64,000 bases of DNA from positions 1,612,594-1,676,593 of the forward strand of contig CP073749.1 of the NCBI GenBank assembly GCA_024398055.1, written 5' to 3'. This DNA is from a bacterium SCSIO 12741 (GTDB lineage: Bacteria; Bacteroidota; Bacteroidia; Flavobacteriales_G; Salibacteraceae). A program made the position numbers and the translations under genes. The notes below the pieces were generated by a model. The model ran no database searches and was not told where the DNA came from. It saw only the letters and a list, made by a program, of their open reading frames with translations. Positions 1 through 64,000 of this stretch are shown in pieces (the stretch's first letter is position 1; every line of letters starts with the position of its first letter).

Positions 1-1
1 G

Positions 2-1519
2 GTCTTCCATTACCGCCGCTCTATGAAGAGTGCCGTCGTGGTGACGATGCTGTTTATGTTTACCGGTATTTTGATTGTTGTTTACCTGAATCAAACTCCG
101 ATGGAGCCTCGGGAGCGTGATTACGCTTATGTAGGTTCGTTTATGACCTTCTGTATTTGGATTGGATTAGGTCTGTTGGCCTTGTTTGACGCCTTGAAGA
201 GATCGATGAAGCCCGTTATCGCAACAGGCTTGGCGCTCTTGATTTGTCTTCCAATTCCTACTATCCTTATCGCTCAAAACTGGGATGATCACGATCGTTC
301 CGGGCGATACACAGCAAGAGACTTTGCGAAAATGTACCTCGATTCCTGTGAGCCTAACTCGGTTCTTTTCACGAACGGGGATAACGACACCTTCCCACTG
401 TGGTACGTACAGGAGGTAGAAGGATATAGAACAGACGTACGTGTGATTAACCTGAGCCTTTTGAATACCGATTGGTACATTAATCAAATGCGTCGTAAGG
501 CCTACAAATCTGGCCCCGTTCGCTTCACCATTCCTGAGCCAAAATACCGTCAGGGAACTCGTGATTACATTCCCGTAATTGACCGAAACAAAAAGAAGGA
601 ACACGTGGACATCAAGCGTGTGGTTGAATTCTTCACCAATGAGAAGAATCAAGCGGTAATGGGTCAGAATAAGAAGATGAATTACTCCCCTACCAAGCTA
701 TACTCCTTGAAGGTGGATACCAATAAATTCATCAACAACCCATCTATTCCTGAGGAAAAATGGGGCGAGATTGTTCCTGAAATTCAATGGACCGTCGGCC
801 GAAGCTACCTGCTGAAGAAAGACATCATGATGATGGACTTGTTGGCTCACTTCAATTGGGACTTCCCAATTTACTACGCTATTACTACGGGTAATGACGC
901 CTACTTGGGTCTTCAAGGTTACTTCCAGTTGGAAGGATTGACTTATCGTCTGGTACCTTATAAAGCTGCAAGCCCTGATGGACAAACGGGTTATGTACAC
1001 GCTGAAATCATGTATGACAACTTGATGAACAAGTTCCAGTTTGGTAATGTGAAGGATCCAAATGTATACGTGGATCACAACATTTTGAGAATGTGCATGA
1101 ACCTGAGAAACAACTTTGCTCGTTGTGCTGAGGCCTTGCACCGCCAAGGAAAGAACGACAAAGCTCTGGAAGTGCTTGATCGCTGTATGCTTGAAATGCC
1201 AAAAGAGAATGTTCCTTACAACTTCTTTGTACTACCTATTGCTGAGCTCTATTACAAGTTAGGTCAAACGGAAAAGGCGACTGCGATCCTTTCAGAAATG
1301 CGTGAAACCTACGTAGCTGAGTTGGATTACTACTTTGCCCTTGACCGTGATATGTATGCGAAGATTAAGAGTCAGGCGAAACAAACGATTTCTATCCTCT
1401 ACCGATTGAACCTCATGGCCAGTCAATATGTGCCTGGTGATCAGATCACCCAAGATTTGACGGATGATTTCAAGCGTTTGGAGGCTGACTTTAACCGATT
1501 AGAAGGAGTCGCACGTTAA
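2..1519 (+). CDS. DUF2723 family membrane protein, C-terminal part (5' truncated)
   Basis: The reading frame is open from base 2 before the first Met, so the gene runs in from the left edge. Three hydrophobic segments lie near the visible N-terminus. The motif EPRERDYAYVGSF between the first two is characteristic of the DUF2723 family of Bacteroidota membrane proteins, related to TMEM260 and to GT-C protein O-mannosyltransferases. Members usually have about 1000 residues, so roughly half is missing here. After the membrane part comes a soluble region of about 390 residues, ending in helices with a TPR-like look (around the ALEVLDRCMLEMP segment). Whether it transfers sugar is not known from the sequence. 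The stop lies 15 bases before the deacetylase start. Confidence 0.8.
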   Translation, partial: VFHYRRSMKSAVVVTMLFMFTGILIVVYLNQTPMEPRERDYAYVGSFMTFCIWIGLGLLALFDALKRSMKPVIATGLALLICLPIPTILIAQNWDDHDRSGRYTARDFAKMYLDSCEPNSVLFTNGDNDTFPLWYVQEVEGYRTDVRVINLSLLNTDWYINQMRRKAYKSGPVRFTIPEPKYRQGTRDYIPVIDRNKKKEHVDIKRVVEFFTNEKNQAVMGQNKKMNYSPTKLYSLKVDTNKFINNPSIPEEKWGEIVPEIQWTVGRSYLLKKDIMMMDLLAHFNWDFPIYYAITTGNDAYLGLQGYFQLEGLTYRLVPYKAASPDGQTGYVHAEIMYDNLMNKFQFGNVKDPNVYVDHNILRMCMNLRNNFARCAEALHRQGKNDKALEVLDRCMLEMPKENVPYNFFVLPIAELYYKLGQTEKATAILSEMRETYVAELDYYFALDRDMYAKIKSQAKQTISILYRLNLMASQYVPGDQITQDLTDDFKRLEADFNRLEGVAR

Positions 1520-1523
1520 TTCG

Positions 1524-1531
1524 TAACTTTC
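1524..1531 (+). promoter_or_regulatory. -7-like element before the polysaccharide deacetylase
   Basis: TAACTTTC differs at one position from the Bacteroidota -7 consensus TAnnTTTG. It ends three bases before the ATG at 1535, so a transcript from it would be leaderless. No -33 TTG was recognised, and the gene may equally be read from upstream. Confidence 0.3.
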
Positions 1532-1534
1532 CGC

Positions 1535-2155
1535 ATGCCGTATTACCGAACGCCTGATAGCGTTTCCGGACTGCTTCGGAAGTATACCTTTCATTTATCA
1601 CGCCATGAGCGGGTATTGTACCTCACCTTTGATGATGGTCCACACCCGGTAATCACCCCACAAGTGCTTGAATTGCTTGAACATTTTAATGCCAAGGCAA
1701 GCTTCTTTTGTGTAGGTGATAACTTGAGAAAATATCCTGATGTTGCCGAACAGGTGCTTGAAAAAGGGCACTTGATTGGCAATCATACCTTCCATCATTT
1801 GAATGGATGGAAAACAGGAAACAAGTCGTATTTCAAAGATTTTCTCAGGGCCGAAAACCAACATGCCACTCAATGGTTCAGGCCACCCTACGGAAAGATT
1901 AAACCAATTCAGGCTAAAGCCATTTTTCGTACCCATCAAATTGCTATGTGGGATGTTCTCAGCGGCGATTACCGAAAAAGTGATTCCCCGGAGATTTGCA
2001 CCCGGCGTGTCATTCAACACTCTAAACCTGGTAGTATCATCGTGTTTCACGATAGCGAAAAGGCTGAAAAAAATATGCTGCCCGCTCTAAAGAAAACCCT
2101 TGAGTATTTTTCCGATAAAGGGTATCAATTCAAGGCATTACCTCCGCAGGTTTAG
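1535..2155 (+). CDS. Polysaccharide deacetylase (carbohydrate esterase 4, NodB domain)
   Basis: This 206-residue protein is a single CE4/NodB domain, which removes acetyl groups from N-acetylated sugar polymers such as peptidoglycan or chitin-like chains. The defining motifs are present: TFDDGP at residues 31-36 with the catalytic and metal-binding Asp pair, HTFHH with zinc ligands His84 and His88, and RPPYG near residue 116. There is no clear signal peptide; the first 25 residues are polar, so the protein may be cytoplasmic or exported by an unrecognised route. The true polymer substrate cannot be read from the sequence. The stop overlaps the convergent outer-membrane protein gene by four bases. 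Confidence 0.88.
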   Translation: MPYYRTPDSVSGLLRKYTFHLSRHERVLYLTFDDGPHPVITPQVLELLEHFNAKASFFCVGDNLRKYPDVAEQVLEKGHLIGNHTFHHLNGWKTGNKSYFKDFLRAENQHATQWFRPPYGKIKPIQAKAIFRTHQIAMWDVLSGDYRKSDSPEICTRRVIQHSKPGSIIVFHDSEKAEKNMLPALKKTLEYFSDKGYQFKALPPQV

Positions 2156-5100
2156 AAATAAGCCCGTACCCTCATCGTACCTGAATGAATGGTTTTGGTA
2201 TCCTCTGATTGACGACCGCTGTAACTCAAATCCAGCTGAAGGTATTTTCCTATGTTTCGCTGGTAGGATACTTGCCAGGTAGCATTGTTTCCGGGTTGAA
2301 GGCCTTCTAAAATTTCGTAAGCCAGGGAATTGTTGCTCTCCCCTTCGTAGGCTATTCTCAGGTAATTGGCCTCTACCAAAAAGCTTCCTTTGCCCACCTT
2401 ATTGAAACGTAATTCAGATCCTAACTCATTGATTTCTCCCGTTTCTCCACCGAGCGAAATCTCATTTTCCTTCCATTCGTAACGATACTTCAAAGCCATT
2501 CTGAAAGCAATACCCGGTTGGTAGGTGAGCTTGGGCTGAACGGAATAATAATCGATGCTAAAGTTTCGACTCGTGGCATATTCAGCATCGCTGAACTGGT
2601 CTCCTTGGGTTGCTTCCACCTCCATCAAATACAAGCGCTTAATGTTCAGTCGAGCACGGATTTTATTGAAAATATTGGCCCTGGATTCCAGTCCGCTTGT
2701 AAGCAATGTTCGGCTTCGGATATCCTGATAGGTCCAGTCCATTCCAAAAATCTGGTGGGTTCGATTGAAATACACCGTGTTTCTTAAGGATGAATTAAGC
2801 GCTACCAACTGAGAATCGATACCGGCACTGGGAAGTGGGTTAAAACGAGCGTCAAAGTCTTCATTTTCCGTCTTGCGACTTATCCGGTAGGCCGTTTGAT
2901 TCGCAAAGGCAGAAAGGAGTTTGCGGATACCTTTCTTACTCCGCCATATTCGCGCAGGATTGATGTAAAGCGTTTGGTTAAACTGATTAGAAAACGTCTT
3001 CACGTATTCATCCGTCACATTAAAGATCCGGATATAGTCCGCTTCATCCTGAAATGCTGCAATCTCAAATTCATTGAGTTCCTCAATTCCATTTTCATTG
3101 TAGTCGATCCAGGTATACACACCTTGGCCACTGGCCACTTTTATGTAACGGATCTCTCTTTTCGCTTCCAACCCCGATCCTACTTCATAAAAAGAACCCG
3201 CCGTTACAGCTCCTTTGAACAGGTTAAGATTGTATTCCAACCTGCTTAGCAGGTTTTCATCTGGTTCGGAAGCAGCAATAGATTCATTGCGAATTTCAAG
3301 TTTCCGATAGGTGGTTCTGGCGGCCACTTGAAGTTGACGCATTTTCCGCCAATGGATGGATGCCCCATAGCTCTCTCCAAAAGTGGCTGGAGAAATTCTG
3401 TTTTCCACAGCTTTATCATCTTCCCGTTGGTTGTAAAACACCCGATATCCGAATTGATTACTGTCTCCTGTCTCCACAAAAAACTCTCGTTCCCAAAACC
3501 GGTAGGCCGCACTGGACAAGGTATCAGCTGCCGGATCAAATATTCGGTTGTCCTCTCGGTCATCCCGGTATCCCAGCCATAGGTTCCACACTTTTTTCTT
3601 GAGCAAGGTTTTATGGCGGATAAATTCAGACTTGCTCATTTCACCATCCGTGGTCAAGGCACTTCCTGTAAAATCCAAATGAATGCCCCCCGTTTTGTAC
3701 TGAGCCAAGAGATTGGCCTTATTGGCTTGGTACTGGCTTTCTGCAAAAAAACCTTGCCAGTTCAACTCAACCTTACGCACCGGACTCTTTTGCAAACTCA
3801 CTCCAGCCTGGGCAATGTTTTGTTCAGCAACCAAGTTGAGGTCTCTCAGGTTCCAATCCCGGTAAAATTCCACCGTTCGAATCCGTTCTATTTCACTAAA
3901 ATGTTTGCTCCAATGCTCGATGGCCACTTCAGGCACTAATGCCCAGCCTTTGGGGTCTTCTGCCAGCGCAAATTGATGCTTCCAGCCGGCCTTAGCTGCA
4001 TAACCCACATCGTCGTCACTGTCCAAGTCGGAGAACGTATTGATGTCGTTTTTGCTGATCGCCGCTTCCCCGGTAACGCTCGATCCTTTCTTGTATTTCC
4101 AGGCACCACCGAACGTGGCCATTTGCTTTTGAGAAGGGGCATATAAAACGGTTATCGGAGCATGCGTTCCTTGCCTGACTCCAGCCAGCGGCTCAATCCA
4201 TTGAAATACGCGACCATTGGCCACTGTATTTACCTGGATATAATCTCCCGCTCCAGGCGGAACCTCAGTAAAAGTCACTCGGTAAAAAGCACTGTCGGGG
4301 TTGTTGGAATAAACCAAAACGGAATCATAGCCCAGGCTATCCACCATCTTGTACAGAATCTCGTTTTCGTTAAACTCCACTTGCTTCGGGCTCCAGGAAT
4401 AGGCGTTGTCCAAACTATCTCCAACCTGGGTCAAAATCTGTTTTTGCTCATCCGATAGATCCTGCTGTAAGCTTTGGTTCTTGGCGTCCTGCTCGGAGTA
4501 CAAATTGAAATCAAGGGTCAGGTTTTTGTACTGGTAGTGATCCGAAAATTGGACCAGGGAGCGGGTATAATTCTGGTCAGAATATTGAAATTCCACCACA
4601 ATCCTTTTGTCTTTGGTGATGATTTGCTTAGCCGTAAAGGTGATCTCTGCGGTATTGTAGTTGATCACATAATCCTGATCTTGCCCTCTCACCAAAAGCC
4701 GACCATCTATAAATACTCGCTCCGTACCAGACAGGATGATGATGTAGGATTCATTTTCAGCTCCCATCAAGCGATAGGGACCTTGGTTACCCTCCACACC
4801 CTGAATGATGTTTCTGGAAAACTTACCCCGACTCAAAGCCCCGCTGAGCTTCACCTTCATCTTGCCACGATCCAGGGTATCAGGTCTATTCTTGCCCACA
4901 TAAAATTTGGCCTCTCCGCTCAGTCCTTGAGCTTTTTTGAGGTATCGCATAAAATAGCTTTGCGGTGGGTTTAACTTAAAATCACCAGCCACAAGCTTGA
5001 CTTTGTCGTTGTATACCTGGATGTAGACCTGGTCAAAATCCTGAAGCTGCTGGGTATTTCCATCCGGTTGAATCGGGACATTTTCGTCGGTAATGGCAGC

Positions 5101-5646
5101 CAAAACGTAAAGGTTATCAGCAATTTTTCCACTCAATTGTAAATTCAAGCTGGAGCTTACACTTACATCCCGGTTGTTTCCAAATCCAATTCCCCGACTG
5201 ATGCTACCACTCTTTTCCAGACCACCCAATTCAAAAACGTCCTGCTTCTGGGCATCCTTACCGGTGTATCGAAATGGATTTTGAAGGCTGGTTATTTTAG
5301 GGTTGATTCGATCCGGGTTCTTGTGGTAGTATTCCTCATAAAAACTAAAGGGAAAGGTGCGGTATTGAACCTTTACACGAGGGTATTGGTTTCGAAATTC
5401 AGGTGTGGTAACCAATTCGCCCGTTAGGGGTATTAACTCATACAACGCTGTATCGATGGGAGTGCCCGTTTCTGTGGTCAGCTTAAACGAATGGGCAATT
5501 ATGGATAGGCTATCCATTCGCACCGTGTCTTCCATCAATGGAATCCACTTAGACTGAGACGAACTTCCAGGGCGCTGTGACCAAGCCGAGTTTATCACTC
5601 CGACGATCAGAAGTAGGCCAAAAAACGTCTTAATCCCAGATTTCAT
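2152..5646 (-). CDS. Large predicted outer-membrane beta-barrel protein of unknown function
   Basis: A 1164-residue exported protein. The ATG at 5646 directly precedes a signal peptide (MKSGIKTFFGLLLIVGV, cleavage near SAWSQ). A TTG four codons upstream would also be open, but it adds nothing signal-like. Most of the chain is alternating aromatic/polar beta strand, ending in a C-terminal Phe (RVRAYF), as in outer-membrane barrels. An insert around residues 290-370 (GTERVFIDGRLL, YNTAEITFT) looks like a beta-sandwich. The text resembles conserved Bacteroidota surface proteins of SprA-like flavour, but it is half the length of SprA and I cannot assign a named family. It ends the minus-strand ExbD/VWA cluster and could be its outer-membrane partner (inference). 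Confidence 0.7.
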   Translation of the reverse strand: MKSGIKTFFGLLLIVGVINSAWSQRPGSSSQSKWIPLMEDTVRMDSLSIIAHSFKLTTETGTPIDTALYELIPLTGELVTTPEFRNQYPRVKVQYRTFPFSFYEEYYHKNPDRINPKITSLQNPFRYTGKDAQKQDVFELGGLEKSGSISRGIGFGNNRDVSVSSSLNLQLSGKIADNLYVLAAITDENVPIQPDGNTQQLQDFDQVYIQVYNDKVKLVAGDFKLNPPQSYFMRYLKKAQGLSGEAKFYVGKNRPDTLDRGKMKVKLSGALSRGKFSRNIIQGVEGNQGPYRLMGAENESYIIILSGTERVFIDGRLLVRGQDQDYVINYNTAEITFTAKQIITKDKRIVVEFQYSDQNYTRSLVQFSDHYQYKNLTLDFNLYSEQDAKNQSLQQDLSDEQKQILTQVGDSLDNAYSWSPKQVEFNENEILYKMVDSLGYDSVLVYSNNPDSAFYRVTFTEVPPGAGDYIQVNTVANGRVFQWIEPLAGVRQGTHAPITVLYAPSQKQMATFGGAWKYKKGSSVTGEAAISKNDINTFSDLDSDDDVGYAAKAGWKHQFALAEDPKGWALVPEVAIEHWSKHFSEIERIRTVEFYRDWNLRDLNLVAEQNIAQAGVSLQKSPVRKVELNWQGFFAESQYQANKANLLAQYKTGGIHLDFTGSALTTDGEMSKSEFIRHKTLLKKKVWNLWLGYRDDREDNRIFDPAADTLSSAAYRFWEREFFVETGDSNQFGYRVFYNQREDDKAVENRISPATFGESYGASIHWRKMRQLQVAARTTYRKLEIRNESIAASEPDENLLSRLEYNLNLFKGAVTAGSFYEVGSGLEAKREIRYIKVASGQGVYTWIDYNENGIEELNEFEIAAFQDEADYIRIFNVTDEYVKTFSNQFNQTLYINPARIWRSKKGIRKLLSAFANQTAYRISRKTENEDFDARFNPLPSAGIDSQLVALNSSLRNTVYFNRTHQIFGMDWTYQDIRSRTLLTSGLESRANIFNKIRARLNIKRLYLMEVEATQGDQFSDAEYATSRNFSIDYYSVQPKLTYQPGIAFRMALKYRYEWKENEISLGGETGEINELGSELRFNKVGKGSFLVEANYLRIAYEGESNNSLAYEILEGLQPGNNATWQVSYQRNIGKYLQLDLSYSGRQSEDTKTIHSGTMRVRAYF

Positions 5647-5796
5647 ACCAGCACCCAAAGGTATCCATTATCCTTGCCGCAAGGCCAATTTGAGCGCTAC
5701 AGCAAGAACACAAGCAAACGTCTTAAGTGGGAACGAAGTATGTAAGCCAGCTACCGATTCGTAGAAGTTCCGTTTTTTGGTTTGAGCGAGCCGGAA

Positions 5797-6240
5797 TTAG
5801 GGGTAGGTACTGTAGAGCAATTTGAACGCTCTACTCTTTCGAAGTTCTTGTTTTACCTGAGTCACATTTTCCATACGAGCCTCTTGATCAACCTTTAAGG
5901 ATGCCGTCCATTTTCCTCGTTCTGCCTCCGAGTGTCGGTTCACCTCTTGTTCCACAAAGGCCCCAATCTCGGATGGGTCGGCAAAGGCATCGTTTAGTTG
6001 CACCCGGGCAACACGACCATAACGTGCGGTATCAATGGGTGAGCCAATGTAGATGTAACTAACCAACGATCGATTTTGAATTCGTTCGGCTTCGCTGGCA
6101 TGAGGTTCTCTAATCTTAAGCAACAGATTTTTTTGCTGCATAACCGTTACCGTCATAAAAAAGAACAATAGAATGAATACAATATCCGGCAGGGACGATG
6201 TGGATATAGTTGACTGCTTTCCTTTCTTCTTTTTTCCCAT
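5797..6240 (-). CDS. ExbD/TolR-family protein, second copy of the short type
   Basis: This 147-residue biopolymer transport protein has a short Lys-rich cytoplasmic N-terminus, one membrane segment at about residues 16-37, and a periplasmic domain. Asp19 at the start of the membrane helix (SLPDIVF) matches the proton-pathway Asp of ExbD/TolR. It is clearly paralogous to the protein at 10349-10816: both have SLPDIVF, then NRSLV or NKSLV followed by YIYIGSP, then QLNDAFA and VTQVKQELRK. It starts 12 bases after the longer ExbD stops. Such proteins use the proton-motive force together with an ExbB/TolQ pentamer. No second exbB is present here, so it may share the one at 11838-12722. Confidence 0.85.
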   Translation of the reverse strand: MGKKKKGKQSTISTSSLPDIVFILLFFFMTVTVMQQKNLLLKIREPHASEAERIQNRSLVSYIYIGSPIDTARYGRVARVQLNDAFADPSEIGAFVEQEVNRHSEAERGKWTASLKVDQEARMENVTQVKQELRKSRAFKLLYSTYP

Positions 6241-6251
6241 AATTCTCCTCT

Positions 6252-6833
6252 TTATCGTTCAGACACATAGGGCGTGGCCTCAGATATCCTCATCGGACAA
6301 AGTTTTCTGATGGCCAGCACCTTTTCCTTTTCACCTTTCTCAATTAACTCCTCATAAGTGATGCCAAATTCTTTCCGGGCCAATTCGTTTCTCGCTTCTT
6401 TATAGGCACGAGCCAGCTCATTTTGTACCTGGATATATTGGTTATAGCTGGTTTTGGCGTCATTCTGAAGGGAAATCAGTTGCCTGGAAACCATCCTTTT
6501 TCCGAGCCCCGGAATCTCTTTTTCCCTCTTTTCCGGTAAATGGTCCAGGTTATCCGGATTGAGAATAAACTCTCGCACTTTGTCTTTAAGCTCCTGCACC
6601 GGAAGCAACTCTCCTTCAACAAGCAGCTCATCCTGCCCATTGATCAGGACGATCATTAAATTTCTCTTTCGCTCAACAGGCGGGTGAGTTACGTCATTAT
6701 CTGGAGGCAGAATTCGGCCGAGGCCATACTCCGTATCCATCGTGGTGGTTACCAGAAAAAAGACCAAAAGCAAAAAAGCGATATCGGCCATTGAACTGGC
6801 ATTGATAGAGGGTAATTCTTTGAAGTATTTCAT
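6252..6833 (-). CDS. ExbD/TolR-family protein, second copy of the long type
   Basis: A 193-residue ExbD-like protein. The stretch [19 protein letters not shown], with Asp17 in the single membrane helix, is identical to that of the protein at 10819-11406, while the periplasmic part has diverged. The periplasmic domain is longer than in the neighbouring short ExbD and includes a basic, Glu-rich middle. The pair 6252-6833 plus 5797-6240 repeats the order long-short seen at 10349-11406, so a two-gene unit was duplicated. A 12-bp perfect hairpin ends one base before the ATG (separate entry), which may limit translation. Confidence 0.85.
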   Translation of the reverse strand: MKYFKELPSINASSMADIAFLLLVFFLVTTTMDTEYGLGRILPPDNDVTHPPVERKRNLMIVLINGQDELLVEGELLPVQELKDKVREFILNPDNLDHLPEKREKEIPGLGKRMVSRQLISLQNDAKTSYNQYIQVQNELARAYKEARNELARKEFGITYEELIEKGEKEKVLAIRKLCPMRISEATPYVSER

Positions 6834-6834
6834 G

Positions 6835-6863
6835 GTTTGGAATTTGAATCACAAATTCCAAAC
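6835..6863 (-). promoter_or_regulatory. Perfect 12-bp hairpin abutting the exbD start codon
   Basis: The arms GTTTGGAATTTG and CAAATTCCAAAC pair perfectly around a 5-base loop. On the minus strand the 3' arm ends one base before the ATG at 6833. There is no following U-run, so it does not look like an intrinsic terminator. It fills most of the 44-base gap between the VWA gene and the second exbD pair. A role in translation control, RNA processing or differential stability is an inference. Confidence 0.55.
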
Positions 6864-6877
6864 TCTGTGCCAACTTG

Positions 6878-9175
6878 TTAGTTTTTAACCACTTTAACAT
6901 TTCCATTCTTGGCCAACTGGTCAACGGCGAGAACATAACCGGTCAACTCATCCACCAGTTTTTTGACATCTTCATCCTTCGCTTCAGGAAACAACTCCTG
7001 CACTTGATCCAAGCAGCCTTCAACGGCAACTTTAGCCTCTAGGAAATTCTCCTTTTCCAAAGCTTCGATAAGCACTTTGATACTTTGATTCATGATGGCC
7101 ACGGCATACAATTTCTTAAACTCCCGATCGAGAATTACCTGCATTCTTCCCGTAGCTGGTTCCCATTTCAAATAGGCTTTTTGAGTCAAGCGTTCTTGTT
7201 TCCCAGTCTCGGCATCCCGGTAATCCAATTCGATTGTAACCGGTTCATTTTCGATGGATTGATCCGGCTTAATTAAGTTAAACTGCGCCAAAGTAACCTT
7301 CTGGTAATTTCTATAAACCGTTCCCAATTCCACTTGAACTCGATCCTTTTCTGTTTTTTTGACCTCAGCTCCAAAGAGTTCCTTGAATCGAATTTTTTGA
7401 TTGAATTGGATGGAGAGAACCACATTTTCTGCTACTGGAGCTATGATGCCGTTTAATTGTTTTCTGAAGGTTTGTTCAATTTCCTTCCCGCCCACAGCTT
7501 GGGAAAGTAAGCCGCCGTGGTTTTGAGTAATCAACTTTAACAAGGCATAGTTATAGTTGTTTCCTACTCCTATGGCAGAAATGTCAATCCCTTTGGCTGT
7601 ATAGCTGTTCGCCATATCTACTACTTCTTTAGGAGGTCTGGAGCCATATCCATCCGTGAGTAGAATAACCTGTTGAGGGCGATCGGGAGATTGAATTTCA
7701 AGCATTTTCTGGAAGGCCATTTCCAGTCCGTTGTAGATCCGAGTGCCCCCTCCAGCTTCCAACTCCTCCACTCTTTCTTTTAACAGTGCTCCATTCTGTA
7801 CCTCACCTATCGGTTGTCGCTCTGATGCCGTCTCGTTGAAAGCATATAACCCTACCCGATCTCCAGGAATCAAATCCGGAATCAAATTGGCCATGGATAC
7901 TTTCACCGCATCCAATCGATCGTAACCCGCCATGGATCCACTTTTATCGATAACGAACGCCAAATCAACTTCCTTGGTTCTCTTAACAGGCTCAGGAGTG
8001 CCCTTCACACCAATTTGAAGCACGGCTTCCCGAGAAGTGCTCTTCACGCGGTCATTACCCCAATTCAGGAAGAGACCAATTTTCTTTCCGTGATCCGGCG
8101 CAGGAAGGTTCTTGGTTAAAAAGGATTCGAATTCCTGTATAAAAGCGCTTTCTCGTGTTGGCAGGTATCGCTCTGGATATTGCAACCTTGGGTTGGGCTG
8201 GTAAGTTATTTGCATGAATTTATGGGCGAGTCCCGAGGTCTTTTCCAAATTGATCACATCTACATCACGCTGAAACTCAAATTGGATGAGGTATTTTTCC
8301 TTTTTAGGGAGCAAAAACGTAGCTTTCCCATCGGCATCCGCTTTTGAATAAAACACCTTGTTGCTACCTATTTGATTCAGATAAATGGGCCCGCCCTTCT
8401 TTAGGTTATTCACCTGCATTTTAAACTGTACCCTTGCCGTTGTAGGAGGTTCATCGGGTTTGATACTTTGAATTAGGGTATCGTTCTTTTCCCATTCCTT
8501 AATCTCTGTAGGAACATAAGTATAGCTAAGGGAGTGGATGCTTTCTCGGGAAATTTCAGGAGTATAACCGTGGTTTTTGATTCCATCCAAATCCACAATG
8601 TAAGCTTCGCCAATGGGCACTTGAAAACTGGCCAACCCAGTTGAGTTGGTTTTGGATTGGTATTGCACGCCTTTTTGTGGCCCCAAAAGGCTTACCGGAA
8701 CATCGCGCACCCCTTTTTTCTCTTTGTTTTTTACCTTAATCTGAACGACGGCCATTCCCCTACTCGGCTGCCGATAAACCTTTCCGGTTTGATCAACCGA
8801 TTCAAAGGTTTGTCCCTTCCGAGCTTTTCGTAAAGCCTCTTCCCGTTGAATGGTAGCCAAATCATAGGCTATGGTCATGGACCCAGACCCCATGGCCCCT
8901 TCTTTGATTCTAATCTGTTTATAATCAGGTAAGCCGTTTAGGCTCACTGCCCATTCTCCGGCAGGTATTTCAAACTCCACCTGCCCCGTAGAATTGGTTC
9001 TGGCTTCAAGCACTTCTCCAGTATTCTGTTCCTTCCACCAAATTCGGACATTGGGTTGGCTTTGTCCCCGGTAATTTTTGACGGTTATGTGGTAGGTAAA
9101 TTCGGTTTGAGACCAGGAATAGGAAGAAAAAAGGCATAGCAATGCCAGGGTAAATACCGATGCTAAAAATTTCAT
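6878..9175 (-). CDS. Exported von Willebrand factor A (VWA) domain protein with Ig-like modules
   Basis: A 765-residue protein with a signal peptide (cleavage near SYSWSQ). The N-terminal 330 residues hold about three beta-sandwich modules of the kind that follow the pattern TNSTGQVEFEIPAGEW or TNSTGLASFQVPIGEA (carboxypeptidase-regulatory/prealbumin-like). A VWA domain spans about residues 400-575. Its MIDAS motif DKSGS is intact at Asp410, Ser412 and Ser414, and LLTDGYG supplies the later Asp, so metal-dependent ligand binding is likely. The C-terminal 180 residues are beta-rich then helical. No transmembrane anchor or lipobox is visible, suggesting a soluble periplasmic protein. It lies between two ExbD pairs and probably acts with them (inference from context). 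Confidence 0.82.
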   Translation of the reverse strand: MKFLASVFTLALLCLFSSYSWSQTEFTYHITVKNYRGQSQPNVRIWWKEQNTGEVLEARTNSTGQVEFEIPAGEWAVSLNGLPDYKQIRIKEGAMGSGSMTIAYDLATIQREEALRKARKGQTFESVDQTGKVYRQPSRGMAVVQIKVKNKEKKGVRDVPVSLLGPQKGVQYQSKTNSTGLASFQVPIGEAYIVDLDGIKNHGYTPEISRESIHSLSYTYVPTEIKEWEKNDTLIQSIKPDEPPTTARVQFKMQVNNLKKGGPIYLNQIGSNKVFYSKADADGKATFLLPKKEKYLIQFEFQRDVDVINLEKTSGLAHKFMQITYQPNPRLQYPERYLPTRESAFIQEFESFLTKNLPAPDHGKKIGLFLNWGNDRVKSTSREAVLQIGVKGTPEPVKRTKEVDLAFVIDKSGSMAGYDRLDAVKVSMANLIPDLIPGDRVGLYAFNETASERQPIGEVQNGALLKERVEELEAGGGTRIYNGLEMAFQKMLEIQSPDRPQQVILLTDGYGSRPPKEVVDMANSYTAKGIDISAIGVGNNYNYALLKLITQNHGGLLSQAVGGKEIEQTFRKQLNGIIAPVAENVVLSIQFNQKIRFKELFGAEVKKTEKDRVQVELGTVYRNYQKVTLAQFNLIKPDQSIENEPVTIELDYRDAETGKQERLTQKAYLKWEPATGRMQVILDREFKKLYAVAIMNQSIKVLIEALEKENFLEAKVAVEGCLDQVQELFPEAKDEDVKKLVDELTGYVLAVDQLAKNGNVKVVKN

Positions 9176-9265
9176 AATGTGTGGATTAGGCTTATTTAGC
9201 TAACGAAAACGAAACCCATATATTTTGGCAGGATGGCTAATTTCTCTCCGTACCGATAGAAAGCA

Positions 9266-10276
9266 TTAGTGGAGATAGGTGTATTCCCAGATCAAATCGT
9301 TGGCCTGGACCAATTCCGGTTTGATCTGAAAATAGAAGAGCTTTTGCTTTGATTTAACCTGCTTTTTCTCGCCCTTTCTGTTGGCCACTGAAAAGTCAGA
9401 TACCGCTTTGTATTTGGTTATCGTGTAGTACTTATACTTCTTTACCCTTTTCTTTTTAAGGTGAGAAAAAAGAGAGGCCGATTGAGTAGGGCTGGCTAAA
9501 TGAGTCACCCCAAACAATCGTTTTTTGAGCAAAACAGGCTCTGCAGATATAACCACCTGATAAGACCGAGAATCAAAATAGGTTCTCATACTATCGATCC
9601 GAATATCGCGGACCCAGGGTTGAATATTTCCCATTTTCTTGTGAAATCCTCCATCGGCCGGATAGAGCATTGGCCAAATTCCGTCGATTACTTTAGAGAT
9701 TTTGGCTTCGTCATAGCCCCTTTTCTTGTTGTGATCAGGCACATCAATGATAGAAGCGAAGGCATGAACCTGCTTTCCTTTGGCTTTCTTTTTCACGTAG
9801 GCCAATATCTCCAGGTACTTCTTGTTGTTATTCCCTCCCGAACGATTTATCCATTCCATATCCAGAACCAATCCCTGGTAAGGAACCTCCAACCGCATCA
9901 ATTCTTCTACCAGGTTATTGGTAATGCCCTCATGATCCTCATATAAGGCCTTAAAACCGTCCTTTCCATAGCTATCCATATACCAGAGGTGAACTTCTAC
10001 CTCTCGGCGATTTAAAGCCATGCAAAACGCCTTTAAGTTTTCCTGACTTTGAGAAGATTGGAAAAAGCCACCTCTTCCGAAGGGGTATTTACGCCCAAGG
10101 TGCAGTACCACCCGGTTGTATTTCTGTGAAATGGCCTCAGCCATATCCACCACCTGTTCTTGGGTATTGTTCTGGAAAGTTACTTGCACCAAGGAATCAT
10201 TTCCAAGAATTATTCCTTGCTGCCCATAGCTATTAAGGGTGCCAAAAAACAGAATGATGATAACCAGTCGCTTCAT
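9266..10276 (-). CDS. Exported TIM-barrel-like protein, possibly glycoside hydrolase 18-like
   Basis: A 336-residue protein with a signal peptide (cleavage near NSYGQ). Alternating strand/helix segments look like a TIM barrel: VVLHLGRKYPFG, VEVHLWYMDSYG, YQGLVLDMEW, QVHAFASIID and IDGIWPMLYPA. The LVLDMEW strand end resembles the DxxDxDxE strand end of GH18 chitinase-like enzymes, but only an Asp-x-Glu is seen, so activity is doubtful. The C-terminus is very Lys-rich (KKKRVKKYKYY). It starts just downstream of the exb terminator and ends 90 bases before the VWA gene. I cannot name the family with certainty. Confidence 0.5.
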   Translation of the reverse strand: MKRLVIIILFFGTLNSYGQQGIILGNDSLVQVTFQNNTQEQVVDMAEAISQKYNRVVLHLGRKYPFGRGGFFQSSQSQENLKAFCMALNRREVEVHLWYMDSYGKDGFKALYEDHEGITNNLVEELMRLEVPYQGLVLDMEWINRSGGNNNKKYLEILAYVKKKAKGKQVHAFASIIDVPDHNKKRGYDEAKISKVIDGIWPMLYPADGGFHKKMGNIQPWVRDIRIDSMRTYFDSRSYQVVISAEPVLLKKRLFGVTHLASPTQSASLFSHLKKKRVKKYKYYTITKYKAVSDFSVANRKGEKKQVKSKQKLFYFQIKPELVQANDLIWEYTYLH

Positions 10277-10296
10277 TTACTACCTCAAAAATGGGC

Positions 10297-10323
10297 AAAA
10301 AAAAAGCCCGCCGTAGGGCGGAC
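10297..10323 (-). terminator. Intrinsic terminator after the exbB-exbD operon
   Basis: On the minus strand GTCCGCC and GGCGGGC pair (six Watson-Crick pairs plus one G-U) around a 4-base loop, followed by nine U. It lies 26 bases past the stop of the short exbD at 10349 and just before the TIM-barrel gene, so it separates the exbB operon from the VWA part. Confidence 0.8.
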
Positions 10324-10348
10324 TCTCTTTTATCAGGTATGAATTTTT

Positions 10349-10816
10349 CTATTCCTTCTGCGCTTTTTCCATGGTGGAATAGGAAATCTTAAGGGCCTGT
10401 ACCTTTCTAAGCTCTTGCTTAACCTCGGTAACAATTCCCATTTCCGTTTCCCGATCCACTTTCATAGAAGTCGTCAACAAAGGAATTAATTGCTCGTCTT
10501 GTTCAGCTCTTTTCTGCTCGATGTAAGGACCTACATCAGCAGGAGAAGCGAAGGCGTCATTCAACTGAATCCTTGGAGTAGTACCATATTTAGCGGCATC
10601 TGTAGGAGAACCGATATAGATATAGTTAACCAAAGATTTGTTCTCCAGTTTCTTAATCTCCGTCGCTTCAGGTTGAGACATGTTCACCTTGAGCTCTACT
10701 TCCCGCATTACGGTAGAAACCATAAAGAAGAAAAGTAGCATGAATACAATATCCGGAAGAGAGGCGGTTGATACAGCAGGTGTATCTTTCGTTTTGCCTT
10801 GTTTAAACTTTGACAT
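10349..10816 (-). CDS. exbD: ExbD/TolR-family biopolymer transport protein (short type)
   Basis: A 155-residue single-pass protein with its membrane helix at about residues 19-38 and the proton-pathway Asp22 in SLPDIVF. A conserved periplasmic domain follows. It is the last gene of the set exbB, 4-TM protein, exbD, exbD and is followed by a terminator. Its start lies two bases after the stop of the long ExbD, so translation is probably coupled. Together with ExbB it should form the proton-driven motor that energises TonB-dependent uptake or a related envelope process. It is the paralogue of the protein at 5797-6240. Confidence 0.88.
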   Translation of the reverse strand: MSKFKQGKTKDTPAVSTASLPDIVFMLLFFFMVSTVMREVELKVNMSQPEATEIKKLENKSLVNYIYIGSPTDAAKYGTTPRIQLNDAFASPADVGPYIEQKRAEQDEQLIPLLTTSMKVDRETEMGIVTEVKQELRKVQALKISYSTMEKAQKE

Positions 10817-10818
10817 GT

Positions 10819-11406
10819 TTAGTTTCCTCCAATATCTTTAGGTTCAGCCTCGGAAATTCTTTGTGGATAAACCGAACGAACTGCTTTTACTCGTTGCTCA
10901 TCTTTAGCAGCAATCAAAGCATCGTAAGATTTTCCGAATTTCTCTTTTGCCAATTCATCTCTCAACTCGTTGTATGCCCGGGCCAATTCGTTTTGAACCT
11001 GGATATACATGTTGTAAGATGTTCCGTTATCATTCTGAAGAGAAATAACCTGCTTTGAAACCTCCACATTTCCGAACAACGGAACTTCTTTCATGGATTT
11101 TTCAGGCAAGTTTTCGTCGTCGTATGGGTTTGCGATAAACTCCTTAGCTGCGTCTTTCAACTCACTAATGTCCATCAAGCTACCTTCGACCAGCAACTGG
11201 TCATTGGCATTTACCAGAACAACGAATACATTTCTTTCCTTGATTTCCGGTGGTTCTTCAATCTCATCCGGAAGCGGTGGTGGCAATTTTCTCGCCAAAC
11301 CGAAATCCGTATCCATGGTAGTTGTAACCAGGAAGAACACCAACAGCAGAAACGCAATGTCTGCCATCGAACTGGCGTTTATTTCGGGTGGATCTTTTTT
11401 AGCCAT
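10819..11406 (-). CDS. exbD: ExbD/TolR-family biopolymer transport protein (long type)
   Basis: A 195-residue protein with membrane segment [14 protein letters not shown] near the N-terminus and Asp16 as the expected proton carrier. A Pro-rich stretch ([14 protein letters not shown]) follows the helix, then a periplasmic domain containing QVISLQND and [20 protein letters not shown]. The C-terminus ([14 protein letters not shown]) matches the copy at 6252-6833 (IRKLCPMRISEATP). In Bacteroidota two unlike ExbD proteins commonly sit in tandem behind ExbB, as here. Which of the two contacts a TonB is not known from the sequence. Confidence 0.88.
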
Positions 11407-11424
11407 AACCTTTAACTATCTTAA

Positions 11425-11826
11425 TTATTTGGTAATACGCGCTACACCGGCGTAAACAATGCTCAATACCGAAACTCCGGTAAGGATGTACAAAATCCAA
11501 AGACCAGCACCACTCCAACGAATGGCTGTATCTGAAACCTCTGCAGGATATGAATCCAAACGTTCACCAGAGGACAGCACGTAACCCAGCACGACAACGA
11601 GTGCCAGTGCTCCTACCCCAATCAACATGTTTTTAATCGTATGTGGTTTGGCAGCCAATCCGGCTCCAAAGGCAACAAGGCCCAGCAACACACCGATAAA
11701 CATGAAGATGTATGAGGTCATCAACATGGCATTGTAACCTTCGAACCATACGCTACCTACGAATACGATAACGCCAATGATTAGAAGTACATACAGTACC
11801 ATTGATGAAATTTTTTCTGCATTCAT
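11425..11826 (-). CDS. Small four-helix membrane protein of the exb operon
   Basis: 133 residues with four hydrophobic segments (about 8-27, 34-56, 65-85 and 104-128) joined by very short loops. No catalytic or metal motif is visible. It lies between exbB (gap 11 bases) and the first exbD (gap 18 bases). The same small membrane protein is found at this position in other Bacteroidota exb operons, so it is probably an accessory of the ExbBD motor. Its role is unknown. Confidence 0.75.
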   Translation of the reverse strand: MNAEKISSMVLYVLLIIGVIVFVGSVWFEGYNAMLMTSYIFMFIGVLLGLVAFGAGLAAKPHTIKNMLIGVGALALVVVLGYVLSSGERLDSYPAEVSDTAIRWSGAGLWILYILTGVSVLSIVYAGVARITK

Positions 11827-11837
11827 CTTTAAGCCTC

Positions 11838-12722
11838 TTATTTATTAGCGTTTTGGTACTTGATCAAAAGGTCTACCAAAGAGATAGAAGCGTCTTCCAT
11901 ATCGTTTACGATGCTATCTACTTTAGATACGATGTAGTTGTAGAAAACCTGAAGAATCATCGCAACCAAAAGACCGGATACTGTAGTAATCAAAGCCACA
12001 CCAATACCGTTCGCTACAATTCCTGGAGAAATGTTGTTCGCTTCAGCAATCGCGTCGAATGCTTCAATCATACCCACAACCGTTCCGAAGAATCCGAGCA
12101 TCGGAGCCAGGGCGATGAACAATGAAATCCAAGAAAGACCTTTTTCCAAAAGACCCATTTGAACAGATCCATAAGAAACAACTGATTTTTCTACCATATC
12201 AAGTCCTTCAGACGCACGGTCTAAACCTTGGTAGAAAATAGAAGCTACAGGACCACGAGAATTGCGGCATACTTCTTTAGCAGCTTCAACACCACCGCTT
12301 TGAAGAGCTCCTTCTACATCGCTCAACAACTTCTTAGTATTAGAAGTAGAAAGAGTCAAGTAAAGAATTCTTTCAATACATACGGCCAATCCTAAAATCA
12401 AACAAATCAATACGAAGGACATAAAGAAAGGTCCACCCGCAATAAACTTGTCTTTAAGGATTTGGTGAAATGGCTTATCGCTTTCAGCGGCTTGCTTATC
12501 CTCTTCAGGACCCATTTTTTCAGCTTCAGTAGCAGTCGCAGCCGACTCCTCATTTGCCATTTGATCATCTTGCATCATATCAGCTCCAGCGTTTGCAGAA
12601 TCTGTGGTCTGCTCCACTGTAGCCGTGCTGTCATCGGCGGGATCACCTTGAGCAAATGAGCTTGTTACATAGCCAAAATTTAGCGTTGCAATAATGGCCA
12701 TCATTGAAAACAACTTGTTCAT
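11838..12722 (-). CDS. exbB: MotA/TolQ/ExbB proton channel family protein with N-terminal extension
   Basis: This 294-residue protein is the channel subunit of the ExbB-ExbD motor. Residues 1-25 look like a cleavable signal peptide (TSSFAQ). Residues 26-80 form an acidic, Ala/Gln/Met-rich periplasmic linker. Three membrane helices follow at about 98-118, 198-220 and 236-262, with the family signature GLLEKGLSWISLFIALAP and the GVALITTVSGLLVA pore helix. The signal peptide and linker make it longer than classical ExbB. It begins the minus-strand operon, 50 bases downstream of tRNA-Ser on the same strand. I saw no separate TAnnTTTG promoter in that gap, so readthrough from the tRNA is possible. 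Confidence 0.88.
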   Translation of the reverse strand: MNKLFSMMAIIATLNFGYVTSSFAQGDPADDSTATVEQTTDSANAGADMMQDDQMANEESAATATEAEKMGPEEDKQAAESDKPFHQILKDKFIAGGPFFMSFVLICLILGLAVCIERILYLTLSTSNTKKLLSDVEGALQSGGVEAAKEVCRNSRGPVASIFYQGLDRASEGLDMVEKSVVSYGSVQMGLLEKGLSWISLFIALAPMLGFFGTVVGMIEAFDAIAEANNISPGIVANGIGVALITTVSGLLVAMILQVFYNYIVSKVDSIVNDMEDASISLVDLLIKYQNANK

Positions 12723-12772
12723 ACCTGTTTTGATTTGAATTATTTAGTTTTTGTCATCATTGTTTTTCCTTG

Positions 12773-12859
12773 CGGAGAGAGAGGGATTCGAACCCTCGAG
12801 ACCCGTAAAGATCTACACGCTTTCCAGGCGTGCCATTTCAGCCACTCATGCACCTCTCC
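12773..12859 (-). tRNA. tRNA-Ser(GGA)
   Basis: 87 bases read on the minus strand. The acceptor arms GGAGAGG and TCTCTCC pair with one G-U, and the discriminator is G. The anticodon stem CACGC/GCGTG encloses loop CTGGAAA, giving anticodon GGA (plus-strand bases 12823-12825). The T-arm is GAGGG-TTCGAAT-CCCTC, and a long variable arm typical of serine tRNA is present. CCA is not encoded. Confidence 0.95.
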
Positions 12860-12967
12860 TCTAATCTTCTTCGGGCAGCCCCCGTAAAAGCGGGCGCAAA
12901 TTACAAAATTTTTACTTCACCGTACGTAACGGGCGATTTGTTTAATTTTTAGTTAATACTGCTTACC

Positions 12968-14914
12968 CTATTGTGTTTTTAGGCTTGGATCTATTTCAAA
13001 CGCTTTTTGATAGCAAGCGTTGGATTGCTCCGTTTTACCTTGATTCGCATAAGCCACTCCAAGATTTAGCCACAATCGAGCATTATCCGGATCCAGTTTA
13101 ATTCCTTGATTAAACATCTCAATTGCCTGATCTAAATGACCAAGTAGAGCGTGGGCAACGCCCAGTTTCTGCACATAATCCTTGTTTTGGGGATCAATTT
13201 GGTAGGCTTTTTCCAAGTAAGAGATGGCCTGTTCGGGTTTATTCATGTTCTTTCCGTACAACTCTCCAATCTTCTCAAGTATTGTGCCATTTTTTGGATC
13301 GTATTGCAAGTAGAGTAAATAGGCCTTTTCAGCTTCCGCAAACTTTCCATCTGCGGTAGCTTCCTGCCCTACGTATTCCAGATTGGTCATGGCAAAGGAA
13401 TAGCCCGGCGTCATCTTTAAGCAGTTTTCATAATAAACCAGTGCTGAAGCGTAATCTTTCAGCCCTGTATAAGCATTTCCCGAAAGCAGCATAGGGGCCA
13501 TGTAGGTAGGATATATTTCCAATGAACGGTGGAGATAATTTATTGCTTGGTTCAATTTTCGCGCTTTTTCTGTCGGGTTCCGTTCAATATCTGCTTCATC
13601 AATTAGGGCCAATCCAGCCGACATGTTGCACTTGGCACTGTTGGTGGATACTTCAACATCGGTCAATGCCAGGGTCGCATCCGTTTCCCAAGCCGGGTTT
13701 CTTACCCAGGTGACAATGCTATAGGCAATCACAATTCCAAGGAAAACGACGGCACGTAACTTTTCTGCTTTGATTTTCTGAAGGAAAAAAACACCCACAA
13801 AGCCAATGGAAAGAACGGGTAAATACAAAAACCGTTCATTCATAAAGGTACCAATGGGGAACAGCAGATTGGAATACAAAACAATTCCTCCCAGGTAAAT
13901 TCCAGAAACAATGGCCCAAATATTTCGCTTGATAACACCCCAAACAAATACACCGATTAAACAGAGGTGTGATATTAACCCGAGCCAAGCAGTCCATTCT
14001 CCCCAACCATAAATTGGAATTTGAGCAGGGTAATAGTCGTGAGTAAGTGGGTGTGGAATAACCAATAAATAGAGGTAACGGCTCAAGGTGTGAAAGATGG
14101 TCGCCAATTTCTCGCCCGGCTCAGCATAAAGAAATGGATTGTTCATCCACTCTTTGGCAATTTCTGTTTTGGCCGACCCCAATATCTGGTACCGCATACC
14201 TATATATATAAGCGTGGCCAAAATCAAGGTTCCGGATGCCATGGCCCATTTCTTTTTATCCAGATCCTTGAGCAGGATAAAAGTGATTAAAGGAATGAAA
14301 CCGGCAAATACTACGGACGACTCTTTGGAAAGAAGACTTAGAAAAAACAAAAAGCCTGAAGCTCCTAAAAAAATCCAGTTTGACTTTTCAAAAAAGCGCA
14401 ACACATAATAGAAAGCGGTTAACGCCAGAAAAGTTCCAAGTATTTCATCACGACTCTTAATGTTCGCCACTACTTCAGTATGTAGAGGGTTAGCCAAGAA
14501 GATTGCGGTAATGATAAAAGCGGGGGCCAAAAACCAAAGCCCTTTTTCCGGAGGAATTAGTCTGGATAAGATTAGAAACAACATCAAGCCTGTTAAGGCA
14601 TACAAAAGGATGTTGAAGAAGTGATACACCCCCGGAGAGTTTCCAAAAAACTCCCACTCCAAAGCGTGCATGGTCATGGACAGGGGGCGATATCGTCCAC
14701 CAGAAACCAAGTTCTTATCCTTACCAAAAAAACCGGTCATGCTATCATGGGTAAACAGGTCCCCGATTCCATCAATGCCTTTTTTAGTAAATGAATTGTT
14801 GGTGATTACAATCTTGTCGTCCAGCACAAAATCGTAGTTCAAGGTTTGGGCATACAGCAGAACTGCCAATAGGAGGACCGCTATTTTTCCTAAGTTTTGG
14901 CTTTGATTTTTCAT
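12968..14914 (-). CDS. TMTC-like multipass membrane protein with C-terminal TPR repeats
   Basis: A 648-residue protein with about ten hydrophobic segments in the first 430 residues, followed by five or more TPR repeats (for example YENCLKMTPGYSFAMTNL and DPDNARLWLNLGVAYANQG). The first periplasmic loop has FVLDD (Asp32/Asp33), matching the acidic pair after helix 1 in GT-C glycosyltransferases and in TMTC O-mannosyltransferases. The family therefore suggests a lipid-linked-sugar-dependent transferase or a relative without activity. The start ATG overlaps the asparaginase stop by four bases, so the two are co-translated, although no shared pathway is obvious. Confidence 0.75.
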   Translation of the reverse strand: MKNQSQNLGKIAVLLLAVLLYAQTLNYDFVLDDKIVITNNSFTKKGIDGIGDLFTHDSMTGFFGKDKNLVSGGRYRPLSMTMHALEWEFFGNSPGVYHFFNILLYALTGLMLFLILSRLIPPEKGLWFLAPAFIITAIFLANPLHTEVVANIKSRDEILGTFLALTAFYYVLRFFEKSNWIFLGASGFLFFLSLLSKESSVVFAGFIPLITFILLKDLDKKKWAMASGTLILATLIYIGMRYQILGSAKTEIAKEWMNNPFLYAEPGEKLATIFHTLSRYLYLLVIPHPLTHDYYPAQIPIYGWGEWTAWLGLISHLCLIGVFVWGVIKRNIWAIVSGIYLGGIVLYSNLLFPIGTFMNERFLYLPVLSIGFVGVFFLQKIKAEKLRAVVFLGIVIAYSIVTWVRNPAWETDATLALTDVEVSTNSAKCNMSAGLALIDEADIERNPTEKARKLNQAINYLHRSLEIYPTYMAPMLLSGNAYTGLKDYASALVYYENCLKMTPGYSFAMTNLEYVGQEATADGKFAEAEKAYLLYLQYDPKNGTILEKIGELYGKNMNKPEQAISYLEKAYQIDPQNKDYVQKLGVAHALLGHLDQAIEMFNQGIKLDPDNARLWLNLGVAYANQGKTEQSNACYQKAFEIDPSLKTQ

Positions 14915-15945
14915 GACTCTGTTAATTCTCCTCTCCAGGATTTCGTGAATCGTTCTGCCACTTCATGGTCTGGAAAATTAGCCAAAAGCACCATTAGTTT
15001 GGTCAATGCAGCTTCATAGGTCAAGTCCCTAGCTCCAATTACACCGGCGTGATGCAGCCTTGCACCATTTTCGTACCGGGTTTGGTCCACCATCCCTTGA
15101 GCACATTGAGTAACATTTACAATGATCTTACCTCGGTCCACCTCATCCTTCAAAAGTTTTAAAAGCTTGCGGTCATTGGGAGCTTGGCCTGAACCATAAG
15201 ACATCAGCATCAACGCACGAGTCTGTTCATTCTTAATGGTGGGTTCATAATAATCAGGAGACATTCCAGGAAAAAAGGGAAGTACTCCAATCCGATCGTC
15301 GTATTTGTCCAAAATAGACAACCCATTAGTTGAAGGCGGCAAAATTCGGCGATCGTAGAACAATATTTGAACTCCAGCTTCTGCTAAGGGCGCCATGTTT
15401 GGAGAGGAAAATGCATTGAGGTGTTGCGTACTCGATTTGTGTGAACGATTACCCCGAAATAAGAAACTATCAAAATAGATAGCCACCTCAGGAACCCGAG
15501 CTGCTCCCATGCTATTTTTTGAGGCCGCAATCTGAAGGGCTGTGATTAAGTTTTCCTTTCCATCGGTTCGAATCATTCCAATGGGAAGTTGAGAGCCCGT
15601 CAGAATAACGGGTTTGTCTAACTCGGGAATCATAAAACTAAGTGCCGAGGCAGTAAACGCCATGGTATCAGTGCCATGAAGAATAACAAAACCGTCGTAG
15701 TCATCGTATTTTTCCAGAATGACCCGTGCTAAATCTGACCACAATTGGGGTTGAACATCTGATGAGTCGATGGGTTCCCCAAACGAGCGGGTATGAATAT
15801 CAAAATTAAACCTGGCCAGCTCCGGAACGGCATGAATCAGATGATCCAACTCAAAGGGCTTGTGGCGTCCGGTTACCGGGTCCAAAATCATACCGATGGT
15901 ACCACCGGTGTAAATCATTAGGATTGATGGCTCCTTGCTATTCAT
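14911..15945 (-). CDS. ansA: Type I (cytoplasmic) L-asparaginase
   Basis: The 344-residue enzyme hydrolyses L-asparagine to aspartate and ammonia. Both catalytic motifs are present: TGGTIG at residues 13-18 with the nucleophile Thr16, and HGTDT at 90-94 with Thr92/Asp93. Later conserved segments include VILTGSQLPIG and NVTQCAQG. The absence of a signal peptide and the length fit cytoplasmic AnsA rather than periplasmic AnsB. It lies 33 bases after tatD and overlaps the next gene by four bases. Confidence 0.93.
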   Translation of the reverse strand: MNSKEPSILMIYTGGTIGMILDPVTGRHKPFELDHLIHAVPELARFNFDIHTRSFGEPIDSSDVQPQLWSDLARVILEKYDDYDGFVILHGTDTMAFTASALSFMIPELDKPVILTGSQLPIGMIRTDGKENLITALQIAASKNSMGAARVPEVAIYFDSFLFRGNRSHKSSTQHLNAFSSPNMAPLAEAGVQILFYDRRILPPSTNGLSILDKYDDRIGVLPFFPGMSPDYYEPTIKNEQTRALMLMSYGSGQAPNDRKLLKLLKDEVDRGKIIVNVTQCAQGMVDQTRYENGARLHHAGVIGARDLTYEAALTKLMVLLANFPDHEVAERFTKSWRGELTES

Positions 15946-15952
15946 AGGATGT

Positions 15953-15960
15953 CAATGGTA
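15953..15960 (-). promoter_or_regulatory. -7-like element before ansA
   Basis: TACCATTG on the minus strand has one mismatch to TAnnTTTG and lies seven bases before the ATG at 15945. It would give a very short or absent leader. No matching -33 TTG was recognised. Confidence 0.3.
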
Positions 15961-15978
15961 CGAATTTGTACCGTAATC

Positions 15979-16767
15979 TCAAAGTCTGAAAATTTCATTG
16001 GTGTTGCGCTCCGTTTGCTCTGCAACCACCGATATGTCAACCTCTTTGATATCTGCCAGCTTTTGTGCTACAATAGAAGTATAAGAGGGCTCATTTCTTT
16101 TACCTCTGTACGGGTGCGGTGCTAAATAGGGACTATCTGTTTCTAAGACTAAGTGCTCCAGGGAAATATTCTTAACTACCTTATCCAGTCCAGAATTCTT
16201 GAAGGTGAGAACCCCACCAATTCCGAGTTTAAAACCACCGTATTCCAAAATATGCTGAGCCTGAGCCTCATTTCCGGTAAAACAATGAAAGATCCCAAAG
16301 AGGCGATCATCATTCAATTCATCTACCAAATCAAATATTTCGTCGAAAGCTTCCCTTACATGAATGATAATTGGAAGGCCAAGCTCCTTTGCCCACTCAC
16401 ACTGCACTCGAAACGCCTCCTGCTGCTGGGCAAAAAAAGACTTGTCCCAATACAAATCCAGGCCAATTTCTCCCACTCCAAACCAAGTTATATCACCTAA
16501 TCGACTTGGGTTAAAAAGGTCATTTTCAATGCGTTTTAGTTCTTCTCTATAATCCTCTTTAACCGAGCAGGGATGCAATCCCATCATCGGAAAAGTAAGG
16601 TCCGGGTATTTTTGGTTCATTTGAACCAATCTATCTGTATAGCCGGAATCAATGTTGGGCAAAAAGAATCTTTTAACCCCTTGTTCAACAGCACGTTGAA
16701 CTACATAATCACGATCCTCATCGAAGGCATCTGTATAAAAATGATTGTGCGTATCTGAAAGGTTCAT
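15979..16767 (-). CDS. TatD-family metal-dependent hydrolase (DNase)
   Basis: The 262-residue TIM-barrel protein carries the TatD metal ligands: HNH at 7-9, Glu100 in GVGEIGLD, His136 in IIIHVREA, His161 in FHCFTG and Asp211 in ETDSPYLAP. TatD enzymes are 3'-5' exonucleases or other metal-dependent hydrolases in DNA repair and quality control. The length is normal. It is divergent from the lipoprotein gene at 16884 and precedes ansA on the same strand. Confidence 0.93.
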   Translation of the reverse strand: MNLSDTHNHFYTDAFDEDRDYVVQRAVEQGVKRFFLPNIDSGYTDRLVQMNQKYPDLTFPMMGLHPCSVKEDYREELKRIENDLFNPSRLGDITWFGVGEIGLDLYWDKSFFAQQQEAFRVQCEWAKELGLPIIIHVREAFDEIFDLVDELNDDRLFGIFHCFTGNEAQAQHILEYGGFKLGIGGVLTFKNSGLDKVVKNISLEHLVLETDSPYLAPHPYRGKRNEPSYTSIVAQKLADIKEVDISVVAEQTERNTNEIFRL

Positions 16768-16846
16768 TTTTGTAGAGATTTTTGAATTGCCTGAAAATCA
16801 GCGAACTATCCGATACAGATGAAAAAAGACGGTATCAAATTATTCT

Positions 16847-16854
16847 TATTTTTG
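16847..16854 (+). promoter_or_regulatory. -7 element for the lipoprotein gene at 16884
   Basis: TATTTTTG fits TAnnTTTG exactly. The transcript would start near 16859, which lies inside the longer reading frame and therefore supports the GTG at 16884 over the ATG at 16782. No good -33 TTG is visible. Confidence 0.5.
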
Positions 16855-16883
16855 CTTGGTTTTTAAACTTAAATCAAATCAAA

Positions 16884-17798
16884 GTGCGTAATCCGCTAAA
16901 ATTTTATCTTCCTCTAACCTGCTTGATCTTTCTTGCTGCATCGTGCACGGATGGAACCAGCACCGACGAAACAAACACCCTTCCTGAGACCACCTTGGAC
17001 AGTGCGGAGATCAATGCCAGTGCCAAAGATCGTGTGAGATTTCAGCGCGCTAAGATTGTATTTTTTTCCTTGCCTTCCCCTATGGAAACTTCCCGTATTC
17101 TGAAAAAATCGGGAGCTATTTATAACAAGGAAAGCCTGAACGAGCCTGGGAACATTAACAACTACCAAACTTCTAAAAGCAAAGCCATCGCGTTGGGTAT
17201 CTACGTAGCCGATTTGAGTTATGCCAATGCGTTTGGGCAACAGCAAGATTGCTTCGATTATTTTTCTGCTGTTCGCTCTTTGTCGGATGACTTATCACTA
17301 AGTGGAGTATTTACCAAAGAGTTTATTGAAAAGGTAGATGAGCATATTAACAGTGAGGACTCCGTGCTCAAGTTTTTGTCTGAATCCTATTGGAAGGCCA
17401 ATACCGAATTAAAAGAAAATGACCGTGAAAGCCTTGCTGCACTAGTTGCCGCTGGTGGTTGGATAGAAGGGCTTTATATCGCCGTTTCGTTGGTGGGAAG
17501 TTCTGACGAAAATTCCATGATCGCCGAGCGAATTGCCGAGCAAAAAGGATCATTAAAACAATTGATCAAATACCTCAAATCATTTAAAGACCCTAAAAAC
17601 CTGAAGGAAGTACTAAATGATTTGGAAGAGTTGGAGGTATTGTTTGATGAAATTCAAACTACTTCGACACCAGCACAAGATTCTGTAGATGAGAATGGTG
17701 TGGCCGTTATTGGCTCAAAAATAAGCCATACCTACCCAGAAGGAGTGCTTCAAAAAATCATCGCTAAAACAACTGACATTCGGAAGAAATATGCCTAA
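16884..17798 (+). CDS. Predicted lipoprotein, unknown function
   Basis: The frame is open from an ATG at 16782, but only from the GTG at 16884 does the protein begin with a signal (VRNPLKFYLPLTCLIFLAASC), whose lipobox AASC gives a lipidated Cys. The -7 element at 16847 also supports this start. The mature part (about 280 residues) is mostly helical, with no motif I recognise. The segment KAIALGIYVADLSYANAFGQQQ is distinctive. The stop overlaps the following secreted-protein gene by eight bases, so the two are translated together and probably act together in the periplasm. Confidence 0.7.
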   Translation: MRNPLKFYLPLTCLIFLAASCTDGTSTDETNTLPETTLDSAEINASAKDRVRFQRAKIVFFSLPSPMETSRILKKSGAIYNKESLNEPGNINNYQTSKSKAIALGIYVADLSYANAFGQQQDCFDYFSAVRSLSDDLSLSGVFTKEFIEKVDEHINSEDSVLKFLSESYWKANTELKENDRESLAALVAAGGWIEGLYIAVSLVGSSDENSMIAERIAEQKGSLKQLIKYLKSFKDPKNLKEVLNDLEELEVLFDEIQTTSTPAQDSVDENGVAVIGSKISHTYPEGVLQKIIAKTTDIRKKYA

Positions 17799-18252
17799 GA
17801 ACAATTCTATGAAATCGACGCTATATACCCTTTCCATTTTGGCGGTATTCGCCTTTTTCATGAATATGGATGCTTCCGCTCAATGCCGGAGGTTTACCCA
17901 AAAAAATTGCTTGCCTGAACTGGCCCCATTCATCAATAATGGCCAGATCAATACAACTTCACTTTTTGAAGGAGATTCTGCAAGCCTCGTGATGACTTTT
18001 TATTCTTTGCTTGACTATAGACTTCTCGTGTGCTCTCACCCAGTTTTAGGTGAAAACGTTCACTTTAAAGTGAGAGATATGAGTGGAACTCTATTGTATG
18101 ATAGTCAGGGAAGCGGAAAAATCTTCTATGACTTTTCCGTGGCATCCACTCAGGATCTCCGCATAGACGTTATCGTCCCTGAGCAAAAAGACAACCTATC
18201 AGAGACCACACCCAGTGGGTGCGCCTCCATAGTTTTGGGATTTAGGGAATAA
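17791..18252 (+). CDS. Secreted protein of unknown function
   Basis: 153 residues, or 147 if translation starts at the ATG at 17809, which leads straight into the signal peptide (MKSTLYTLSILAVFAFF, cleavage near DASAQ). The ATG at 17791 overlaps the upstream stop and would be translationally coupled. The mature domain of about 120 residues is beta-rich (FKVRDMSGTLLYDSQG, DLRIDVIVPEQ) with four Cys that could form disulphides, one of them in the C-terminal SGCASIVLGFRE. I recognise no family. It is paired with the lipoprotein gene upstream. Confidence 0.68.
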   Translation: MPKNNSMKSTLYTLSILAVFAFFMNMDASAQCRRFTQKNCLPELAPFINNGQINTTSLFEGDSASLVMTFYSLLDYRLLVCSHPVLGENVHFKVRDMSGTLLYDSQGSGKIFYDFSVASTQDLRIDVIVPEQKDNLSETTPSGCASIVLGFRE

Positions 18253-18286
18253 CCTGATTGAGTAGTATTTTTCCCGGGGGAATGCA

Positions 18287-18294
18287 TACCTTTG
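18287..18294 (+). promoter_or_regulatory. -7 element directly before dprA
   Basis: TACCTTTG matches TAnnTTTG and ends three bases before the ATG at 18298. A transcript from it would begin at or within a base or two of the start codon, implying a leaderless dprA mRNA. Confidence 0.5.
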
Positions 18295-18297
18295 GGT

Positions 18298-19386
18298 ATG
18301 CGAACCAACCAAAAGTACCTCATGGCCTTGTCCTGCGTGGACGGCATTGGCCCCGTTAAAGCAAAAGTCCTAATCGAATATTGTGGTAGTGCCGAAGGCG
18401 TATTTCACGAATCTTCACGCACCCTCCAAAAAATTCCCGGTATTGGCTCACAGTTAACCCAAGCCATTCATCATTGTGATCTTTTTGATCGAATCGATCG
18501 AGAAGTTGAGTGGATGGAACAGTGCGGCATTCGACCTATCGTGTACACCGACCCAGAATTTCCTCAACTTCTTTTGCAATGCCCCGATCATCCATTGGTT
18601 TTATATTACTTGGGGAATGAAGATTTAAATAAGCATCAAGTGTTAAGTATCGTTGGCACTCGTAAGATGTCTCGCTATGGCCAAGAGACTTTATCGGCGA
18701 TCATCTCCGACTTAAAGGATCAAGGACTTTTGGTGGTTTCCGGGTTGGCCTATGGTGTTGATTATTGGGCTCATCGGCAGGCTATTGAAATTGGTTTGCC
18801 CACATTGGGTGTGCTGGCCCACGGGCTTGATCGAGTATATCCCCACGAGCACCAAATGATAGCCCAAGAAATGATCAGCCGTGGTGGGCTGATTTCAGAA
18901 TTTATGAGCGGCACCCGTCCGGATCGTGAAAACTTTCCTCGGCGAAATCGGATTATTGCCGGAATATCATCCGCCACCCTTGTGGTAGAATCTCTTGAAA
19001 AGGGTGGAGCCATGATCACAGCCCAATTGGCCTCCCAGTACAACAGAGATGTTTTAGCCATTCCAGGAGGCATCAACGATCCGCTTTCTAAAGGATGCAA
19101 CAAGCTTATTCGATCTCAAACAGCAGCCTTAATTACCAATGCCCAAGACCTCTTGGACGCCCTTAATTGGGAGGCATTGAAACCCGCCACGAAAAAGCGA
19201 AGGATTATTCCTCCTGCATTTGAAAAGTTACATCAGTTGTTCCAGGAAATAAAGGAGCTCAATCTGGTACAAATTCAAGGTCGACTGTGCTTAGGGGAAT
19301 CAGAAGTAACCCAACTGGTTTTTGACGCTGAAATGAGCGGCTTTATCGTCCCTGTTTCAGGAGATCGCTACCAATTAGGGGGCTAA
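18298..19386 (+). CDS. dprA: DNA-processing protein DprA
   Basis: DprA binds incoming single-stranded DNA and loads RecA during natural transformation. The 362-residue protein has an N-terminal helix-hairpin-helix/SAM-like part (GIGPVKAKVL, IPGIGSQLT). A Rossmann-like DprA core follows (SIVGTRKMSRYG, VSGLAYGVDYWAH, FPRRNRIIAGIS, KGGAMITAQLA). The C-terminus is a winged-helix-like domain (LCLGESEVTQLVFDAEMSGFI). A TTG two codons upstream is open but overlaps the -7 element, so ATG 18298 is preferred. Its last four bases overlap the convergent channel gene. No other competence gene is in the window. Confidence 0.93.
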   Translation: MRTNQKYLMALSCVDGIGPVKAKVLIEYCGSAEGVFHESSRTLQKIPGIGSQLTQAIHHCDLFDRIDREVEWMEQCGIRPIVYTDPEFPQLLLQCPDHPLVLYYLGNEDLNKHQVLSIVGTRKMSRYGQETLSAIISDLKDQGLLVVSGLAYGVDYWAHRQAIEIGLPTLGVLAHGLDRVYPHEHQMIAQEMISRGGLISEFMSGTRPDRENFPRRNRIIAGISSATLVVESLEKGGAMITAQLASQYNRDVLAIPGGINDPLSKGCNKLIRSQTAALITNAQDLLDALNWEALKPATKKRRIIPPAFEKLHQLFQEIKELNLVQIQGRLCLGESEVTQLVFDAEMSGFIVPVSGDRYQLGG

Positions 19387-21842
19387 TCTTTGTCTTTGGA
19401 TTTCCGGTTGATGCTTTCAATGGAGATCTTTTCCTCTGTCTTCAAACTTATCCGGCTTTCAGGCAATGCGAAATCAACTCCTGCTTGCTTAAGGTTTTGA
19501 TGGATGTTCAAGGATACCTCTGCTTTGGCTCTAAGAAGGTTTTCTGAAAGCCAGTAAAGCACTCTAAACTTTAAGCGATTTTCAACCTGGCCCTGAAACA
19601 AAACCAGGGGTTCCGGTTCCCTTAGTACGTTTTCTTGTTTGATTATCGCTTCCTTCACCGAATCAATCACCACTTGTGGATCGGCTGAAGATTCAACATC
19701 CAAAAGATGCTCGATACGTCTTTTCTTATCGGATAGGGTTAAGTTAGTGACGTGCTGAGAAATCAATTCAGCATTGGGAATAATAACCTCAGCCCCTGCC
19801 CAGGTTCTCATTTTACTGGATCGAATTCCAATTTCTGTGACTTCCCCTTCGAATTCACCTACAACGATGACATCTCCAATCATGATCGGTTTTTCGAAAA
19901 TGAGAATCATACCAGACACAAAGTTCCCCACGAGATTCTGAAGGCCAAATCCAATACCTACACCCAAAGCACCGGCAACAAAACTTAGCTTCTCCAAATT
20001 GAGTCCCGCTGCAGCAACTGCAAGGAAGAACCCAAAAGTTAAAATGGAATAACGGGTCACAATGGCAATCGCCATTGGAACCCCTCTTTTTAACCTCAAT
20101 CGGGAGAGAATCTCTTCTTCGAGAATGGTTTTTACAATAATGCTCAGGTACCAGCAAATGACCAAGACCAGAACAAAGTCGAACACATTAGACAGGGTAA
20201 ATTCGACCGATCCAAAAACCCATGTTTCTTCCTTCAGCCCTTTAAAAAAGGCCCCAATATCCTCACTGATACCAAACTGATGTAAAACGACACCAACCCA
20301 CAGATAAATGGCCACCAATCCATAAGCGCCCAAAATCCAACGATGGATATCAGCGCGACGCTTATTGATTACGTAAGAATAGTTGGCCCAAGTGCTTTGT
20401 AGCATGATGGTGAGAATTCCTTGAACAATGCGCTCTGAAACAAACAGTAACACCCCGATCACAAAGGACCTGACCGTTGCCCTTGTGAGGAAATCAGAAA
20501 GTGCCACATAGCCAAGGGCATTGGCTACCAAAGCGATCAAAATGTGGAAAGCCGAAATCCATAGGAATAGGGATATCCACCGGTAAGAAGGTTTATTCTT
20601 TAAGTATTGTCTAATGCTTTGGCGGTTTTTGAAATAGAAAACGCCCATTCCTACCAGGATAAGCACATTGCTGGTAAAGGTTAACAACCGCTGCACGTAT
20701 CCATGGCCCACGAGTAAAGTCTCAATCTGAAGCAACAAGAAGGCTGCTGCATACATGTACATCAATGGGTGAATTACCCGATTGACAATTTTGGGAAGGA
20801 TCACCATCATAACCAACGTAAGCATGAGGGTATTGAATTCGGCCAGAGTACTTGGGAGACCCGGATAGATCCAAAACGTGCAAAACATTGCTATGAACAG
20901 CGCCGTGGCAAGGGGACTTTCAATAAAGGTAAGTGTGGTCCTTAGGCTTTCATCTTTAAACACTCGCCAGGATTTGTATCGGGCCTGAACGAAAAAGAAA
21001 ATAGCAATCAACAGAACCAGTAATAGAATCTGGCCAATGACCGTATTCTTTTTCTTTTTTACAAAACGAACAGCATCTCTGGCTGAGTATTCCCAAATCA
21101 AGCGGAACTGACTTTGAACGCCAACGCTGTCTTTTTCTGGGTTCAATATCTCGGTTAAAAGATTGGGCCGGGTTTTCTCGAAAATACGCGATTGCTCCTG
21201 CTGGGCGGTAGAAATTACCAGGTCTTGATTTTTGGAAACTTGTTGTTTAATCGCCCCGACCTGGCTCAGGAGATCCATAGCTGAGTTGCCTGTATCACGG
21301 AGCGTTCTGATTGTCTTTTTGATTTCTTTGACCAATTCTGCACTACTCTTGATCAAACTCGGGGCGGCCTTTTCATCTCGTAGTTGATCAATGGTCAAAT
21401 TCCATCGAAACTTTTCCATTTCAAGTTCGGCTCGATACTCATCCAATTGAGCAACAACCTCACTAATATCACCCTCGATACTTCGCAGCTTCTTTTCTTC
21501 GCCGTCCCATTTTATTCGGATATCATTCAAGTAATGAACTCCAATTTCATCATTTATCCGGCTATTGGTTTCACGCTCCAAATCCTCCACCCTGGACTGC
21601 GCTTTGGACAATTTTTTCTCAAGAGCGTCTACTTTGTGATTCTGAATCAGGTTTTCTGAAATCTGATTCATTCGCGAAAGCGTCTGTTCAGTTTGAACCG
21701 TAATGTTGGAAGTTGAAACTGATTCAACGGCCTCTCCCTGAATGGTATCAGTCTTAGTTTCCGCGGCAAGATTTGTCGACCCTACCAGGGAAAAAACCAA
21801 GATCAAAAGGAGAATTGGAGAATACCAGATATTACTTAACAT
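19383..21842 (-). CDS. Large MscS-family mechanosensitive channel with periplasmic coiled coil
   Basis: 819 residues: a signal peptide (to about residue 28), a periplasmic coiled-coil region (about 50-240), and around eight hydrophobic segments between about 275 and 620. The MscS pore helix and beta domain follow (GLNLEKLSFVAGALGVGIGF, LQNLVGNFVSGMILIFEKPI, IGDVIVVGEFEGEVTEIGIR). The Gly/Ala-rich pore helix is clear. Such MscK/MscM-like proteins release solutes on hypo-osmotic shock. The ATG has a perfect -7 element two bases upstream. Confidence 0.9.
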   Translation of the reverse strand: MLSNIWYSPILLLILVFSLVGSTNLAAETKTDTIQGEAVESVSTSNITVQTEQTLSRMNQISENLIQNHKVDALEKKLSKAQSRVEDLERETNSRINDEIGVHYLNDIRIKWDGEEKKLRSIEGDISEVVAQLDEYRAELEMEKFRWNLTIDQLRDEKAAPSLIKSSAELVKEIKKTIRTLRDTGNSAMDLLSQVGAIKQQVSKNQDLVISTAQQEQSRIFEKTRPNLLTEILNPEKDSVGVQSQFRLIWEYSARDAVRFVKKKKNTVIGQILLLVLLIAIFFFVQARYKSWRVFKDESLRTTLTFIESPLATALFIAMFCTFWIYPGLPSTLAEFNTLMLTLVMMVILPKIVNRVIHPLMYMYAAAFLLLQIETLLVGHGYVQRLLTFTSNVLILVGMGVFYFKNRQSIRQYLKNKPSYRWISLFLWISAFHILIALVANALGYVALSDFLTRATVRSFVIGVLLFVSERIVQGILTIMLQSTWANYSYVINKRRADIHRWILGAYGLVAIYLWVGVVLHQFGISEDIGAFFKGLKEETWVFGSVEFTLSNVFDFVLVLVICWYLSIIVKTILEEEILSRLRLKRGVPMAIAIVTRYSILTFGFFLAVAAAGLNLEKLSFVAGALGVGIGFGLQNLVGNFVSGMILIFEKPIMIGDVIVVGEFEGEVTEIGIRSSKMRTWAGAEVIIPNAELISQHVTNLTLSDKKRRIEHLLDVESSADPQVVIDSVKEAIIKQENVLREPEPLVLFQGQVENRLKFRVLYWLSENLLRAKAEVSLNIHQNLKQAGVDFALPESRISLKTEEKISIESINRKSKDKD

Positions 21843-21844
21843 GG

Positions 21845-21852
21845 CAAATTTA
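21845..21852 (-). promoter_or_regulatory. -7 element directly before the MscS-family gene
   Basis: TAAATTTG on the minus strand fits TAnnTTTG and ends two bases before the ATG at 21842, so the transcript would have essentially no leader. Confidence 0.45.
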
Positions 21853-21920
21853 TAGGTCCACTAAACTAAGCATTGTTGGTTGAAGTGGCCACGGTCCAAT
21901 TTTGTTACTCCTGCATTTTG

Positions 21921-21928
21921 TATCTTAG
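21921..21928 (+). promoter_or_regulatory. -7-like element before the CDGSH-domain gene
   Basis: TATCTTAG has one mismatch to TAnnTTTG and lies five bases before the ATG at 21934. It is a weak match. Confidence 0.25.
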
Positions 21929-21933
21929 GTGCT

Positions 21934-22437
21934 ATGTCAAAGCGGGAAATCACAAAACACTACGAAAACGAAGATATCCGGATCACCTGGAAACCTTCTA
22001 CATGCATTCACTCTACTATTTGTTGGAAAGGACTTATCCAGGTCTTCAACCCTAAGGATCGACCTTGGGTTAAATTGGATGGCGCCTCCTCTGAAAGAAT
22101 TGCCCAGCAAATTGATCAATGCCCTTCCCAAGCCTTATCCTATGAGTGGAAAAAAGCGCCTCAAAATACAGATGCATCAAAACCGGATGTTAAACTCACC
22201 ACCGCAAAAATTGCTGGAAAAACGCCCGTTGTTCTCGATTTAGAGGCAGGGAAACCCCATGCCTGGTGTGCGTGTGGGTTATCAGAAAATCAGCCTTGGT
22301 GTAACGGAGCACATAAAGGAACCTCACACAAACCTTTGGTGTTTAAGGAAGAGAAAACTCAGACACGAGCCTTATGTATGTGTAAAAGGACATCCAGCCC
22401 GCCCTTTTGTGATGGATCTCACAACCACCTGGACTAA
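21934..22437 (+). CDS. Iron-sulfur protein: divergent 4Fe-4S domain plus two CDGSH motifs
   Basis: 167 residues from ATG 21934; a longer open frame upstream lacks conserved sequence. The N-terminal 70 residues match the divergent 4Fe-4S mono-cluster domain (Cys24, Cys30 and Cys63, with CPSQALSY). Two zinc-finger-CDGSH 2Fe-2S modules follow: Cys112, Cys114, Cys123, His127 (CACGLSENQPWCNGAH) and Cys148, Cys150, Cys159, His163 (CMCKRTSSPPFCDGSH). CDGSH clusters have three Cys and one His and act in redox or Fe-S signalling. Three candidate cluster sites in a small cytoplasmic protein suggest an electron or cluster carrier, partner unknown. It converges on the bestrophin gene. Confidence 0.88.
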   Translation: MSKREITKHYENEDIRITWKPSTCIHSTICWKGLIQVFNPKDRPWVKLDGASSERIAQQIDQCPSQALSYEWKKAPQNTDASKPDVKLTTAKIAGKTPVVLDLEAGKPHAWCACGLSENQPWCNGAHKGTSHKPLVFKEEKTQTRALCMCKRTSSPPFCDGSHNHLD

Positions 22438-22444
22438 GTTAGCT

Positions 22445-23344
22445 CTATAGCAATACTCCATTTTCGGGCTTAACCGCCTCGGGTAGTTCCGTCTCTCCCA
22501 GCATCTGTCGAATATTGATTTCGATGGTTCGCGAAATAGCCGTCATTGGGGTATCATTTGGCCGGTTTTCGAAAGGATCTTGCATAAACACAGCAATGGC
22601 TTCAATCATAAAGAAGGTAAATCCGATCACCAAGGTGACCAGGGTGGTGAAATAACCCAGGTATTCTAACAAACCAAAAGGGAGAATGGCCACGAAAATG
22701 ATGATGAAAAAAACCGTGAAAAAGTTGTACTGAGTCGGGAAAACCGTGTTTTTGATTCGCTCACACATTCCCATGGAATCGCACAACCGCGTCAAGGTAT
22801 TATCCATCGAAACAAATTGATAAGCATCCAACTGATTCCGAGAACGGCACTGCTTCAACTCCATTTCAATAAGCTGGATTATAGCGTTCGGGATATTTTG
22901 TTGGCTACTTAGCCAAATCAAATCCTGTTCTGTAAGGAATTGATCCAGGCTCTCCAATACGTCTTGCTTTCTCAACGATTTGCTCAAGGCATAGCACCAG
23001 GCCATTTGTAGATAGGCAATGCGTTTGGCTGAATCCTTGGCTGATTGCTCCGGGCTATCCTGAATAAAACCCAAGCTTTTTCGAACCAAGGTTCTGGAAT
23101 CATTTACCACCGCTCCCCAGATTTTTCGGGCTTCCCACCAACGCTCATACGCTGAATTGGTCCTAAAACCAAGAAACAAGGAAATGGCCGTACCTAAAAC
23201 CGCCGGGATGGAAATACTAATGGAGAGGTTTGGGTTGTAACTGTACCAAACGGCCACCGTGTGGCAATAAATCAAAATGGCAACAACCCACTTGGACTCA
23301 AATAGAATAATTTTCGAAAGGGAAAATCGCTTCTGGATATACAT
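22445..23344 (-). CDS. Bestrophin-family membrane channel
   Basis: The 299-residue protein belongs to the bestrophin family (formerly UPF0187), ion channels that form pentamers. Typical segments are seen: LGFRTNSAYERWWEARKIWG after the second helix, FFTVFFIIIFVAILPFGLLEY, and FFMIEAIAVFMQDPFEN with the acidic DPFEN cluster that corresponds to the Ca-binding region of animal bestrophins. Four hydrophobic segments are visible. Bacterial homologues conduct Na+ or K+ rather than chloride; selectivity here is unknown. A perfect -7 element lies five bases before the ATG. Confidence 0.9.
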   Translation of the reverse strand: MYIQKRFSLSKIILFESKWVVAILIYCHTVAVWYSYNPNLSISISIPAVLGTAISLFLGFRTNSAYERWWEARKIWGAVVNDSRTLVRKSLGFIQDSPEQSAKDSAKRIAYLQMAWCYALSKSLRKQDVLESLDQFLTEQDLIWLSSQQNIPNAIIQLIEMELKQCRSRNQLDAYQFVSMDNTLTRLCDSMGMCERIKNTVFPTQYNFFTVFFIIIFVAILPFGLLEYLGYFTTLVTLVIGFTFFMIEAIAVFMQDPFENRPNDTPMTAISRTIEINIRQMLGETELPEAVKPENGVLL

Positions 23345-23349
23345 GTTCT

Positions 23350-23357
23350 CAAAGCTA
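23350..23357 (-). promoter_or_regulatory. -7 element directly before the bestrophin gene
   Basis: TAGCTTTG on the minus strand fits TAnnTTTG and lies five bases before the ATG at 23344, again leaving almost no 5' leader. Confidence 0.5.
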
Positions 23358-23378
23358 AATCAATAATTCCTTTCTCCC

Positions 23379-23386
23379 TATTTTCG
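23379..23386 (+). promoter_or_regulatory. -7-like element before the HupE-like gene
   Basis: TATTTTCG has one mismatch to TAnnTTTG and lies 18 bases before the ATG at 23405. It is divergent from the bestrophin promoter within the same 60-base gap. Confidence 0.3.
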
Positions 23387-23404
23387 TGGCTCACAAAACG
23401 GACA

Positions 23405-23977
23405 ATGAGCACCTTTAACGTCTATTTCGGCATCGGGGTCGACCACATCCTTTCGGCTGATGGCTTGGACCATATTCTTTTCATCCTTTTATTGGGTCTG
23501 GGGTATTCCCTTCATCAATGGAAGCGTGCCCTTGGTTTGGTTACGGCATTTACCCTTGCTCATAGTTTAACCCTAATGCTGGCCACTTTTCAATGGATCC
23601 AGGTTTCCGCAGAGCTGGTTGAGTTTTTGATTCCGGTGACTATTTCCATAACCGCCTTGTTTCAATTGGTGACCAGTTTTAGATCCACGAAAACCTCATG
23701 GTCATTCCTCACTCAATATGCCTTGGTAGCCTCTTTTGGTTTACTTCACGGAATGGGGTTTTCCAATTTGCTTGCCAGTCTTCTCAACGATAGTGGCGAC
23801 CTCGTGGTATCACTTTTCGCATTCAACGTGGGCATTGAGGTTGGTCAATTAGTCATTGTTGGGGCCGTATTATTGATTAATTTTCTGGTTCATCGTTTGA
23901 AATGGGTCCCCATGGATCGATGGACTGCAATCCTTGCTGGAGGCGTGTTTTTGTTTTCGCTGTCCTACTATTTTTAA
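23405..23977 (+). CDS. HupE/UreJ-family membrane protein
   Basis: 190 residues with about six hydrophobic helices. The family signature GVDHILSADGLDHILFILLL at the N-terminus, LVTAFTLAHSLTLML, SFGLLHGMGFSN and FNVGIEVGQLVIV are all present. The His/Asp pairs are the presumed metal ligands. HupE/UreJ proteins are permeases for nickel or cobalt, but in Bacteroidota they often lie away from hydrogenase or urease genes, as here, so the substrate is open. No metalloenzyme gene lies close by. Confidence 0.85.
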   Translation: MSTFNVYFGIGVDHILSADGLDHILFILLLGLGYSLHQWKRALGLVTAFTLAHSLTLMLATFQWIQVSAELVEFLIPVTISITALFQLVTSFRSTKTSWSFLTQYALVASFGLLHGMGFSNLLASLLNDSGDLVVSLFAFNVGIEVGQLVIVGAVLLINFLVHRLKWVPMDRWTAILAGGVFLFSLSYYF

Positions 23978-24039
23978 AGTCTTAAGCCAGAATTCTTAAC
24001 CTGAAGGGCTTGGGCAGAATTATTATATTTACTGCTGGT

Positions 24040-24582
24040 ATGAAAAACTGTTTACTTCTAATCGCTTTACTACTGTTTTCGGGCTTGTCATTTGGTCAGC
24101 AATATGTCCAAACCGGTATGGTTCACACTGAAATTCAAGCCGCTACACAGAATGGGGTTCCCATTAACGGAAGCTCAAAAGACATGAAAATTGAATATCC
24201 ACCCAGCCAGGATTTAATGGTTCTTTATTTAGACCCCATGACCCTGCAAACGGATAATATCGAGTTTAATGAGCAGCTTCAGAATTCTTTTCTGGGTAAC
24301 ATTGAGATCGTTTTAGAGGTGGATGTGAATCAATTTGAGTACCACAGCCATGCGGATGAGAACATTACTGTATCCGGAGAGGCGACGATTAATAACAACA
24401 CCAGCGAGATTATTGTTGTTTTGACCGTTTCCAATAAGAAAACCAACAACCAAAACATGTATCAAATTTCCGGCTCAGGAGCCTTTAATATCCTTGATTA
24501 TGGGCTGGAAGAAATATTTCCGAACCTCGACCCTATTGTGAAGTTTCAGTTTTCACAATCTTTGCAGGCTAATTTTCGCTAA
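24040..24582 (+). CDS. Secreted protein, unknown function (YceI-like appearance)
   Basis: The ATG at 24040 starts a signal peptide (MKNCLLLIALLLFSGLSFGQ); a longer frame from 24010 adds only ten residues. The mature part of about 160 residues is beta-rich, with paired strands such as NIEIVLEVDVNQFEY and SEIIVVLTVSNKK. The layout, ending with a phenylalanine-rich strand (VKFQFSQSLQANFR), recalls YceI-like lipocalin folds, but identity is not established. A weak -7-like TATATTTA lies eight bases before the start. Confidence 0.6.
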   Translation: MKNCLLLIALLLFSGLSFGQQYVQTGMVHTEIQAATQNGVPINGSSKDMKIEYPPSQDLMVLYLDPMTLQTDNIEFNEQLQNSFLGNIEIVLEVDVNQFEYHSHADENITVSGEATINNNTSEIIVVLTVSNKKTNNQNMYQISGSGAFNILDYGLEEIFPNLDPIVKFQFSQSLQANFR

Positions 24583-24592
24583 AATGAATCTA

Positions 24593-24611
24593 TTCGGATA
24601 GTTTATCCGAA
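24593..24611 (+). repeat. REP-like hairpin TTCGGATA/TATCCGAA
   Basis: A perfect 8-bp stem with loop GTT lies between the secreted-protein gene and the following barrel gene. Its core (TTCGGAT...ATCCGAA) is shared with two hairpins in the cluster at 42840-42952, suggesting a dispersed repeat family. No U-run follows, so it is not a standard terminator. Confidence 0.5.
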
Positions 24612-24629
24612 AGCTACAAACCGTATTTG

Positions 24630-25211
24630 ATGAATTATTTCTCTTCTCTTTTGATCGCCACTTTTCTTTTTTTGGGATTTGCTTCAACTGTGCAAGCTCA
24701 AGAAAAAGAGGTAGATTTTTCCGTTCGGGCAAGTGGTCACTATCAACTTTTTTCCTTTTCTGGAGCCAGAACAAATTCTTCAGTTTGGGGAGGTGTTTTG
24801 GAAAAAAGAATAAGCTACGAATCCACTATTGGGCTCAACATTAACTATGCTACCAGAACCGAGGACTCTGAAACGCAGCGCAGAAATATTCCTCAATACC
24901 AAAACGTATTTAACGTAGGTATTATGGCAAGAAGGTATTTTGATATTGCCTTCAGCGGTCCCTACGCTGGAATTGGGTTGGGCATGGGGTTCCCTTCTGA
25001 AACGGGTGTTGCACCAGAAATTGGTGGCCATTTTGGATACCAAGTAGTGAAGAAAAACCTGGCGATTGATTTCAATATTCAAACAGGGTTTGGAAGCTAC
25101 CGCTATTCTGAAAATCGCTACGATAATTTCGGAACTTATCAGGGTAATGTTTATTACCGCGACTATGGTTTCTTTTTCCGCCCAGGGATCAGTATCGGTA
25201 TTGCCCGATAG
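24630..25211 (+). CDS. Small outer-membrane beta-barrel protein
   Basis: 193 residues from ATG 24630; a TTG codon just upstream is also in frame. The signal peptide is MNYFSSLLIATFLFLGFAS with cleavage near VQAQ. The mature chain alternates polar and aromatic residues (YESTIGLNINYATRT, VFNVGIMARRYF, GPYAGIGLGMGF, GFFFRPGISIGIAR), fitting an eight-stranded barrel of the OmpA/OmpX or PF13568 kind. No extra domain is present, and the function is unknown. It follows the secreted protein in the same direction and may share its transcript. Confidence 0.72.
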   Translation: MNYFSSLLIATFLFLGFASTVQAQEKEVDFSVRASGHYQLFSFSGARTNSSVWGGVLEKRISYESTIGLNINYATRTEDSETQRRNIPQYQNVFNVGIMARRYFDIAFSGPYAGIGLGMGFPSETGVAPEIGGHFGYQVVKKNLAIDFNIQTGFGSYRYSENRYDNFGTYQGNVYYRDYGFFFRPGISIGIAR

Positions 25212-25371
25212 GAATCAGTAGTCATTGATTTTCATGGGTTACCCAACCCCTCAATAATTATTTTGTGTTATTCAGTAAGAAGGTAAACTAACTACTGAAT
25301 TAATTTGCTTTTTTAGGCAATACGAAAAAGGAGTCCGAAATTACAATTAGGATTACTCTGTGAAAAGGATC

Positions 25372-26886
25372 ATGAAAGAGGTGATGGACAAAATACCGAC
25401 AATTAAAATCTTGATTTTAAGCCTGTTTATGCTTGCTGGCCACCAAGGTTTCTCCGCTGTTTGCAACATTAGCGGCTGGGTAAAACAGTCTGGTCAGATC
25501 AAAATCAACCATGCTGTATACTTTACAGGACAAAACGTGGATACGGTAGTATACACTGACAATGCCGGAAATTACTCGCTTACCTTCCAAGCTTATAATG
25601 ACTTTGAGTCCTTCGATGTTTATACCATCGACTGTATTAGAGACACGGTAACCCGGAGTTTCGAATACCAGAATGGAATCACTAATTATACCAAGAATTT
25701 TGATCTGTGCCCTTCTGGAAACCGGGTTTATATCAGTGGAACCGTTTTGAATAATGGAAGTCCAGCTGAAGGCGTTGTGGTCAGTTTCTATGTCAACCAG
25801 ACTTATAAACTTATTGGAAACGCCATTACGGCCAAGGATGGAACCTACAGCCAAACGTTTAATACAGGAATTCATAAATCCGGTGTCATTTTCTCCAAAT
25901 TGACTGATTGCTACGGCTCAATTGTCATGCAAAACTGGCTTTTTGAAACCCGCGATAGTATTCAAATCGATTACGAGAGTTGCCGAACAGATCCCTTTCC
26001 TTTTATTGGAGGTAGAATCTTAAACGACGGCTTACCTGTTTATGCCAACGAAGTGGATGTGCACCTATTCCGTTACCAGGCTTCTACCCAAAGTTTGGTT
26101 TGGGAAGCCTCCCAGCCTGTTGGTCATGGTGGAAGCTATTTGTTTTCGATTCGCGAATCAGGAAGCTTTCTGGTGAAAGCCATACCCGCTTCCGCTCAAC
26201 ACCGGTTACTGCCTGAATACTATGGTGATGTCAATTATTGGGATGAAGCTCAGATCATCAAGATCAATGGTAATCCTGAGCCTGAATTAGATATTCATTT
26301 GGATGAGTTCCACCCTTTAAATGGAACCAGCAGCATTCGTGGTGTCATTAACTACTACCCTATCCAACAATCGGGATCTCCGATGAGTGAAGTTCCGGTT
26401 TTGCTTCTCAACAGCATGAAAGAGCCTATGGCCTTCTCCAAAAGCAATAGTGATGGTCAATTTGAGTTTGATGGCCTCACTTCTGGTCAGTACTATTTGG
26501 TGTATGATCAAGTGGGTATTCCTTATCATCCATATCCCGTTTACATCGCTAAATCAGGAATGCACTTGACTGGTGTGGAAATGGTTGTAACTCCTTTGGG
26601 TAGTGGCCTATCGGGAGCTCTAAGCACTGAAGCTGAGGAACAAAAAGAATTTAACATTAGGGTTTATCCAAACCCTACCCAGGGTAAATTACGTGTATTA
26701 TTACAGGGAGCCGGCACTGTGGAAGGCGAATTGGTTGCCATGAACGGACAAGTGAAGATGATTGTTGATTCTTTCACTGGAGTTCAAATGGAGCTGGATT
26801 TAACTACCCTGGAAAATGGAATTTACTTCCTGAAACTTAGAAACGAAAGCAACGAAGAGAGCATATTCAAGGTTATTAAAAATTAA
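25372..26886 (+). CDS. Secreted multi-domain protein with type IX sorting domain
   Basis: 504 residues from the ATG at 25372; GTG 25360 and ATG 25384 are alternatives. Signal peptide (ILILSLFMLAGHQGFSA). The body holds repeated beta-sandwich modules of the carboxypeptidase-regulatory type (VYTDNAGNYSLTF, TAKDGTYSQTF, SKSNSDGQFEFDGLTSGQYYLVYD). The C-terminal 75 residues are a type A T9SS sorting domain: VYPNPTQGKLRVLL, then MNGQV, then LENGIYFLKL. It should cross the outer membrane by the PorZ-dependent type IX system and become cell-attached or released. It precedes the sigma factor by 17 bases and may be transcribed with it. Confidence 0.85.
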   Translation: MKEVMDKIPTIKILILSLFMLAGHQGFSAVCNISGWVKQSGQIKINHAVYFTGQNVDTVVYTDNAGNYSLTFQAYNDFESFDVYTIDCIRDTVTRSFEYQNGITNYTKNFDLCPSGNRVYISGTVLNNGSPAEGVVVSFYVNQTYKLIGNAITAKDGTYSQTFNTGIHKSGVIFSKLTDCYGSIVMQNWLFETRDSIQIDYESCRTDPFPFIGGRILNDGLPVYANEVDVHLFRYQASTQSLVWEASQPVGHGGSYLFSIRESGSFLVKAIPASAQHRLLPEYYGDVNYWDEAQIIKINGNPEPELDIHLDEFHPLNGTSSIRGVINYYPIQQSGSPMSEVPVLLLNSMKEPMAFSKSNSDGQFEFDGLTSGQYYLVYDQVGIPYHPYPVYIAKSGMHLTGVEMVVTPLGSGLSGALSTEAEEQKEFNIRVYPNPTQGKLRVLLQGAGTVEGELVAMNGQVKMIVDSFTGVQMELDLTTLENGIYFLKLRNESNEESIFKVIKN

Positions 26887-26903
26887 TACTGGCTTGTAGC
26901 CCA

Positions 26904-27476
26904 ATGACAATAAGTCCCAAAATATTAAAAGCTGCTGCACGAGGCGATCGACGCGCTCAGAAGAAGCTTTATGAGCTCAGCTTTGACATGCTGATGGGGA
27001 TTTGTATGCGCTACAAGACTAACCAGGAAGACGGAGTTGCCATCCTAAACGATGCCTACCTCAAAATCCTGAATAACCTCGAAAACCTCAACCCCAAGAT
27101 TCCTTACGAAGCCTGGGCCAAAAGAATTACCATCAATTGCTGCATTAATGATTACCGCAAACAAAAGCATTCTCCGGAATACATCTACATGGAGAAAGAA
27201 GCGATGCTGGATCATTTTGTACGGGTGGAAGATGACGATTGGGAAGAATCTCAATTGGTCTCTGTAGAAAAGTTGAAGGAGTTACTCAATGAACTTCCTG
27301 ACAGTTCGCAGGAAGTATTCCAGCTTTACGTACTCGAAGGTTACAACCACCGGGAGATTGCTGAAATTTTGGGAATTTCTGAAGGAACATCAAAGTGGCA
27401 CCTAAACAATGCCCGTAAAATATTAAGAAGACTGTTAAAGGATAACCTAAACATAAACCGAAGAGTGGCCTTATGA
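26904..27476 (+). CDS. ECF-type RNA polymerase sigma factor
   Basis: The 190-residue protein has sigma region 2 at about residues 15-90 (ARGDRRAQKKLYELSF, NDAYLKILNNL, PYEAWAKRITINCCINDYRK). Region 4 is at about 128-178 (LLNELPDSSQEVFQLYVLEG, HREIAEILGISEGTSKWHLNNARKIL), with a helix-turn-helix. It matches the sigma-70 family used by Bacteroidota for envelope and surface responses. It overlaps the downstream gene by four bases; that gene has an anti-sigma-like membrane N-terminus and is the likely regulator. Confidence 0.92.
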   Translation: MTISPKILKAAARGDRRAQKKLYELSFDMLMGICMRYKTNQEDGVAILNDAYLKILNNLENLNPKIPYEAWAKRITINCCINDYRKQKHSPEYIYMEKEAMLDHFVRVEDDDWEESQLVSVEKLKELLNELPDSSQEVFQLYVLEGYNHREIAEILGISEGTSKWHLNNARKILRRLLKDNLNINRRVAL

Positions 27477-29086
27477 GCGACCGCAATATAGATAACGCGT
27501 ATAAGAAGGCTTTTCCCAAGCAGGAATATAGCTACAAGCCTGAGTACTGGGCGCAAATGGAAGCTTCCATGGGCCCGGCTGCACCTCGAGTACCCTCTTG
27601 GTGGTGGAAGGCTGCCTCTGCTGTATTGGCAGTGGCAACTACGGCCTCCGTTTGGTTCTGGAACTCAAACGAACAAGGTCCCGTATTGGCTGATAAGAAC
27701 CAGACTCAAGTTGAGTCTACCTCGGTTCAAAACGCCAATAATTCTTCCAACGAAGAATTGAATTCTAAATCTGTTGCCTCGGCACCGGCTGCGGCAACGC
27801 TATCAGAAGGTAAAACTTCATTATCCTCGGGTATTGAAAGTACTTCAGCTCAAGCAGAATCGGCATCCATGGATCAGGTTGAGCAGACGTCAGAAGCCCG
27901 ATCAGAGGGTAGTCATTCTATTCAACCGGATAAGGCGTCCAAGGCATCGAGCCTTTTCTCGAAAGAGAAACAATCGAAATCGGTGCAAAAAGCAGCTATT
28001 CAGCAGGCTGGATTTGCTTTATCTTCTCCAAAGAAAAGTAATCAGCAGCAAGCCGTACTTGGCGCTGGAAGCTCCTCTCTTGCCCAGGCCGAACGTTTCT
28101 CATCCACTTCTGAAAGCGAAAGCGCTATTGCGAATGTTGAGGTTAATGAAACTGTAGCCAATGACAATGCTCTTCCAAGAATGCCATTTAGAGATGCAAC
28201 TCTATTTGCCGAGGGAGCGATTTTAAGCCCTGATTTAAGCACTTCACAGTCATCGGCGTCTAACATTGCCAGAAACCCCTTCAAGATGCCTAAACTGCAC
28301 TTCTATTTTGGTGCAAGCGCTGGGTATTCTATGTTGAACAACGACAACAATCTTTTGATTACCCCATCTGGTAATTATAGAGATCTGACCATGGACATGT
28401 ATCGGAACCAATCGATGGAAGTTGGAGTTGATTTTGGTGTGAAGTACCGCAACTTCTTGGTTCAATCTGGGTTGAAATATTCAAACTTAAGTCAGGCCTA
28501 TGAAATGAACTTCATTGCCTTGTCTGAACAAGTTGATATGGATATCAGCGAGCGTCGAGTGATTAAAGAGACTTTGCCAAGCCCAAATTCAAAGCTTATC
28601 ATTGTTCCTGGTCCTGATAATACGTTTGATTACCGCATTGACACGGTTTATGATACGGCTTGGGCTATCCATGTTGATACCAATTACTTCAGCGCTGTAG
28701 TAGCCGAAAATCAAATGTATCGCTCCTCCTATACCATTGACTATGCTCAGATCCCTCTATACATTGGATATGAGCTGCCTTTGAAGGACTTTTACCTTCA
28801 TTTGAGTACAGGAATGGATATGGCGGTATTGGTGAGCGCTACGGGAACCGTATACGATCCAGAAACCCAAAGCGTCATTGCTCAACTGGACAAATCTGAA
28901 TTGAACCCAGTCCTTTGGAAGTATCGCTTGAATTTGGGAATTGGGTATAACGTGAATGATCGTGTGAGCCTTTATTTGAATCCTTCCTATTCTCGTAGCT
29001 TAAACACGGCTTACAAAGAGGATCATTCCTACTCTGGACAATTCTCAGGTTACGGCCTGAATGCTGGTCTTCGTTACCAGTTTTAA
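27473..29086 (+). CDS. Anti-sigma-like N-terminus fused to an outer-membrane beta-barrel
   Basis: 537 residues. Residues 1-40 are cytoplasmic-looking (YKPEYWAQMEASMG). One hydrophobic segment at about 44-62 (WWKAASAVLAVATTASVWFW) would cross the inner membrane. About 190 residues of Ser/Ala/Gln/Glu-rich low-complexity linker follow. The last 260 residues are a predicted barrel of the PF13568 type (LHFYFGASAGYSML, GVKYRNFLVQSGLKYSNL, SGYGLNAGLRYQF). No cleavable signal peptide is seen. The layout suggests one chain linking both membranes, with the N-terminus regulating the sigma factor encoded four bases upstream. The membrane topology is an inference. Confidence 0.72.
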   Translation: MSDRNIDNAYKKAFPKQEYSYKPEYWAQMEASMGPAAPRVPSWWWKAASAVLAVATTASVWFWNSNEQGPVLADKNQTQVESTSVQNANNSSNEELNSKSVASAPAAATLSEGKTSLSSGIESTSAQAESASMDQVEQTSEARSEGSHSIQPDKASKASSLFSKEKQSKSVQKAAIQQAGFALSSPKKSNQQQAVLGAGSSSLAQAERFSSTSESESAIANVEVNETVANDNALPRMPFRDATLFAEGAILSPDLSTSQSSASNIARNPFKMPKLHFYFGASAGYSMLNNDNNLLITPSGNYRDLTMDMYRNQSMEVGVDFGVKYRNFLVQSGLKYSNLSQAYEMNFIALSEQVDMDISERRVIKETLPSPNSKLIIVPGPDNTFDYRIDTVYDTAWAIHVDTNYFSAVVAENQMYRSSYTIDYAQIPLYIGYELPLKDFYLHLSTGMDMAVLVSATGTVYDPETQSVIAQLDKSELNPVLWKYRLNLGIGYNVNDRVSLYLNPSYSRSLNTAYKEDHSYSGQFSGYGLNAGLRYQF

Positions 29087-29135
29087 GAACTTCTCCAATA
29101 TTCGAAAAGAACTTTACCTCTTAACTGGAGGGGTA

Positions 29136-29184
29136 TAAAAAAATTTGGCGCCTCCAAGTTTCTCGGATAAGCGCCAAATCTTTA
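29136..29184 (-). terminator. Intrinsic terminator between convergent genes
   Basis: The arms ATTTGGCGC and GCGCCAAAT pair perfectly over a 19-base loop. On the minus strand a run of U follows, so it ends the aldehyde dehydrogenase transcript; on the plus strand CTTT follows and it may serve the barrel gene too. A second small stem TCCCG/CGGGA at 29191-29206 lies beside it. Confidence 0.7.
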
Positions 29185-29220
29185 TTCGTTTCCCGACTAT
29201 CCGGGAGAAATTTTCTATTC

Positions 29221-30759
29221 TTAGAGATTAAATTGAATCCCTTGAGCCAGTGGAATATCACTGGTATAGTTAATCGTGTTTGTTTGTCTACGCATGTAGG
29301 CTTTCCAAGAATCAGATCCTGATTCACGACCTCCACCGGTTTCTTTTTCACCACCAAAGGCTCCACCGATTTCAGCACCCGAAGTACCAATATTTACGTT
29401 AGCAATACCACAGTCAGAACCTCCTTGGGAAAGGAAACGCTCCGCTTCTCTCATGTTCGTAGTCATGATGGAAGAAGACAATCCTTGTTTAACTCCGTTT
29501 TGGATAGCAATAGCTTCGTTCAAATCACTGTACTTAATCAAGTATAGGATTGGAGCAAACGTTTCTGCCTGAACAATGTCCATGCTATTTTCTGCTTCAA
29601 CGATGGCTGGCTTTACATAGCATCCGCCTTCGTAACCTTCACCGGACAATACACCACCTTCAACAGCCAAAGTACCTCCTTGACTCACGGCAGCTTCCAA
29701 AGCAGCTGAGTAAGCTTTAACCGCATCTTGATCAATCAATGGACCAACATGGTTTGTTTCATCCAATGGGTTTCCAATTTTCAGCTGACCATAGGCGTGA
29801 ACCAAACTGTCTTTTACCTTATTGTAAATGCTATCGTGAATGATTAATCGACGGGTAGAGGTGCATCGCTGACCACAAGTTCCAACGGCGCCAAATACAG
29901 TACCCGTAATCGCCAAATTCAAATCAGCATCTGGGGTAATGATAATTGCGTTGTTTCCTCCTAACTCGAGCAAAGAACGACCTAAGCGCTGAGCAACGGC
30001 TGCTCCAACTTCTTTACCCATGCGGGTAGATCCAGTAGCCGAAACCAAAGGAACGCGAGTATCAGCAGTCATCCATTCTCCCACTTCACGATCTCCGTTG
30101 ATCAAGCAGCTAATTCCTTCCGGAAGGTTGTTTTCAGCCAATACTTCTGCAATAATCTTTTGGCAAGCCACACCACACATTGGTGCTTTTTCAGACGGCT
30201 TCCAAACCAAAACATCACCACAAACCCAGGCAATAGCACTGTTCCAGCACCATACGGCTACCGGAAAGTTGAATGCTGAAATGGTTCCCACAATTCCAAG
30301 TGGATGCCACTGCTCATACATACGGTGACCTGGACGCTCAGAGTGCATAGAAAGTCCATACAACTGGCGAGAAAGACCTACAGCAAAATCGCAGATGTCG
30401 ATCATCTCCTGAACTTCACCCAATCCTTCCTGGTAAGACTTACCCATTTCATAGGTAACCAGCTTTCCAAGTGGTTCTTTATACTGACGTAGTTTTTCTC
30501 CAAATTGACGAACGATCTCACCTCTTTTAGGTGCGGGCATAGAGCTCCAAATTTTGAACGCCTCTGACGCCTTTTCTATCGTTGCTTCATACTGCTCACG
30601 GGTAGTTGTGCTTACCTCACCGATTTTCTCTCCGTTGATTGGAGAAAAAGACGTTAGGTATGATCCACTATCCATCCAATTTTCGCCAGTAGAAGTTCCA
30701 CCATTTTTGTCTCCTAAGCCTAACTGGCCGAGTACTTCTTTTATCTCGTTTTGATCCAT
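29221..30759 (-). CDS. Aldehyde dehydrogenase, ALDH7 (alpha-aminoadipic semialdehyde dehydrogenase) type
   Basis: The 512-residue enzyme oxidises an aldehyde with NAD(P)+. The catalytic Cys299 sits in GTCGQRCTSTRR, and the general-base Glu is in LLELGGNN about 34 residues earlier. The C-terminal block NVNIGTSGAEIGGAFGGEKE then TGGGRESGSDSWKAYMRR is typical of the ALDH7/antiquitin/AmaB group, which acts on alpha-aminoadipic semialdehyde in lysine breakdown. No other lysine-degradation gene is nearby, so the substrate is inferred from family only. It is a single-gene unit with its own promoter and terminator. Confidence 0.9.
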   Translation of the reverse strand: MDQNEIKEVLGQLGLGDKNGGTSTGENWMDSGSYLTSFSPINGEKIGEVSTTTREQYEATIEKASEAFKIWSSMPAPKRGEIVRQFGEKLRQYKEPLGKLVTYEMGKSYQEGLGEVQEMIDICDFAVGLSRQLYGLSMHSERPGHRMYEQWHPLGIVGTISAFNFPVAVWCWNSAIAWVCGDVLVWKPSEKAPMCGVACQKIIAEVLAENNLPEGISCLINGDREVGEWMTADTRVPLVSATGSTRMGKEVGAAVAQRLGRSLLELGGNNAIIITPDADLNLAITGTVFGAVGTCGQRCTSTRRLIIHDSIYNKVKDSLVHAYGQLKIGNPLDETNHVGPLIDQDAVKAYSAALEAAVSQGGTLAVEGGVLSGEGYEGGCYVKPAIVEAENSMDIVQAETFAPILYLIKYSDLNEAIAIQNGVKQGLSSSIMTTNMREAERFLSQGGSDCGIANVNIGTSGAEIGGAFGGEKETGGGRESGSDSWKAYMRRQTNTINYTSDIPLAQGIQFNL

Positions 30760-30777
30760 GATTTAGCGTTTGAGCCG

Positions 30778-30807
30778 CAAAGGTACTATCGTAAAATAAC
30801 GTGGCAA
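30778..30807 (-). promoter_or_regulatory. -33/-7 promoter of the ALDH7-type gene
   Basis: On the minus strand TTG (30807-30805) and TACCTTTG (30785-30778) are 19 bases apart, the spacing known for the Bacteroidota primary sigma factor. The transcript would start near 30774 with a leader of about 14 bases and no Shine-Dalgarno sequence. Confidence 0.65.
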
Positions 30808-30810
30808 GAA

Positions 30811-32091
30811 TTATTCGCCTTCAGTTTTGTCTGAAGGGTTACCTTCCTTTTCACCGGCTTTGAGCATGCGGCTGGTTGCCTTGAGAATTCCTGGTAATTT
30901 TTCTTCTTTCTCCCGGGTAATGAGAGCGAGTGTCATAATACCACTGCTCAGCAAAATGACGTAAAGTAATACCCCATTATCGAATAGAGGAATGCCAAAG
31001 GATTCTGGAATGGCAAAAAACAGAAGAATGGTAATCAGACCACGGGGCGAAACGAACAAAGACGGAATCATAAATTGCTTGGCGACCGAAGCAAAGAAGA
31101 CATATCGAACGATGAATATGACTCCTAAAAAGACCAGGGAAATGATCAAAATTTCCAGGTTAACCAGTGACGCCAATGTAATGCTCATCCCAAATACGAT
31201 GAAGAAAAAGGTTCTAACAACAAAGGCTGTTTCCAAGGTGATAATCTTGAAATACTTTAGGGTTTGAATCACCCTTCGGTGATCCACGTATTTGTCCAGC
31301 CCACGTACAAAAAACAGCTTGTGGTTATTTATCATAAGACCAAAGAACAAGATGATGAGCAGCGACGAAATATGCAACATCTTGCCAATGGAGTAGAGCA
31401 TTAACAAAACGGCGATCAACAAAAAGAGCTTAACCTGGGAGGTGATGTTCTGAAAAATAATCGTTAGAACGTAGGCTGAAATGATCGAAATGGCAATCGT
31501 AAGAATCAGGTTCCCGGTAATGTCCAAAAACAGGTTCGTTCCTGGAGGTGCCTCAAACCCTTCGAGAACAAAGTAGAAAACCATAATCCCAAGAATGTCG
31601 GAGAAGGTAGACTCATAGATTAGAAACTCTTTGATCTCTTCTCTACAATTGCTCACACTTGGAATCACGATGGCACTGCTTACGATGGCCAAGGGAATCG
31701 AAAACAAAATGGCACTCCGTGTTTCGGCCAAAAAGAAGAGTTTGAACAACAGGGTAAACAAGAAGCTCGTTGCCGCCAAACAGAGTAGGGCAACGAGAAA
31801 CGATTTCCAGATAATCGGCCATTTTTCCTTGGTAAGCTCCAGGTCCAGAGCGGCTTCGAGCACAATCATGACTAGACCTACAATTCCTAAAATCTCGAGA
31901 ATGGGAATCCAGTTGGTATCAATAAATGGGAGCTCAAAATACTTGATCAACAAGGTTATTCCCATCCCGGTTACAATGAGTAAAAGAACCGATGGAATGT
32001 TTGTTTGCTTGGCAATAAGCCCATAGACATAGGACAGGATAACCAGCGCGCTGAGGACAATAATGAGAATATAGGGACTTGTTCCTGCCAT
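30811..32091 (-). CDS. Cation:proton antiporter (Na+/H+ exchanger family)
   Basis: 426 residues with about twelve hydrophobic helices and a short charged C-terminal tail (KEGNPSDKTEGE). Recognisable family segments include QTNIPSVLLLIVTGMGITLL, the acidic helix IVGLVMIVLEAALDLEL, and STFSDILGIMVFYFVLEGF with the Asp expected in the ion site. FVSPRGLITILLFFAIP carries the conserved Arg. Such proteins export Na+ or K+ in exchange for protons. It is four bases from the next gene, so both are probably transcribed together. Confidence 0.85.
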   Translation of the reverse strand: MAGTSPYILIIVLSALVILSYVYGLIAKQTNIPSVLLLIVTGMGITLLIKYFELPFIDTNWIPILEILGIVGLVMIVLEAALDLELTKEKWPIIWKSFLVALLCLAATSFLFTLLFKLFFLAETRSAILFSIPLAIVSSAIVIPSVSNCREEIKEFLIYESTFSDILGIMVFYFVLEGFEAPPGTNLFLDITGNLILTIAISIISAYVLTIIFQNITSQVKLFLLIAVLLMLYSIGKMLHISSLLIILFFGLMINNHKLFFVRGLDKYVDHRRVIQTLKYFKIITLETAFVVRTFFFIVFGMSITLASLVNLEILIISLVFLGVIFIVRYVFFASVAKQFMIPSLFVSPRGLITILLFFAIPESFGIPLFDNGVLLYVILLSSGIMTLALITREKEEKLPGILKATSRMLKAGEKEGNPSDKTEGE

Positions 32092-32094
32092 TCA

Positions 32095-32943
32095 TCAATT
32101 TGATTTAGCTGCCGTCATTACGGGTAGCTTGCCCACCAATTGTTGAGCTAAGGATGGAAAATAATCCTGAATAATTTCTTTCTGCCCATTTACAGTGGAA
32201 GAGAAGTACGTTTTTACTACTCCCGCATAAACTTCCTGATCATGGGTGAAAATAGAATAGTGTACGGTTATCTGACGTTGGTACTCATCACCCTCAAACG
32301 CCCGATAATCCAAACCGGCCTGAGGTTCAATATCGATTTGATTGATGATAAGATAAAGTACTGAAGAATACTTATCCTCCAGGTAGTCAAACAGAGCGGT
32401 GTCACGAACAGAGCATGCCATAAACCTGGGCTTTCCATCGGGATTGGAGCGAATCTGTCCCTGCTGCATATAAGTTCCATTCTTACCCGGATCTTCTTCT
32501 ACTTTTTTCTTTTTGTTCAGTTTGAGTTTGATCTTTTTGTCATCCTCTTTTCCCTGATCTGGCAGCTCCCGATACTCGTCCTTAAGAGAGCGATAGATAA
32601 AATGGAGGTCTTCCTGCGTTTCTTCATCTGCAGCAATCATCCGAACTACCTGATAGTTTGCATTAGACTCCAGGTAAATCAGATTGTCGAGTCCTCTTCG
32701 GAAATTCGTTACAATTTGATCGTAACTTGTTCCATCGTTACGCCCAATACTGGAGGTGATGGATGATTTATACATCATGGGTTTAAAAGGAACCACCATC
32801 AATTTGGGTTGATCACCAAAAGTCCAAAGAGTATCGTTGACCAATCGACCGTGATCGTTTTCAAGAATATGCATGGTTTCATCCTGAGCCTGAACAGCAC
32901 CCAGGGCCCAAATAAAAGAGCCTATCAGCAGGAGTTTCTTCAT
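32095..32943 (-). CDS. Exported protein of unknown function
   Basis: 282 residues with a signal peptide (MKKLLLIGSFIWALGAVQAQ). Strand/helix segments such as PKLMVVPFKPMMYKSSI, SSVLYLIINQIDI and RQITVHYSIFTHDQEVYAGV suggest a small mixed alpha/beta domain. It is interrupted by a Lys-rich insert near residues 135-155 (KKIKLKLNKKKKVEED). No family was recognised. It is adjacent to the antiporter gene on the same strand and would be the first gene of that pair. Confidence 0.6.
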   Translation of the reverse strand: MKKLLLIGSFIWALGAVQAQDETMHILENDHGRLVNDTLWTFGDQPKLMVVPFKPMMYKSSITSSIGRNDGTSYDQIVTNFRRGLDNLIYLESNANYQVVRMIAADEETQEDLHFIYRSLKDEYRELPDQGKEDDKKIKLKLNKKKKVEEDPGKNGTYMQQGQIRSNPDGKPRFMACSVRDTALFDYLEDKYSSVLYLIINQIDIEPQAGLDYRAFEGDEYQRQITVHYSIFTHDQEVYAGVVKTYFSSTVNGQKEIIQDYFPSLAQQLVGKLPVMTAAKSN

Positions 32944-33033
32944 CCCGAAAAGTTATGGCTTAAAATTACAGCGACTCAAAGCCCTGTAGGCCGCCCCAAA
33001 AGATAATTTTCAACAGTTGATCCCGGATAAGGA

Positions 33034-34380
33034 TTACTTGAACATCCGGAAGATATCATTCCCGTTAGCAAACAGGAACAAGGCAAGAATGATGAACAAG
33101 CCAAAAATCTGCGCATATTCCATGAACTTATCACCCGGCTTACGACCTGTAATGATCTCCCAAAGGGTGAACATAACGTGGCCGCCGTCGAGGGCAGGAA
33201 TAGGTAGCAAATTAAGCACGGCCAGCATCACTGAAAGAAAGGCAGTCATGGTCCAGAATACCTGCCACTCCCATTCTGGTGGATACAAATCCCAAATGGC
33301 TTTAAATCCACCCACACCTTTGTAGGCTCCCGTGCTTGGGGTAAAAATCATTTTTAGCTGACTCAGGTAAGAGCCCACTTGTTCTACTCCTTTGTTGATA
33401 CCAGCAGGGATAGATTCAAAGAATCCGTATTCCTGGGTTTCGAATTGGTAAATGCCGAGTCTTTCCAAATCATCCGTTGATGGAGGATAGAGCATTACCC
33501 CGATTTGACCGGCATCATTCAGCTTTACTGGAATTTCCAAAGCTTCTCCGTCGCGCATCACGTTAAGGGTAACTTCCTGACCCGCAAATTGCTTGAGGTG
33601 ATCTGCATATTGATCCCACCAGGGCAAATCCACACCATTTACTCCAGTGATCAAGTCTTTGAGCTGAATGCCGGAATTGACGTTATGCGAACTATCCGGA
33701 ATTCCACCAATAATGAAAGGAACCCGATAAAAAATGACCGCTTTGGTTGGGTTATCGATGAGCTTTCCAATAAAGTCCTGTGGAATCTCCATGGTTTCTT
33801 GTTGGCCATTTTCATGACGAACTTGCATCTCACCGCCCAAGATCATGTTGGGTAGAATGTCTGTAAATCGATCTATTTTCTGATCGTTAATTTGAAGTAT
33901 GTGATCACCACTTCTCAGCCCAAGGTCGTAAGCCAGGGAATCTCTTACCCAAACTCCACCCGTTAGGTTTTCATTGGGAATGTATTTTTCTCCCCAGGTG
34001 AAAAGAATTCCTGCGTAAATGGCCATGGCCAATATGAGGTTGACAAAAACTCCACCCAGCATAATGATCAATCGCTGCCAAGCGGGTTTTGTTCTAAACT
34101 CCCAGGGTTCGGGCTCTTTATCCATTTGATCGGTATCCATCGACTCATCGATCATACCAGCGATCTTGACATAGCCACCGAGCGGAATCCAGCCCATTCC
34201 GTAAACGGTTTCACCAATCCGGAACTTAAACAGGGCAAACTTGTAGTCAAAAAAGAGGAAGAATTTTTCAACCCGGGTTTTAAACAGTTTCGCGGGAATA
34301 AAGTGACCCAGCTCATGGAGAATGATCAGCAGGGATAGCCCCAAAATGAGCTGAGCGGTTTTTATGATAAACTCTTCCAT
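33034..34380 (-). CDS. rseP: RIP metalloprotease RseP (site-2 protease)
   Basis: The 448-residue intramembrane zinc protease has HELGH at 22-26 in the first membrane helix and LDGGH near residue 398 supplying the third metal ligand. Two PDZ-like regions lie between (LAYDLGLRSGDHILQINDQK and IQLKDLITGVNGVDL). It cleaves anti-sigma factors and signal-peptide remnants within the inner membrane. It follows dxr on the same strand with a 94-base gap; the dxr-rseP pair is common in bacteria. The sigma/anti-sigma gene pair at 27 kb is a conceivable substrate locus (inference). Confidence 0.93.
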   Translation of the reverse strand: MEEFIIKTAQLILGLSLLIILHELGHFIPAKLFKTRVEKFFLFFDYKFALFKFRIGETVYGMGWIPLGGYVKIAGMIDESMDTDQMDKEPEPWEFRTKPAWQRLIIMLGGVFVNLILAMAIYAGILFTWGEKYIPNENLTGGVWVRDSLAYDLGLRSGDHILQINDQKIDRFTDILPNMILGGEMQVRHENGQQETMEIPQDFIGKLIDNPTKAVIFYRVPFIIGGIPDSSHNVNSGIQLKDLITGVNGVDLPWWDQYADHLKQFAGQEVTLNVMRDGEALEIPVKLNDAGQIGVMLYPPSTDDLERLGIYQFETQEYGFFESIPAGINKGVEQVGSYLSQLKMIFTPSTGAYKGVGGFKAIWDLYPPEWEWQVFWTMTAFLSVMLAVLNLLPIPALDGGHVMFTLWEIITGRKPGDKFMEYAQIFGLFIILALFLFANGNDIFRMFK

Positions 34381-34474
34381 AGTTATCTTCGAAAAATGAA
34401 TGGCAAATTTGAGAAAATCCGTGGTTTATCGGTCATAAGAATTTCTTATTCCCCGGATTGGAACAAAAAAAGCG

Positions 34475-35644
34475 TTAAAATCCTTTACTAACCTGCTCCT
34501 GAGCCCAACCTCTGGCTTGCTCATCACTGGAGACATAATCTTCATAACCTGGCTTCTCAACCCATGAAACTGCATCCATGCACGCCTCATTCAATTGAGC
34601 AATTTGCAGAAACCCAATTTTACCGTTCAAAAAAGCTTCTACAGCTATCTCATTGGATGCGTTCAATACACAAGGCATATTTCCTCCCAAATCCAGTGCT
34701 TTAAACGCCAGATTTAGGTTGCCAAATGTCTCACGGTCAGGCTGTTCAAAAGTAAGAGATGGGTAGTCCAAAAAATTAAATCTCGGAAAGTCAGAAGGGT
34801 ATCTGTCTGGGTAAGTAAGCGCATATTGGATCGGCAGCTTCATGTCGGGTAATCCCATTTGCGCTTTCATACTTCCATCTTCAAATTGAACGATAGAATG
34901 GATAATGGATTGAGGGTGTACAATCACATCGATCTGCTCTGGTTTTAAAGCAAACAACCATTTTGCTTCAATGACCTCCAGGCCTTTGTTCATCAACGTG
35001 GCCGAATCGATTGTGATTTTAGCACCCATATCCCAATTGGGATGTTTGAGGGCTTGTTCCCGGGTAACATTTTGAAGCTCGTCGCGACTTTTTCCGCGGA
35101 ACGGACCTCCTGATGCGGTGAGGTAAATCTTCTCGATGGGGTTGTGAAATTCTCCAGCCAAACACTGAAAAATGGCGGAATGCTCCGAATCCACCGGATA
35201 AATATTTACCCCTTTTTGGCGAGCCAACTGGGTAACCAAATCGCCAGCAACCACGAGGGTTTCTTTGTTGGCCAAGGCAATGTTCTTTCCGGCTTCAATG
35301 GCATTTAGTGTGGGTTTCAAACCAGCATAGCCAACCAAAGCCGTTAGGACGATGTCGATGCTTTCCATTTCCACACATTGCTCCAAAGCTTCCCGACCTG
35401 CGTACACCTTGATTCCTTCTGACCAAAGTGCATCGGATACCTTTTGATACTGGGATTCATCACCAATAACTACTGCATTAGGTTTGAATTCCAAACTTTG
35501 CTCGATAAGTGCATCTGCACTTTTGTTCACGGTCAATACTTCCACCGAAAACTTATCAGAGTGTGCTCGAATTACATCCAAAGCCTGGGTTCCAATAGAA
35601 CCTGTGGATCCGAGGATAGCAACTCCTTTTTTCTTTTCGTCCAT
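34475..35644 (-). CDS. dxr: 1-deoxy-D-xylulose 5-phosphate reductoisomerase
   Basis: This second enzyme of the non-mevalonate isoprenoid pathway converts DXP to MEP with NADPH. The 389-residue protein starts at ATG 35644; an open extension upstream contains the promoter and is not conserved. Motifs: NADPH-binding GSTGSIGTQALDVI, the metal-binding PVDSEHSAIFQCL, LTASGGPFRG, and the substrate-loop region around HPNWDMGAKITIDSATLMNKG. The enzyme is of normal length. Confidence 0.95.
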   Translation of the reverse strand: MDEKKKGVAILGSTGSIGTQALDVIRAHSDKFSVEVLTVNKSADALIEQSLEFKPNAVVIGDESQYQKVSDALWSEGIKVYAGREALEQCVEMESIDIVLTALVGYAGLKPTLNAIEAGKNIALANKETLVVAGDLVTQLARQKGVNIYPVDSEHSAIFQCLAGEFHNPIEKIYLTASGGPFRGKSRDELQNVTREQALKHPNWDMGAKITIDSATLMNKGLEVIEAKWLFALKPEQIDVIVHPQSIIHSIVQFEDGSMKAQMGLPDMKLPIQYALTYPDRYPSDFPRFNFLDYPSLTFEQPDRETFGNLNLAFKALDLGGNMPCVLNASNEIAVEAFLNGKIGFLQIAQLNEACMDAVSWVEKPGYEDYVSSDEQARGWAQEQVSKGF

Positions 35645-35651
35645 AGCTGCA

Positions 35652-35681
35652 CAAAAGTAGGAAAGCCTGACGTAGCACAAA
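35652..35681 (-). promoter_or_regulatory. -33/-7 promoter of dxr
   Basis: On the minus strand TTTG (35681-35678) and TACTTTTG (35659-35652) are 18 bases apart. The -7 element ends seven bases before the ATG at 35644, so the leader is at most a few bases. This supports the shorter dxr start. Confidence 0.65.
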
Positions 35682-35826
35682 CAGGTAATAGAACGATTAG
35701 AGAATTTGATTTTTACCCGGTTCCATTCCAGTTCAAAAGCATTTAGTTTTCTGAATTTGGCTTCAAAAGAAGTCACCCTATTGACCGATCAGAAAAAAAG
35801 AAAGCCCTGCAATACTAAATTCGAGA

Positions 35827-35834
35827 TACTTTTG
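35827..35834 (+). promoter_or_regulatory. -7 element of the porZ gene
   Basis: TACTTTTG fits TAnnTTTG and lies seven bases before the ATG at 35842. If transcription starts past that ATG, the next ATG at 35848 would be used. Confidence 0.5.
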
Positions 35835-35841
35835 TTAACCC

Positions 35842-37206
35842 ATGGCAATGAAAGTTTGTTTAAGCAGTCTGATCGCATTGACTCTGTCACTGGGAAGTAT
35901 AGCCCAGGAAGTGGCCATCGGCCAGTGGCGAGATCATCTTCCCTACCGAAACATAAAACTGATCGCTGAAACAGCGGATCGGGTATATGCCTCTTCTGAA
36001 TCGGGTCTTATGGCCTATGATTTGAACGAACAGTCGGTAGATCGAATCTCCACCATTAACGGTCTTTCGGATATTGGAATCACGGCATTGGGTGCTTCTC
36101 CGGATGGAAAAGTGCTTTTCGTGGGTTACGAAACCGGCGGTATTGATTTGGTCAAGGGAAATCAGATAGTTTACCGTGCGGATGCTGTGCGGGCCAATAT
36201 TTTGGGTAACCGCCAGATCAATGACTTCATGTTTCACAATGACTTGTGCTACATCGCCACAGGTTTTGGTATTCTCGAATTCGATTACAAAAATGGTGAC
36301 ATCATCAATGCCGAAACCCGAGAAACCTTTTTGATCGGAGATGAGGGTGCTTATGTGTTTGTTAATTCAACCCATGTGCTCAACGACACTCTTTATGCGG
36401 CAACAGAAGAAGGGCTGTTTTTATCTCCGTACAACAACGAACTTTATGTCCCCTCCAATTGGAAAAAGGACACTACGATTCCCAACCCTGATTCCAACTT
36501 CGACATTGTAAGTTCCATTGGTAATGAACTATTGGTCAATTATCCGGTTTTTGAATACCGCAAAGACACTCTTTTTTCTAAAATCAATGGAAAGTGGAGT
36601 GTCAATACGCATCGGCTTGGTGAGGACAACCGATCGATGAAACGCTACGACGATCGAATCGTTTTTGCATCTACCACCTCCATGGAAATGTATGATTCCA
36701 GCTGGACGGTATTGCGCAAAGCTTTTACTTGGGGTGGCGGCGGACTGGACCCTAACATTTGTGTTTTGGGACAGAATGAGGTTGTCTGGATTGGTGATCG
36801 ACGCGTAGGCTTGATCAAAAACCTCAATGAGCAGGTAAACGATGTGATCAATCTGGGCGGACCTGCATCCAATCGGGCATTTAACGTGTTTGTGTATGGA
36901 AATCGTCATTTTGTAACAGGTGGAGGTCACAATACGAATGGGTTTACCTTTAAATTGAGTGCCGAATTATCCTTTCAGGAAAATGACGATTGGACCATTT
37001 ACACAGGCTATAATACCAGCAAATTTCAGGGTGTACAGGATGTTACCAGTGTTACGGTAAACCCCAAAAACAAAAACATATTCTTCGCCTCCTCACTAAA
37101 TCAAGGACTCATTCAATTTGAAAATGACCAGGCCACAACGCATTATCCTTGTGATGGAGATACGCTGGATACCATTACGGGGGAATATGCTTCATTAGTG
37201 ATGTAA
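35842..37206 (+). CDS. porZ: Type IX secretion protein PorZ, N-terminal part (frameshifted)
   Basis: PorZ is a surface-associated part of the T9SS attachment complex, made of two beta-propellers and a C-terminal sorting domain, about 770 residues in all. This frame gives 454 residues: a signal peptide (ALTLSLGSIAQ), the PorZ opening block IGQWRDHLPYRNIKLIAE, and propeller repeats (INGLSDIGITALGASPDGKVLFVGY). It then ends abruptly at TAA within a propeller blade, 30 bases before a continuing frame. The continuation at 37236-38165 reads on in the -1 phase, so one gene is broken here by a one-base change or read by frameshifting. Confidence 0.78.
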   Translation: MAMKVCLSSLIALTLSLGSIAQEVAIGQWRDHLPYRNIKLIAETADRVYASSESGLMAYDLNEQSVDRISTINGLSDIGITALGASPDGKVLFVGYETGGIDLVKGNQIVYRADAVRANILGNRQINDFMFHNDLCYIATGFGILEFDYKNGDIINAETRETFLIGDEGAYVFVNSTHVLNDTLYAATEEGLFLSPYNNELYVPSNWKKDTTIPNPDSNFDIVSSIGNELLVNYPVFEYRKDTLFSKINGKWSVNTHRLGEDNRSMKRYDDRIVFASTTSMEMYDSSWTVLRKAFTWGGGGLDPNICVLGQNEVVWIGDRRVGLIKNLNEQVNDVINLGGPASNRAFNVFVYGNRHFVTGGGHNTNGFTFKLSAELSFQENDDWTIYTGYNTSKFQGVQDVTSVTVNPKNKNIFFASSLNQGLIQFENDQATTHYPCDGDTLDTITGEYASLVM

Positions 37207-37235
37207 GCTATGATCAAGATGCAAACCTGTGGTTT

Positions 37236-38165
37236 GTGAATGGGTTGACCAAAGAACCACTCCAGGCTTTTACTCCTGCGGGTGAGCACTTAAGGTTCCC
37301 TGTTTTGTTGGATGGTGCTACCATAAACACGGGTCGAATGTTTCACATGACCTGGGGTCACATTTGGGTTGTTACCCCTCAAAATGGCCTTTTTATCTAT
37401 GATTACAACGGTACGTTAAAGGACACGACTGACGACCGATACATGTTTTTGAACTCAGGAGTGGAAACCGGAAATTTACCTGACAATGAGGTGTATTGTG
37501 CGGTGGAGGATTATGACGGCCACGTTTGGGTGGGAACCCGTGTAGGAATGCGCGTTTTTTACAATGCTCGAAATGCTTTTAACTCCAGTAATTTCAATGC
37601 ACAAGACGTGTATATTCAGGAAGGAATCTACACCCAAATTCTCATGGAAAATGAGAATGTAGCTTGGATCGCGGTGGATGGTGCCAATCAAAAATGGATG
37701 GCCACCCGAGGTTCAGGAGCGTTTCAAATTTCGGCTGATGGGTCCGAAGAACTTGCGCACTTCACGGTGGAAAACTCGCCGATTTATAGCGATTACCTAA
37801 ATAGCCTGGTAATCGATGGTTCTTCAGGAGAAGTTCTTTTCGCAACAGACAAAGGACTGATCGGCTATCGCGGTGAAGCGACTACAGGAAACAGTAATTA
37901 CAGCCAAGTTCAGGTTTTTCCAAATCCGGTAAAATCGGATTACACCGGAAACATTGGTATATCGGGACTCATGCCTGATTCTGAGATTCGAATTACGGAC
38001 GTGTCTGGAAACTTAGTGATGAAGGCAACGTCTCAAGGAGGATCTTACTCCTGGGATGGAAAGAATTATGACGGTAACCGGGTTCATACTGGAGTATACC
38101 TCGTTTTCGCTTCGAGTGAAGATGGCAGTGAAAAAATGGTTACTAAAATTCTGTTTCTGAACTAA
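37236..38165 (+). CDS. porZ: Type IX secretion protein PorZ, C-terminal part (frameshifted)
   Basis: The frame is open leftward from the GTG at 37236 to at least 37182 and there reads ISDVSYDQDANLWFVNG, a typical propeller blade start. It is therefore the continuation of the upstream part, not a separate gene. It contains further propeller blades (NEVYCAVEDYDGHVWVGTRV, WIAVDGANQKWMATRG, SLVIDGSSGEVLFAT) and a C-terminal T9SS sorting domain (VQVFPNPV, then SYSWDGKNYDG, then HTGVYLVFA). Joining both parts gives about 775 residues, the size of PorZ. The last 23 bases overlap the convergent YfhO-like gene. Confidence 0.75.
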   Translation: MNGLTKEPLQAFTPAGEHLRFPVLLDGATINTGRMFHMTWGHIWVVTPQNGLFIYDYNGTLKDTTDDRYMFLNSGVETGNLPDNEVYCAVEDYDGHVWVGTRVGMRVFYNARNAFNSSNFNAQDVYIQEGIYTQILMENENVAWIAVDGANQKWMATRGSGAFQISADGSEELAHFTVENSPIYSDYLNSLVIDGSSGEVLFATDKGLIGYRGEATTGNSNYSQVQVFPNPVKSDYTGNIGISGLMPDSEIRITDVSGNLVMKATSQGGSYSWDGKNYDGNRVHTGVYLVFASSEDGSEKMVTKILFLN

Positions 38166-40239
38166 GGCCTTTCTTCCAAGCAAGCAACCCATTTACCATC
38201 CAGGTTACCACACTGATTAGAAACCAAAAGAGGGAAACAAAAAATCCCATTCGCACAAGAGCCGGGTTAAACCAGTATTTGATTTCATGGGTTCCTGCAT
38301 CCAGCTGAACGGAATTGATGTTGGTGTTTACCGGTAGGTTTTCGACACGTTCGCCATCTACTCTTACCATCCACGATTTGTGAAAGTTTTGATTAAACAC
38401 CAATCGTCCCGGTTTTTCCATTTTCACTTCAAGCCTTATTTCATTGGGATCGAAATGGTGAATGGTAATCGGCGCTGCGGCTGAATCGGGTAAAATCAAG
38501 CCGTTTTGCTCCACTCCGGTAAATACCAATGGCATTTGCGAAATGGGTTCCAAATGACCTAATTCGCGGCTTTGATCCATAAGTGTCAAGCCATAGGGAC
38601 TGCAACCGTCAATCGTAGGAATCTTCTGGTAGATGGCCAGGTTTTTCCACAGATAAGGAATGTTGTTGAGCGTGATGTCGTTATTTTCAGCCAGGGATTG
38701 ATCGAGGTTAGGAATCGGAAAGCCCTTGGGCATTTCTTTGAGTCGGGCTTCTACGTCATCCGGAGCTCGGTTTTCGATCACAGTGCTGTAGATGTTTAGC
38801 TGTGTGAACAGTATGATTTCTAAAACCACTAACCCGGTCAACCACTTCAACCGATGTGTGTAGATTAACACCACAGATCCAACGAGAAACAACCAAACAA
38901 AAAACTGCTCCAGGTAAACCCGCTCTTTTATTCCTGCGACTTCATCAAAACGAAAATATCCTTCCAGAAAAAAGTCTCGAATCATCCAACGTTCTACCCA
39001 AAAGGCTTCAACGATAAGTGCTAAAGTCAAGACCGCGGTAATTCCAGCCAAGCCCATTAAAGCTTTTCGGTCTTTGATTAAGGCATCAAACGCATTTCCA
39101 AAAGCCAACAAGGAAAAGAAGGTGGCAAACATTCGGAAGAGCGTTGAAAACCGGAACAAATCCATTAACGGCAAGGTGTGGTACAGCATTTTTCTCACTG
39201 GAAAATCCTGAGCCATGGCCGTCATGTAAAAGAAAATGGCCAACAAGAAATAGGCCCAAAATGACTTTGGCATCCGTCGGAAAAAGACCACTCCGAGCAA
39301 TATGAACATCCAAGTTAAACCACCCGCAAAACAATTGACTAAGGCCAAATCGGCTCCCCAAAAATCTGGCTGAATCGTAACCGCCATCGGAGTGAACACG
39401 GATAAAATAGCCTTCCAGGGAAGAGATCCGGTTAAAATTCCCCAGGCATCACCATCGAGCGAAAGGCCTTGGGTTCGATTAATCAAAGGGGTTAGATCAA
39501 GTAGGCCTAGAAGAAATACGGAGGAAATCATGATTACCCCGATTCCCAGATTAATCAGATTGAACCATTTTTTCAGAACAAAGGTTTGTGCTCGAATCTG
39601 CTGAATTAATCGAATGATCAACAGGGCGATTAGAAGGTAGACCACCACAATGACAATTCCCGGATAAACTCCTGTAATCATGCAAAAGGAAACCAAAAAG
39701 ATGGGCGGCATCAATTGCCATCGAAAACTCTGCAAGTAGCGATCAAATAACCAAATCAACCAGGGAAGCCAGGCGGCACCAGCGGCATAGCCCAAGTGTT
39801 GAGCATTTCCAATCATAAATCCATTGAGGGAAAAATAGATGGCCCCAATCAAAGAGGCTTGTTTGGAAATATTCCACCATCGCATAAGTTTATACATGCC
39901 CCATCCAGCAAGGATTAGGTGAATGAGAAACTCATATTGGATAGATGCTGGGGTGTAGGGTCTTATTAAGCCTATGATCCAGGCAATGGGGTACCAGGTG
40001 GAACCATCGCCCATTTGAGGGAAGCCACCATTCATGTAGGGGTTCCAAAAAGGAAAAACACCATTTCGAATACATTCACTTACCAAGTGTCTCCACGGTA
40101 AGGTAATGTCCATCATGTCCCATTTCATTAACCGCGAATAGGTGCTTATCTGCCACAGGGCAAGCGCCACGGTAAACGCAATAAGAAGGTAGGGTGCGTA
40201 TTTACGAAAAAGTCGGAGTATGATTCCCGAAGATGACAT
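38143..40239 (-). CDS. YfhO-like multipass membrane protein
   Basis: 698 residues with about twelve membrane helices and a periplasmic C-terminal beta domain of about 150 residues (ITIHHFDPNEIRLEVKM, GRLVFNQNFHKSWMVRVDGE) before the final helix. The early loop FPFWNPYMNGGFPQMGDGST has the shape of the YfhO/GT-C glycosyltransferase family. Gram-positive YfhO glycosylates teichoic acids; in Bacteroidota the acceptor is unknown. It is co-directional with the small acidic protein gene 27 bases upstream. Confidence 0.8.
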   Translation of the reverse strand: MSSSGIILRLFRKYAPYLLIAFTVALALWQISTYSRLMKWDMMDITLPWRHLVSECIRNGVFPFWNPYMNGGFPQMGDGSTWYPIAWIIGLIRPYTPASIQYEFLIHLILAGWGMYKLMRWWNISKQASLIGAIYFSLNGFMIGNAQHLGYAAGAAWLPWLIWLFDRYLQSFRWQLMPPIFLVSFCMITGVYPGIVIVVVYLLIALLIIRLIQQIRAQTFVLKKWFNLINLGIGVIMISSVFLLGLLDLTPLINRTQGLSLDGDAWGILTGSLPWKAILSVFTPMAVTIQPDFWGADLALVNCFAGGLTWMFILLGVVFFRRMPKSFWAYFLLAIFFYMTAMAQDFPVRKMLYHTLPLMDLFRFSTLFRMFATFFSLLAFGNAFDALIKDRKALMGLAGITAVLTLALIVEAFWVERWMIRDFFLEGYFRFDEVAGIKERVYLEQFFVWLFLVGSVVLIYTHRLKWLTGLVVLEIILFTQLNIYSTVIENRAPDDVEARLKEMPKGFPIPNLDQSLAENNDITLNNIPYLWKNLAIYQKIPTIDGCSPYGLTLMDQSRELGHLEPISQMPLVFTGVEQNGLILPDSAAAPITIHHFDPNEIRLEVKMEKPGRLVFNQNFHKSWMVRVDGERVENLPVNTNINSVQLDAGTHEIKYWFNPALVRMGFFVSLFWFLISVVTWMVNGLLAWKKGLSSETEF

Positions 40240-40266
40240 TGGGGTAATAACTCCTGAAGGCCCGGA

Positions 40267-40602
40267 TTATTCTTCCTCTTCTTCCGGCTCCAGTTCTTCT
40301 CCTAAAAGAAGTTTTTTGTAATCCTGAATTTCAGACAGATTGAACTTATTGGAATAGTCGCCAACTAATTGGAGGAAATACTCAAAGCTGGTTTCATCGT
40401 CTTCGGCTCTTTCTGGAAAAACATCAACCAGGAAATCTCCGTTTTCTTCGATGTGCTCGTAAGCCAAGCGGCAAACTTTGGTCAATGTAGGATTTCCAAT
40501 CGTTTTGAACTCTTCGCGCAAGGCTTTCAGAGCTTCCACAACCTGACCATCTTCGAAACCATTTTTCTGATAGGCTTTAACTACTTTATCTAATGCCTCC
40601 AT
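40267..40602 (-). CDS. Small acidic cytoplasmic protein, unknown function
   Basis: 111 residues, mostly helical, with no signal peptide and a strongly acidic tail ending in five Glu. Segments such as VVKAYQKNGFEDGQVVEALK and YEHIEENGDFLVDVFPE look like a conserved Bacteroidota domain, but I cannot name it. It has its own perfect -7 element and lies just ahead of the YfhO-like gene, with which it may be transcribed. Confidence 0.65.
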   Translation of the reverse strand: MEALDKVVKAYQKNGFEDGQVVEALKALREEFKTIGNPTLTKVCRLAYEHIEENGDFLVDVFPERAEDDETSFEYFLQLVGDYSNKFNLSEIQDYKKLLLGEELEPEEEEE

Positions 40603-40624
40603 TTTTCATTCTGTTTTAACGCTC

Positions 40625-40632
40625 CAAATTTA
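40625..40632 (-). promoter_or_regulatory. -7 element before the small acidic protein gene
   Basis: TAAATTTG on the minus strand fits TAnnTTTG and lies 22 bases before the ATG at 40602. Confidence 0.5.
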
Positions 40633-40708
40633 ATTTTTAAAGCGGCTTAAGCGGCGCTTGAAGGATGTTTTTTGTTTTATATTGGTCAAACCTAAAGATT
40701 ACCCGACT

Positions 40709-41761
40709 ATGAAAAATTCAGTGCTGCTGGCCTTTGTGCTGGTATTTTTTGTTTCCTGCAAAGGACAAAATCAAACCTTCGCCGAACGCTTAGGTTATAA
40801 CAAAGGAGACCGAGTTATCATCTTACATGTAGACGATGCTGGTATGTCCTATGACTCCAATGAAGGAACCAAAAAGGCAATCAAAGACGGTGCTTCCACC
40901 TCGTGTAGCGTAATGATGCCCTGCCCCTGGGCACCTGGCTTTATCAACTGGTTGAAGGAAAACCAGGATGTGGATGCCGGTTTGCATCTTACGCTGAATT
41001 CAGAATGGGATAACTACCGGTGGGGTCCTGTAGCGGGTAAATCTGCGGTGCCTACGCTGTGCGATGATATGGGTTATCTGTGGCCATCGACGGGTCAGGC
41101 GATTCAAAATGGAAACCCAGAAGAGGTAAAAATCGAGATTCGCGCCCAGCTTCAGAAAGCTCGTGAGATGGGTTTTGAACCCTCCCACATTGATGCACAC
41201 ATGGGAACCATTTTTGCCCGTGAAGACTTCATGAATCACTTTGTTGCTTTGGGAATGGAAAATCATATTCCAGTTATGTTCCCTTGTGGCCACAACACCT
41301 ATTTCAAGAATTTTCTTCGCGAACAAGGAAAGTTTCGATTGATGGCTATGGGTCAATACCAGGAGGGAATGGATATTCCTTTGCCTATGACCGATGAACA
41401 ATCTGCCCAGATGGGTGAACTGTTGTGGGGTGCTGGCCTTCCCGTTATCGATGACATGCACAACCAAAGTTACGATTGGCCATACCCCGAAGACATGGAA
41501 ATGACCGACGAAAACATTTTGGAATACCGAAAAAACAAGTACAAAGAAGTGGTTAAAAATGCCAAGCCTGGTGTAACAATGATCATTATGCATTGTACTG
41601 AACCTACTGCGGCTTTTGCTGATATTACGGAATCTATCCACGTTAGAAAAGGTGACTTTCTGGTAATGACAGATCCTGACTTTCAGCAATTTCTAAAAGA
41701 TGAAGGAGTTATTCTTACCACATTTAAAGACCTAATGGTGCGTAGAAATCAAGCGAAATAG
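40709..41761 (+). CDS. YdjC/ChbG-like carbohydrate deacetylase, lipoprotein
   Basis: 350 residues from ATG 40709; the longer upstream frame lacks a signal. The signal peptide LLAFVLVFFVSC ends in a lipobox with Cys17. The enzyme domain has the YdjC/ChbG metal site: HVDDAGMS (Asp42/Asp43), DAGLHLTLNSEW and PSHIDAHMGT. ChbG removes an acetyl group from chitooligosaccharides; a lipidated, exported form suggests periplasmic sugar processing. The substrate is not known. It stands alone between divergent and co-directional neighbours. Confidence 0.82.
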   Translation: MKNSVLLAFVLVFFVSCKGQNQTFAERLGYNKGDRVIILHVDDAGMSYDSNEGTKKAIKDGASTSCSVMMPCPWAPGFINWLKENQDVDAGLHLTLNSEWDNYRWGPVAGKSAVPTLCDDMGYLWPSTGQAIQNGNPEEVKIEIRAQLQKAREMGFEPSHIDAHMGTIFAREDFMNHFVALGMENHIPVMFPCGHNTYFKNFLREQGKFRLMAMGQYQEGMDIPLPMTDEQSAQMGELLWGAGLPVIDDMHNQSYDWPYPEDMEMTDENILEYRKNKYKEVVKNAKPGVTMIIMHCTEPTAAFADITESIHVRKGDFLVMTDPDFQQFLKDEGVILTTFKDLMVRRNQAK

Positions 41762-41879
41762 GGGATTTCCTCTTCGTGAATTCGTTTGAATCCTATTGTT
41801 TTTTTTCGTTATTTCGAGCCCGCTTAAAACTCCTGCTTCTGAAGGGTTTAGAGTCAGGTAAACAGAGACAAAGCATACT

Positions 41880-42779
41880 ATGAGCCGGATCGATTATACC
41901 CACTGCCCCGTTTGTGATCATCAACACTTTAAACCGTTTTTGGCGGTTCCTGATCATTCCGTATCCAAAGAGGTGTTTGAACTGGTGGAATGTAGCAACT
42001 GCGGTTTTGTTTTTACTCAAAACGTTCCTTCTGAAGACACCATTGGGCCTTACTACCAAAGTGAAGCCTACATTTCTCACTCTGATTCAAAGAAGGGTGT
42101 AATCAATCGAGTTTACCACCGGGTAAGGCAATACATGCTCAACCGGAAATGGAAACTTATCAGCGGGTTAACGGCACACAGAACTTTACTCGATATCGGG
42201 TGTGGAACAGGTTACTTCCCGGATTACATGCAGAACAAAGGTTTTGAAGTGACCGGTGTAGAAAAGGATCCTGATGCTCGTAAAACCTGTAAAGATCTGT
42301 TTGGCCTCGACGTGCTTGATCCTGACGTATTCCTGGACAAAGGTCTTGGGAAAAAATTTGGAGCTATTACGCTGTGGCACGTATTGGAACATTTGCACCA
42401 GCTAAACCGCTATCTGGAAACCATGCATAAGCACCTGGAAGATGACGGTATTTTGGTTATCGCCGTTCCGAACCACGATTCCCTGGATGCGGCTCACTAC
42501 AAATCTGACTGGGCAGCCTATGACGTGCCCTTGCACTTGTGGCATTTCACCCCTTCGGATATCGACAACCTGGCCGAGAAACATGGATTCAACAGAATTC
42601 GCTTGACGGGTATGCCTTTTGATCCATTCTACAATTCTCTTCTTAGCGAGCAATACAAGAAGAATCCGCTTTATCTGATTTCCGGGTTTATCTGGGGTAA
42701 AATGTCATTCTTAAAAGGATGGATGAATCCTAAGAAAGCGAGCTCGGTGATCTACGTTCTGAAGAAGAAACGTGGGTAG
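41880..42779 (+). CDS. Class I SAM-dependent methyltransferase with N-terminal zinc-binding motif
   Basis: 299 residues. A four-Cys site at the N-terminus (CPVC and CSNC) probably binds zinc. The methyltransferase core follows, with the SAM-binding motif LLDIGCGTGYFPDYMQ, the acidic VTGVEKDPDA and the LWHVLEHLHQ post-motif. A C-terminal conserved HLWHFTPSDIDNLAEKHGF is typical of the group acting on cell-surface sugars or lipids. The substrate is unknown. REP-like hairpins follow directly after its stop. Confidence 0.85.
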   Translation: MSRIDYTHCPVCDHQHFKPFLAVPDHSVSKEVFELVECSNCGFVFTQNVPSEDTIGPYYQSEAYISHSDSKKGVINRVYHRVRQYMLNRKWKLISGLTAHRTLLDIGCGTGYFPDYMQNKGFEVTGVEKDPDARKTCKDLFGLDVLDPDVFLDKGLGKKFGAITLWHVLEHLHQLNRYLETMHKHLEDDGILVIAVPNHDSLDAAHYKSDWAAYDVPLHLWHFTPSDIDNLAEKHGFNRIRLTGMPFDPFYNSLLSEQYKKNPLYLISGFIWGKMSFLKGWMNPKKASSVIYVLKKKRG

Positions 42780-42839
42780 GGTGGGGTTCAATCTTGAATC
42801 TTGAAATTTCAATTCTGAAACCTTTATTTTAAGTAGTCC

Positions 42840-42952
42840 CATTCGGATTTGTAATCCGAATGTTGGAGGTTGCGGATTTTAAACTGAGCTTGCGACCTCA
42901 TGAACGAAGTGAGTAATCCGCGGCTCATGCTTTCGGATGACATATCCGAAAG
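42840..42952. repeat. Cluster of REP-like inverted repeats
   Basis: Three hairpins lie in 113 bases. The first is CATTCGGATT/AATCCGAATG with loop TGT (42840-42862, 10 bp). The second pairs GCGGATT with AATCCGC (42872-42878 and 42915-42921) and encloses a small CTCA/TGAG stem. The third is CTTTCGGAT/ATCCGAAAG (42930-42952, 9 bp). All share a CGGAT core. The pattern resembles dispersed REP elements mobilised by RAYT transposases; no RAYT gene is in the window. Confidence 0.6.
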
Positions 42953-42992
42953 AGTGATTGTCTCTTTGATGGGTTTGTGTGCCTTGGTATTC

Positions 42993-43601
42993 TTAGGCGT
43001 TGGCGAAGAATTTCTTTTGGAAAAGGATGATCATTCCTACACCTACGGTTATGGATGAGTCTGCTATATTAAAAACCGGTCGAAAAAACAGGAAGGGGTC
43101 TCCGCCCCAAAATGGCATCCAATCCGGAAAATGGCCGCTTAAAATGGGAAAATAGAGCATGTCTACCACTTTCCCGTGGAACAATTTGGAATATCCACCG
43201 GCATCTGGAAGGAATGTTGCCACCTGATGGTAGCTATCGTTAAACCAAATTCCGTAGAAAACGGAATCCACAATATTTCCAAAAGCTCCAGCCAGGATCA
43301 GTGACAAACTAATCACGAGCCCTTTTGGAGATCCTGTTCGAATCATTCTTACCAAGAAGTACAGAATACCTGAAACTGCCACAATTCGAAACAAGGTCAG
43401 AATCAATTTTCCATATTCACCGGCAAACTCAATACCGAAGGCCATACCATTGTTCTCGGTAAAATTGATGTAGAACCAATTTCCTGCAACCGCAATTTCA
43501 TCGGTCAGAGTCATGTTCAACTTTACCCAAAACTTACTTGCTTGGTCCAACACAAGAACCAATAAGACGGTTATCGTGGCAAGGTATGAGGTATTTTTCA
43601 T
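42993..43601 (-). CDS. lspA: Lipoprotein signal peptidase (signal peptidase II)
   Basis: LspA is an inner-membrane aspartic protease that removes signal peptides from prolipoproteins, several of which are encoded in this window. The 202-residue protein has four membrane helices. The catalytic Asp residues lie in GAFGNIVDSVFYG and PVFNIADSSI, and the conserved NFTENNGMAFG block is present. It is somewhat longer than the usual 160-170 residues, with an insert around residues 140-170, as is common in Bacteroidota. It follows the DksA-family gene, with a terminator in the 66-base gap. Confidence 0.93.
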   Translation of the reverse strand: MKNTSYLATITVLLVLVLDQASKFWVKLNMTLTDEIAVAGNWFYINFTENNGMAFGIEFAGEYGKLILTLFRIVAVSGILYFLVRMIRTGSPKGLVISLSLILAGAFGNIVDSVFYGIWFNDSYHQVATFLPDAGGYSKLFHGKVVDMLYFPILSGHFPDWMPFWGGDPFLFFRPVFNIADSSITVGVGMIILFQKKFFANA

Positions 43602-43613
43602 GGGGTAGGATTA

Positions 43614-43642
43614 CAAAAAAGTCCCGATCAAAAACCGGGACT
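43614..43642 (-). terminator. Intrinsic terminator between the DksA-family gene and lspA
   Basis: On the minus strand AGTCCCG and CGGGACT form a 7-bp stem over a 9-base loop, followed by six U. It ends the ileS-dksA transcript or attenuates readthrough into lspA. Confidence 0.78.
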
Positions 43643-43667
43643 CTACTTTGTAGTAAGAATGTTTCTA

Positions 43668-44054
43668 TTACTTCTGCTGAGCCATTTTGGCCTCGATACT
43701 CAAGGTAGCGTGTGGCACAACGCGCAGCCTTTCCTTTGGAATCAATTTTCCGGTTACCCGGCAAACTCCGTAGGTTTGGTTTTCAATCCGCACCATCGCA
43801 TCTTCCAGGTGCTTGATAAATTTTTGCTGTCTTAAAGCCAATTGGGCGGTCTCTTCACGGGAAAGAACATCCGGTCCATCTTCCATCAATTTGAAAGTGG
43901 GTGAGGTGTCATCCGTTCCGTGGTGATCTTTGTGAGACATCGTACTGGTTAGTAGTTCCAGGTCTTTGTGGGCCTCTTCCAATTTCCCTAAGATGATTTC
44001 TTTGAATTCCGACAATTCGGAATCAGAATATCTTGTTTTTTCTTTTTCAGCCAT
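43668..44054 (-). CDS. TraR/DksA-family protein without the full zinc finger
   Basis: 128 residues: an N-terminal helical hairpin, then the C-terminal zinc-finger region YGVCRVTGKLIPKERLRVVP. Only one Cys is left of the four that bind zinc in DksA; the others are replaced by Thr, Val and His. DksA binds the RNA polymerase secondary channel and acts with ppGpp. The Bacteroidota form often lacks the complete zinc site, so function may be retained. It lies 11 bases after ileS, ahead of lspA, an arrangement seen in related genomes. Confidence 0.82.
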   Translation of the reverse strand: MAEKEKTRYSDSELSEFKEIILGKLEEAHKDLELLTSTMSHKDHHGTDDTSPTFKLMEDGPDVLSREETAQLALRQQKFIKHLEDAMVRIENQTYGVCRVTGKLIPKERLRVVPHATLSIEAKMAQQK

Positions 44055-44065
44055 ATCGAAAGGAT

Positions 44066-47000
44066 TTAGACTTTTTCTATTTCTAAAACGGTTTTGATTT
44101 GGTCGTCGATTTCGACTTCCACACTGTCGGCCCCGATCATTTCATTTACCAAAGTCAGCTGATCTGCAAGCGTTTCCGCGCGAATATAATCCAAATTGTT
44201 ATTTATCGCCGGGTCCAGCTGTTCATTTTTGCAAATGTTAATACGGATTCTATCCGTTACTTCAAGGCCTTGGTTTTTCCTCAAATTCTGGATTCGGTTC
44301 ACCATTTCACGGGCAATACCTTCCTGCCATAAATCATCGGAAATCTGAACATCCAGAGCGACGGTAATATTACCTTCAGAGGCTACTAACCAACCTGGTA
44401 CGTCCTGAGAAGTAATGATGACATCCTCGTGATTAAGGGTAATCATTTTTCCTTCTAAGTCTACGTCCAGCTCTCCATTTTGTTCAAGTTGAGCGATACT
44501 TCCAGCATCCAAACCAGCAATGATGCCGGCCAAAGTTTTCATTTGTTTTCCGTAAACACGACCCAAGGTTTTAAAATTGGCTTTGATCTGTTTGACCAGA
44601 ATTTCATTATCCGGATCAATGAACTCCAAGTCTTTTACATTTACTTCATTCAAAATCAAAGATCGTACCGCTTCCACCTCTTCCCGGAAATTTTCCTGGA
44701 TAGCTGGAATTAGTATCCGTTGTAACGGTTGTCTTACTCGAATATTTTCCTTCTTTCTCAATCCGAGAATCAAAGACGAAATTTTCTGGGCTTTACGCAT
44801 ACGACTTTCCAGGGCCGCATCAATACACTCTTCTTGAACATCGCTGAAATAGGCCAGGTGTACTGAATTCTCCTGTCCCTTTAAATCGCGGTAAAGTTTA
44901 TCACTGAAGAAGGGTGCAATCGGAGCAGACAATACAGCTACCTGTTCCAAACATGTCAATAGCGTTTGGTAAGCCGCTTTTTTGTCCTGGTTGTATTCTC
45001 CTCTCCAGAATCGTTTTCTACACAAACGAACCCACCAGTTGGAAAGATCGTCCACGACAAATTCCTGGATCATACGACCAGCCTTCGTTGGGTCATAATC
45101 ACTCAAGGATTCTCTCACAGCTTTGTTCAGGGAATTTAATCGGGAAAGAATCCATCGATCAATTTCCGGTCTTTGGGCTACAGGAATTTCAGGTTCTTCA
45201 TTGGTAAATCCATCCACATTGGCATAAAGCGCAAAGAAGGAATAGGAGTTATGAAGGGCTCGGAAGAATTTCCGCTGCACTTCAACAATACCTTCTAAGT
45301 CAAACTTCAGGTTATCCCAAGGCTGTGCATTGGTAATCATGTACCAACGGGTAGCATCAGGGCCATATTTTTTCAGTGTCTCAAAAGGATCTACTGCGTT
45401 ACCCAAACGCTTAGACATCTTCTGTCCATTTTTGTCCAGTACCAGTCCATTCGACACTACGTTTTTGTACGCAATGTTTTTCTGGGTCATCGTCGCAATG
45501 GCATGCAGGGTAAAAAACCATCCCCGAGTTTGATCCACACCTTCAGCAATGAAATCTGCAGGGAAGTTTTGCTCAAACTCTTCTTTGTTTTCAAAAGGGT
45601 AGTGCCACTGAGCGTAAGGCATGGATCCCGAATCAAACCAAACATCGATCAGGTCCGCTTCCCTTTTCATGGGCTTGCCAGAAGGAGAAACCAAAACGAT
45701 GGCATCAACAATGTTTTTGTGCAAATCGATGAGCTCGTAGTTTTCCTCACTCATATTTCCAACTTCAAATCCTTCGAATGGATCTTTGTCCATCAATCCG
45801 GCCTGAAGTGATTTTTCTATTTCTGCCTTGAGTTGTTCCACGGAACCGATAACTATTTGTTCCGCTTTATCCTCGGTTGTCCAGATGGGAATAGGAATAC
45901 CCCAATACCTGGACCTAGATAAATTCCAATCCTGAAGGTTCTCCAACCAGTTTCCAAATCGACCTTCACCGGTAGATTTTGGTTTCCAATTGATCTTCTT
46001 GTTGTTCTCGATCAACTCTTCTTTAACAGCAGTTGACTTAACAAACCAAGAATCCAAGGGATAGTAAAGGACCGGTTTGTCCGTTCTCCAACAATGAGGA
46101 TAGGTGTGCTCATATTTCTCAACCAAAAAGGCCCGGTTTTCCGTTTTCAATTTGATTGCAATTTCTACATCCAAGGATTTTTCCGGAGCCTCTTCGTCCG
46201 TGTAGTATTCATTCTTTACATACTTTCCGGCCCATTCGCCCATGGAAGAAATATAGCGTCCTTGCAGATCTACAATGGGCACGGCATTTCCATTTCCATC
46301 ATCAACCAACATAGGTGGCACTCCAGCCAACTTAGCTACCAAGGCATCATCCGCTCCAAACGTTGGTGCAGTATGAACCACTCCGGTACCATCTTCTGTG
46401 GTAACAAAATCACCAGGAATTACACGAAAAGCCTGATCTGGATTTTCCATCGGTTGCACCGCATCGATCAATTGCTCGTAGCGAATGTTCAACAATTCCT
46501 CACCCGTAAAAGTGGCTAATACCTCATCTCCGCTATCCTCTTTGGAATAGGCCGAAAGTCGGTCTTTTGCCATTATCACATTTATGGGTTCTTGGGTATA
46601 TCGGTTTTTGGTTTGAAGTAAAACGTATTCAATTTTCTTTCCAACCGTCAAAGCAGTGTTCGCTGGAAGTGTCCAAGGAGTTGTTGTCCATGCGAGGATG
46701 AACACCTCCCCAGATGCTTTTTCAAAAACCTTTTCGGAGGCCTCATCGCGTATGACTTTAAACTGGGCAACGATGGTCGTATCCTTTACCTCACGATAAG
46801 TTCCAGGTTGATTCAATTCGTGCGAGCTCAATCCGGTTCCAGCCTTCGGAGAATAGGGCTGAATGGTGTAGCCCTTATACAACATATTGTTGTCATAAAG
46901 TTGCTTGAGCAAGTGCCAAACAGACTCCATGTATTTGCTTTTGTAGGTAATGTATGGATCATCCATATCCACCCAGTAACCCATTTTTTCAGTTAGGTCA

Positions 47001-47404
47001 TTCCATACATCCGTGTATTTCATCACCGCTTTTCGACAAGCATCGTTGTAGTCTTCTACCGAAATGGTTTTTCCAATATCCTCTTTGGTAATTCCCAATT
47101 CCTTTTCAACTCCAAGTTCCACGGGAAGTCCATGGGTGTCCCATCCAGCCTTCCGTTTTACCTGAAAACCTTCCAAGGTTTTGTACCTGCAAAAAAGGTC
47201 TTTGATGGTACGGGCCATCACGTGGTGAATACCAGGTAGACCATTTGCTGAGGGAGGCCCCTCATAAAACACAAAAGGCTTTTTCCCTTCACGGGTCGAG
47301 ACACTTTTTTCAAACGTATTTTCCTCTTTCCAGCGGTCCAGCATTTCATCAGCCAGGGCGGGCAAATCGAGGTTTTTGTATTCAGGATATTTAGGTTTTG
47401 TCAT
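44066..47404 (-). CDS. ileS: Isoleucine--tRNA ligase
   Basis: This class I aminoacyl-tRNA synthetase joins isoleucine to its tRNA. The 1112-residue protein has the HIGH region as GIHH at 58-61 (PSANGLPGIHHVMARTIKD) and KMSKR at 662-666. An editing domain (CP1) lies between, with GTGVVHTAPTFGADD. The C-terminal anticodon-binding and dock regions follow. The length and the eukaryote-like HIGH context match the type of IleRS found across Bacteroidota. It has its own -7 element and is followed by the DksA-family gene. Confidence 0.96.
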   Translation of the reverse strand: MTKPKYPEYKNLDLPALADEMLDRWKEENTFEKSVSTREGKKPFVFYEGPPSANGLPGIHHVMARTIKDLFCRYKTLEGFQVKRKAGWDTHGLPVELGVEKELGITKEDIGKTISVEDYNDACRKAVMKYTDVWNDLTEKMGYWVDMDDPYITYKSKYMESVWHLLKQLYDNNMLYKGYTIQPYSPKAGTGLSSHELNQPGTYREVKDTTIVAQFKVIRDEASEKVFEKASGEVFILAWTTTPWTLPANTALTVGKKIEYVLLQTKNRYTQEPINVIMAKDRLSAYSKEDSGDEVLATFTGEELLNIRYEQLIDAVQPMENPDQAFRVIPGDFVTTEDGTGVVHTAPTFGADDALVAKLAGVPPMLVDDGNGNAVPIVDLQGRYISSMGEWAGKYVKNEYYTDEEAPEKSLDVEIAIKLKTENRAFLVEKYEHTYPHCWRTDKPVLYYPLDSWFVKSTAVKEELIENNKKINWKPKSTGEGRFGNWLENLQDWNLSRSRYWGIPIPIWTTEDKAEQIVIGSVEQLKAEIEKSLQAGLMDKDPFEGFEVGNMSEENYELIDLHKNIVDAIVLVSPSGKPMKREADLIDVWFDSGSMPYAQWHYPFENKEEFEQNFPADFIAEGVDQTRGWFFTLHAIATMTQKNIAYKNVVSNGLVLDKNGQKMSKRLGNAVDPFETLKKYGPDATRWYMITNAQPWDNLKFDLEGIVEVQRKFFRALHNSYSFFALYANVDGFTNEEPEIPVAQRPEIDRWILSRLNSLNKAVRESLSDYDPTKAGRMIQEFVVDDLSNWWVRLCRKRFWRGEYNQDKKAAYQTLLTCLEQVAVLSAPIAPFFSDKLYRDLKGQENSVHLAYFSDVQEECIDAALESRMRKAQKISSLILGLRKKENIRVRQPLQRILIPAIQENFREEVEAVRSLILNEVNVKDLEFIDPDNEILVKQIKANFKTLGRVYGKQMKTLAGIIAGLDAGSIAQLEQNGELDVDLEGKMITLNHEDVIITSQDVPGWLVASEGNITVALDVQISDDLWQEGIAREMVNRIQNLRKNQGLEVTDRIRINICKNEQLDPAINNNLDYIRAETLADQLTLVNEMIGADSVEVEIDDQIKTVLEIEKV

Positions 47405-47424
47405 TTTCTCCGAAAAAAGAAGCG

Positions 47425-47432
47425 CAAAATTA
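47425..47432 (-). promoter_or_regulatory. -7 element of ileS
   Basis: TAATTTTG on the minus strand fits TAnnTTTG. The ATG at 47404 is 20 bases downstream, and the leader ends in an A-rich GGAGAAA, one of the few Shine-Dalgarno-like sequences here. Confidence 0.55.
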
Positions 47433-47460
47433 GCAAAATCAAGTATTGCTTCGCCTGAGA

Positions 47461-48210
47461 TTAGTGGATAAACGGAAGGATGGCCTTTCGGTTTTTAGGA
47501 TAGTCTTCAAACTTGGTTAAATACCACTTGTGATTTGCCAGGGCTCGAGGGTACAAATTGGCCAGGGTCCAAACCCAAAAAGTAAGCGCTGCCGGGGATC
47601 CTGTAAGCAATACATAACCCAGCCATTCCACAATTTCACCTAAATAATTGGGGCTGGAAACATAACGATAGGCAAAACCAAAGGGTATTTTATATCCCTC
47701 ATCACTTGATGTCCGTAGCCCAATTAAGATTCGATCCGATCGAAAATGTAGCATAAAACCAATCACAAAAAGTGCCGAACCCAGGCCAAATAATAGGGGA
47801 TGGATATCACTCCATTGCACATCGGGATTGACATAACCGAAGTAATAACCGTTTAAAGAACCATTCACCGAATTGAAAAACACCGCCATCAATACGATCG
47901 AAAGTGGCATTTTCTTGTTCGTAGTTTTAAGCATAAAGGGAAATACAAAACTCCGGTAGAAATAATGAAACACCCATAAACCGTAAAAAAGCCACACCCA
48001 TGGTGATAGTTCATTTGGGCTCAGCATCACCCAAAAAGTCAAACTCAATGGCGACACCGTCTCCATTAAAATCCAGCCTAAACGGTTATCAATCATCGGA
48101 CCCCAGCCACCACGGGTAAATCTTCCGTATGGAGCTCTAATAAATAATAGGGCGATAAACGTGAAAATAGCGACCAACATCCAGCCGCCAACCAAGTGCA
48201 TAAAATCCAT
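47461..48210 (-). CDS. Steroid 5-alpha-reductase-like membrane protein
   Basis: 249 residues with six or more hydrophobic helices. The C-terminal block YKIPFGFAYRYVSSPNYLGE, then IVEWLGYVLLTGSP, then NLYPRALANHKWYLTKFEDYP is the signature of the 3-oxo-5-alpha-steroid 4-dehydrogenase family, which reduces a double bond with NADPH. Bacterial members probably act on lipids or isoprenoids; no sterol pathway is seen here. It lies between ileS and mnmG with no obvious operon partner. Confidence 0.85.
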   Translation of the reverse strand: MDFMHLVGGWMLVAIFTFIALLFIRAPYGRFTRGGWGPMIDNRLGWILMETVSPLSLTFWVMLSPNELSPWVWLFYGLWVFHYFYRSFVFPFMLKTTNKKMPLSIVLMAVFFNSVNGSLNGYYFGYVNPDVQWSDIHPLLFGLGSALFVIGFMLHFRSDRILIGLRTSSDEGYKIPFGFAYRYVSSPNYLGEIVEWLGYVLLTGSPAALTFWVWTLANLYPRALANHKWYLTKFEDYPKNRKAILPFIH

Positions 48211-48348
48211 AGAATAGACCGATTGAATACTCCCGCAAGTTATTCAAATTTCAAAATCAATAACTTGTGGAACAAATCCACACACCTAATACCTGAAAAA
48301 AGTCTAAAAAACTGATTTACAAATAATTGATCTTAAAATATTAGGAAT

Positions 48349-48362
48349 GTTCCACGTGGAAC
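48349..48362. promoter_or_regulatory. parS-like palindrome at the mnmG 3' end
   Basis: GTTCCACGTGGAAC is a perfect 14-bp palindrome close to the bacterial ParB-binding parS consensus (TGTTNCACGTGAAACA). Its last base is also the last base of the mnmG stop codon. A second, 16-bp copy is at 50248. Confidence 0.6.
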
Positions 48363-50233
48363 TATTTGGTAAGATATACGAGAAGTACCGAAATATCGGC
48401 AGGAGAAACACCCGAAATTCTGGAAGCCTGACCCAAATTTTTGGGTTGAATTTCAGTCAACTTTACCCGAGCTTCCATCGATAAGGAAGAGAATGAATGA
48501 TAGTCAATTCCTTCAGAAATTTTGATGTGTTCCAACTTTTGAAGTTTATCGGCCATCTCCTTTTCCTTGTTTATATAACCCGAATACTTAACTTCAATCT
48601 CCGCTTGCTCCAAAATTTCGCCTTCTCTGCCAGGAAAAATTTTGAGCAAATCTTGAACACCATTCTCCCGTTCAACAATATCCGATAAGGAAATTTGAGG
48701 TCTCGAAAGTAAGGCTTGAAGCTTGATTTTTTGCTTTAGTGGACTCGTATTCTTCTCAACCAAAACATCATTATAAACATCCGGTTGAGCACTTTCCTTA
48801 CCCATTAACTCCAACAACTCAGCAGTACCAACCTTCTTCTGATCTAATCGACGCATACGTTCATCTGATGCCAACCCAATTGCATTTGATCGCTCAGTTA
48901 ATCGAATATCCGCATTATCCTGACGGAGTAAAATTCGATACTCCGCTCGTGATGTAAACATCCGATAGGGTTCTTCTGTGCCTTTCGTAATCAGATCATC
49001 GATAAGAACACCAATGTAGGCTTCATCCCTATTCAATATAAAAGGATCCAATCCCTTTACCTTTTGATGGGCATTAATACCAGCCATCAATCCTTGACTC
49101 GCCGCTTCTTCATAACCCGTAGTGCCATTGATTTGACCAGCAAAATAGAGGTTATCAACCAACTTCGTTTCCAAGGTGTGATTCAACTGTACAGGAGGGA
49201 AATAGTCATATTCTATCGCATAACCAGGTCTAAATACACGAACATTTTCAAACCCAGGAATGGAACGCATTGCATTAAACTGGACGTCTTCCGGAAGAGA
49301 AGTACTGAAGCCATTTACATAGATTTCTACCGTATCCCAACCCTCTGGCTCAACAAATATTTGGTGCCGGTTTCGCTCAGCAAAACGCTCAATTTTATCC
49401 TCAATCGATGGACAATAGCGCGGCCCAATCGATTGAATACGTCCATTAAACATGGGAGAACGATCAAACCCTTCTCTCAACAAATCATGGACTTCTTGAT
49501 TCGTATAGGTAATGTAACAGCTCCTTTGTTCGGGTAGCGATTTATCCGTTAGATAAGAGAACACACCCGGGTTTTCATCACCTCTTTGTTCCTCCATCTT
49601 CGAATAATCAAGACTTCTTCCATCTACTCTTGGAGGTGTTCCCGTCTTCATTCGGCCACTTTCAAAACCGAGTTCATTAAGTGATTCCGTAATTCCAACA
49701 GCCGCTCTTTCACCAGCTCGACCACCACCGAAGTTCTTTTCTCCAATATGGATCAATCCATTCAAGAACGTCCCACTGGTAAGAATTACCGATTTGGATC
49801 TTATTTCGATTCCTAAACTGGTCTTGACTCCACAAACTTTTCCATTTTTAGTCAAAATACCCACTGCCATATCCTGCCAGAATTCGACGTTAGGTATTGA
49901 TTCTAAAATTTTACGCCACTCAGCAGAAAAGAGGTTTCTGTCATTTTGAGTCCTCGGACTCCACATCGCAGGACCCTTTGACCGATTGAGCATCCTAAAC
50001 TGGATCGCCGACAAATCACTTACAATTCCAGAATATCCACCGAGTGCATCGATTTCACGAACAATTTGGCCTTTTGCAATTCCACCCATAGCCGGGTTAC
50101 ACGACATCTGAGCAATTCTACCCATATCCATCGTGATCAATAGAACCTTTGAACCTAGATTAGCCGCAGCGGCGGCAGCCTCAGAACCAGCGTGGCCAGC
50201 TCCAACAACTATAACGTCATACTCTGGTAACAT
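48362..50233 (-). CDS. mnmG: tRNA uridine-5-carboxymethylaminomethyl modification enzyme MnmG (GidA)
   Basis: The FAD-dependent enzyme works with MnmE to modify the wobble uridine of several tRNAs. The 623-residue protein has the FAD-binding GAGHAGSEAA at 11-20, the SCNPAMGGIAKGQIVREID block, and the MKTGTPPRVD loop. FAGQINGTTGYEEAASQG and the C-terminal helical MnmE/tRNA-binding region (KYSGYINKEKEMADKLQKLE) are also present. It is of normal length. The gene is bracketed by two parS-like palindromes; mnmG often lies close to the replication origin. Confidence 0.96.
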   Translation of the reverse strand: MLPEYDVIVVGAGHAGSEAAAAAANLGSKVLLITMDMGRIAQMSCNPAMGGIAKGQIVREIDALGGYSGIVSDLSAIQFRMLNRSKGPAMWSPRTQNDRNLFSAEWRKILESIPNVEFWQDMAVGILTKNGKVCGVKTSLGIEIRSKSVILTSGTFLNGLIHIGEKNFGGGRAGERAAVGITESLNELGFESGRMKTGTPPRVDGRSLDYSKMEEQRGDENPGVFSYLTDKSLPEQRSCYITYTNQEVHDLLREGFDRSPMFNGRIQSIGPRYCPSIEDKIERFAERNRHQIFVEPEGWDTVEIYVNGFSTSLPEDVQFNAMRSIPGFENVRVFRPGYAIEYDYFPPVQLNHTLETKLVDNLYFAGQINGTTGYEEAASQGLMAGINAHQKVKGLDPFILNRDEAYIGVLIDDLITKGTEEPYRMFTSRAEYRILLRQDNADIRLTERSNAIGLASDERMRRLDQKKVGTAELLELMGKESAQPDVYNDVLVEKNTSPLKQKIKLQALLSRPQISLSDIVERENGVQDLLKIFPGREGEILEQAEIEVKYSGYINKEKEMADKLQKLEHIKISEGIDYHSFSSLSMEARVKLTEIQPKNLGQASRISGVSPADISVLLVYLTK

Positions 50234-50247
50234 GATTTTCCCTTTAA

Positions 50248-50263
50248 TGTTCCACGTGGAACA
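50248..50263. promoter_or_regulatory. parS-like palindrome upstream of mnmG
   Basis: TGTTCCACGTGGAACA is a perfect 16-bp palindrome in the mnmG leader, 14 bases before its start codon. It matches the parS core and its mirror. Together with the copy at 48349 it suggests ParB binding, although a regulatory site for another palindrome-binding protein is possible. Confidence 0.65.
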
Positions 50264-50273
50264 TTGTGCCTTT

Positions 50274-50708
50274 TCAGGGCTGCAAATTTAGGCATTTATC
50301 CTCCTGGTCGCGCATTTCGGATTCTTGCTCAGGAGTCTTGTCCTGGAAGCCCATGAGATGCAAGACACCATGAATCATTACACGGTGCAATTCACGCTCG
50401 AAGGGTTGATCCAATTGCAAAGCATTATCACGCACTCGATCTATACTAATATAGAGGTCTCCTTCGAGGTCTTCACTTTCCGGCTCACTATTATCAAAGG
50501 TGATAATGTCCGTGAAATAGTCGTGATTCAGGTACTTCTGATTGATGTCTAAGAGGTAGGGATCGGAGCAAAAGATGTAATTGATGTGCTCAATGGAAAA
50601 GGAGTTTTCCTGAACACATTTTTCTATCCAATTTTGGATGTATTCCGGTTTATCTATCTGAAAATCAATATCTTCAGAGTAGAATTCAATCTTAGGCGGG
50701 TTGTTCAT
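50274..50708 (-). CDS. ybeY: Endoribonuclease YbeY (rRNA maturation factor)
   Basis: The 144-residue metal-dependent RNase acts in 16S rRNA maturation and ribosome quality control. The core motif reads MIHGVLHLMGFQDK. The usual third His of HxxxHxxxxxH is an Asp here, a form I associate with Bacteroidota homologues. YFTDIITFDNSEP and LEGDLYISIDRV precede it. It overlaps the RsbW-like gene upstream by 17 bases, so the two are co-translated. The -7 element of mnmG lies in its 3' end. Confidence 0.9.
   Translation of the reverse strand: MNNPPKIEFYSEDIDFQIDKPEYIQNWIEKCVQENSFSIEHINYIFCSDPYLLDINQKYLNHDYFTDIITFDNSEPESEDLEGDLYISIDRVRDNALQLDQPFERELHRVMIHGVLHLMGFQDKTPEQESEMRDQEDKCLNLQP
50283..50290 (-). 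promoter_or_regulatory. -7 element of mnmG
   Basis: TAAATTTG on the minus strand fits TAnnTTTG and lies within the ybeY coding end. The transcript would start near 50278 and carry the parS-like palindrome in its leader. No -33 TTG was recognised. Confidence 0.45.
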
Positions 50709-51102
50709 TCAGGTTGAAAGTTATTTCCATGACCTTACCCTGATCCTTAAATTCTAATTCATCAGAAAGGTTCCTAATTAGGAAAATTCCTCGTCCATTT
50801 ACTTTTTCCAAATTCTCTGGCAAGGTAGGATCTGGTATGTTTTCATAATCGAACCCGTTTCCCTGGTCCTGGATAACAAATTTCAACCTGCTCCCGTCGA
50901 TATCGTATTGAAGAACTACTTCTTTTTCGGGGTCCGCATTGTTACCATGATTGATTGCATTGGTAGCACCCTCAGTCAATGCGATGAGAATGTTTCCAAA
51001 GAAACGCTCGTCGATTTCTTCAAAATCGCAGATGTTGGTAACAAAGCGTTCCACGATATCCAGATTTTCAGGAACCGAAGAAAAGCTAATCGTTTTTTTC
51101 AT
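50692..51102 (-). CDS. RsbW-like ATP-binding protein (anti-sigma factor kinase family)
   Basis: 136 residues forming a HATPase_c_2/GHKL domain with the N-box EGATNAINHGN, the G1 box DQGNGFDYENIPDP and the G2 box NGRGIFLIRNLSDEL. RsbW-type proteins bind a sigma factor or phosphorylate an anti-anti-sigma protein. No STAS partner or SigB-like factor is encoded nearby. Its position between the DUF4175-type gene (gap 3 bases) and ybeY (overlap) suggests a conserved operon, but the target is unknown. Confidence 0.85.
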   Translation of the reverse strand: MKKTISFSSVPENLDIVERFVTNICDFEEIDERFFGNILIALTEGATNAINHGNNADPEKEVVLQYDIDGSRLKFVIQDQGNGFDYENIPDPTLPENLEKVNGRGIFLIRNLSDELEFKDQGKVMEITFNLNEQPA

Positions 51103-51105
51103 CAG

Positions 51106-54100
51106 CTACAAGTTGTTGTAATACTCGTTAACTTTATTCTTGTAGAAAGGTTTCAAATTTAAGGGAATACTTTCCAATAATTCTAATTGCTTCTCTTTCT
51201 CTTGTTTGTACTTTTCTAACATCTGCTGTTCTTCGTACAGATTATCGGCAGTATTAGATTCTCTTTTATTGTCAAATTCCCGCTCCCGCTCTGCCTTTTC
51301 AGACTCCAACAAGCGGCTCATAATTTCTTCCTGACGACGAATACTTTCTTGAGTTAATTGTTGATTTAATAGATCTTCTTCGTTCTGTTCCATCAACTCC
51401 TGCAATTTTTTCAAGCCAGCACCACCATTTTGACCTTCCATTTGCTCACTTAAACGTCTCAATTCATTTCTAATTGCAGACTGTTCTGCGGCCATTTTAG
51501 CGATTTGTTCGCTCATCTGGGACCCACGCCCAGATTTATTTCCCTGACCCTTTTTTTGGCCACTTCCTGGCTTCTTACCATTCTGTTGTTGCTGCTTCAT
51601 CTGCTCAGCCAACTTTTGCATCTGTTTACTCAGCTGTTGTTGCATTTTCTTTAGGTCACCCATCTTAGGCATTCCGCCTGATCCTGGTTTCGAACAGCTC
51701 TTGTTACCAAACTTCTTTTCGGCCATTTGCTTCTGCGATTGTTGGATACTTTCATCCAGCAGTAGAGCCAAATTGTTTACCGAAGTCATCACCAATTGCT
51801 GGCGACTCAGGGTTTCCGGCAATTTCCGATCAGCCATGTGTTTGATCGATTTTTCCAGGTTGCTGTTTATGGCCGAAATTTCTTTGTTTACCACCGATTG
51901 AATCTGAATGTTGCGCTTGGATAAGGCAAATAGACTGTCTTCAATCATTTTGGCGTTGTCCTTTAATCTCTTTTGTTCTTTGGTCAACTCCGTAAATCGG
52001 GGATCGTTGGGTTGTGTTTTCTTGGATTCATCAATCAACGATTCCTGATCAAAACTCAACTCCAATAGATTTTTTCTCAACCGACGCAGCGCTTCAATAT
52101 CCTCTTGTTGCTGTTCTTCTTGCATCTGTTGTTGCAAGTCGGATAGCTTCTGTTGCATTTTCTGCATTTGCCGTTCCGCTTGCTGCTGGGATTTTTGCGC
52201 TTCCTTTTTCTTCTGCTGCTGCATTTGATCGGAGGCTTTTTGCATCTGGTCTTTAGCCTCTTTTTTCTCCTGATCTACATTCGGAAGGTTCTGTTTATTC
52301 TCGAGATCTTTGTTCAACTCCTCCAGCTTCTCCAATTCCTTTTCGAGATCCTCCATCTCCTTATTCAGGCTATCTTGTTCCTGCTTCAAGTCTTCGCTCT
52401 CTTCATTCTTGTCAGCGGTTTTTTCTCGCAGTTCTTCCTGTTTCTTTTGAAGCTCCTTTAGGTCTTCAATAGTCTTATTGAGTTTATCCTCAAACTCCAA
52501 TTGCTTGAACAACTCCAGGCTTCGGTCAAGTTCTTTTTCAAGATCCTTGTTGGACAGTTCCATCTTATCCAACTTATCCTGCATCTGGTTTTTGTTCATT
52601 TCGTCCATCATCTTCTGGATTTCTTCGAGCATTTTTTTCATCTCTTCATCCATCACTTTTTCCAGAAGTTCTTCGAGTTGTCTTTGCTTTTCCATCAAAG
52701 ATTCATCCTGCTGGCTAAACTCTCGCTGACGTTCGTTTCTCTCTTTGTTTTTCTTTTGAATTTCTTCAAAGGAATTGCGCAAATTCTTTTGCTTCTCGAG
52801 TAATTCATTGAGCTGTTTCTTTTCTTCCCAACTGATATTTTTCTTTTCAATCAGTTTACGATTCAGCTTGTCAATTTCTCGTTTAATGTCTTTGGCTTCT
52901 TTTAGACTGGCCTCCAAGTCCTTTACAATTTCTTCCGCCTTCTGATCTGCTTCTTCGCGGATTTCTTTCTTACCTGGCATTCGGTAAAACAACGAGTGTG
53001 TTCTGGCCGATTTAGGGGAATGAATGGCATCGTTGTCCCAAACCTCAAAGTAGTACTCGAGCTGATCCTCCATGGCCAATTCCAGATTCTTCAAATTCCA
53101 AGCGTGAAAAAACAGGTGGTTGTTCACACCTTTTGGCAACAGAATTTCCTCCTGCTTCCAATTCTCCCCACCATTTTTCCGGTACTTAAACCACAATCTG
53201 GTAAAACCATAGTCGTCGGTAATCTGGCCTTTGAAATAAAAGATCCGAGTAGCCAGGCTATCGCTCATTTTTGAAACCTGAATTTTTGGGTATTGATCCT
53301 TGATCACTTTTACGTGAACCTTAAGTGAATCATGCAGACTTACTTCACTATTGGACGGAAAGAAAGTTAAGGTTTCCAGATTGGATGCAATTCTTGAAAA
53401 AGAATAAATATCCTCTCCTTTACGATTTACCTCAACAAGGGAATCGGTTGTTTTTACCTGAATCGTTCCGGTGTGACGGGTTTCAAAATCCCAAGTGAGT
53501 TGGGTTCCTTCTGGTACAAATAGTTCGGTTACGTCCTTTAGGGTTTCAGCTTCGCGACCGATGTACTCCGGGTATTTCACATCCAGCGATATACTTCTAA
53601 AAACCGGACGAGGCATTACGTGCAGTTCATAAGAATTGGATTCATAACCATTGGCCGAAAGGTTGAAGGAATTACTTTCCTGCAGATTTCTTAGGGTGTA
53701 ACTAAATACACCTATTTCCTGGCGGTTCATTTTATAACGGTTACCCTTCCATTCAAAATAACACTCAGCCGGAATTTCCTCTCCTTCAGTTCTCACGACA
53801 ATTTCAGCATCCTGATCTTTGAGAAAGCTGAGGTTTTCATTCTGTAATATGAAATCGAAGGGTTTGGGTTTTTCAAAAGTTTCGTCGTATTCCAGAATTC
53901 TCTCCGTACTATCTGTAATTACGCTAGGAGACGCAAAAACTAAAATCAAGAGAGCACCTAAGGGTACTGCAGCAAACTTGAGGTACTTTTTGTTCTGGGA
54001 TAAATCAATGGCTTTATAAAAAGCAATGGGTTTCAGTTCTTCAGCTCGTTGATCAATACTTGCTTCAATCAACAACCGGTTGGTATCCGACAATTCAACC

Positions 54101-54453
54101 AGCTTTTGGAGCTGAAGGGTATTGGTTAATTTATCTTTTACCTGAGGAAAATGTTGACCAATCAATTCAGCAGCTTGTTCGGCTGAAATAACCTTACCCA
54201 GTTTATATAATCGGGTGAGGGGAATAACTACATAGCGTACCAGGATATATCCATTTCCCAACCAAAAGGAGAAAAACAAAAAGGTCCGGATTCCAGTACC
54301 GAACCGGCCAAAATGCTCCAAGGTAGTTACCCCAATAAAGAACAAGGTAAACCAGGCCACAAAAAAGATGATGCCCTTAACCAGTCGATTGGTGTAGTAC
54401 CTACGTACAAACCGGTCTAATTTTTTGAGTATGAGCTCAAAGTTTGATGCCAT
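51106..54453 (-). CDS. DUF4175-type membrane protein with long charged coiled coil
   Basis: 1115 residues. Three membrane helices lie in the first 185 residues (FFVAWFTLFFIGVTTL, FLFFSFWLGNGYILVRYVVI, FAAVPLGALLILVFA). A periplasmic region of beta modules follows (about 190-480). From about residue 500 come roughly 350 residues of Lys/Glu/Gln-rich coiled coil (KELQKKQEELREK, QKSQQQAERQMQKMQQKL). A Met/Gln-rich tail and a conserved end (LLESIPLNLKPFYKNKVNEYYN) close the chain. This is the architecture of the Bacteroidota DUF4175 family, whose function is not established. It begins an operon with the RsbW-like and ybeY genes. Confidence 0.78.
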   Translation of the reverse strand: MASNFELILKKLDRFVRRYYTNRLVKGIIFFVAWFTLFFIGVTTLEHFGRFGTGIRTFLFFSFWLGNGYILVRYVVIPLTRLYKLGKVISAEQAAELIGQHFPQVKDKLTNTLQLQKLVELSDTNRLLIEASIDQRAEELKPIAFYKAIDLSQNKKYLKFAAVPLGALLILVFASPSVITDSTERILEYDETFEKPKPFDFILQNENLSFLKDQDAEIVVRTEGEEIPAECYFEWKGNRYKMNRQEIGVFSYTLRNLQESNSFNLSANGYESNSYELHVMPRPVFRSISLDVKYPEYIGREAETLKDVTELFVPEGTQLTWDFETRHTGTIQVKTTDSLVEVNRKGEDIYSFSRIASNLETLTFFPSNSEVSLHDSLKVHVKVIKDQYPKIQVSKMSDSLATRIFYFKGQITDDYGFTRLWFKYRKNGGENWKQEEILLPKGVNNHLFFHAWNLKNLELAMEDQLEYYFEVWDNDAIHSPKSARTHSLFYRMPGKKEIREEADQKAEEIVKDLEASLKEAKDIKREIDKLNRKLIEKKNISWEEKKQLNELLEKQKNLRNSFEEIQKKNKERNERQREFSQQDESLMEKQRQLEELLEKVMDEEMKKMLEEIQKMMDEMNKNQMQDKLDKMELSNKDLEKELDRSLELFKQLEFEDKLNKTIEDLKELQKKQEELREKTADKNEESEDLKQEQDSLNKEMEDLEKELEKLEELNKDLENKQNLPNVDQEKKEAKDQMQKASDQMQQQKKKEAQKSQQQAERQMQKMQQKLSDLQQQMQEEQQQEDIEALRRLRKNLLELSFDQESLIDESKKTQPNDPRFTELTKEQKRLKDNAKMIEDSLFALSKRNIQIQSVVNKEISAINSNLEKSIKHMADRKLPETLSRQQLVMTSVNNLALLLDESIQQSQKQMAEKKFGNKSCSKPGSGGMPKMGDLKKMQQQLSKQMQKLAEQMKQQQQNGKKPGSGQKKGQGNKSGRGSQMSEQIAKMAAEQSAIRNELRRLSEQMEGQNGGAGLKKLQELMEQNEEDLLNQQLTQESIRRQEEIMSRLLESEKAEREREFDNKRESNTADNLYEEQQMLEKYKQEKEKQLELLESIPLNLKPFYKNKVNEYYNNL

Positions 54454-54473
54454 GTTTTCAACTGTGTAACCTA

Positions 54474-54481
54474 CGAATATA
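54474..54481 (-). promoter_or_regulatory. -7-like element of the DUF4175-rsbW-ybeY operon
   Basis: TATATTCG on the minus strand has one mismatch to TAnnTTTG and lies 20 bases before the ATG at 54453. Confidence 0.3.
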
Positions 54482-54611
54482 GCGACATTTTAGGTTGACC
54501 ATTGGTTTTAACAATCCTGTTAGTACTTCTTAACTTAAAATGAGAATCCATATTGTGAATCTCAAAATCCAAACCTTCGATAGAGCGCTTCATGGAATAG
54601 GAATCAAAAAT

Positions 54612-54619
54612 TATCTTTG
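54612..54619 (+). promoter_or_regulatory. -7 element of gltX
   Basis: TATCTTTG fits TAnnTTTG. Transcription would start near 54624, which excludes the TTG at 54617 and supports the ATG at 54644. Confidence 0.55.
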
Positions 54620-54643
54620 CAGCCCAAATTAAAGGCGTTGAAA

Positions 54644-56170
54644 ATGGAAAATGTTCGAGTGCGATTTGCCCCCAGTCCGACTGGACCCCTTCACATGGGT
54701 GGAGTAAGAACGGCATTGTACAACTACCTGTTTGCTAAAAAACACGGTGGAACTTTTATTCTTCGAATTGAAGATACGGATCAAACCCGCTACGTTCCAG
54801 GAGCTGAAGACTATATCGTAGAAGCTCTGGATTGGTGTGGATTACTTCCTGATGAAAGTCCTTCTCAACCCGGTTCTTTTGGTCCTTACCGCCAAAGTGA
54901 ACGTAAGGAAGCGGGAATGTATCGTCAGTTTGCAGATCAGCTGGTTGAAAATGGCCACGCCTATTATGCCTTCGATACACCCGAAGAGCTTGACGCGGTA
55001 AGAGAACAGGCCAAGCAAATGAAAATGCCGAATTGGCAATACAACAGCATTACGCGTAACAGCATGCGAAACTCCTTGACCTTGTCGAAGGATGAAACCC
55101 AGCAGTTGTTGGATGAAGGAACTCCGTATGTAATTCGTTTAAAAGCGCCCCGAAATGAAGAAATCCGTATCGATGATTTGATTCGTGGCTGGGTAGTAGT
55201 AAATACTTCCAACATTGATGACAAGGTTATTCTAAAAGCTGATGGAATGCCTACTTATCACCTGGCCAATGTGGTGGATGATCACCTTATGAAAATTACC
55301 CATGTAATTCGTGGGGAAGAATGGTTGCCTTCTGCACCTACGCACGTTTTACTATACCGTTACTTGGGATGGGAAGAAGAAATGCCTCGATTTGCTCACC
55401 TTCCTCTTATCCTAAAACCAGATGGAAATGGAAAATTGAGTAAACGTGATGGAGATCGTTTAGGCTTTCCTGTATTCCCATTGGAATGGCATGCTGGTGA
55501 TGAAGTATCAAGTGGATATCGTGAAAAGGGATATTTTCCAGAAGCCTTTATCAATATGTTGGCCTTTTTGGGTTGGAACCCAGGTGATGATCGAGAGTTA
55601 TTTACCCTTACCGAACTTATCGAAGCTTTCTCATTAGAAAGAGTGGGTAAAGCTGGAGCCAAATTTGATGCTGACAAAACCAAATGGTACAACCAGCAAT
55701 ACCTACGCAAAAAAGATAAAAACGAGTTGGCTGCTTTGGCCATGCCTTTGGCACAGCAAGCTGGTTATGATGTAGATGAAGTTTATCTGGCTCAGGTATG
55801 TGAATTGATGAAGGAACGAGCTACATTTATTAGCGATTTGGTTTCCGAATCCTTCTATTTCACGGCGCCCACGGAGTACGACGAAAAAACCCGTAAAAAG
55901 AAATGGAAAGAGGATACTCCATCCATTATCGGGAACCTACGTCAGATTTTGGCCGATCTTCCGGAATTTAATGCTGAATCAATTGACGCTGCTTTCCACC
56001 AGTTTTTGGAAGCCAATGGTTATGGCTTTGGTAAGGTAATGCCTGGATTCAGACTCTTGGTTACCGGAAAAGGAATGGGCCCTTCTATGTCTGAAATTTC
56101 TGCTCTTTTAGGAAAAGAAGAGGTATTGAATCGGATTGATACAGGATTGAACAACCTGGCCAATGCTTAA
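54644..56170 (+). CDS. gltX: Glutamate--tRNA ligase
   Basis: The 508-residue class I synthetase charges tRNA-Glu. It has FAPSPTGPLHMGG at 8-20 with HMGG as the HIGH motif, and KLSKR at 264-268. The glutamate- and tRNA-binding parts (FILRIEDTDQTR, HVIRGEEWLPSAPTHVLLY) and a C-terminal anticodon-binding domain follow. An in-frame TTG at 54617 is rejected because the promoter overlaps it. The last eight bases overlap folB. Confidence 0.96.
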   Translation: MENVRVRFAPSPTGPLHMGGVRTALYNYLFAKKHGGTFILRIEDTDQTRYVPGAEDYIVEALDWCGLLPDESPSQPGSFGPYRQSERKEAGMYRQFADQLVENGHAYYAFDTPEELDAVREQAKQMKMPNWQYNSITRNSMRNSLTLSKDETQQLLDEGTPYVIRLKAPRNEEIRIDDLIRGWVVVNTSNIDDKVILKADGMPTYHLANVVDDHLMKITHVIRGEEWLPSAPTHVLLYRYLGWEEEMPRFAHLPLILKPDGNGKLSKRDGDRLGFPVFPLEWHAGDEVSSGYREKGYFPEAFINMLAFLGWNPGDDRELFTLTELIEAFSLERVGKAGAKFDADKTKWYNQQYLRKKDKNELAALAMPLAQQAGYDVDEVYLAQVCELMKERATFISDLVSESFYFTAPTEYDEKTRKKKWKEDTPSIIGNLRQILADLPEFNAESIDAAFHQFLEANGYGFGKVMPGFRLLVTGKGMGPSMSEISALLGKEEVLNRIDTGLNNLANA

Positions 56171-56513
56171 AGTTTCCGTTCACGAACTGGAGATTAAAGC
56201 CTTCCACGGTGTATATCCGGAGGAAGCTGAAAACGGAAATACTTTCTTGATCAACATAGATGTTTGGCAAGATCAAAATCGGGGTGTTATTAGTGATCAG
56301 GTGGAAGATACCCTGGATTATACCCAATTGATTGAACTCGCTGAAGCCGAAATGGCGCAACGATCTCATCTTTTGGAGCACGTTGCACAGCGAATTATTG
56401 ATCGAATCAAAAAACAATTTTCACCCATTAATCGAATTAAGGTTCAGATTACCAAATGCTATCCACCCATTCCTCAAAAAACCAAAGGGGTGAGTGTAAC
56501 ATTGGAAGAGTGA
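56163..56513 (+). CDS. folB: Dihydroneopterin aldolase
   Basis: The 116-residue enzyme of folate synthesis cleaves dihydroneopterin to hydroxymethyl-dihydropterin and glycolaldehyde. The N-terminus LEIKAFHGVYPEEAENGN and the C-terminus IKVQITKCYPPIP match the family. The catalytic Lys is in the latter, and length is standard. Eight bases overlap gltX, so it is translated from the same transcript. No other folate gene lies close by. Confidence 0.9.
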   Translation: MLKVSVHELEIKAFHGVYPEEAENGNTFLINIDVWQDQNRGVISDQVEDTLDYTQLIELAEAEMAQRSHLLEHVAQRIIDRIKKQFSPINRIKVQITKCYPPIPQKTKGVSVTLEE

Positions 56514-56531
56514 TTTATTAACTGAGTTTAT

Positions 56532-56539
56532 TACCTTTG
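56532..56539 (+). promoter_or_regulatory. -7 element of tRNA-Cys
   Basis: TACCTTTG fits TAnnTTTG and lies 17 bases before the first base of the tRNA, a position suited to a short precursor 5' end. Confidence 0.55.
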
Positions 56540-56556
56540 CAGACCTTACAAAAAAG

Positions 56557-56627
56557 GGTCTCGTGGCCGAGTGGCTAGGCGCTGGTCTGCAAAACCATGT
56601 ACAGCGGTTCGAATCCGCTCGAGACCT
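56557..56627 (+). tRNA. tRNA-Cys(GCA)
   Basis: 71 bases. The acceptor arms GGTCTCG and CGAGACC pair perfectly. The anticodon loop CTGCAAA between TGGT and ACCA gives GCA. The T-arm is AGCGG-TTCGAAT-CCGCT. CCA is not encoded. A terminator follows nine bases downstream. Confidence 0.95.
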
Positions 56628-56635
56628 CAACATGA

Positions 56636-56672
56636 AAAACGGGTGCGATCTAATGATTTCACCCGTTTTTTT
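56636..56672 (+). terminator. Intrinsic terminator after tRNA-Cys
   Basis: AAAACGGGTG and CACCCGTTTT form a 10-bp stem over a 14-base loop, with the U-run continuing past the stem. Confidence 0.8.
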
Positions 56673-56714
56673 ATTTCTATTTGTTTGTATTCAAATCGCC
56701 CTAAAACGCTAGCT

Positions 56715-57824
56715 ATGAAAAACCTTTTCCTATCCCTTTTTACGGTTGCCCTTGTTCTCAGTAGTTTTATTGGAAATACCTGTACCGGCATTCGATTGGT
56801 AACCAAAGACGGGGGTGTTATTTACGGTAGAAGTATGGAATGGGGAGCTTTTGATCTAAATTCAAGAGTGGCCATTGTTCCCCGAGGATACACTTTTACA
56901 GGCCTCACTCCGGATGGATTTACTGGAAAAACCTACCAGGCAATATACGGAGTAGTGGGATTGGATATGCTACACAAAGACCTCATTGCCGATGGAATGA
57001 ACGAAAAAGGACTAACAATCGGATTGTTTTACCATCCTGGATTTGCCAAATACCCAGAATTTGAAAAGACTCAGGCAACCAACACTATTTCTGCTCAGGA
57101 AGTTCCCAATTACATCTTAACTCAATTTGCCTCGGTGGAAGAAGTAAAAACAGGAATGGAACAAGTTAAAGTCGTTGGCGTGGTAGAACCCAAACTAGGA
57201 ATCATTGTAGAAGGTCATTGGATGGTGAGCGATGCATCCGGCAATTCCATAGTGATTGAATACAATGAAGGGGAATTAAAAATTTTTGATGCTCCCTTGG
57301 GTGTAATTACCAACGCGCCTAATTACGATTGGCACCTTACCAACCTTCGAAACCACATCAACCTATCCATGTATTCTTTGCCTACCAAAGAAATTGAGAG
57401 TTACAGTTTTAGTCCACTTGGAGCTGGATCTGGAATGACCGGATTACCTGGAGACAATACTCCTCCTTCAAGATTTATTAGAGCCGTAGCCTGGTCTCAA
57501 ACCGCTCGTGAACTTCCAAATGCGGAAGAAGCTACGTACGAATTGTTCCGAATTTTAGACAATTTTCAACTTCCTTTAGGTCCCGATGGAGCGGAAGGAT
57601 CCAGTGAAAAAAGCAATAATGATCTGATGCGCTCGTCCACTATTTGGACTACTTCTTGGAACATGACGGATCTCAAGCTGAATTTTCATACCCAGCACAA
57701 CCGCAGGTTACGTCAGTTAGATTTAAAGAAGATTGATTTTTCTAATATGGGTGATGAAATTGTTCATATCACTATGGATGAAAAGAAAGAACAAGACATC
57801 CTGGAAATTGGTCCTGGTTTGTAG
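56715..57824 (+). CDS. Choloylglycine hydrolase family (Ntn amidase), exported
   Basis: 369 residues from ATG 56715; the longer open frame runs through the tRNA and terminator and is not used. The signal peptide is MKNLFLSLFTVALVLSSFIG, followed almost at once by the N-terminal nucleophile Cys23 (NTCTGIRL). KDGGVIYGRSMEWG, the middle ADGMNEKGLTIGLFY and VITNAPNYDWHLTNL with the conserved Asn are family marks. Members hydrolyse linear amides such as conjugated bile salts, penicillin V or acyl-homoserine lactones. In a free-living organism the substrate is open; N-acyl homoserine lactones or lipid amides are possible. Confidence 0.88.
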   Translation: MKNLFLSLFTVALVLSSFIGNTCTGIRLVTKDGGVIYGRSMEWGAFDLNSRVAIVPRGYTFTGLTPDGFTGKTYQAIYGVVGLDMLHKDLIADGMNEKGLTIGLFYHPGFAKYPEFEKTQATNTISAQEVPNYILTQFASVEEVKTGMEQVKVVGVVEPKLGIIVEGHWMVSDASGNSIVIEYNEGELKIFDAPLGVITNAPNYDWHLTNLRNHINLSMYSLPTKEIESYSFSPLGAGSGMTGLPGDNTPPSRFIRAVAWSQTARELPNAEEATYELFRILDNFQLPLGPDGAEGSSEKSNNDLMRSSTIWTTSWNMTDLKLNFHTQHNRRLRQLDLKKIDFSNMGDEIVHITMDEKKEQDILEIGPGL

Positions 57825-57829
57825 GCAAA

Positions 57830-58894
57830 TTAAAATACTTTGAGGTCGATAAACACCGGTAAGTGGTCACTGTATCCACCATGGTATTTCATACCGATAT
57901 AGGTTCGGTAAACCTTAGTACCGCCATGCTTCTCATCCCGCTCAATTAGAAAAGGAGCTGAAAATATTTGAGCTTGTTTGTTTCGAACAACAAGGCCCTT
58001 GGATTTGGTAAGCATAGGTGCACTCACAACTACCTGATCCAAAACAGCCCATTCACTTTGGTATTTGTGAGTGCCTTGATTCTCCAATTTATCAAACATC
58101 ATGTTTACCAGATCAGTAGAATCAAGATTAGTCGTATCCAATTTGGCATTGAGTACCTCTTTCATGCTTTTGTCCACTGGCTGATCGTTGAAGTCGCCCA
58201 TAATTAAAATTCGTGCAGAAGGATCTTCCGATTGGATCCGATCCACCTCTTGTTTTAATACCCGGGCAACATGCATTCGGGCTGGTTGAGTTTCTAAATG
58301 CCCTCGCCATCTACTGGGCCAGTGATTGATAAAGAGGTGCAGGGTATCTTTTTCCAGTACTTTGAATTGAGCGTATAGAATATCTCGGGTTTTGTAAGCA
58401 CTATCCCACGGAAAGGTTATTGGAATGGGTTTGGAACTTAGCAGCTCAACTTTTTCAGCCCGATAGATAAGTCCCACATCAATTCCCCGTCGATCCGGCG
58501 ATTCAAAGTGAACAATATCATAGTTGTTCTTCGATAATGGAGTTTCACTCAATAGCTGCTCCAGTACATAGCGGTTTTCTAATTCACAGAATCCGGCGAT
58601 TTCAACAGGTTCCCAACCGCCAACCGCCATAACCACTTTACTTAACTTGTTTAGCTTATCGTAAAAACGGTAATTGTTCCAATAATGATTTCCCTTTGGA
58701 GTAAAGTCCTCATCCCGCTTTAAGGAATCATCGTAAGTATCAAAGAGGTTTTCAACATTGTAGAAAGACACGCGAATGGCATCTTCTCCACGAGGAAAAT
58801 CATTGAATGATTCCGGTAATTTATCGTAATAGGTTTGGCCCGAAACCAGGGAAACAATTCCCAATAAAATAAGAAGCGAGCCGAAGGATTTCAC
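57830..58894 (-). CDS. Exported endonuclease/exonuclease/phosphatase family protein
   Basis: 354 residues with a signal peptide (MKSFGSLLILLGIVSLVSGQ). The EEP fold motifs are intact: VSFYNVENLFD, GFCELENRYVL with the metal-binding Glu, HLFINHWPSRW, ILIMGDFNDQP and the final YSDHLPVFIDL. It hydrolyses phosphodiester or phosphoester bonds outside the cytoplasm; nucleic acid is likely, but a phospholipid or sugar phosphate cannot be excluded. It starts four bases after the rpiB stop and is in the same operon. Confidence 0.88.
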   Translation of the reverse strand: MKSFGSLLILLGIVSLVSGQTYYDKLPESFNDFPRGEDAIRVSFYNVENLFDTYDDSLKRDEDFTPKGNHYWNNYRFYDKLNKLSKVVMAVGGWEPVEIAGFCELENRYVLEQLLSETPLSKNNYDIVHFESPDRRGIDVGLIYRAEKVELLSSKPIPITFPWDSAYKTRDILYAQFKVLEKDTLHLFINHWPSRWRGHLETQPARMHVARVLKQEVDRIQSEDPSARILIMGDFNDQPVDKSMKEVLNAKLDTTNLDSTDLVNMMFDKLENQGTHKYQSEWAVLDQVVVSAPMLTKSKGLVVRNKQAQIFSAPFLIERDEKHGGTKVYRTYIGMKYHGGYSDHLPVFIDLKVF

Positions 58895-58898
58895 AAGA

Positions 58899-59333
58899 CT
58901 AGTGGTTCATTGGAATTTTAGCCACACGATCAGCATGTCTACCACCTTCAAAAGACTCCGCTAAAAAGGCGTGAACAATTTCCTTCGCCTTATCTACTTC
59001 CAAATATCGAGCAGGAAGTGCACAGATATTAGCATCATTGTGTTGTCTGGCTAATTCAGCGATGTCTTTTTGCCAGCACAAAGCCGAACGGATACCTTGG
59101 TGCTTATTTGCGGCCATGTTGATCCCATTTCCACTTCCACACATGAGGATTCCTAATTCTACTTCCTTGTTTTCAACAGCATTTGCCACAGGGTGTGCAA
59201 AATCAGGATAATCACAACGCTCAGCAGAACCCGGACCGTAGTCAACTACCTCGTGACCCAGTTCTTCCAAGTAACTTTTGATTTCAACCTTTAAATCAAA
59301 TCCAGCGTGATCGCTTCCCAATGCAAGTTTCAT
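58899..59333 (-). CDS. rpiB: Ribose-5-phosphate isomerase B
   Basis: The 144-residue enzyme interconverts ribose 5-phosphate and ribulose 5-phosphate in the pentose phosphate pathway. The motifs GSDHAGFDLK at the N-terminus and MCGSGNGINMAANK with catalytic Cys65 are present. ARQHNDANICALPAR completes the phosphate site. It has a perfect -7 element and leads the pair with the EEP protein. Confidence 0.94.
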   Translation of the reverse strand: MKLALGSDHAGFDLKVEIKSYLEELGHEVVDYGPGSAERCDYPDFAHPVANAVENKEVELGILMCGSGNGINMAANKHQGIRSALCWQKDIAELARQHNDANICALPARYLEVDKAKEIVHAFLAESFEGGRHADRVAKIPMNH

Positions 59334-59349
59334 AGATTCCTATTTTGGA

Positions 59350-59357
59350 CAAAAATA
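59350..59357 (-). promoter_or_regulatory. -7 element of rpiB
   Basis: TATTTTTG on the minus strand fits TAnnTTTG and lies 16 bases before the ATG at 59333. Confidence 0.5.
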
Positions 59358-59773
59358 CATTTACCCTGGCTTTCGGAATCATCAAATAGGAAAGGAAAAT
59401 TGATTTCTAGGTAGTTTACAGGTAGTTAAGACAGAGTTAACTTTAAGATAGGTTGATTTTCAATGAATTAACAATGGGTTAAGATTACGTTTAATAACAC
59501 CGTTGATAACCGTTAAAAACTCCTCAAACTTTTTTCTTGCATTATTCCCCTAAAATGTGAATTGACTATTCTGTCGAGGAAATCAAGAGTGAATTGCTTT
59601 TTATTTTGAGTACTTATTCACTCTCCGAAATACGTTACTAGGAGTCAAATTCACCAAAACTTTTCAATAATCAACAGGGTGTTGAAATTGTTAACTATTG
59701 TGTAAAACCAAAAACCTCCTGCTAATTTTCAAGCCTTTAGAAAAATTAATCTGTTCATTTGATGTTATTAAAT

Positions 59774-59802
59774 TTTGATAAAGCAGAAATCCAATAATTT
59801 TG
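59774..59802 (+). promoter_or_regulatory. -33/-7 promoter of the MORN-repeat gene
   Basis: TTTG (59774-59777) and TAATTTTG (59795-59802) are 17 bases apart. The start near 59807 would leave an AT-rich leader of about 74 bases, longer than most here. Confidence 0.6.
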
Positions 59803-59880
59803 GCAACGACTTTCAAACACTATCAACAGCATAATACTATTACTAATAACTTTTTTAAATATTTAAATAAATAATTGGAG

Positions 59881-61407
59881 ATGTTTAAATCCCTAAGTGT
59901 ATTCCTTTTTCTGTTTTGTATGATGTCATGGGCCACGGCCCAAAACAAAGACAGTATTCCGGAAATACCGGGAGGAACTTTCCAACAATTCAAATATTCT
60001 AGCGGCGCGATTTCTAGCGAGGGTTATTTGGTGAATGGTAAGCCCGAAGGTTATTGGATTACCTATTTTGAAAATGGTGCGGTAAAATCTTCCGGTAGCC
60101 GGGTAGATCATTTGCTGTCTGGTAAATGGAAGTTTTATTCCGAAGAAGGTATTCTGCTGAAAGAAATCGAGTACGGAGAAAATATTCGCAATGGTCGTAC
60201 GCTGACTTATGCATCCGAAGGATTTTTAGAATCTTCTCTGCCTTTTACCCGCGATACGCTGCATGGAATGGCCTATTATTACCACGATGATGGCCGTGTA
60301 AGTGAAGAAATACCCTACGTGTGGGGCAAGAAACACGGCATGGCTTACGGCTACGATCGTACCGGCAAAATCATTTCCATGGTGGAATACAAAAACGATT
60401 TTGTGTACAAACGGGAGGAACTTAACCGACGTGATACAACCGGCCAAAAAGAAGGACTTTGGAAGGAATTTTACGAAGACGGTACGGTAAAATCAGAAGG
60501 AAAATACCGGAACAACAAGAAGACCGGATACTGGAAAGAATACAACCCAAAAGGGCTGTTGATCAACACCCAGAAATACATGGATGGGCAACTGGATGAA
60601 GATTCAGAAGAAATTGATTTTCTGGATATTCGTACCACTTTTCATTCCAATGGAGAAATTTCTTCCATTTGCAATTACAATCCTGCAGGACTTCGTGAAG
60701 GTATTTGTAGACAATTCGATACGGCCGGAAATGTAGTTGCTGCACAGGTGTATCGCGCCGGAAATTTGATGGGTGAAGGATTGGCTGATCAGGATGGAAT
60801 TAAGTTCGATCACTGGAAGGAGTATTACGAGGATGGAAAGCTCAGAGCTGAGGGAATCTACGACAAGGGATTAAAAACCGGAGAATGGATTTTCTATTAC
60901 CCCACCGGAGAGGTAGAGCAGAAGGGATCATTTACCAAAAACGAGTACTACGATGGACACTGGGAATGGTTTTACCCAAGTGGACAAGTTTGGCGCGATG
61001 AGTATTACACCTACGGCATCGAAAATGGACCCTTTGTAGAATACTCCGATTCTGGAACGGTGCTCTCTGAAGGGGAGTATGTGGAAGGAATGGAGGAAGG
61101 TCCATGGGTTTACCAAGTGCATGATTACAAGGAAACTGGCGAATATGTCAATGGTCAGCGCGAAGGCGAATGGGTGCACTATTACAACAATGGTGTGGTT
61201 CGTTTTCGGGGAAAATATGAATCAGGTTTGGCCGTGGGTAAGCACCGGTATTACTACCCAAGTGGACGTAAAATGCTGGAAGGAAAATACGAGTACGGTT
61301 CCAAAGAAGGATATTGGATTCGCTACAATGAGGATGCTTCCATTCTGCTCAAGATTCAATTTAAGGATGGTAGGGAGAAGAAATATGACAATGTAAAGAT
61401 CAAATAG
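59881..61407 (+). CDS. Secreted MORN-repeat variant protein (YwqK-like)
   Basis: 508 residues from ATG 59881 with a signal peptide (SVFLFLFCMMSWATAQ). The rest is about 18 tandem MORN-variant repeats of some 22 residues built on G-x-W-x-Y-Y-x-x-G-x-x-x-x-E-G-x-Y (for example EGYWITYFENGAVKSSG and TGEWIFYYPTGEVEQKG). These repeats are found in the YwqK family, named for a possible antitoxin in Bacillus; no toxin lies next to this gene, and the signal peptide speaks against an antitoxin role. The repeats form an elongated beta structure, perhaps for adhesion or surface binding. Confidence 0.82.
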   Translation: MFKSLSVFLFLFCMMSWATAQNKDSIPEIPGGTFQQFKYSSGAISSEGYLVNGKPEGYWITYFENGAVKSSGSRVDHLLSGKWKFYSEEGILLKEIEYGENIRNGRTLTYASEGFLESSLPFTRDTLHGMAYYYHDDGRVSEEIPYVWGKKHGMAYGYDRTGKIISMVEYKNDFVYKREELNRRDTTGQKEGLWKEFYEDGTVKSEGKYRNNKKTGYWKEYNPKGLLINTQKYMDGQLDEDSEEIDFLDIRTTFHSNGEISSICNYNPAGLREGICRQFDTAGNVVAAQVYRAGNLMGEGLADQDGIKFDHWKEYYEDGKLRAEGIYDKGLKTGEWIFYYPTGEVEQKGSFTKNEYYDGHWEWFYPSGQVWRDEYYTYGIENGPFVEYSDSGTVLSEGEYVEGMEEGPWVYQVHDYKETGEYVNGQREGEWVHYYNNGVVRFRGKYESGLAVGKHRYYYPSGRKMLEGKYEYGSKEGYWIRYNEDASILLKIQFKDGREKKYDNVKIK

Positions 61408-61496
61408 TATCCTACCCTCAAATCTGAAATTAAAGCCTTAAAACCACCCTTAAAATCGATTTTTATATTTTGGTCGTCGAACCCTATACGATCAAC

Positions 61497-61958
61497 ATGA
61501 AATATCTTTTGTTTGGAACCCTTTTTCTGACCATTTCTTTGGTTTCCTGCAAACCCGAAGCTTGTATTGATGCTTCTTCCAATGAAGTGCTTGTAGGTGA
61601 GCCTGTTGTTTTCAATTCTTGTTCAAAGCGCACCAGTGGTGTGGACTGGGAATACGAAGTCTATGATTCCTATTGGGGAGTGCAGACAGAGTATGAATAC
61701 GAAAGTTCATTTTCGCATACTTACAATCATCCTGGGTCTTATCTGGTGAAATTAAAAGCCTATTCCCGAGATGGATTGGGAGTTGGAAATCCAACCATGG
61801 CAGAAATGAGAATTAACGTGGTGGATAAATGCTACCTATGCACCAAAGGAAGCATTGTAAAACGGCTTTGTGGTTCAAATGTGGATCCCTATTTCGATTC
61901 TCTGGATGAGGAAGTTAAACACCACCAGGAAGAAGGGTATTCCTGCCAGCTCTATTGA
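61497..61958 (+). CDS. PKD-domain lipoprotein
   Basis: 153 residues from the ATG at 61497; a TTG nine codons upstream is in frame but overlaps a -7-like TATATTTT. The signal peptide LFLTISLVSC has a lipobox Cys. A single PKD domain follows, with the hallmark YTHTYNHPGSYLVKLKAYS-like block (here FSHTYNHPGSYLVKLKAYS). A short Cys-rich tail ends the protein (CYLCTKGSIVKRLCG). It is probably an envelope-anchored binding module of unknown ligand, and ends three bases before the convergent thioredoxin-like gene. Confidence 0.75.
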   Translation: MKYLLFGTLFLTISLVSCKPEACIDASSNEVLVGEPVVFNSCSKRTSGVDWEYEVYDSYWGVQTEYEYESSFSHTYNHPGSYLVKLKAYSRDGLGVGNPTMAEMRINVVDKCYLCTKGSIVKRLCGSNVDPYFDSLDEEVKHHQEEGYSCQLY

Positions 61959-61961
61959 GGC

Positions 61962-62627
61962 TTAAATACGCTTAATGCTGCATCCCAAAGCTTCGGTGCG
62001 GTTGGGATCGCAAGGTTTACCGTTGGCCAGATTTTTCAACGCATCGTTTAAGTATTCAGCCTTTACTTTTTTGGCGCTATTCACATTGTCATCAATCTTT
62101 CCTTGATAAACCAATTTCAAGTCTTTGTCAAACAAATAAACATGTGGTGTGGTGCGAGCTCCAAAGGCATCAGCCATGGCTGATCCGGGATCCAAAACAT
62201 AGTTCATTTTGTAGGCTTTTTCCTGGGCTCTTTTGATCATTTCATCCATGGAATCATCACCGGTTCTTTTAGCCTCATTGGAATTGACCAAAACCATTCC
62301 CATCTCATTTTTTTCACAGGTTTCAAACAAGCCGTTGTAGCGACCTTCCCAGCCTTCTTTTTCACCATGACCTATCACAAATGGACAGGTGTTGCAAGAA
62401 AAAATAACGAGTAATCCGTTACCCTTTTTTAGGTCCGTCAAGGAAAAACTTTCTCCCGAAACATCTTTCATTTTTACCTCAGCCATCGGTGCAACAGCAC
62501 CAATTTCCAAGGCTTTCATTTCTTCAGAAACGATGGCTTTTGGAGCACCAGCACTTGGGTAAAATGCAGCAGTGACTAATCCGGCAAATAAGGCGATTGA
62601 AGCTAAAAGGAGAGAGTTAACTTTCAT
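61962..62627 (-). CDS. Exported thioredoxin-fold (redoxin) protein
   Basis: 221 residues with a signal or anchor (LLLASIALFAGLVTAAFYPS). The thioredoxin fold has CxxC as Cys78-Asn-Thr-Cys81 in LLVIFSCNTCPFVIGHGEKE, a cis-Pro in ARTTPHVYLFD, and a strand LKLVYQGKIDDN. This is the AhpC/TSA-like redoxin group with an asparagine-threonine linker, common beside Bacteroidota envelope genes. It likely transfers electrons or reduces periplasmic disulphides; the partner is unknown. It is the last gene of the ferritin - radical SAM operon. Confidence 0.82.
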   Translation of the reverse strand: MKVNSLLLASIALFAGLVTAAFYPSAGAPKAIVSEEMKALEIGAVAPMAEVKMKDVSGESFSLTDLKKGNGLLVIFSCNTCPFVIGHGEKEGWEGRYNGLFETCEKNEMGMVLVNSNEAKRTGDDSMDEMIKRAQEKAYKMNYVLDPGSAMADAFGARTTPHVYLFDKDLKLVYQGKIDDNVNSAKKVKAEYLNDALKNLANGKPCDPNRTEALGCSIKRI

Positions 62628-62657
62628 GATAAAGGGAGAATTAAAAAGATCAAAAAA

Positions 62658-63683
62658 TCAGCTCCATACCTTAGTTCCCTCGGTACAATTGGTGCAAATG
62701 TCAATAGACTTTCTCGATGTCAATAAGTTCCTGCGAAAATCCAGGTAAGGATCTGAGGTCCAAATGTCGTAAAAACTTTGATTCGAAAGATTACCTAATT
62801 GATGTTTGGCGTCTTTGTCAAAACAACAAGGAACAATTCGGCCATCCCAGGTGATTACACAACCCTGCCACATTCTCCAGCAGTGGTTGAGTAGAGGGTT
62901 TTTGATCTGGTATTTTCCGTCTTTTCCTTTTTTGTAGCGGGAGTATTTTTCTTGGGTAGGCATTAATGGATTTCCATCCTCGTAATCATAGAGTTGAGCC
63001 GTTTTTATTTTGGTTTCATCCACTCCTAAATCCTTACCCAATTGCCTCACTTCTTCCACTTGATGTTCGTTGGGACGAACCGCTAAAAATTGAAAGATGA
63101 TGTAGGGTGTTTTACTCTTGAGTTCTTTTTTCCACCGAACCAGATTTTTGGTTCCTTCAATCACCTTATCCAGTTTACCATTTACCCGGTATTGTTCATA
63201 AACATCCTGGGTACTTCCGTCGATGCTAATGATGATTCTATCCAGTCCGGATTCCACCGTTTTACGGGCAACCGAATCTCTCAAAAAATGAGCATTGGTC
63301 GAGGTGTTGGTGTAAATACCCCGATCGGAAGCCAGTTTTACCAAATCCAAAAACTTGGGATTGAGGTAGGGTTCGCCTTGAAAATAAAAAGTGCAATACG
63401 TCAATCGATCACCCAGTTCATCCAACACTTTTTGAAACATACCGGTCTCCAAATTACCGGTGGGTCGGGTAAAGGAACGTAGACCACTTGGGCATTCCGG
63501 ACAACCCAGATTGCAAGTAGTGGTAGGTTCAATAGAAAGAGAAATGGGTGCACCCCAAGGCTTGGGTGAGCGGGTAATTCTGGAATAGTAATAACCAACG
63601 AAAACCTGAATGGCATTGAACAAACGCCGCGGGGTAAGTTTACTCCACAGGTTCAGTGCGTCTGCCAATTGGGCTTTGGTCAA
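62658..63683 (-). CDS. Radical SAM/SPASM domain protein
   Basis: The 341-residue enzyme uses SAM and a 4Fe-4S cluster to generate radicals. The cluster motif is C57-NLG-C61-PE-C64. The core has FYFQGEPYLNPKFLDLVKLA and IIISIDGSTQDVYEQYR. A C-terminal SPASM region with several Cys follows (CWRMWQGCVITWDGRIVPCC, DICTNC), binding one or two more clusters. SPASM proteins modify peptides or proteins; no small peptide precursor gene is visible here. It lies 12 bases after the ferritin gene and 30 before the thioredoxin-like gene. Confidence 0.9.
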   Translation of the reverse strand: MTKAQLADALNLWSKLTPRRLFNAIQVFVGYYYSRITRSPKPWGAPISLSIEPTTTCNLGCPECPSGLRSFTRPTGNLETGMFQKVLDELGDRLTYCTFYFQGEPYLNPKFLDLVKLASDRGIYTNTSTNAHFLRDSVARKTVESGLDRIIISIDGSTQDVYEQYRVNGKLDKVIEGTKNLVRWKKELKSKTPYIIFQFLAVRPNEHQVEEVRQLGKDLGVDETKIKTAQLYDYEDGNPLMPTQEKYSRYKKGKDGKYQIKNPLLNHCWRMWQGCVITWDGRIVPCCFDKDAKHQLGNLSNQSFYDIWTSDPYLDFRRNLLTSRKSIDICTNCTEGTKVWS

Positions 63684-63695
63684 AACAAAGGAGAA

Positions 63696-64000
63696 TTATC
63701 CATTGTTAGCCGCAACACTTTTTACCTGAATGTTTTCCACATCGCGGTCAAACAGGTACAATCCACCTTTGTCGTTTCCGATCAATTTGAGTTTATCCAA
63801 AATAGTGCGGGCTAAAGCTTCTTCTTCAATTTGCTCCGAAACGTACCACTGCAGGAAGTTGTGAGTGGTGTAATCTTTTTCTTGCAGACAGAGGAAAACC
63901 AATTCGTTAATCTTTTGGGTAACCAATTCTTCGTGGCTCAGCAAGTTGTCAAACACCTCTTGCAAGGAATTGTAATCCGTTGAGGGTTGATCCAAAGCTG
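63696..64000 (-). CDS. Ferritin, C-terminal part (5' truncated by window edge)
   Basis: The frame runs off the right edge, so only about the last 100 residues are present. They match the last two helices and tail of bacterial non-haem ferritin: helix C/D with NFLQWYVSEQIEEEALARTI, and the tail KLKLIGNDKGGLYLFDRDV. The Gln and Glu pair in the QIEEE stretch supplies ferroxidase or iron-entry ligands. Ferritin stores iron in the cytoplasm. It is the first visible gene of an operon with radical SAM and redoxin genes. Confidence 0.88.
   Translation of the reverse strand, partial: ALDQPSTDYNSLQEVFDNLLSHEELVTQKINELVFLCLQEKDYTTHNFLQWYVSEQIEEEALARTILDKLKLIGNDKGGLYLFDRDVENIQVKSVAANNG

Follow-up and report, generated by a model that had tools for sequence, protein, structure and literature searches.

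A conserved ExbB-TM4-ExbDa-ExbDb motor operon and an adjoining predicted giant outer-membrane barrel as possible partners in Bacteroidota

The gene arrangements presented here point to a putative proton motor and a very large predicted outer-membrane barrel as candidate partners. In the window, which is the whole 64,000-nucleotide stretch of DNA that was analysed, an ExbB-TM4-ExbDa-ExbDb operon and the barrel gene flank a cassette that encodes a TIM protein, a VWA protein, and a second ExbD pair. Because the motor and the barrel are kept side by side in some related and some distant bacteria, we suggest that they work together and that the cassette was added; we place this best reading just short of even confidence.

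Gene set of the window

The original prediction described nine genes on one strand, and all nine were present. The features of the region are as follows.

11838..12722, minus strand: ExbB/TolQ/MotA-type motor subunit, 294 aa (PF01618, 7e-28)
11425..11826, minus strand: TM4, a membrane protein of 133 aa whose gene lies between those of ExbB and ExbD, with four hydrophobic helices (without a Pfam family)
10819..11406, minus strand: ExbD1a, 195 aa, membrane Asp kept (PF02472, 4.7e-19)
10349..10816, minus strand: ExbD1b, 155 aa, membrane Asp kept (PF02472, 2.2e-10)
10298..10331, minus strand: intrinsic terminator (stem-loop and U run), end of the ExbB-TM4-ExbD1a-ExbD1b unit
9266..10276, minus strand: secreted protein, 336 aa, probably a GH18-like TIM barrel, lineage-restricted (signal peptide by eye; weak chitinase matches)
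6878..9175, minus strand: Ig-like and VWA protein, 765 aa, MIDAS intact (PF00092, 3.6e-20; Ig-like matches; signal peptide by eye)
6835..6863, no strand assigned: perfect 12-bp inverted repeat between the VWA and ExbD2a genes
6252..6833, minus strand: ExbD2a, 193 aa, fast-evolving paralogue of ExbD1a (PF02472, 4.9e-18)
5797..6240, minus strand: ExbD2b, 147 aa, fast-evolving paralogue of ExbD1b (PF02472, 9.5e-12)
2152..5658, minus strand: predicted giant outer-membrane barrel, with a conserved internal domain at about residues 281-360

The window contained a MotA/ExbB-family protein with two tandem ExbD-family subunits, as in a two-ExbD Ton operon (PF01618 and PF02472 above cut-off). All four ExbD proteins exceeded the PF02472 cut-off and carried the Asp of the membrane helix. 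The second ExbD pair had no ExbB of its own, as had been proposed, and a fifth ExbD, accompanied by an ExbB, was located near 2.309 Mb of the window genome. The terminator between the ExbD1b and TIM genes also proved real (-25 kcal/mol, z -4.23, equalled by 0 of 200 shuffles). The gene next to the motor was not tonB; the TIM and VWA genes came next. The claimed absence of TonB held for the neighbourhood but failed for the genome, which contained 10 TonB_C matches, 8 of them above the curated cut-off. A TPR gene was found upstream of exbB.

The barrel gene ended at 2152 and could start with TTG at 5658 (1168 aa) or ATG at 5646 (1164 aa). An AlphaFold2 model (pLDDT 87.9, pTM 0.76) agreed with the original prediction in giving a beta-barrel, with about 36-40 strands picked by hand from the DSSP list (40 picked, 36 of them at least 10 residues long). 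A search of a viral fold library produced no match of useful TM-score to the barrel.

The motor operon and the barrel in other genomes

The ExbB-TM4-ExbDa-ExbDb unit is a widespread motor operon. ExbD1a matches were found in 41 of the 42 genomes of the order, and the window ExbB was 62-74% identical to the ExbB of six mapped relatives. We used 40 class loci with two ExbD genes, which represented 39 genomes, were hand-picked rather than random among the matches listed, and included one locus with no motor gene shown (L165) and one with ExbB only (L159). Thirteen of the 40 were type-B motors: the TM4 place was occupied by a gene, and no TonB was detected directly after the motor, although in one of them (L151) the contig ended after the motor, where TonB would be sought. 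In contrast, 24 of the 27 other loci had a TonB gene close by.

The barrel, judged by its sequence matches, is a conserved family without a name. It was present in 76 of 118 phylum genomes, where the matches as listed were pieces of one gene, and the literature searched, which covered few subscription papers and no preprints, gave no paper on it among the entries listed. The type-B motor was absent at E 1e-14 in 30 barrel genomes, and the barrel was absent in 5 motor genomes.

The claim that the genes keep each other's company in relatives stood in part for the motor with the barrel. In six relatives, the barrel directly followed the motor with no cassette in between, according to gene maps (G162, G180, G188, G185, and G186) or coordinates (G187). 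Seven of the 40 order genomes with both genes, the window genome included, had them linked; in the other 33, they were 18-61 kb apart (7 genomes) or on different contigs (26 genomes), some of which may hide links in draft assemblies. The 18-61 kb cases mean that adjacency could have arisen from an older proximity through local loss.

The adjacency was also observed in another class, where it had the reverse order: in seven genera of families f20 and f22, the barrel was directly followed by ExbB-TM4-ExbDa-ExbDb. Across the phylum, 15 of the 46 genomes holding both genes had them linked, and f20 and f22 supplied 14 of the 15. The remaining 31 had the genes 39-92 kb apart (6), further apart (10), or on different contigs (15), and here too many of the genomes were drafts. 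Gene order was read in 12 f20/f22 loci, and a same-strand gene of 88-93 aa occupied the TM4 place in 10 of them; greedy ORF picking sometimes took the wrong strand, as at the TM4 place in L330 and L333. The two families shared flanking genes and therefore represent one ancestral arrangement. We take these flanking genes to be rpsR and thiL, as labelled; the gene labelled thiL matched AIRS, and ribosomal L9 was identified by Pfam in L327.

Among 80 named barrel loci, the motor was adjacent in one, and since the contig of this locus (100,572 bases) matched G185:C11, it was not independent. In a third group, four loci (L247, L258, L267, and L311) had a same-strand TonB_C gene directly after the barrel (PF03544 in all four). 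When the neighbours in 138 distinct barrel loci were clustered, the commonest ones were in the opposite orientation and were not used as conserved partners.

The cassette between motor and barrel

The nine-gene set as a whole was not conserved, and the VWA gene, the TIM gene, and the second ExbD pair did not keep company with the others. Because the sister genera have the motor and the barrel without the cassette, we regard the cassette as a lineage addition, and from the sequence comparisons it looks peculiar to this one lineage. The GC content was 0.41-0.47 over window positions 1-17000 (1-kb steps), and with no shift in base composition, a horizontal origin of the cassette was set aside on this basis.

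The VWA protein had the intact MIDAS that had been described (D410, S412, S414, T478, and D508). Its hydrophobic segment was confined to residues 1-19 and lacked an Asp, with no membrane segment past the N-terminus. Full-length relatives (30-31%) numbered six elsewhere in the class, and none were found among the matches listed for 42 order genomes and 148 phylum genomes. In 15 inspected neighbourhoods of VWA relatives, none contained a motor, barrel, or TIM gene; two of the 15 were contigs of about 7 kb, and four more started within 2 kb of the gene. There was also no VWA match in the 40 class loci with two ExbD genes. Searching GTDB contigs for the VWA protein gave no match, a result of low sensitivity since full-length relatives exist. 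In 9 of the 80 named loci, a home-made VWA profile picked up genes close to the barrel (34-56 bits). Pfam identified eight of the nine as CarbopepD_reg proteins, with receptors and DUF5686 among them, and these were rejected. The ninth, in L248, was a true VWA protein with a VIT-VWA architecture and at least 1110 aa, about 6.6 kb from the barrel; by its domains, it is one case, of another kind than the window VWA. Similar profile matches in f22 loci were dropped, the one scanned, in L327, being a CarbopepD_reg protein by Pfam.

The TIM protein was present in one other genome among 295. Its PDB matches, at E 0.003-0.26, were weak (three were chitinases and one was an uncharacterised chain), and on these matches the original label of a TIM barrel is likely to be right. 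In the ExbD trees, the shortest paths from ExbD2a (end branch 1.31) led to the ExbD1a proteins of G180, the window, and G162. ExbD2a lay on a long branch and in no supported clade, and it likely arose by duplication inside this lineage. ExbD2b (end branch 2.24) paired with another long branch, which made placement impossible. Spare ExbD copies have been gained repeatedly within this order, which opens the exchange of axles within a single ExbB pentamer to testing.

Competing readings and known systems

The motor plus the barrel stands as a lead. In the mechanism that we infer, an ExbB pentamer, an ExbDa/ExbDb axle, and the small four-helix TM4 would form a proton motor of the Ton/Tol kind. Proton flow through ExbB/ExbD would produce movement, which the periplasmic domains of ExbD or a TonB protein encoded in the genome would transmit to the barrel, and the barrel would thereby be gated or driven for the transport of a large substrate. 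The VWA cassette, inserted between motor and barrel in this genome, would be optional, and the second ExbD pair would probably sit in the same ExbB as its alternative axle.

It is quite possible, though not our favored view, that the operon is an ordinary energiser for TonB proteins encoded elsewhere, serving nutrient uptake, and that the barrel is unrelated and its adjacency historical. An operon of the order exbB2-exbD21-exbD22-tonB2 has been published for Riemerella anatipestifer (PMC4446302, available in part), the window genome itself has TonB_C matches, and motor and barrel are unlinked in most of the phylum genomes that hold both. However, type-B motors are distinct from ExbB-ExbD-ExbD-TonB motors, and the adjacency recurs, with its order reversed, in a distant group of two families. 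It seems unlikely to us that the barrel is part of the type IX secretion or gliding machinery and that its ExbB/ExbD link is incidental. SprA was present in all 76 barrel genomes, the barrel was found in none of 27 SprA-less genomes, and SprA chains topped the Foldseek list for both barrel models. Yet 15 SprA genomes lacked the barrel, few independent SprA losses are represented because 19 of the 20 SprA-less genomes listed belong to one family, and the type-B motor showed equal inclusion (SprA in 51 of 51). The Foldseek TM-scores were just 0.14-0.27. Sequence kinship with SprA was set aside: TIGR04189 (SprA) did not match the window barrel at E 0.1, and BLAST, hhalign (probability 0.5%, best E 0.12 over 53 columns), and a PDB profile search (A1) gave no significant match.

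The full chain of the original prediction, in which the VWA protein is a periplasmic coupler that is moved by ExbB and the second ExbD pair and in turn pulls the barrel, appears quite improbable. The genes do form a same-strand cluster after one terminator, with 44 bases between the VWA and ExbD2a genes. In addition, a force-transducer role has been proposed for vWA proteins encoded next to tolQ and paired tolR genes (PMC12204202, available in part), and the TPR gene upstream of exbB matches the layout described there. As a middle link, however, the VWA protein found no comparative support: none of the 15 inspected neighbourhoods of its relatives contained a motor gene and none of the 40 two-ExbD loci a VWA match, the sister genera hold motor and barrel without it, and it lacks both the SHLS motif (S[HN]L[SA]) and a membrane segment beyond the N-terminus.

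A bolder form of the preferred motor-barrel reading, which we consider rather doubtful, is a second proton-powered giant-pore system of Bacteroidota beside T9SS. Here, the ExbB-TM4-ExbDa-ExbDb motor, with or without TonB, would drive a 36-40-strand barrel from a family not yet described, through which a large substrate would cross the outer membrane. In this lineage, the motor would have acquired another ExbD axle as well as the VWA protein as an adaptor. Giant barrels are few, and the pairing bears on roles of ExbB/ExbD-type motors beyond TonB-dependent uptake. A widespread barrel beside a TonB-less motor in two distant groups is a concrete pair to test.

Among known systems, the chaperone-usher barrels FimD and PapC are alike in carrying a conserved domain inside the barrel sequence. 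VIA-align gave Z up to 17.0 against them (residues 143-807, 372 aligned, 9.3 A), while porins gave Z 14-16.4, so that the two were tied at the upper end. Usher barrels have about 24 strands versus the 36-40 predicted here, and the Pfam Usher family matched neither the window protein at E 0.1 nor any of 28 A1 members at 0.01. Zorya defence (ZorA/ZorB) was rejected, as PADLOC matched ZorA only at E 6e-4 and no ZorB among eight proteins (E 0.01). The Riemerella TonB2-type operon and the window motor both have one ExbB and two different tandem ExbD proteins, but the former, in the available text of PMC4446302, ends in tonB, whereas the latter has TM4 inserted, no tonB, and the cassette and barrel next. 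The vWA force-transducer clusters likewise combine a VWA gene with nearby tolQ-like and paired tolR-like genes and a TPR gene upstream. In the available text of PMC12204202, their VWA proteins are tethered to the inner membrane by an SHLS helix or, in a second family, by a trans-pore helix with an Asp; the window VWA has neither of these helices and carries a signal peptide and Ig-like domains. SprA is the 36-strand translocon barrel of T9SS (PMC10994853, available in part). The window barrel is half its length, with no detectable sequence kinship and a low TM-score, but the two are alike as very large single-chain Bacteroidota barrels, with SprA in the top Foldseek rows and in every barrel genome sampled.

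The nine-gene set and its inserted cassette

As originally predicted, nine genes lie on one strand; the VWA protein has a complete set of MIDAS residues, and a strong intrinsic terminator (z -4.2) closes the ExbB-TM4-ExbD1a-ExbD1b unit. The set and other features of the window were as follows.

2152-12722, minus strand: motor genes (ExbB, TM4, ExbD1a, ExbD1b), cassette (TIM, VWA, ExbD2a, ExbD2b) and giant barrel gene
3073-3138: strongly conserved stretch G-x-G-x-Y-x-W-x-D-Y-N-x-N-G at residues 841-862 of the barrel, resembling a calcium-binding loop
6835-6863, between VWA and ExbD2a: perfect 12-bp inverted repeat, 5-base loop, z -3.8
12772-12859: tRNA-Ser, between the TPR gene and exbB
12968-14914, upstream of exbB: membrane protein with C-terminal TPR repeats, syntenic in relatives
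51106-54453: DUF4175-like protein, 1115 aa, slightly under the Pfam cut-off

ExbB and all four ExbD proteins passed Pfam cut-offs, and each ExbD kept its membrane Asp. Signal peptides were judged by eye to be present on the VWA and TIM proteins, and neither had a Pfam match to a T9SS sorting tail. The inverted repeat, which was single copy in the window when up to 3 mismatches were allowed, might serve as an attenuator or as a processing site.

In three genomes of the same order (G162, G180, and G188), the gene order was TatD-asparaginase-TPR gene-ExbB-TM4-ExbDa-ExbDb-barrel, and the same block was found in G185, whose stretch begins within asparaginase, and in G186. Polysaccharide-deacetylase and DUF2723 genes past the barrel were common to G162 and G180, but not G188. 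These blocks contained no cassette; therefore, TIM-VWA-ExbD2a-ExbD2b of the window is an insertion. The TIM protein had one relative (40% identical) among 295 class genomes, next to an apparent sigma-factor gene. Full-length VWA relatives were found in six class genomes (30-31% identity) and partial matches in further ones; at E 1e-20, full or partial matches occurred in 30 of 395 genomes, including the window's own. The companionship proposed for the VWA protein was not borne out, as the stretches fetched from 15 of the 29 other genomes contained no ExbB, ExbD, TM4, TIM, or barrel. Surplus ExbD genes without an adjoining second ExbB were found repeatedly in the order, either immediately after the first pair (G155, G156, G157, and G182) or at other sites (G158, G159, G163, G170, G173, and G184; locus L110 of G170 spans only 3.3 kb), and G186 carried a full second set, ExbB-ExbD-ExbD.

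A predicted giant barrel

The barrel was present in 41 of 42 order genomes and 76 of 118 phylum genomes; in each of the latter, the listed matches were fragments of a single gene. The window protein matched no Pfam family at E 0.01, and stray matches appeared in at most 5 of 28 members. AlphaFold2 gave a pLDDT of 87.9 and pTM of 0.76 with an 89-row alignment, and 71.7 and 0.50 with a 28-row alignment. We hand-picked 40 strands from the DSSP list of the predicted model, 36 of at least 10 residues. The best-conserved long blocks were residues 161-240, 281-360, and 841-880; residues 281-360 were mostly outside strands in the model and could form an internal plug. Foldseek placed chains of SprA, the T9SS translocon barrel, on top (best E 3.4e-9, TM 0.14-0.27), whereas VIA-align placed ushers on top (Z 17.0, 372 residues, 9.3 A) with porins tied at 16.4. 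Thus, the window protein is predicted to be a giant barrel, its kinship undecided.

Linkage of motor and barrel

In the phylum sample, both motor and barrel were present in 46 genomes; 30 had only the barrel, 5 had only the motor, and 37 had neither. The two lay within 6 kb of each other in 15 of the 46. Besides the window genome, these were 11 genomes from six genera of family f22 and 3 from a single genus of family f20, both families of another class. The remaining 31 comprised 6 at 39-92 kb, 10 farther apart, and 15 on separate contigs. All 12 f20/f22 loci that were read had the order barrel-ExbB-TM4 place-ExbDa-ExbDb with common flanks; the flanking genes (L226, L227, and L324-L333) encoded ribosomal L9 (by Pfam in L327) and an AIRS protein, presumably ThiL-like. 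This order is the reverse of that in the window clade, so motor and barrel probably became neighbors on at least two occasions, or the block was rearranged. Among 40 order genomes with both, 7 had them adjoining, 7 at 18-61 kb on one contig, and 26 on separate contigs. Motor adjoined barrel in 1 of 80 named GTDB contigs, the same case as G185 and not independent.

A TonB_C gene directly followed the barrel on the same strand in four named contigs (L247, L258, L267, and L311), apparently of one lineage. On an uncultured Bacteroidetes contig (L248, 2-3331), a VIT-VWA protein with an architecture unlike that of the window's VWA protein was encoded ~6.6 kb from the barrel. SprA was present in all 76 barrel genomes and all 51 motor genomes of the sample; 19 of the 20 SprA-less genomes listed belonged to one family.

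TonB and the proposed trans-envelope chain

The predicted absence of TonB held for the neighborhood but not for the organism, as the 5.1-Mb, one-contig genome had 10 TonB_C matches, 8 above cut-off. Two TonB_C matches lay just past the 3' end of its SprA gene (C1:1112189-1121467, L206). Near 2.309 Mb, the genome encoded another ExbD, its fifth, accompanied by an ExbB.

Operons with paired ExbD genes come in two forms in the class. We surveyed 40 class loci (39 genomes), hand-picked among the matches listed and then fetched. Thirteen shared the window's layout (type B), with ExbB followed by a gene of 100-175 aa at the TM4 position and then by ExbDa and ExbDb. No TonB was detected immediately behind their ExbD genes (the contig of L151 ends there), and in two (L147 and L151) TonB lay about four genes upstream. 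The other 27 had TonB close by in 24 cases, mostly immediately behind the ExbD genes, which agrees with the published Riemerella anatipestifer operon exbB2-exbD21-exbD22-tonB2 (PMC4446302). None of the 40 had a VWA or barrel match within ~7 kb on either side, where the contig permitted.

The recurrent pairing of the barrel with ExbB/ExbD, and with TonB in one lineage, favors a barrel energized by an ExbB/ExbD-type motor. The odds are near even because motor and barrel are unlinked in many genomes and some barrel genomes have no type-B motor; any mechanism past gene content and predicted fold would be inferred. Of the proposed chain, the motor-barrel pairing recurs, but the VWA protein as its link is the weakest part. 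The VWA proteins of the described vWA transducer clusters (PMC12204202) have membrane helices; the window's VWA protein lacks these helices, and its relatives were not found with motors in the 15 neighborhoods. Its layout nevertheless resembles that of the clusters, including a TPR gene upstream.
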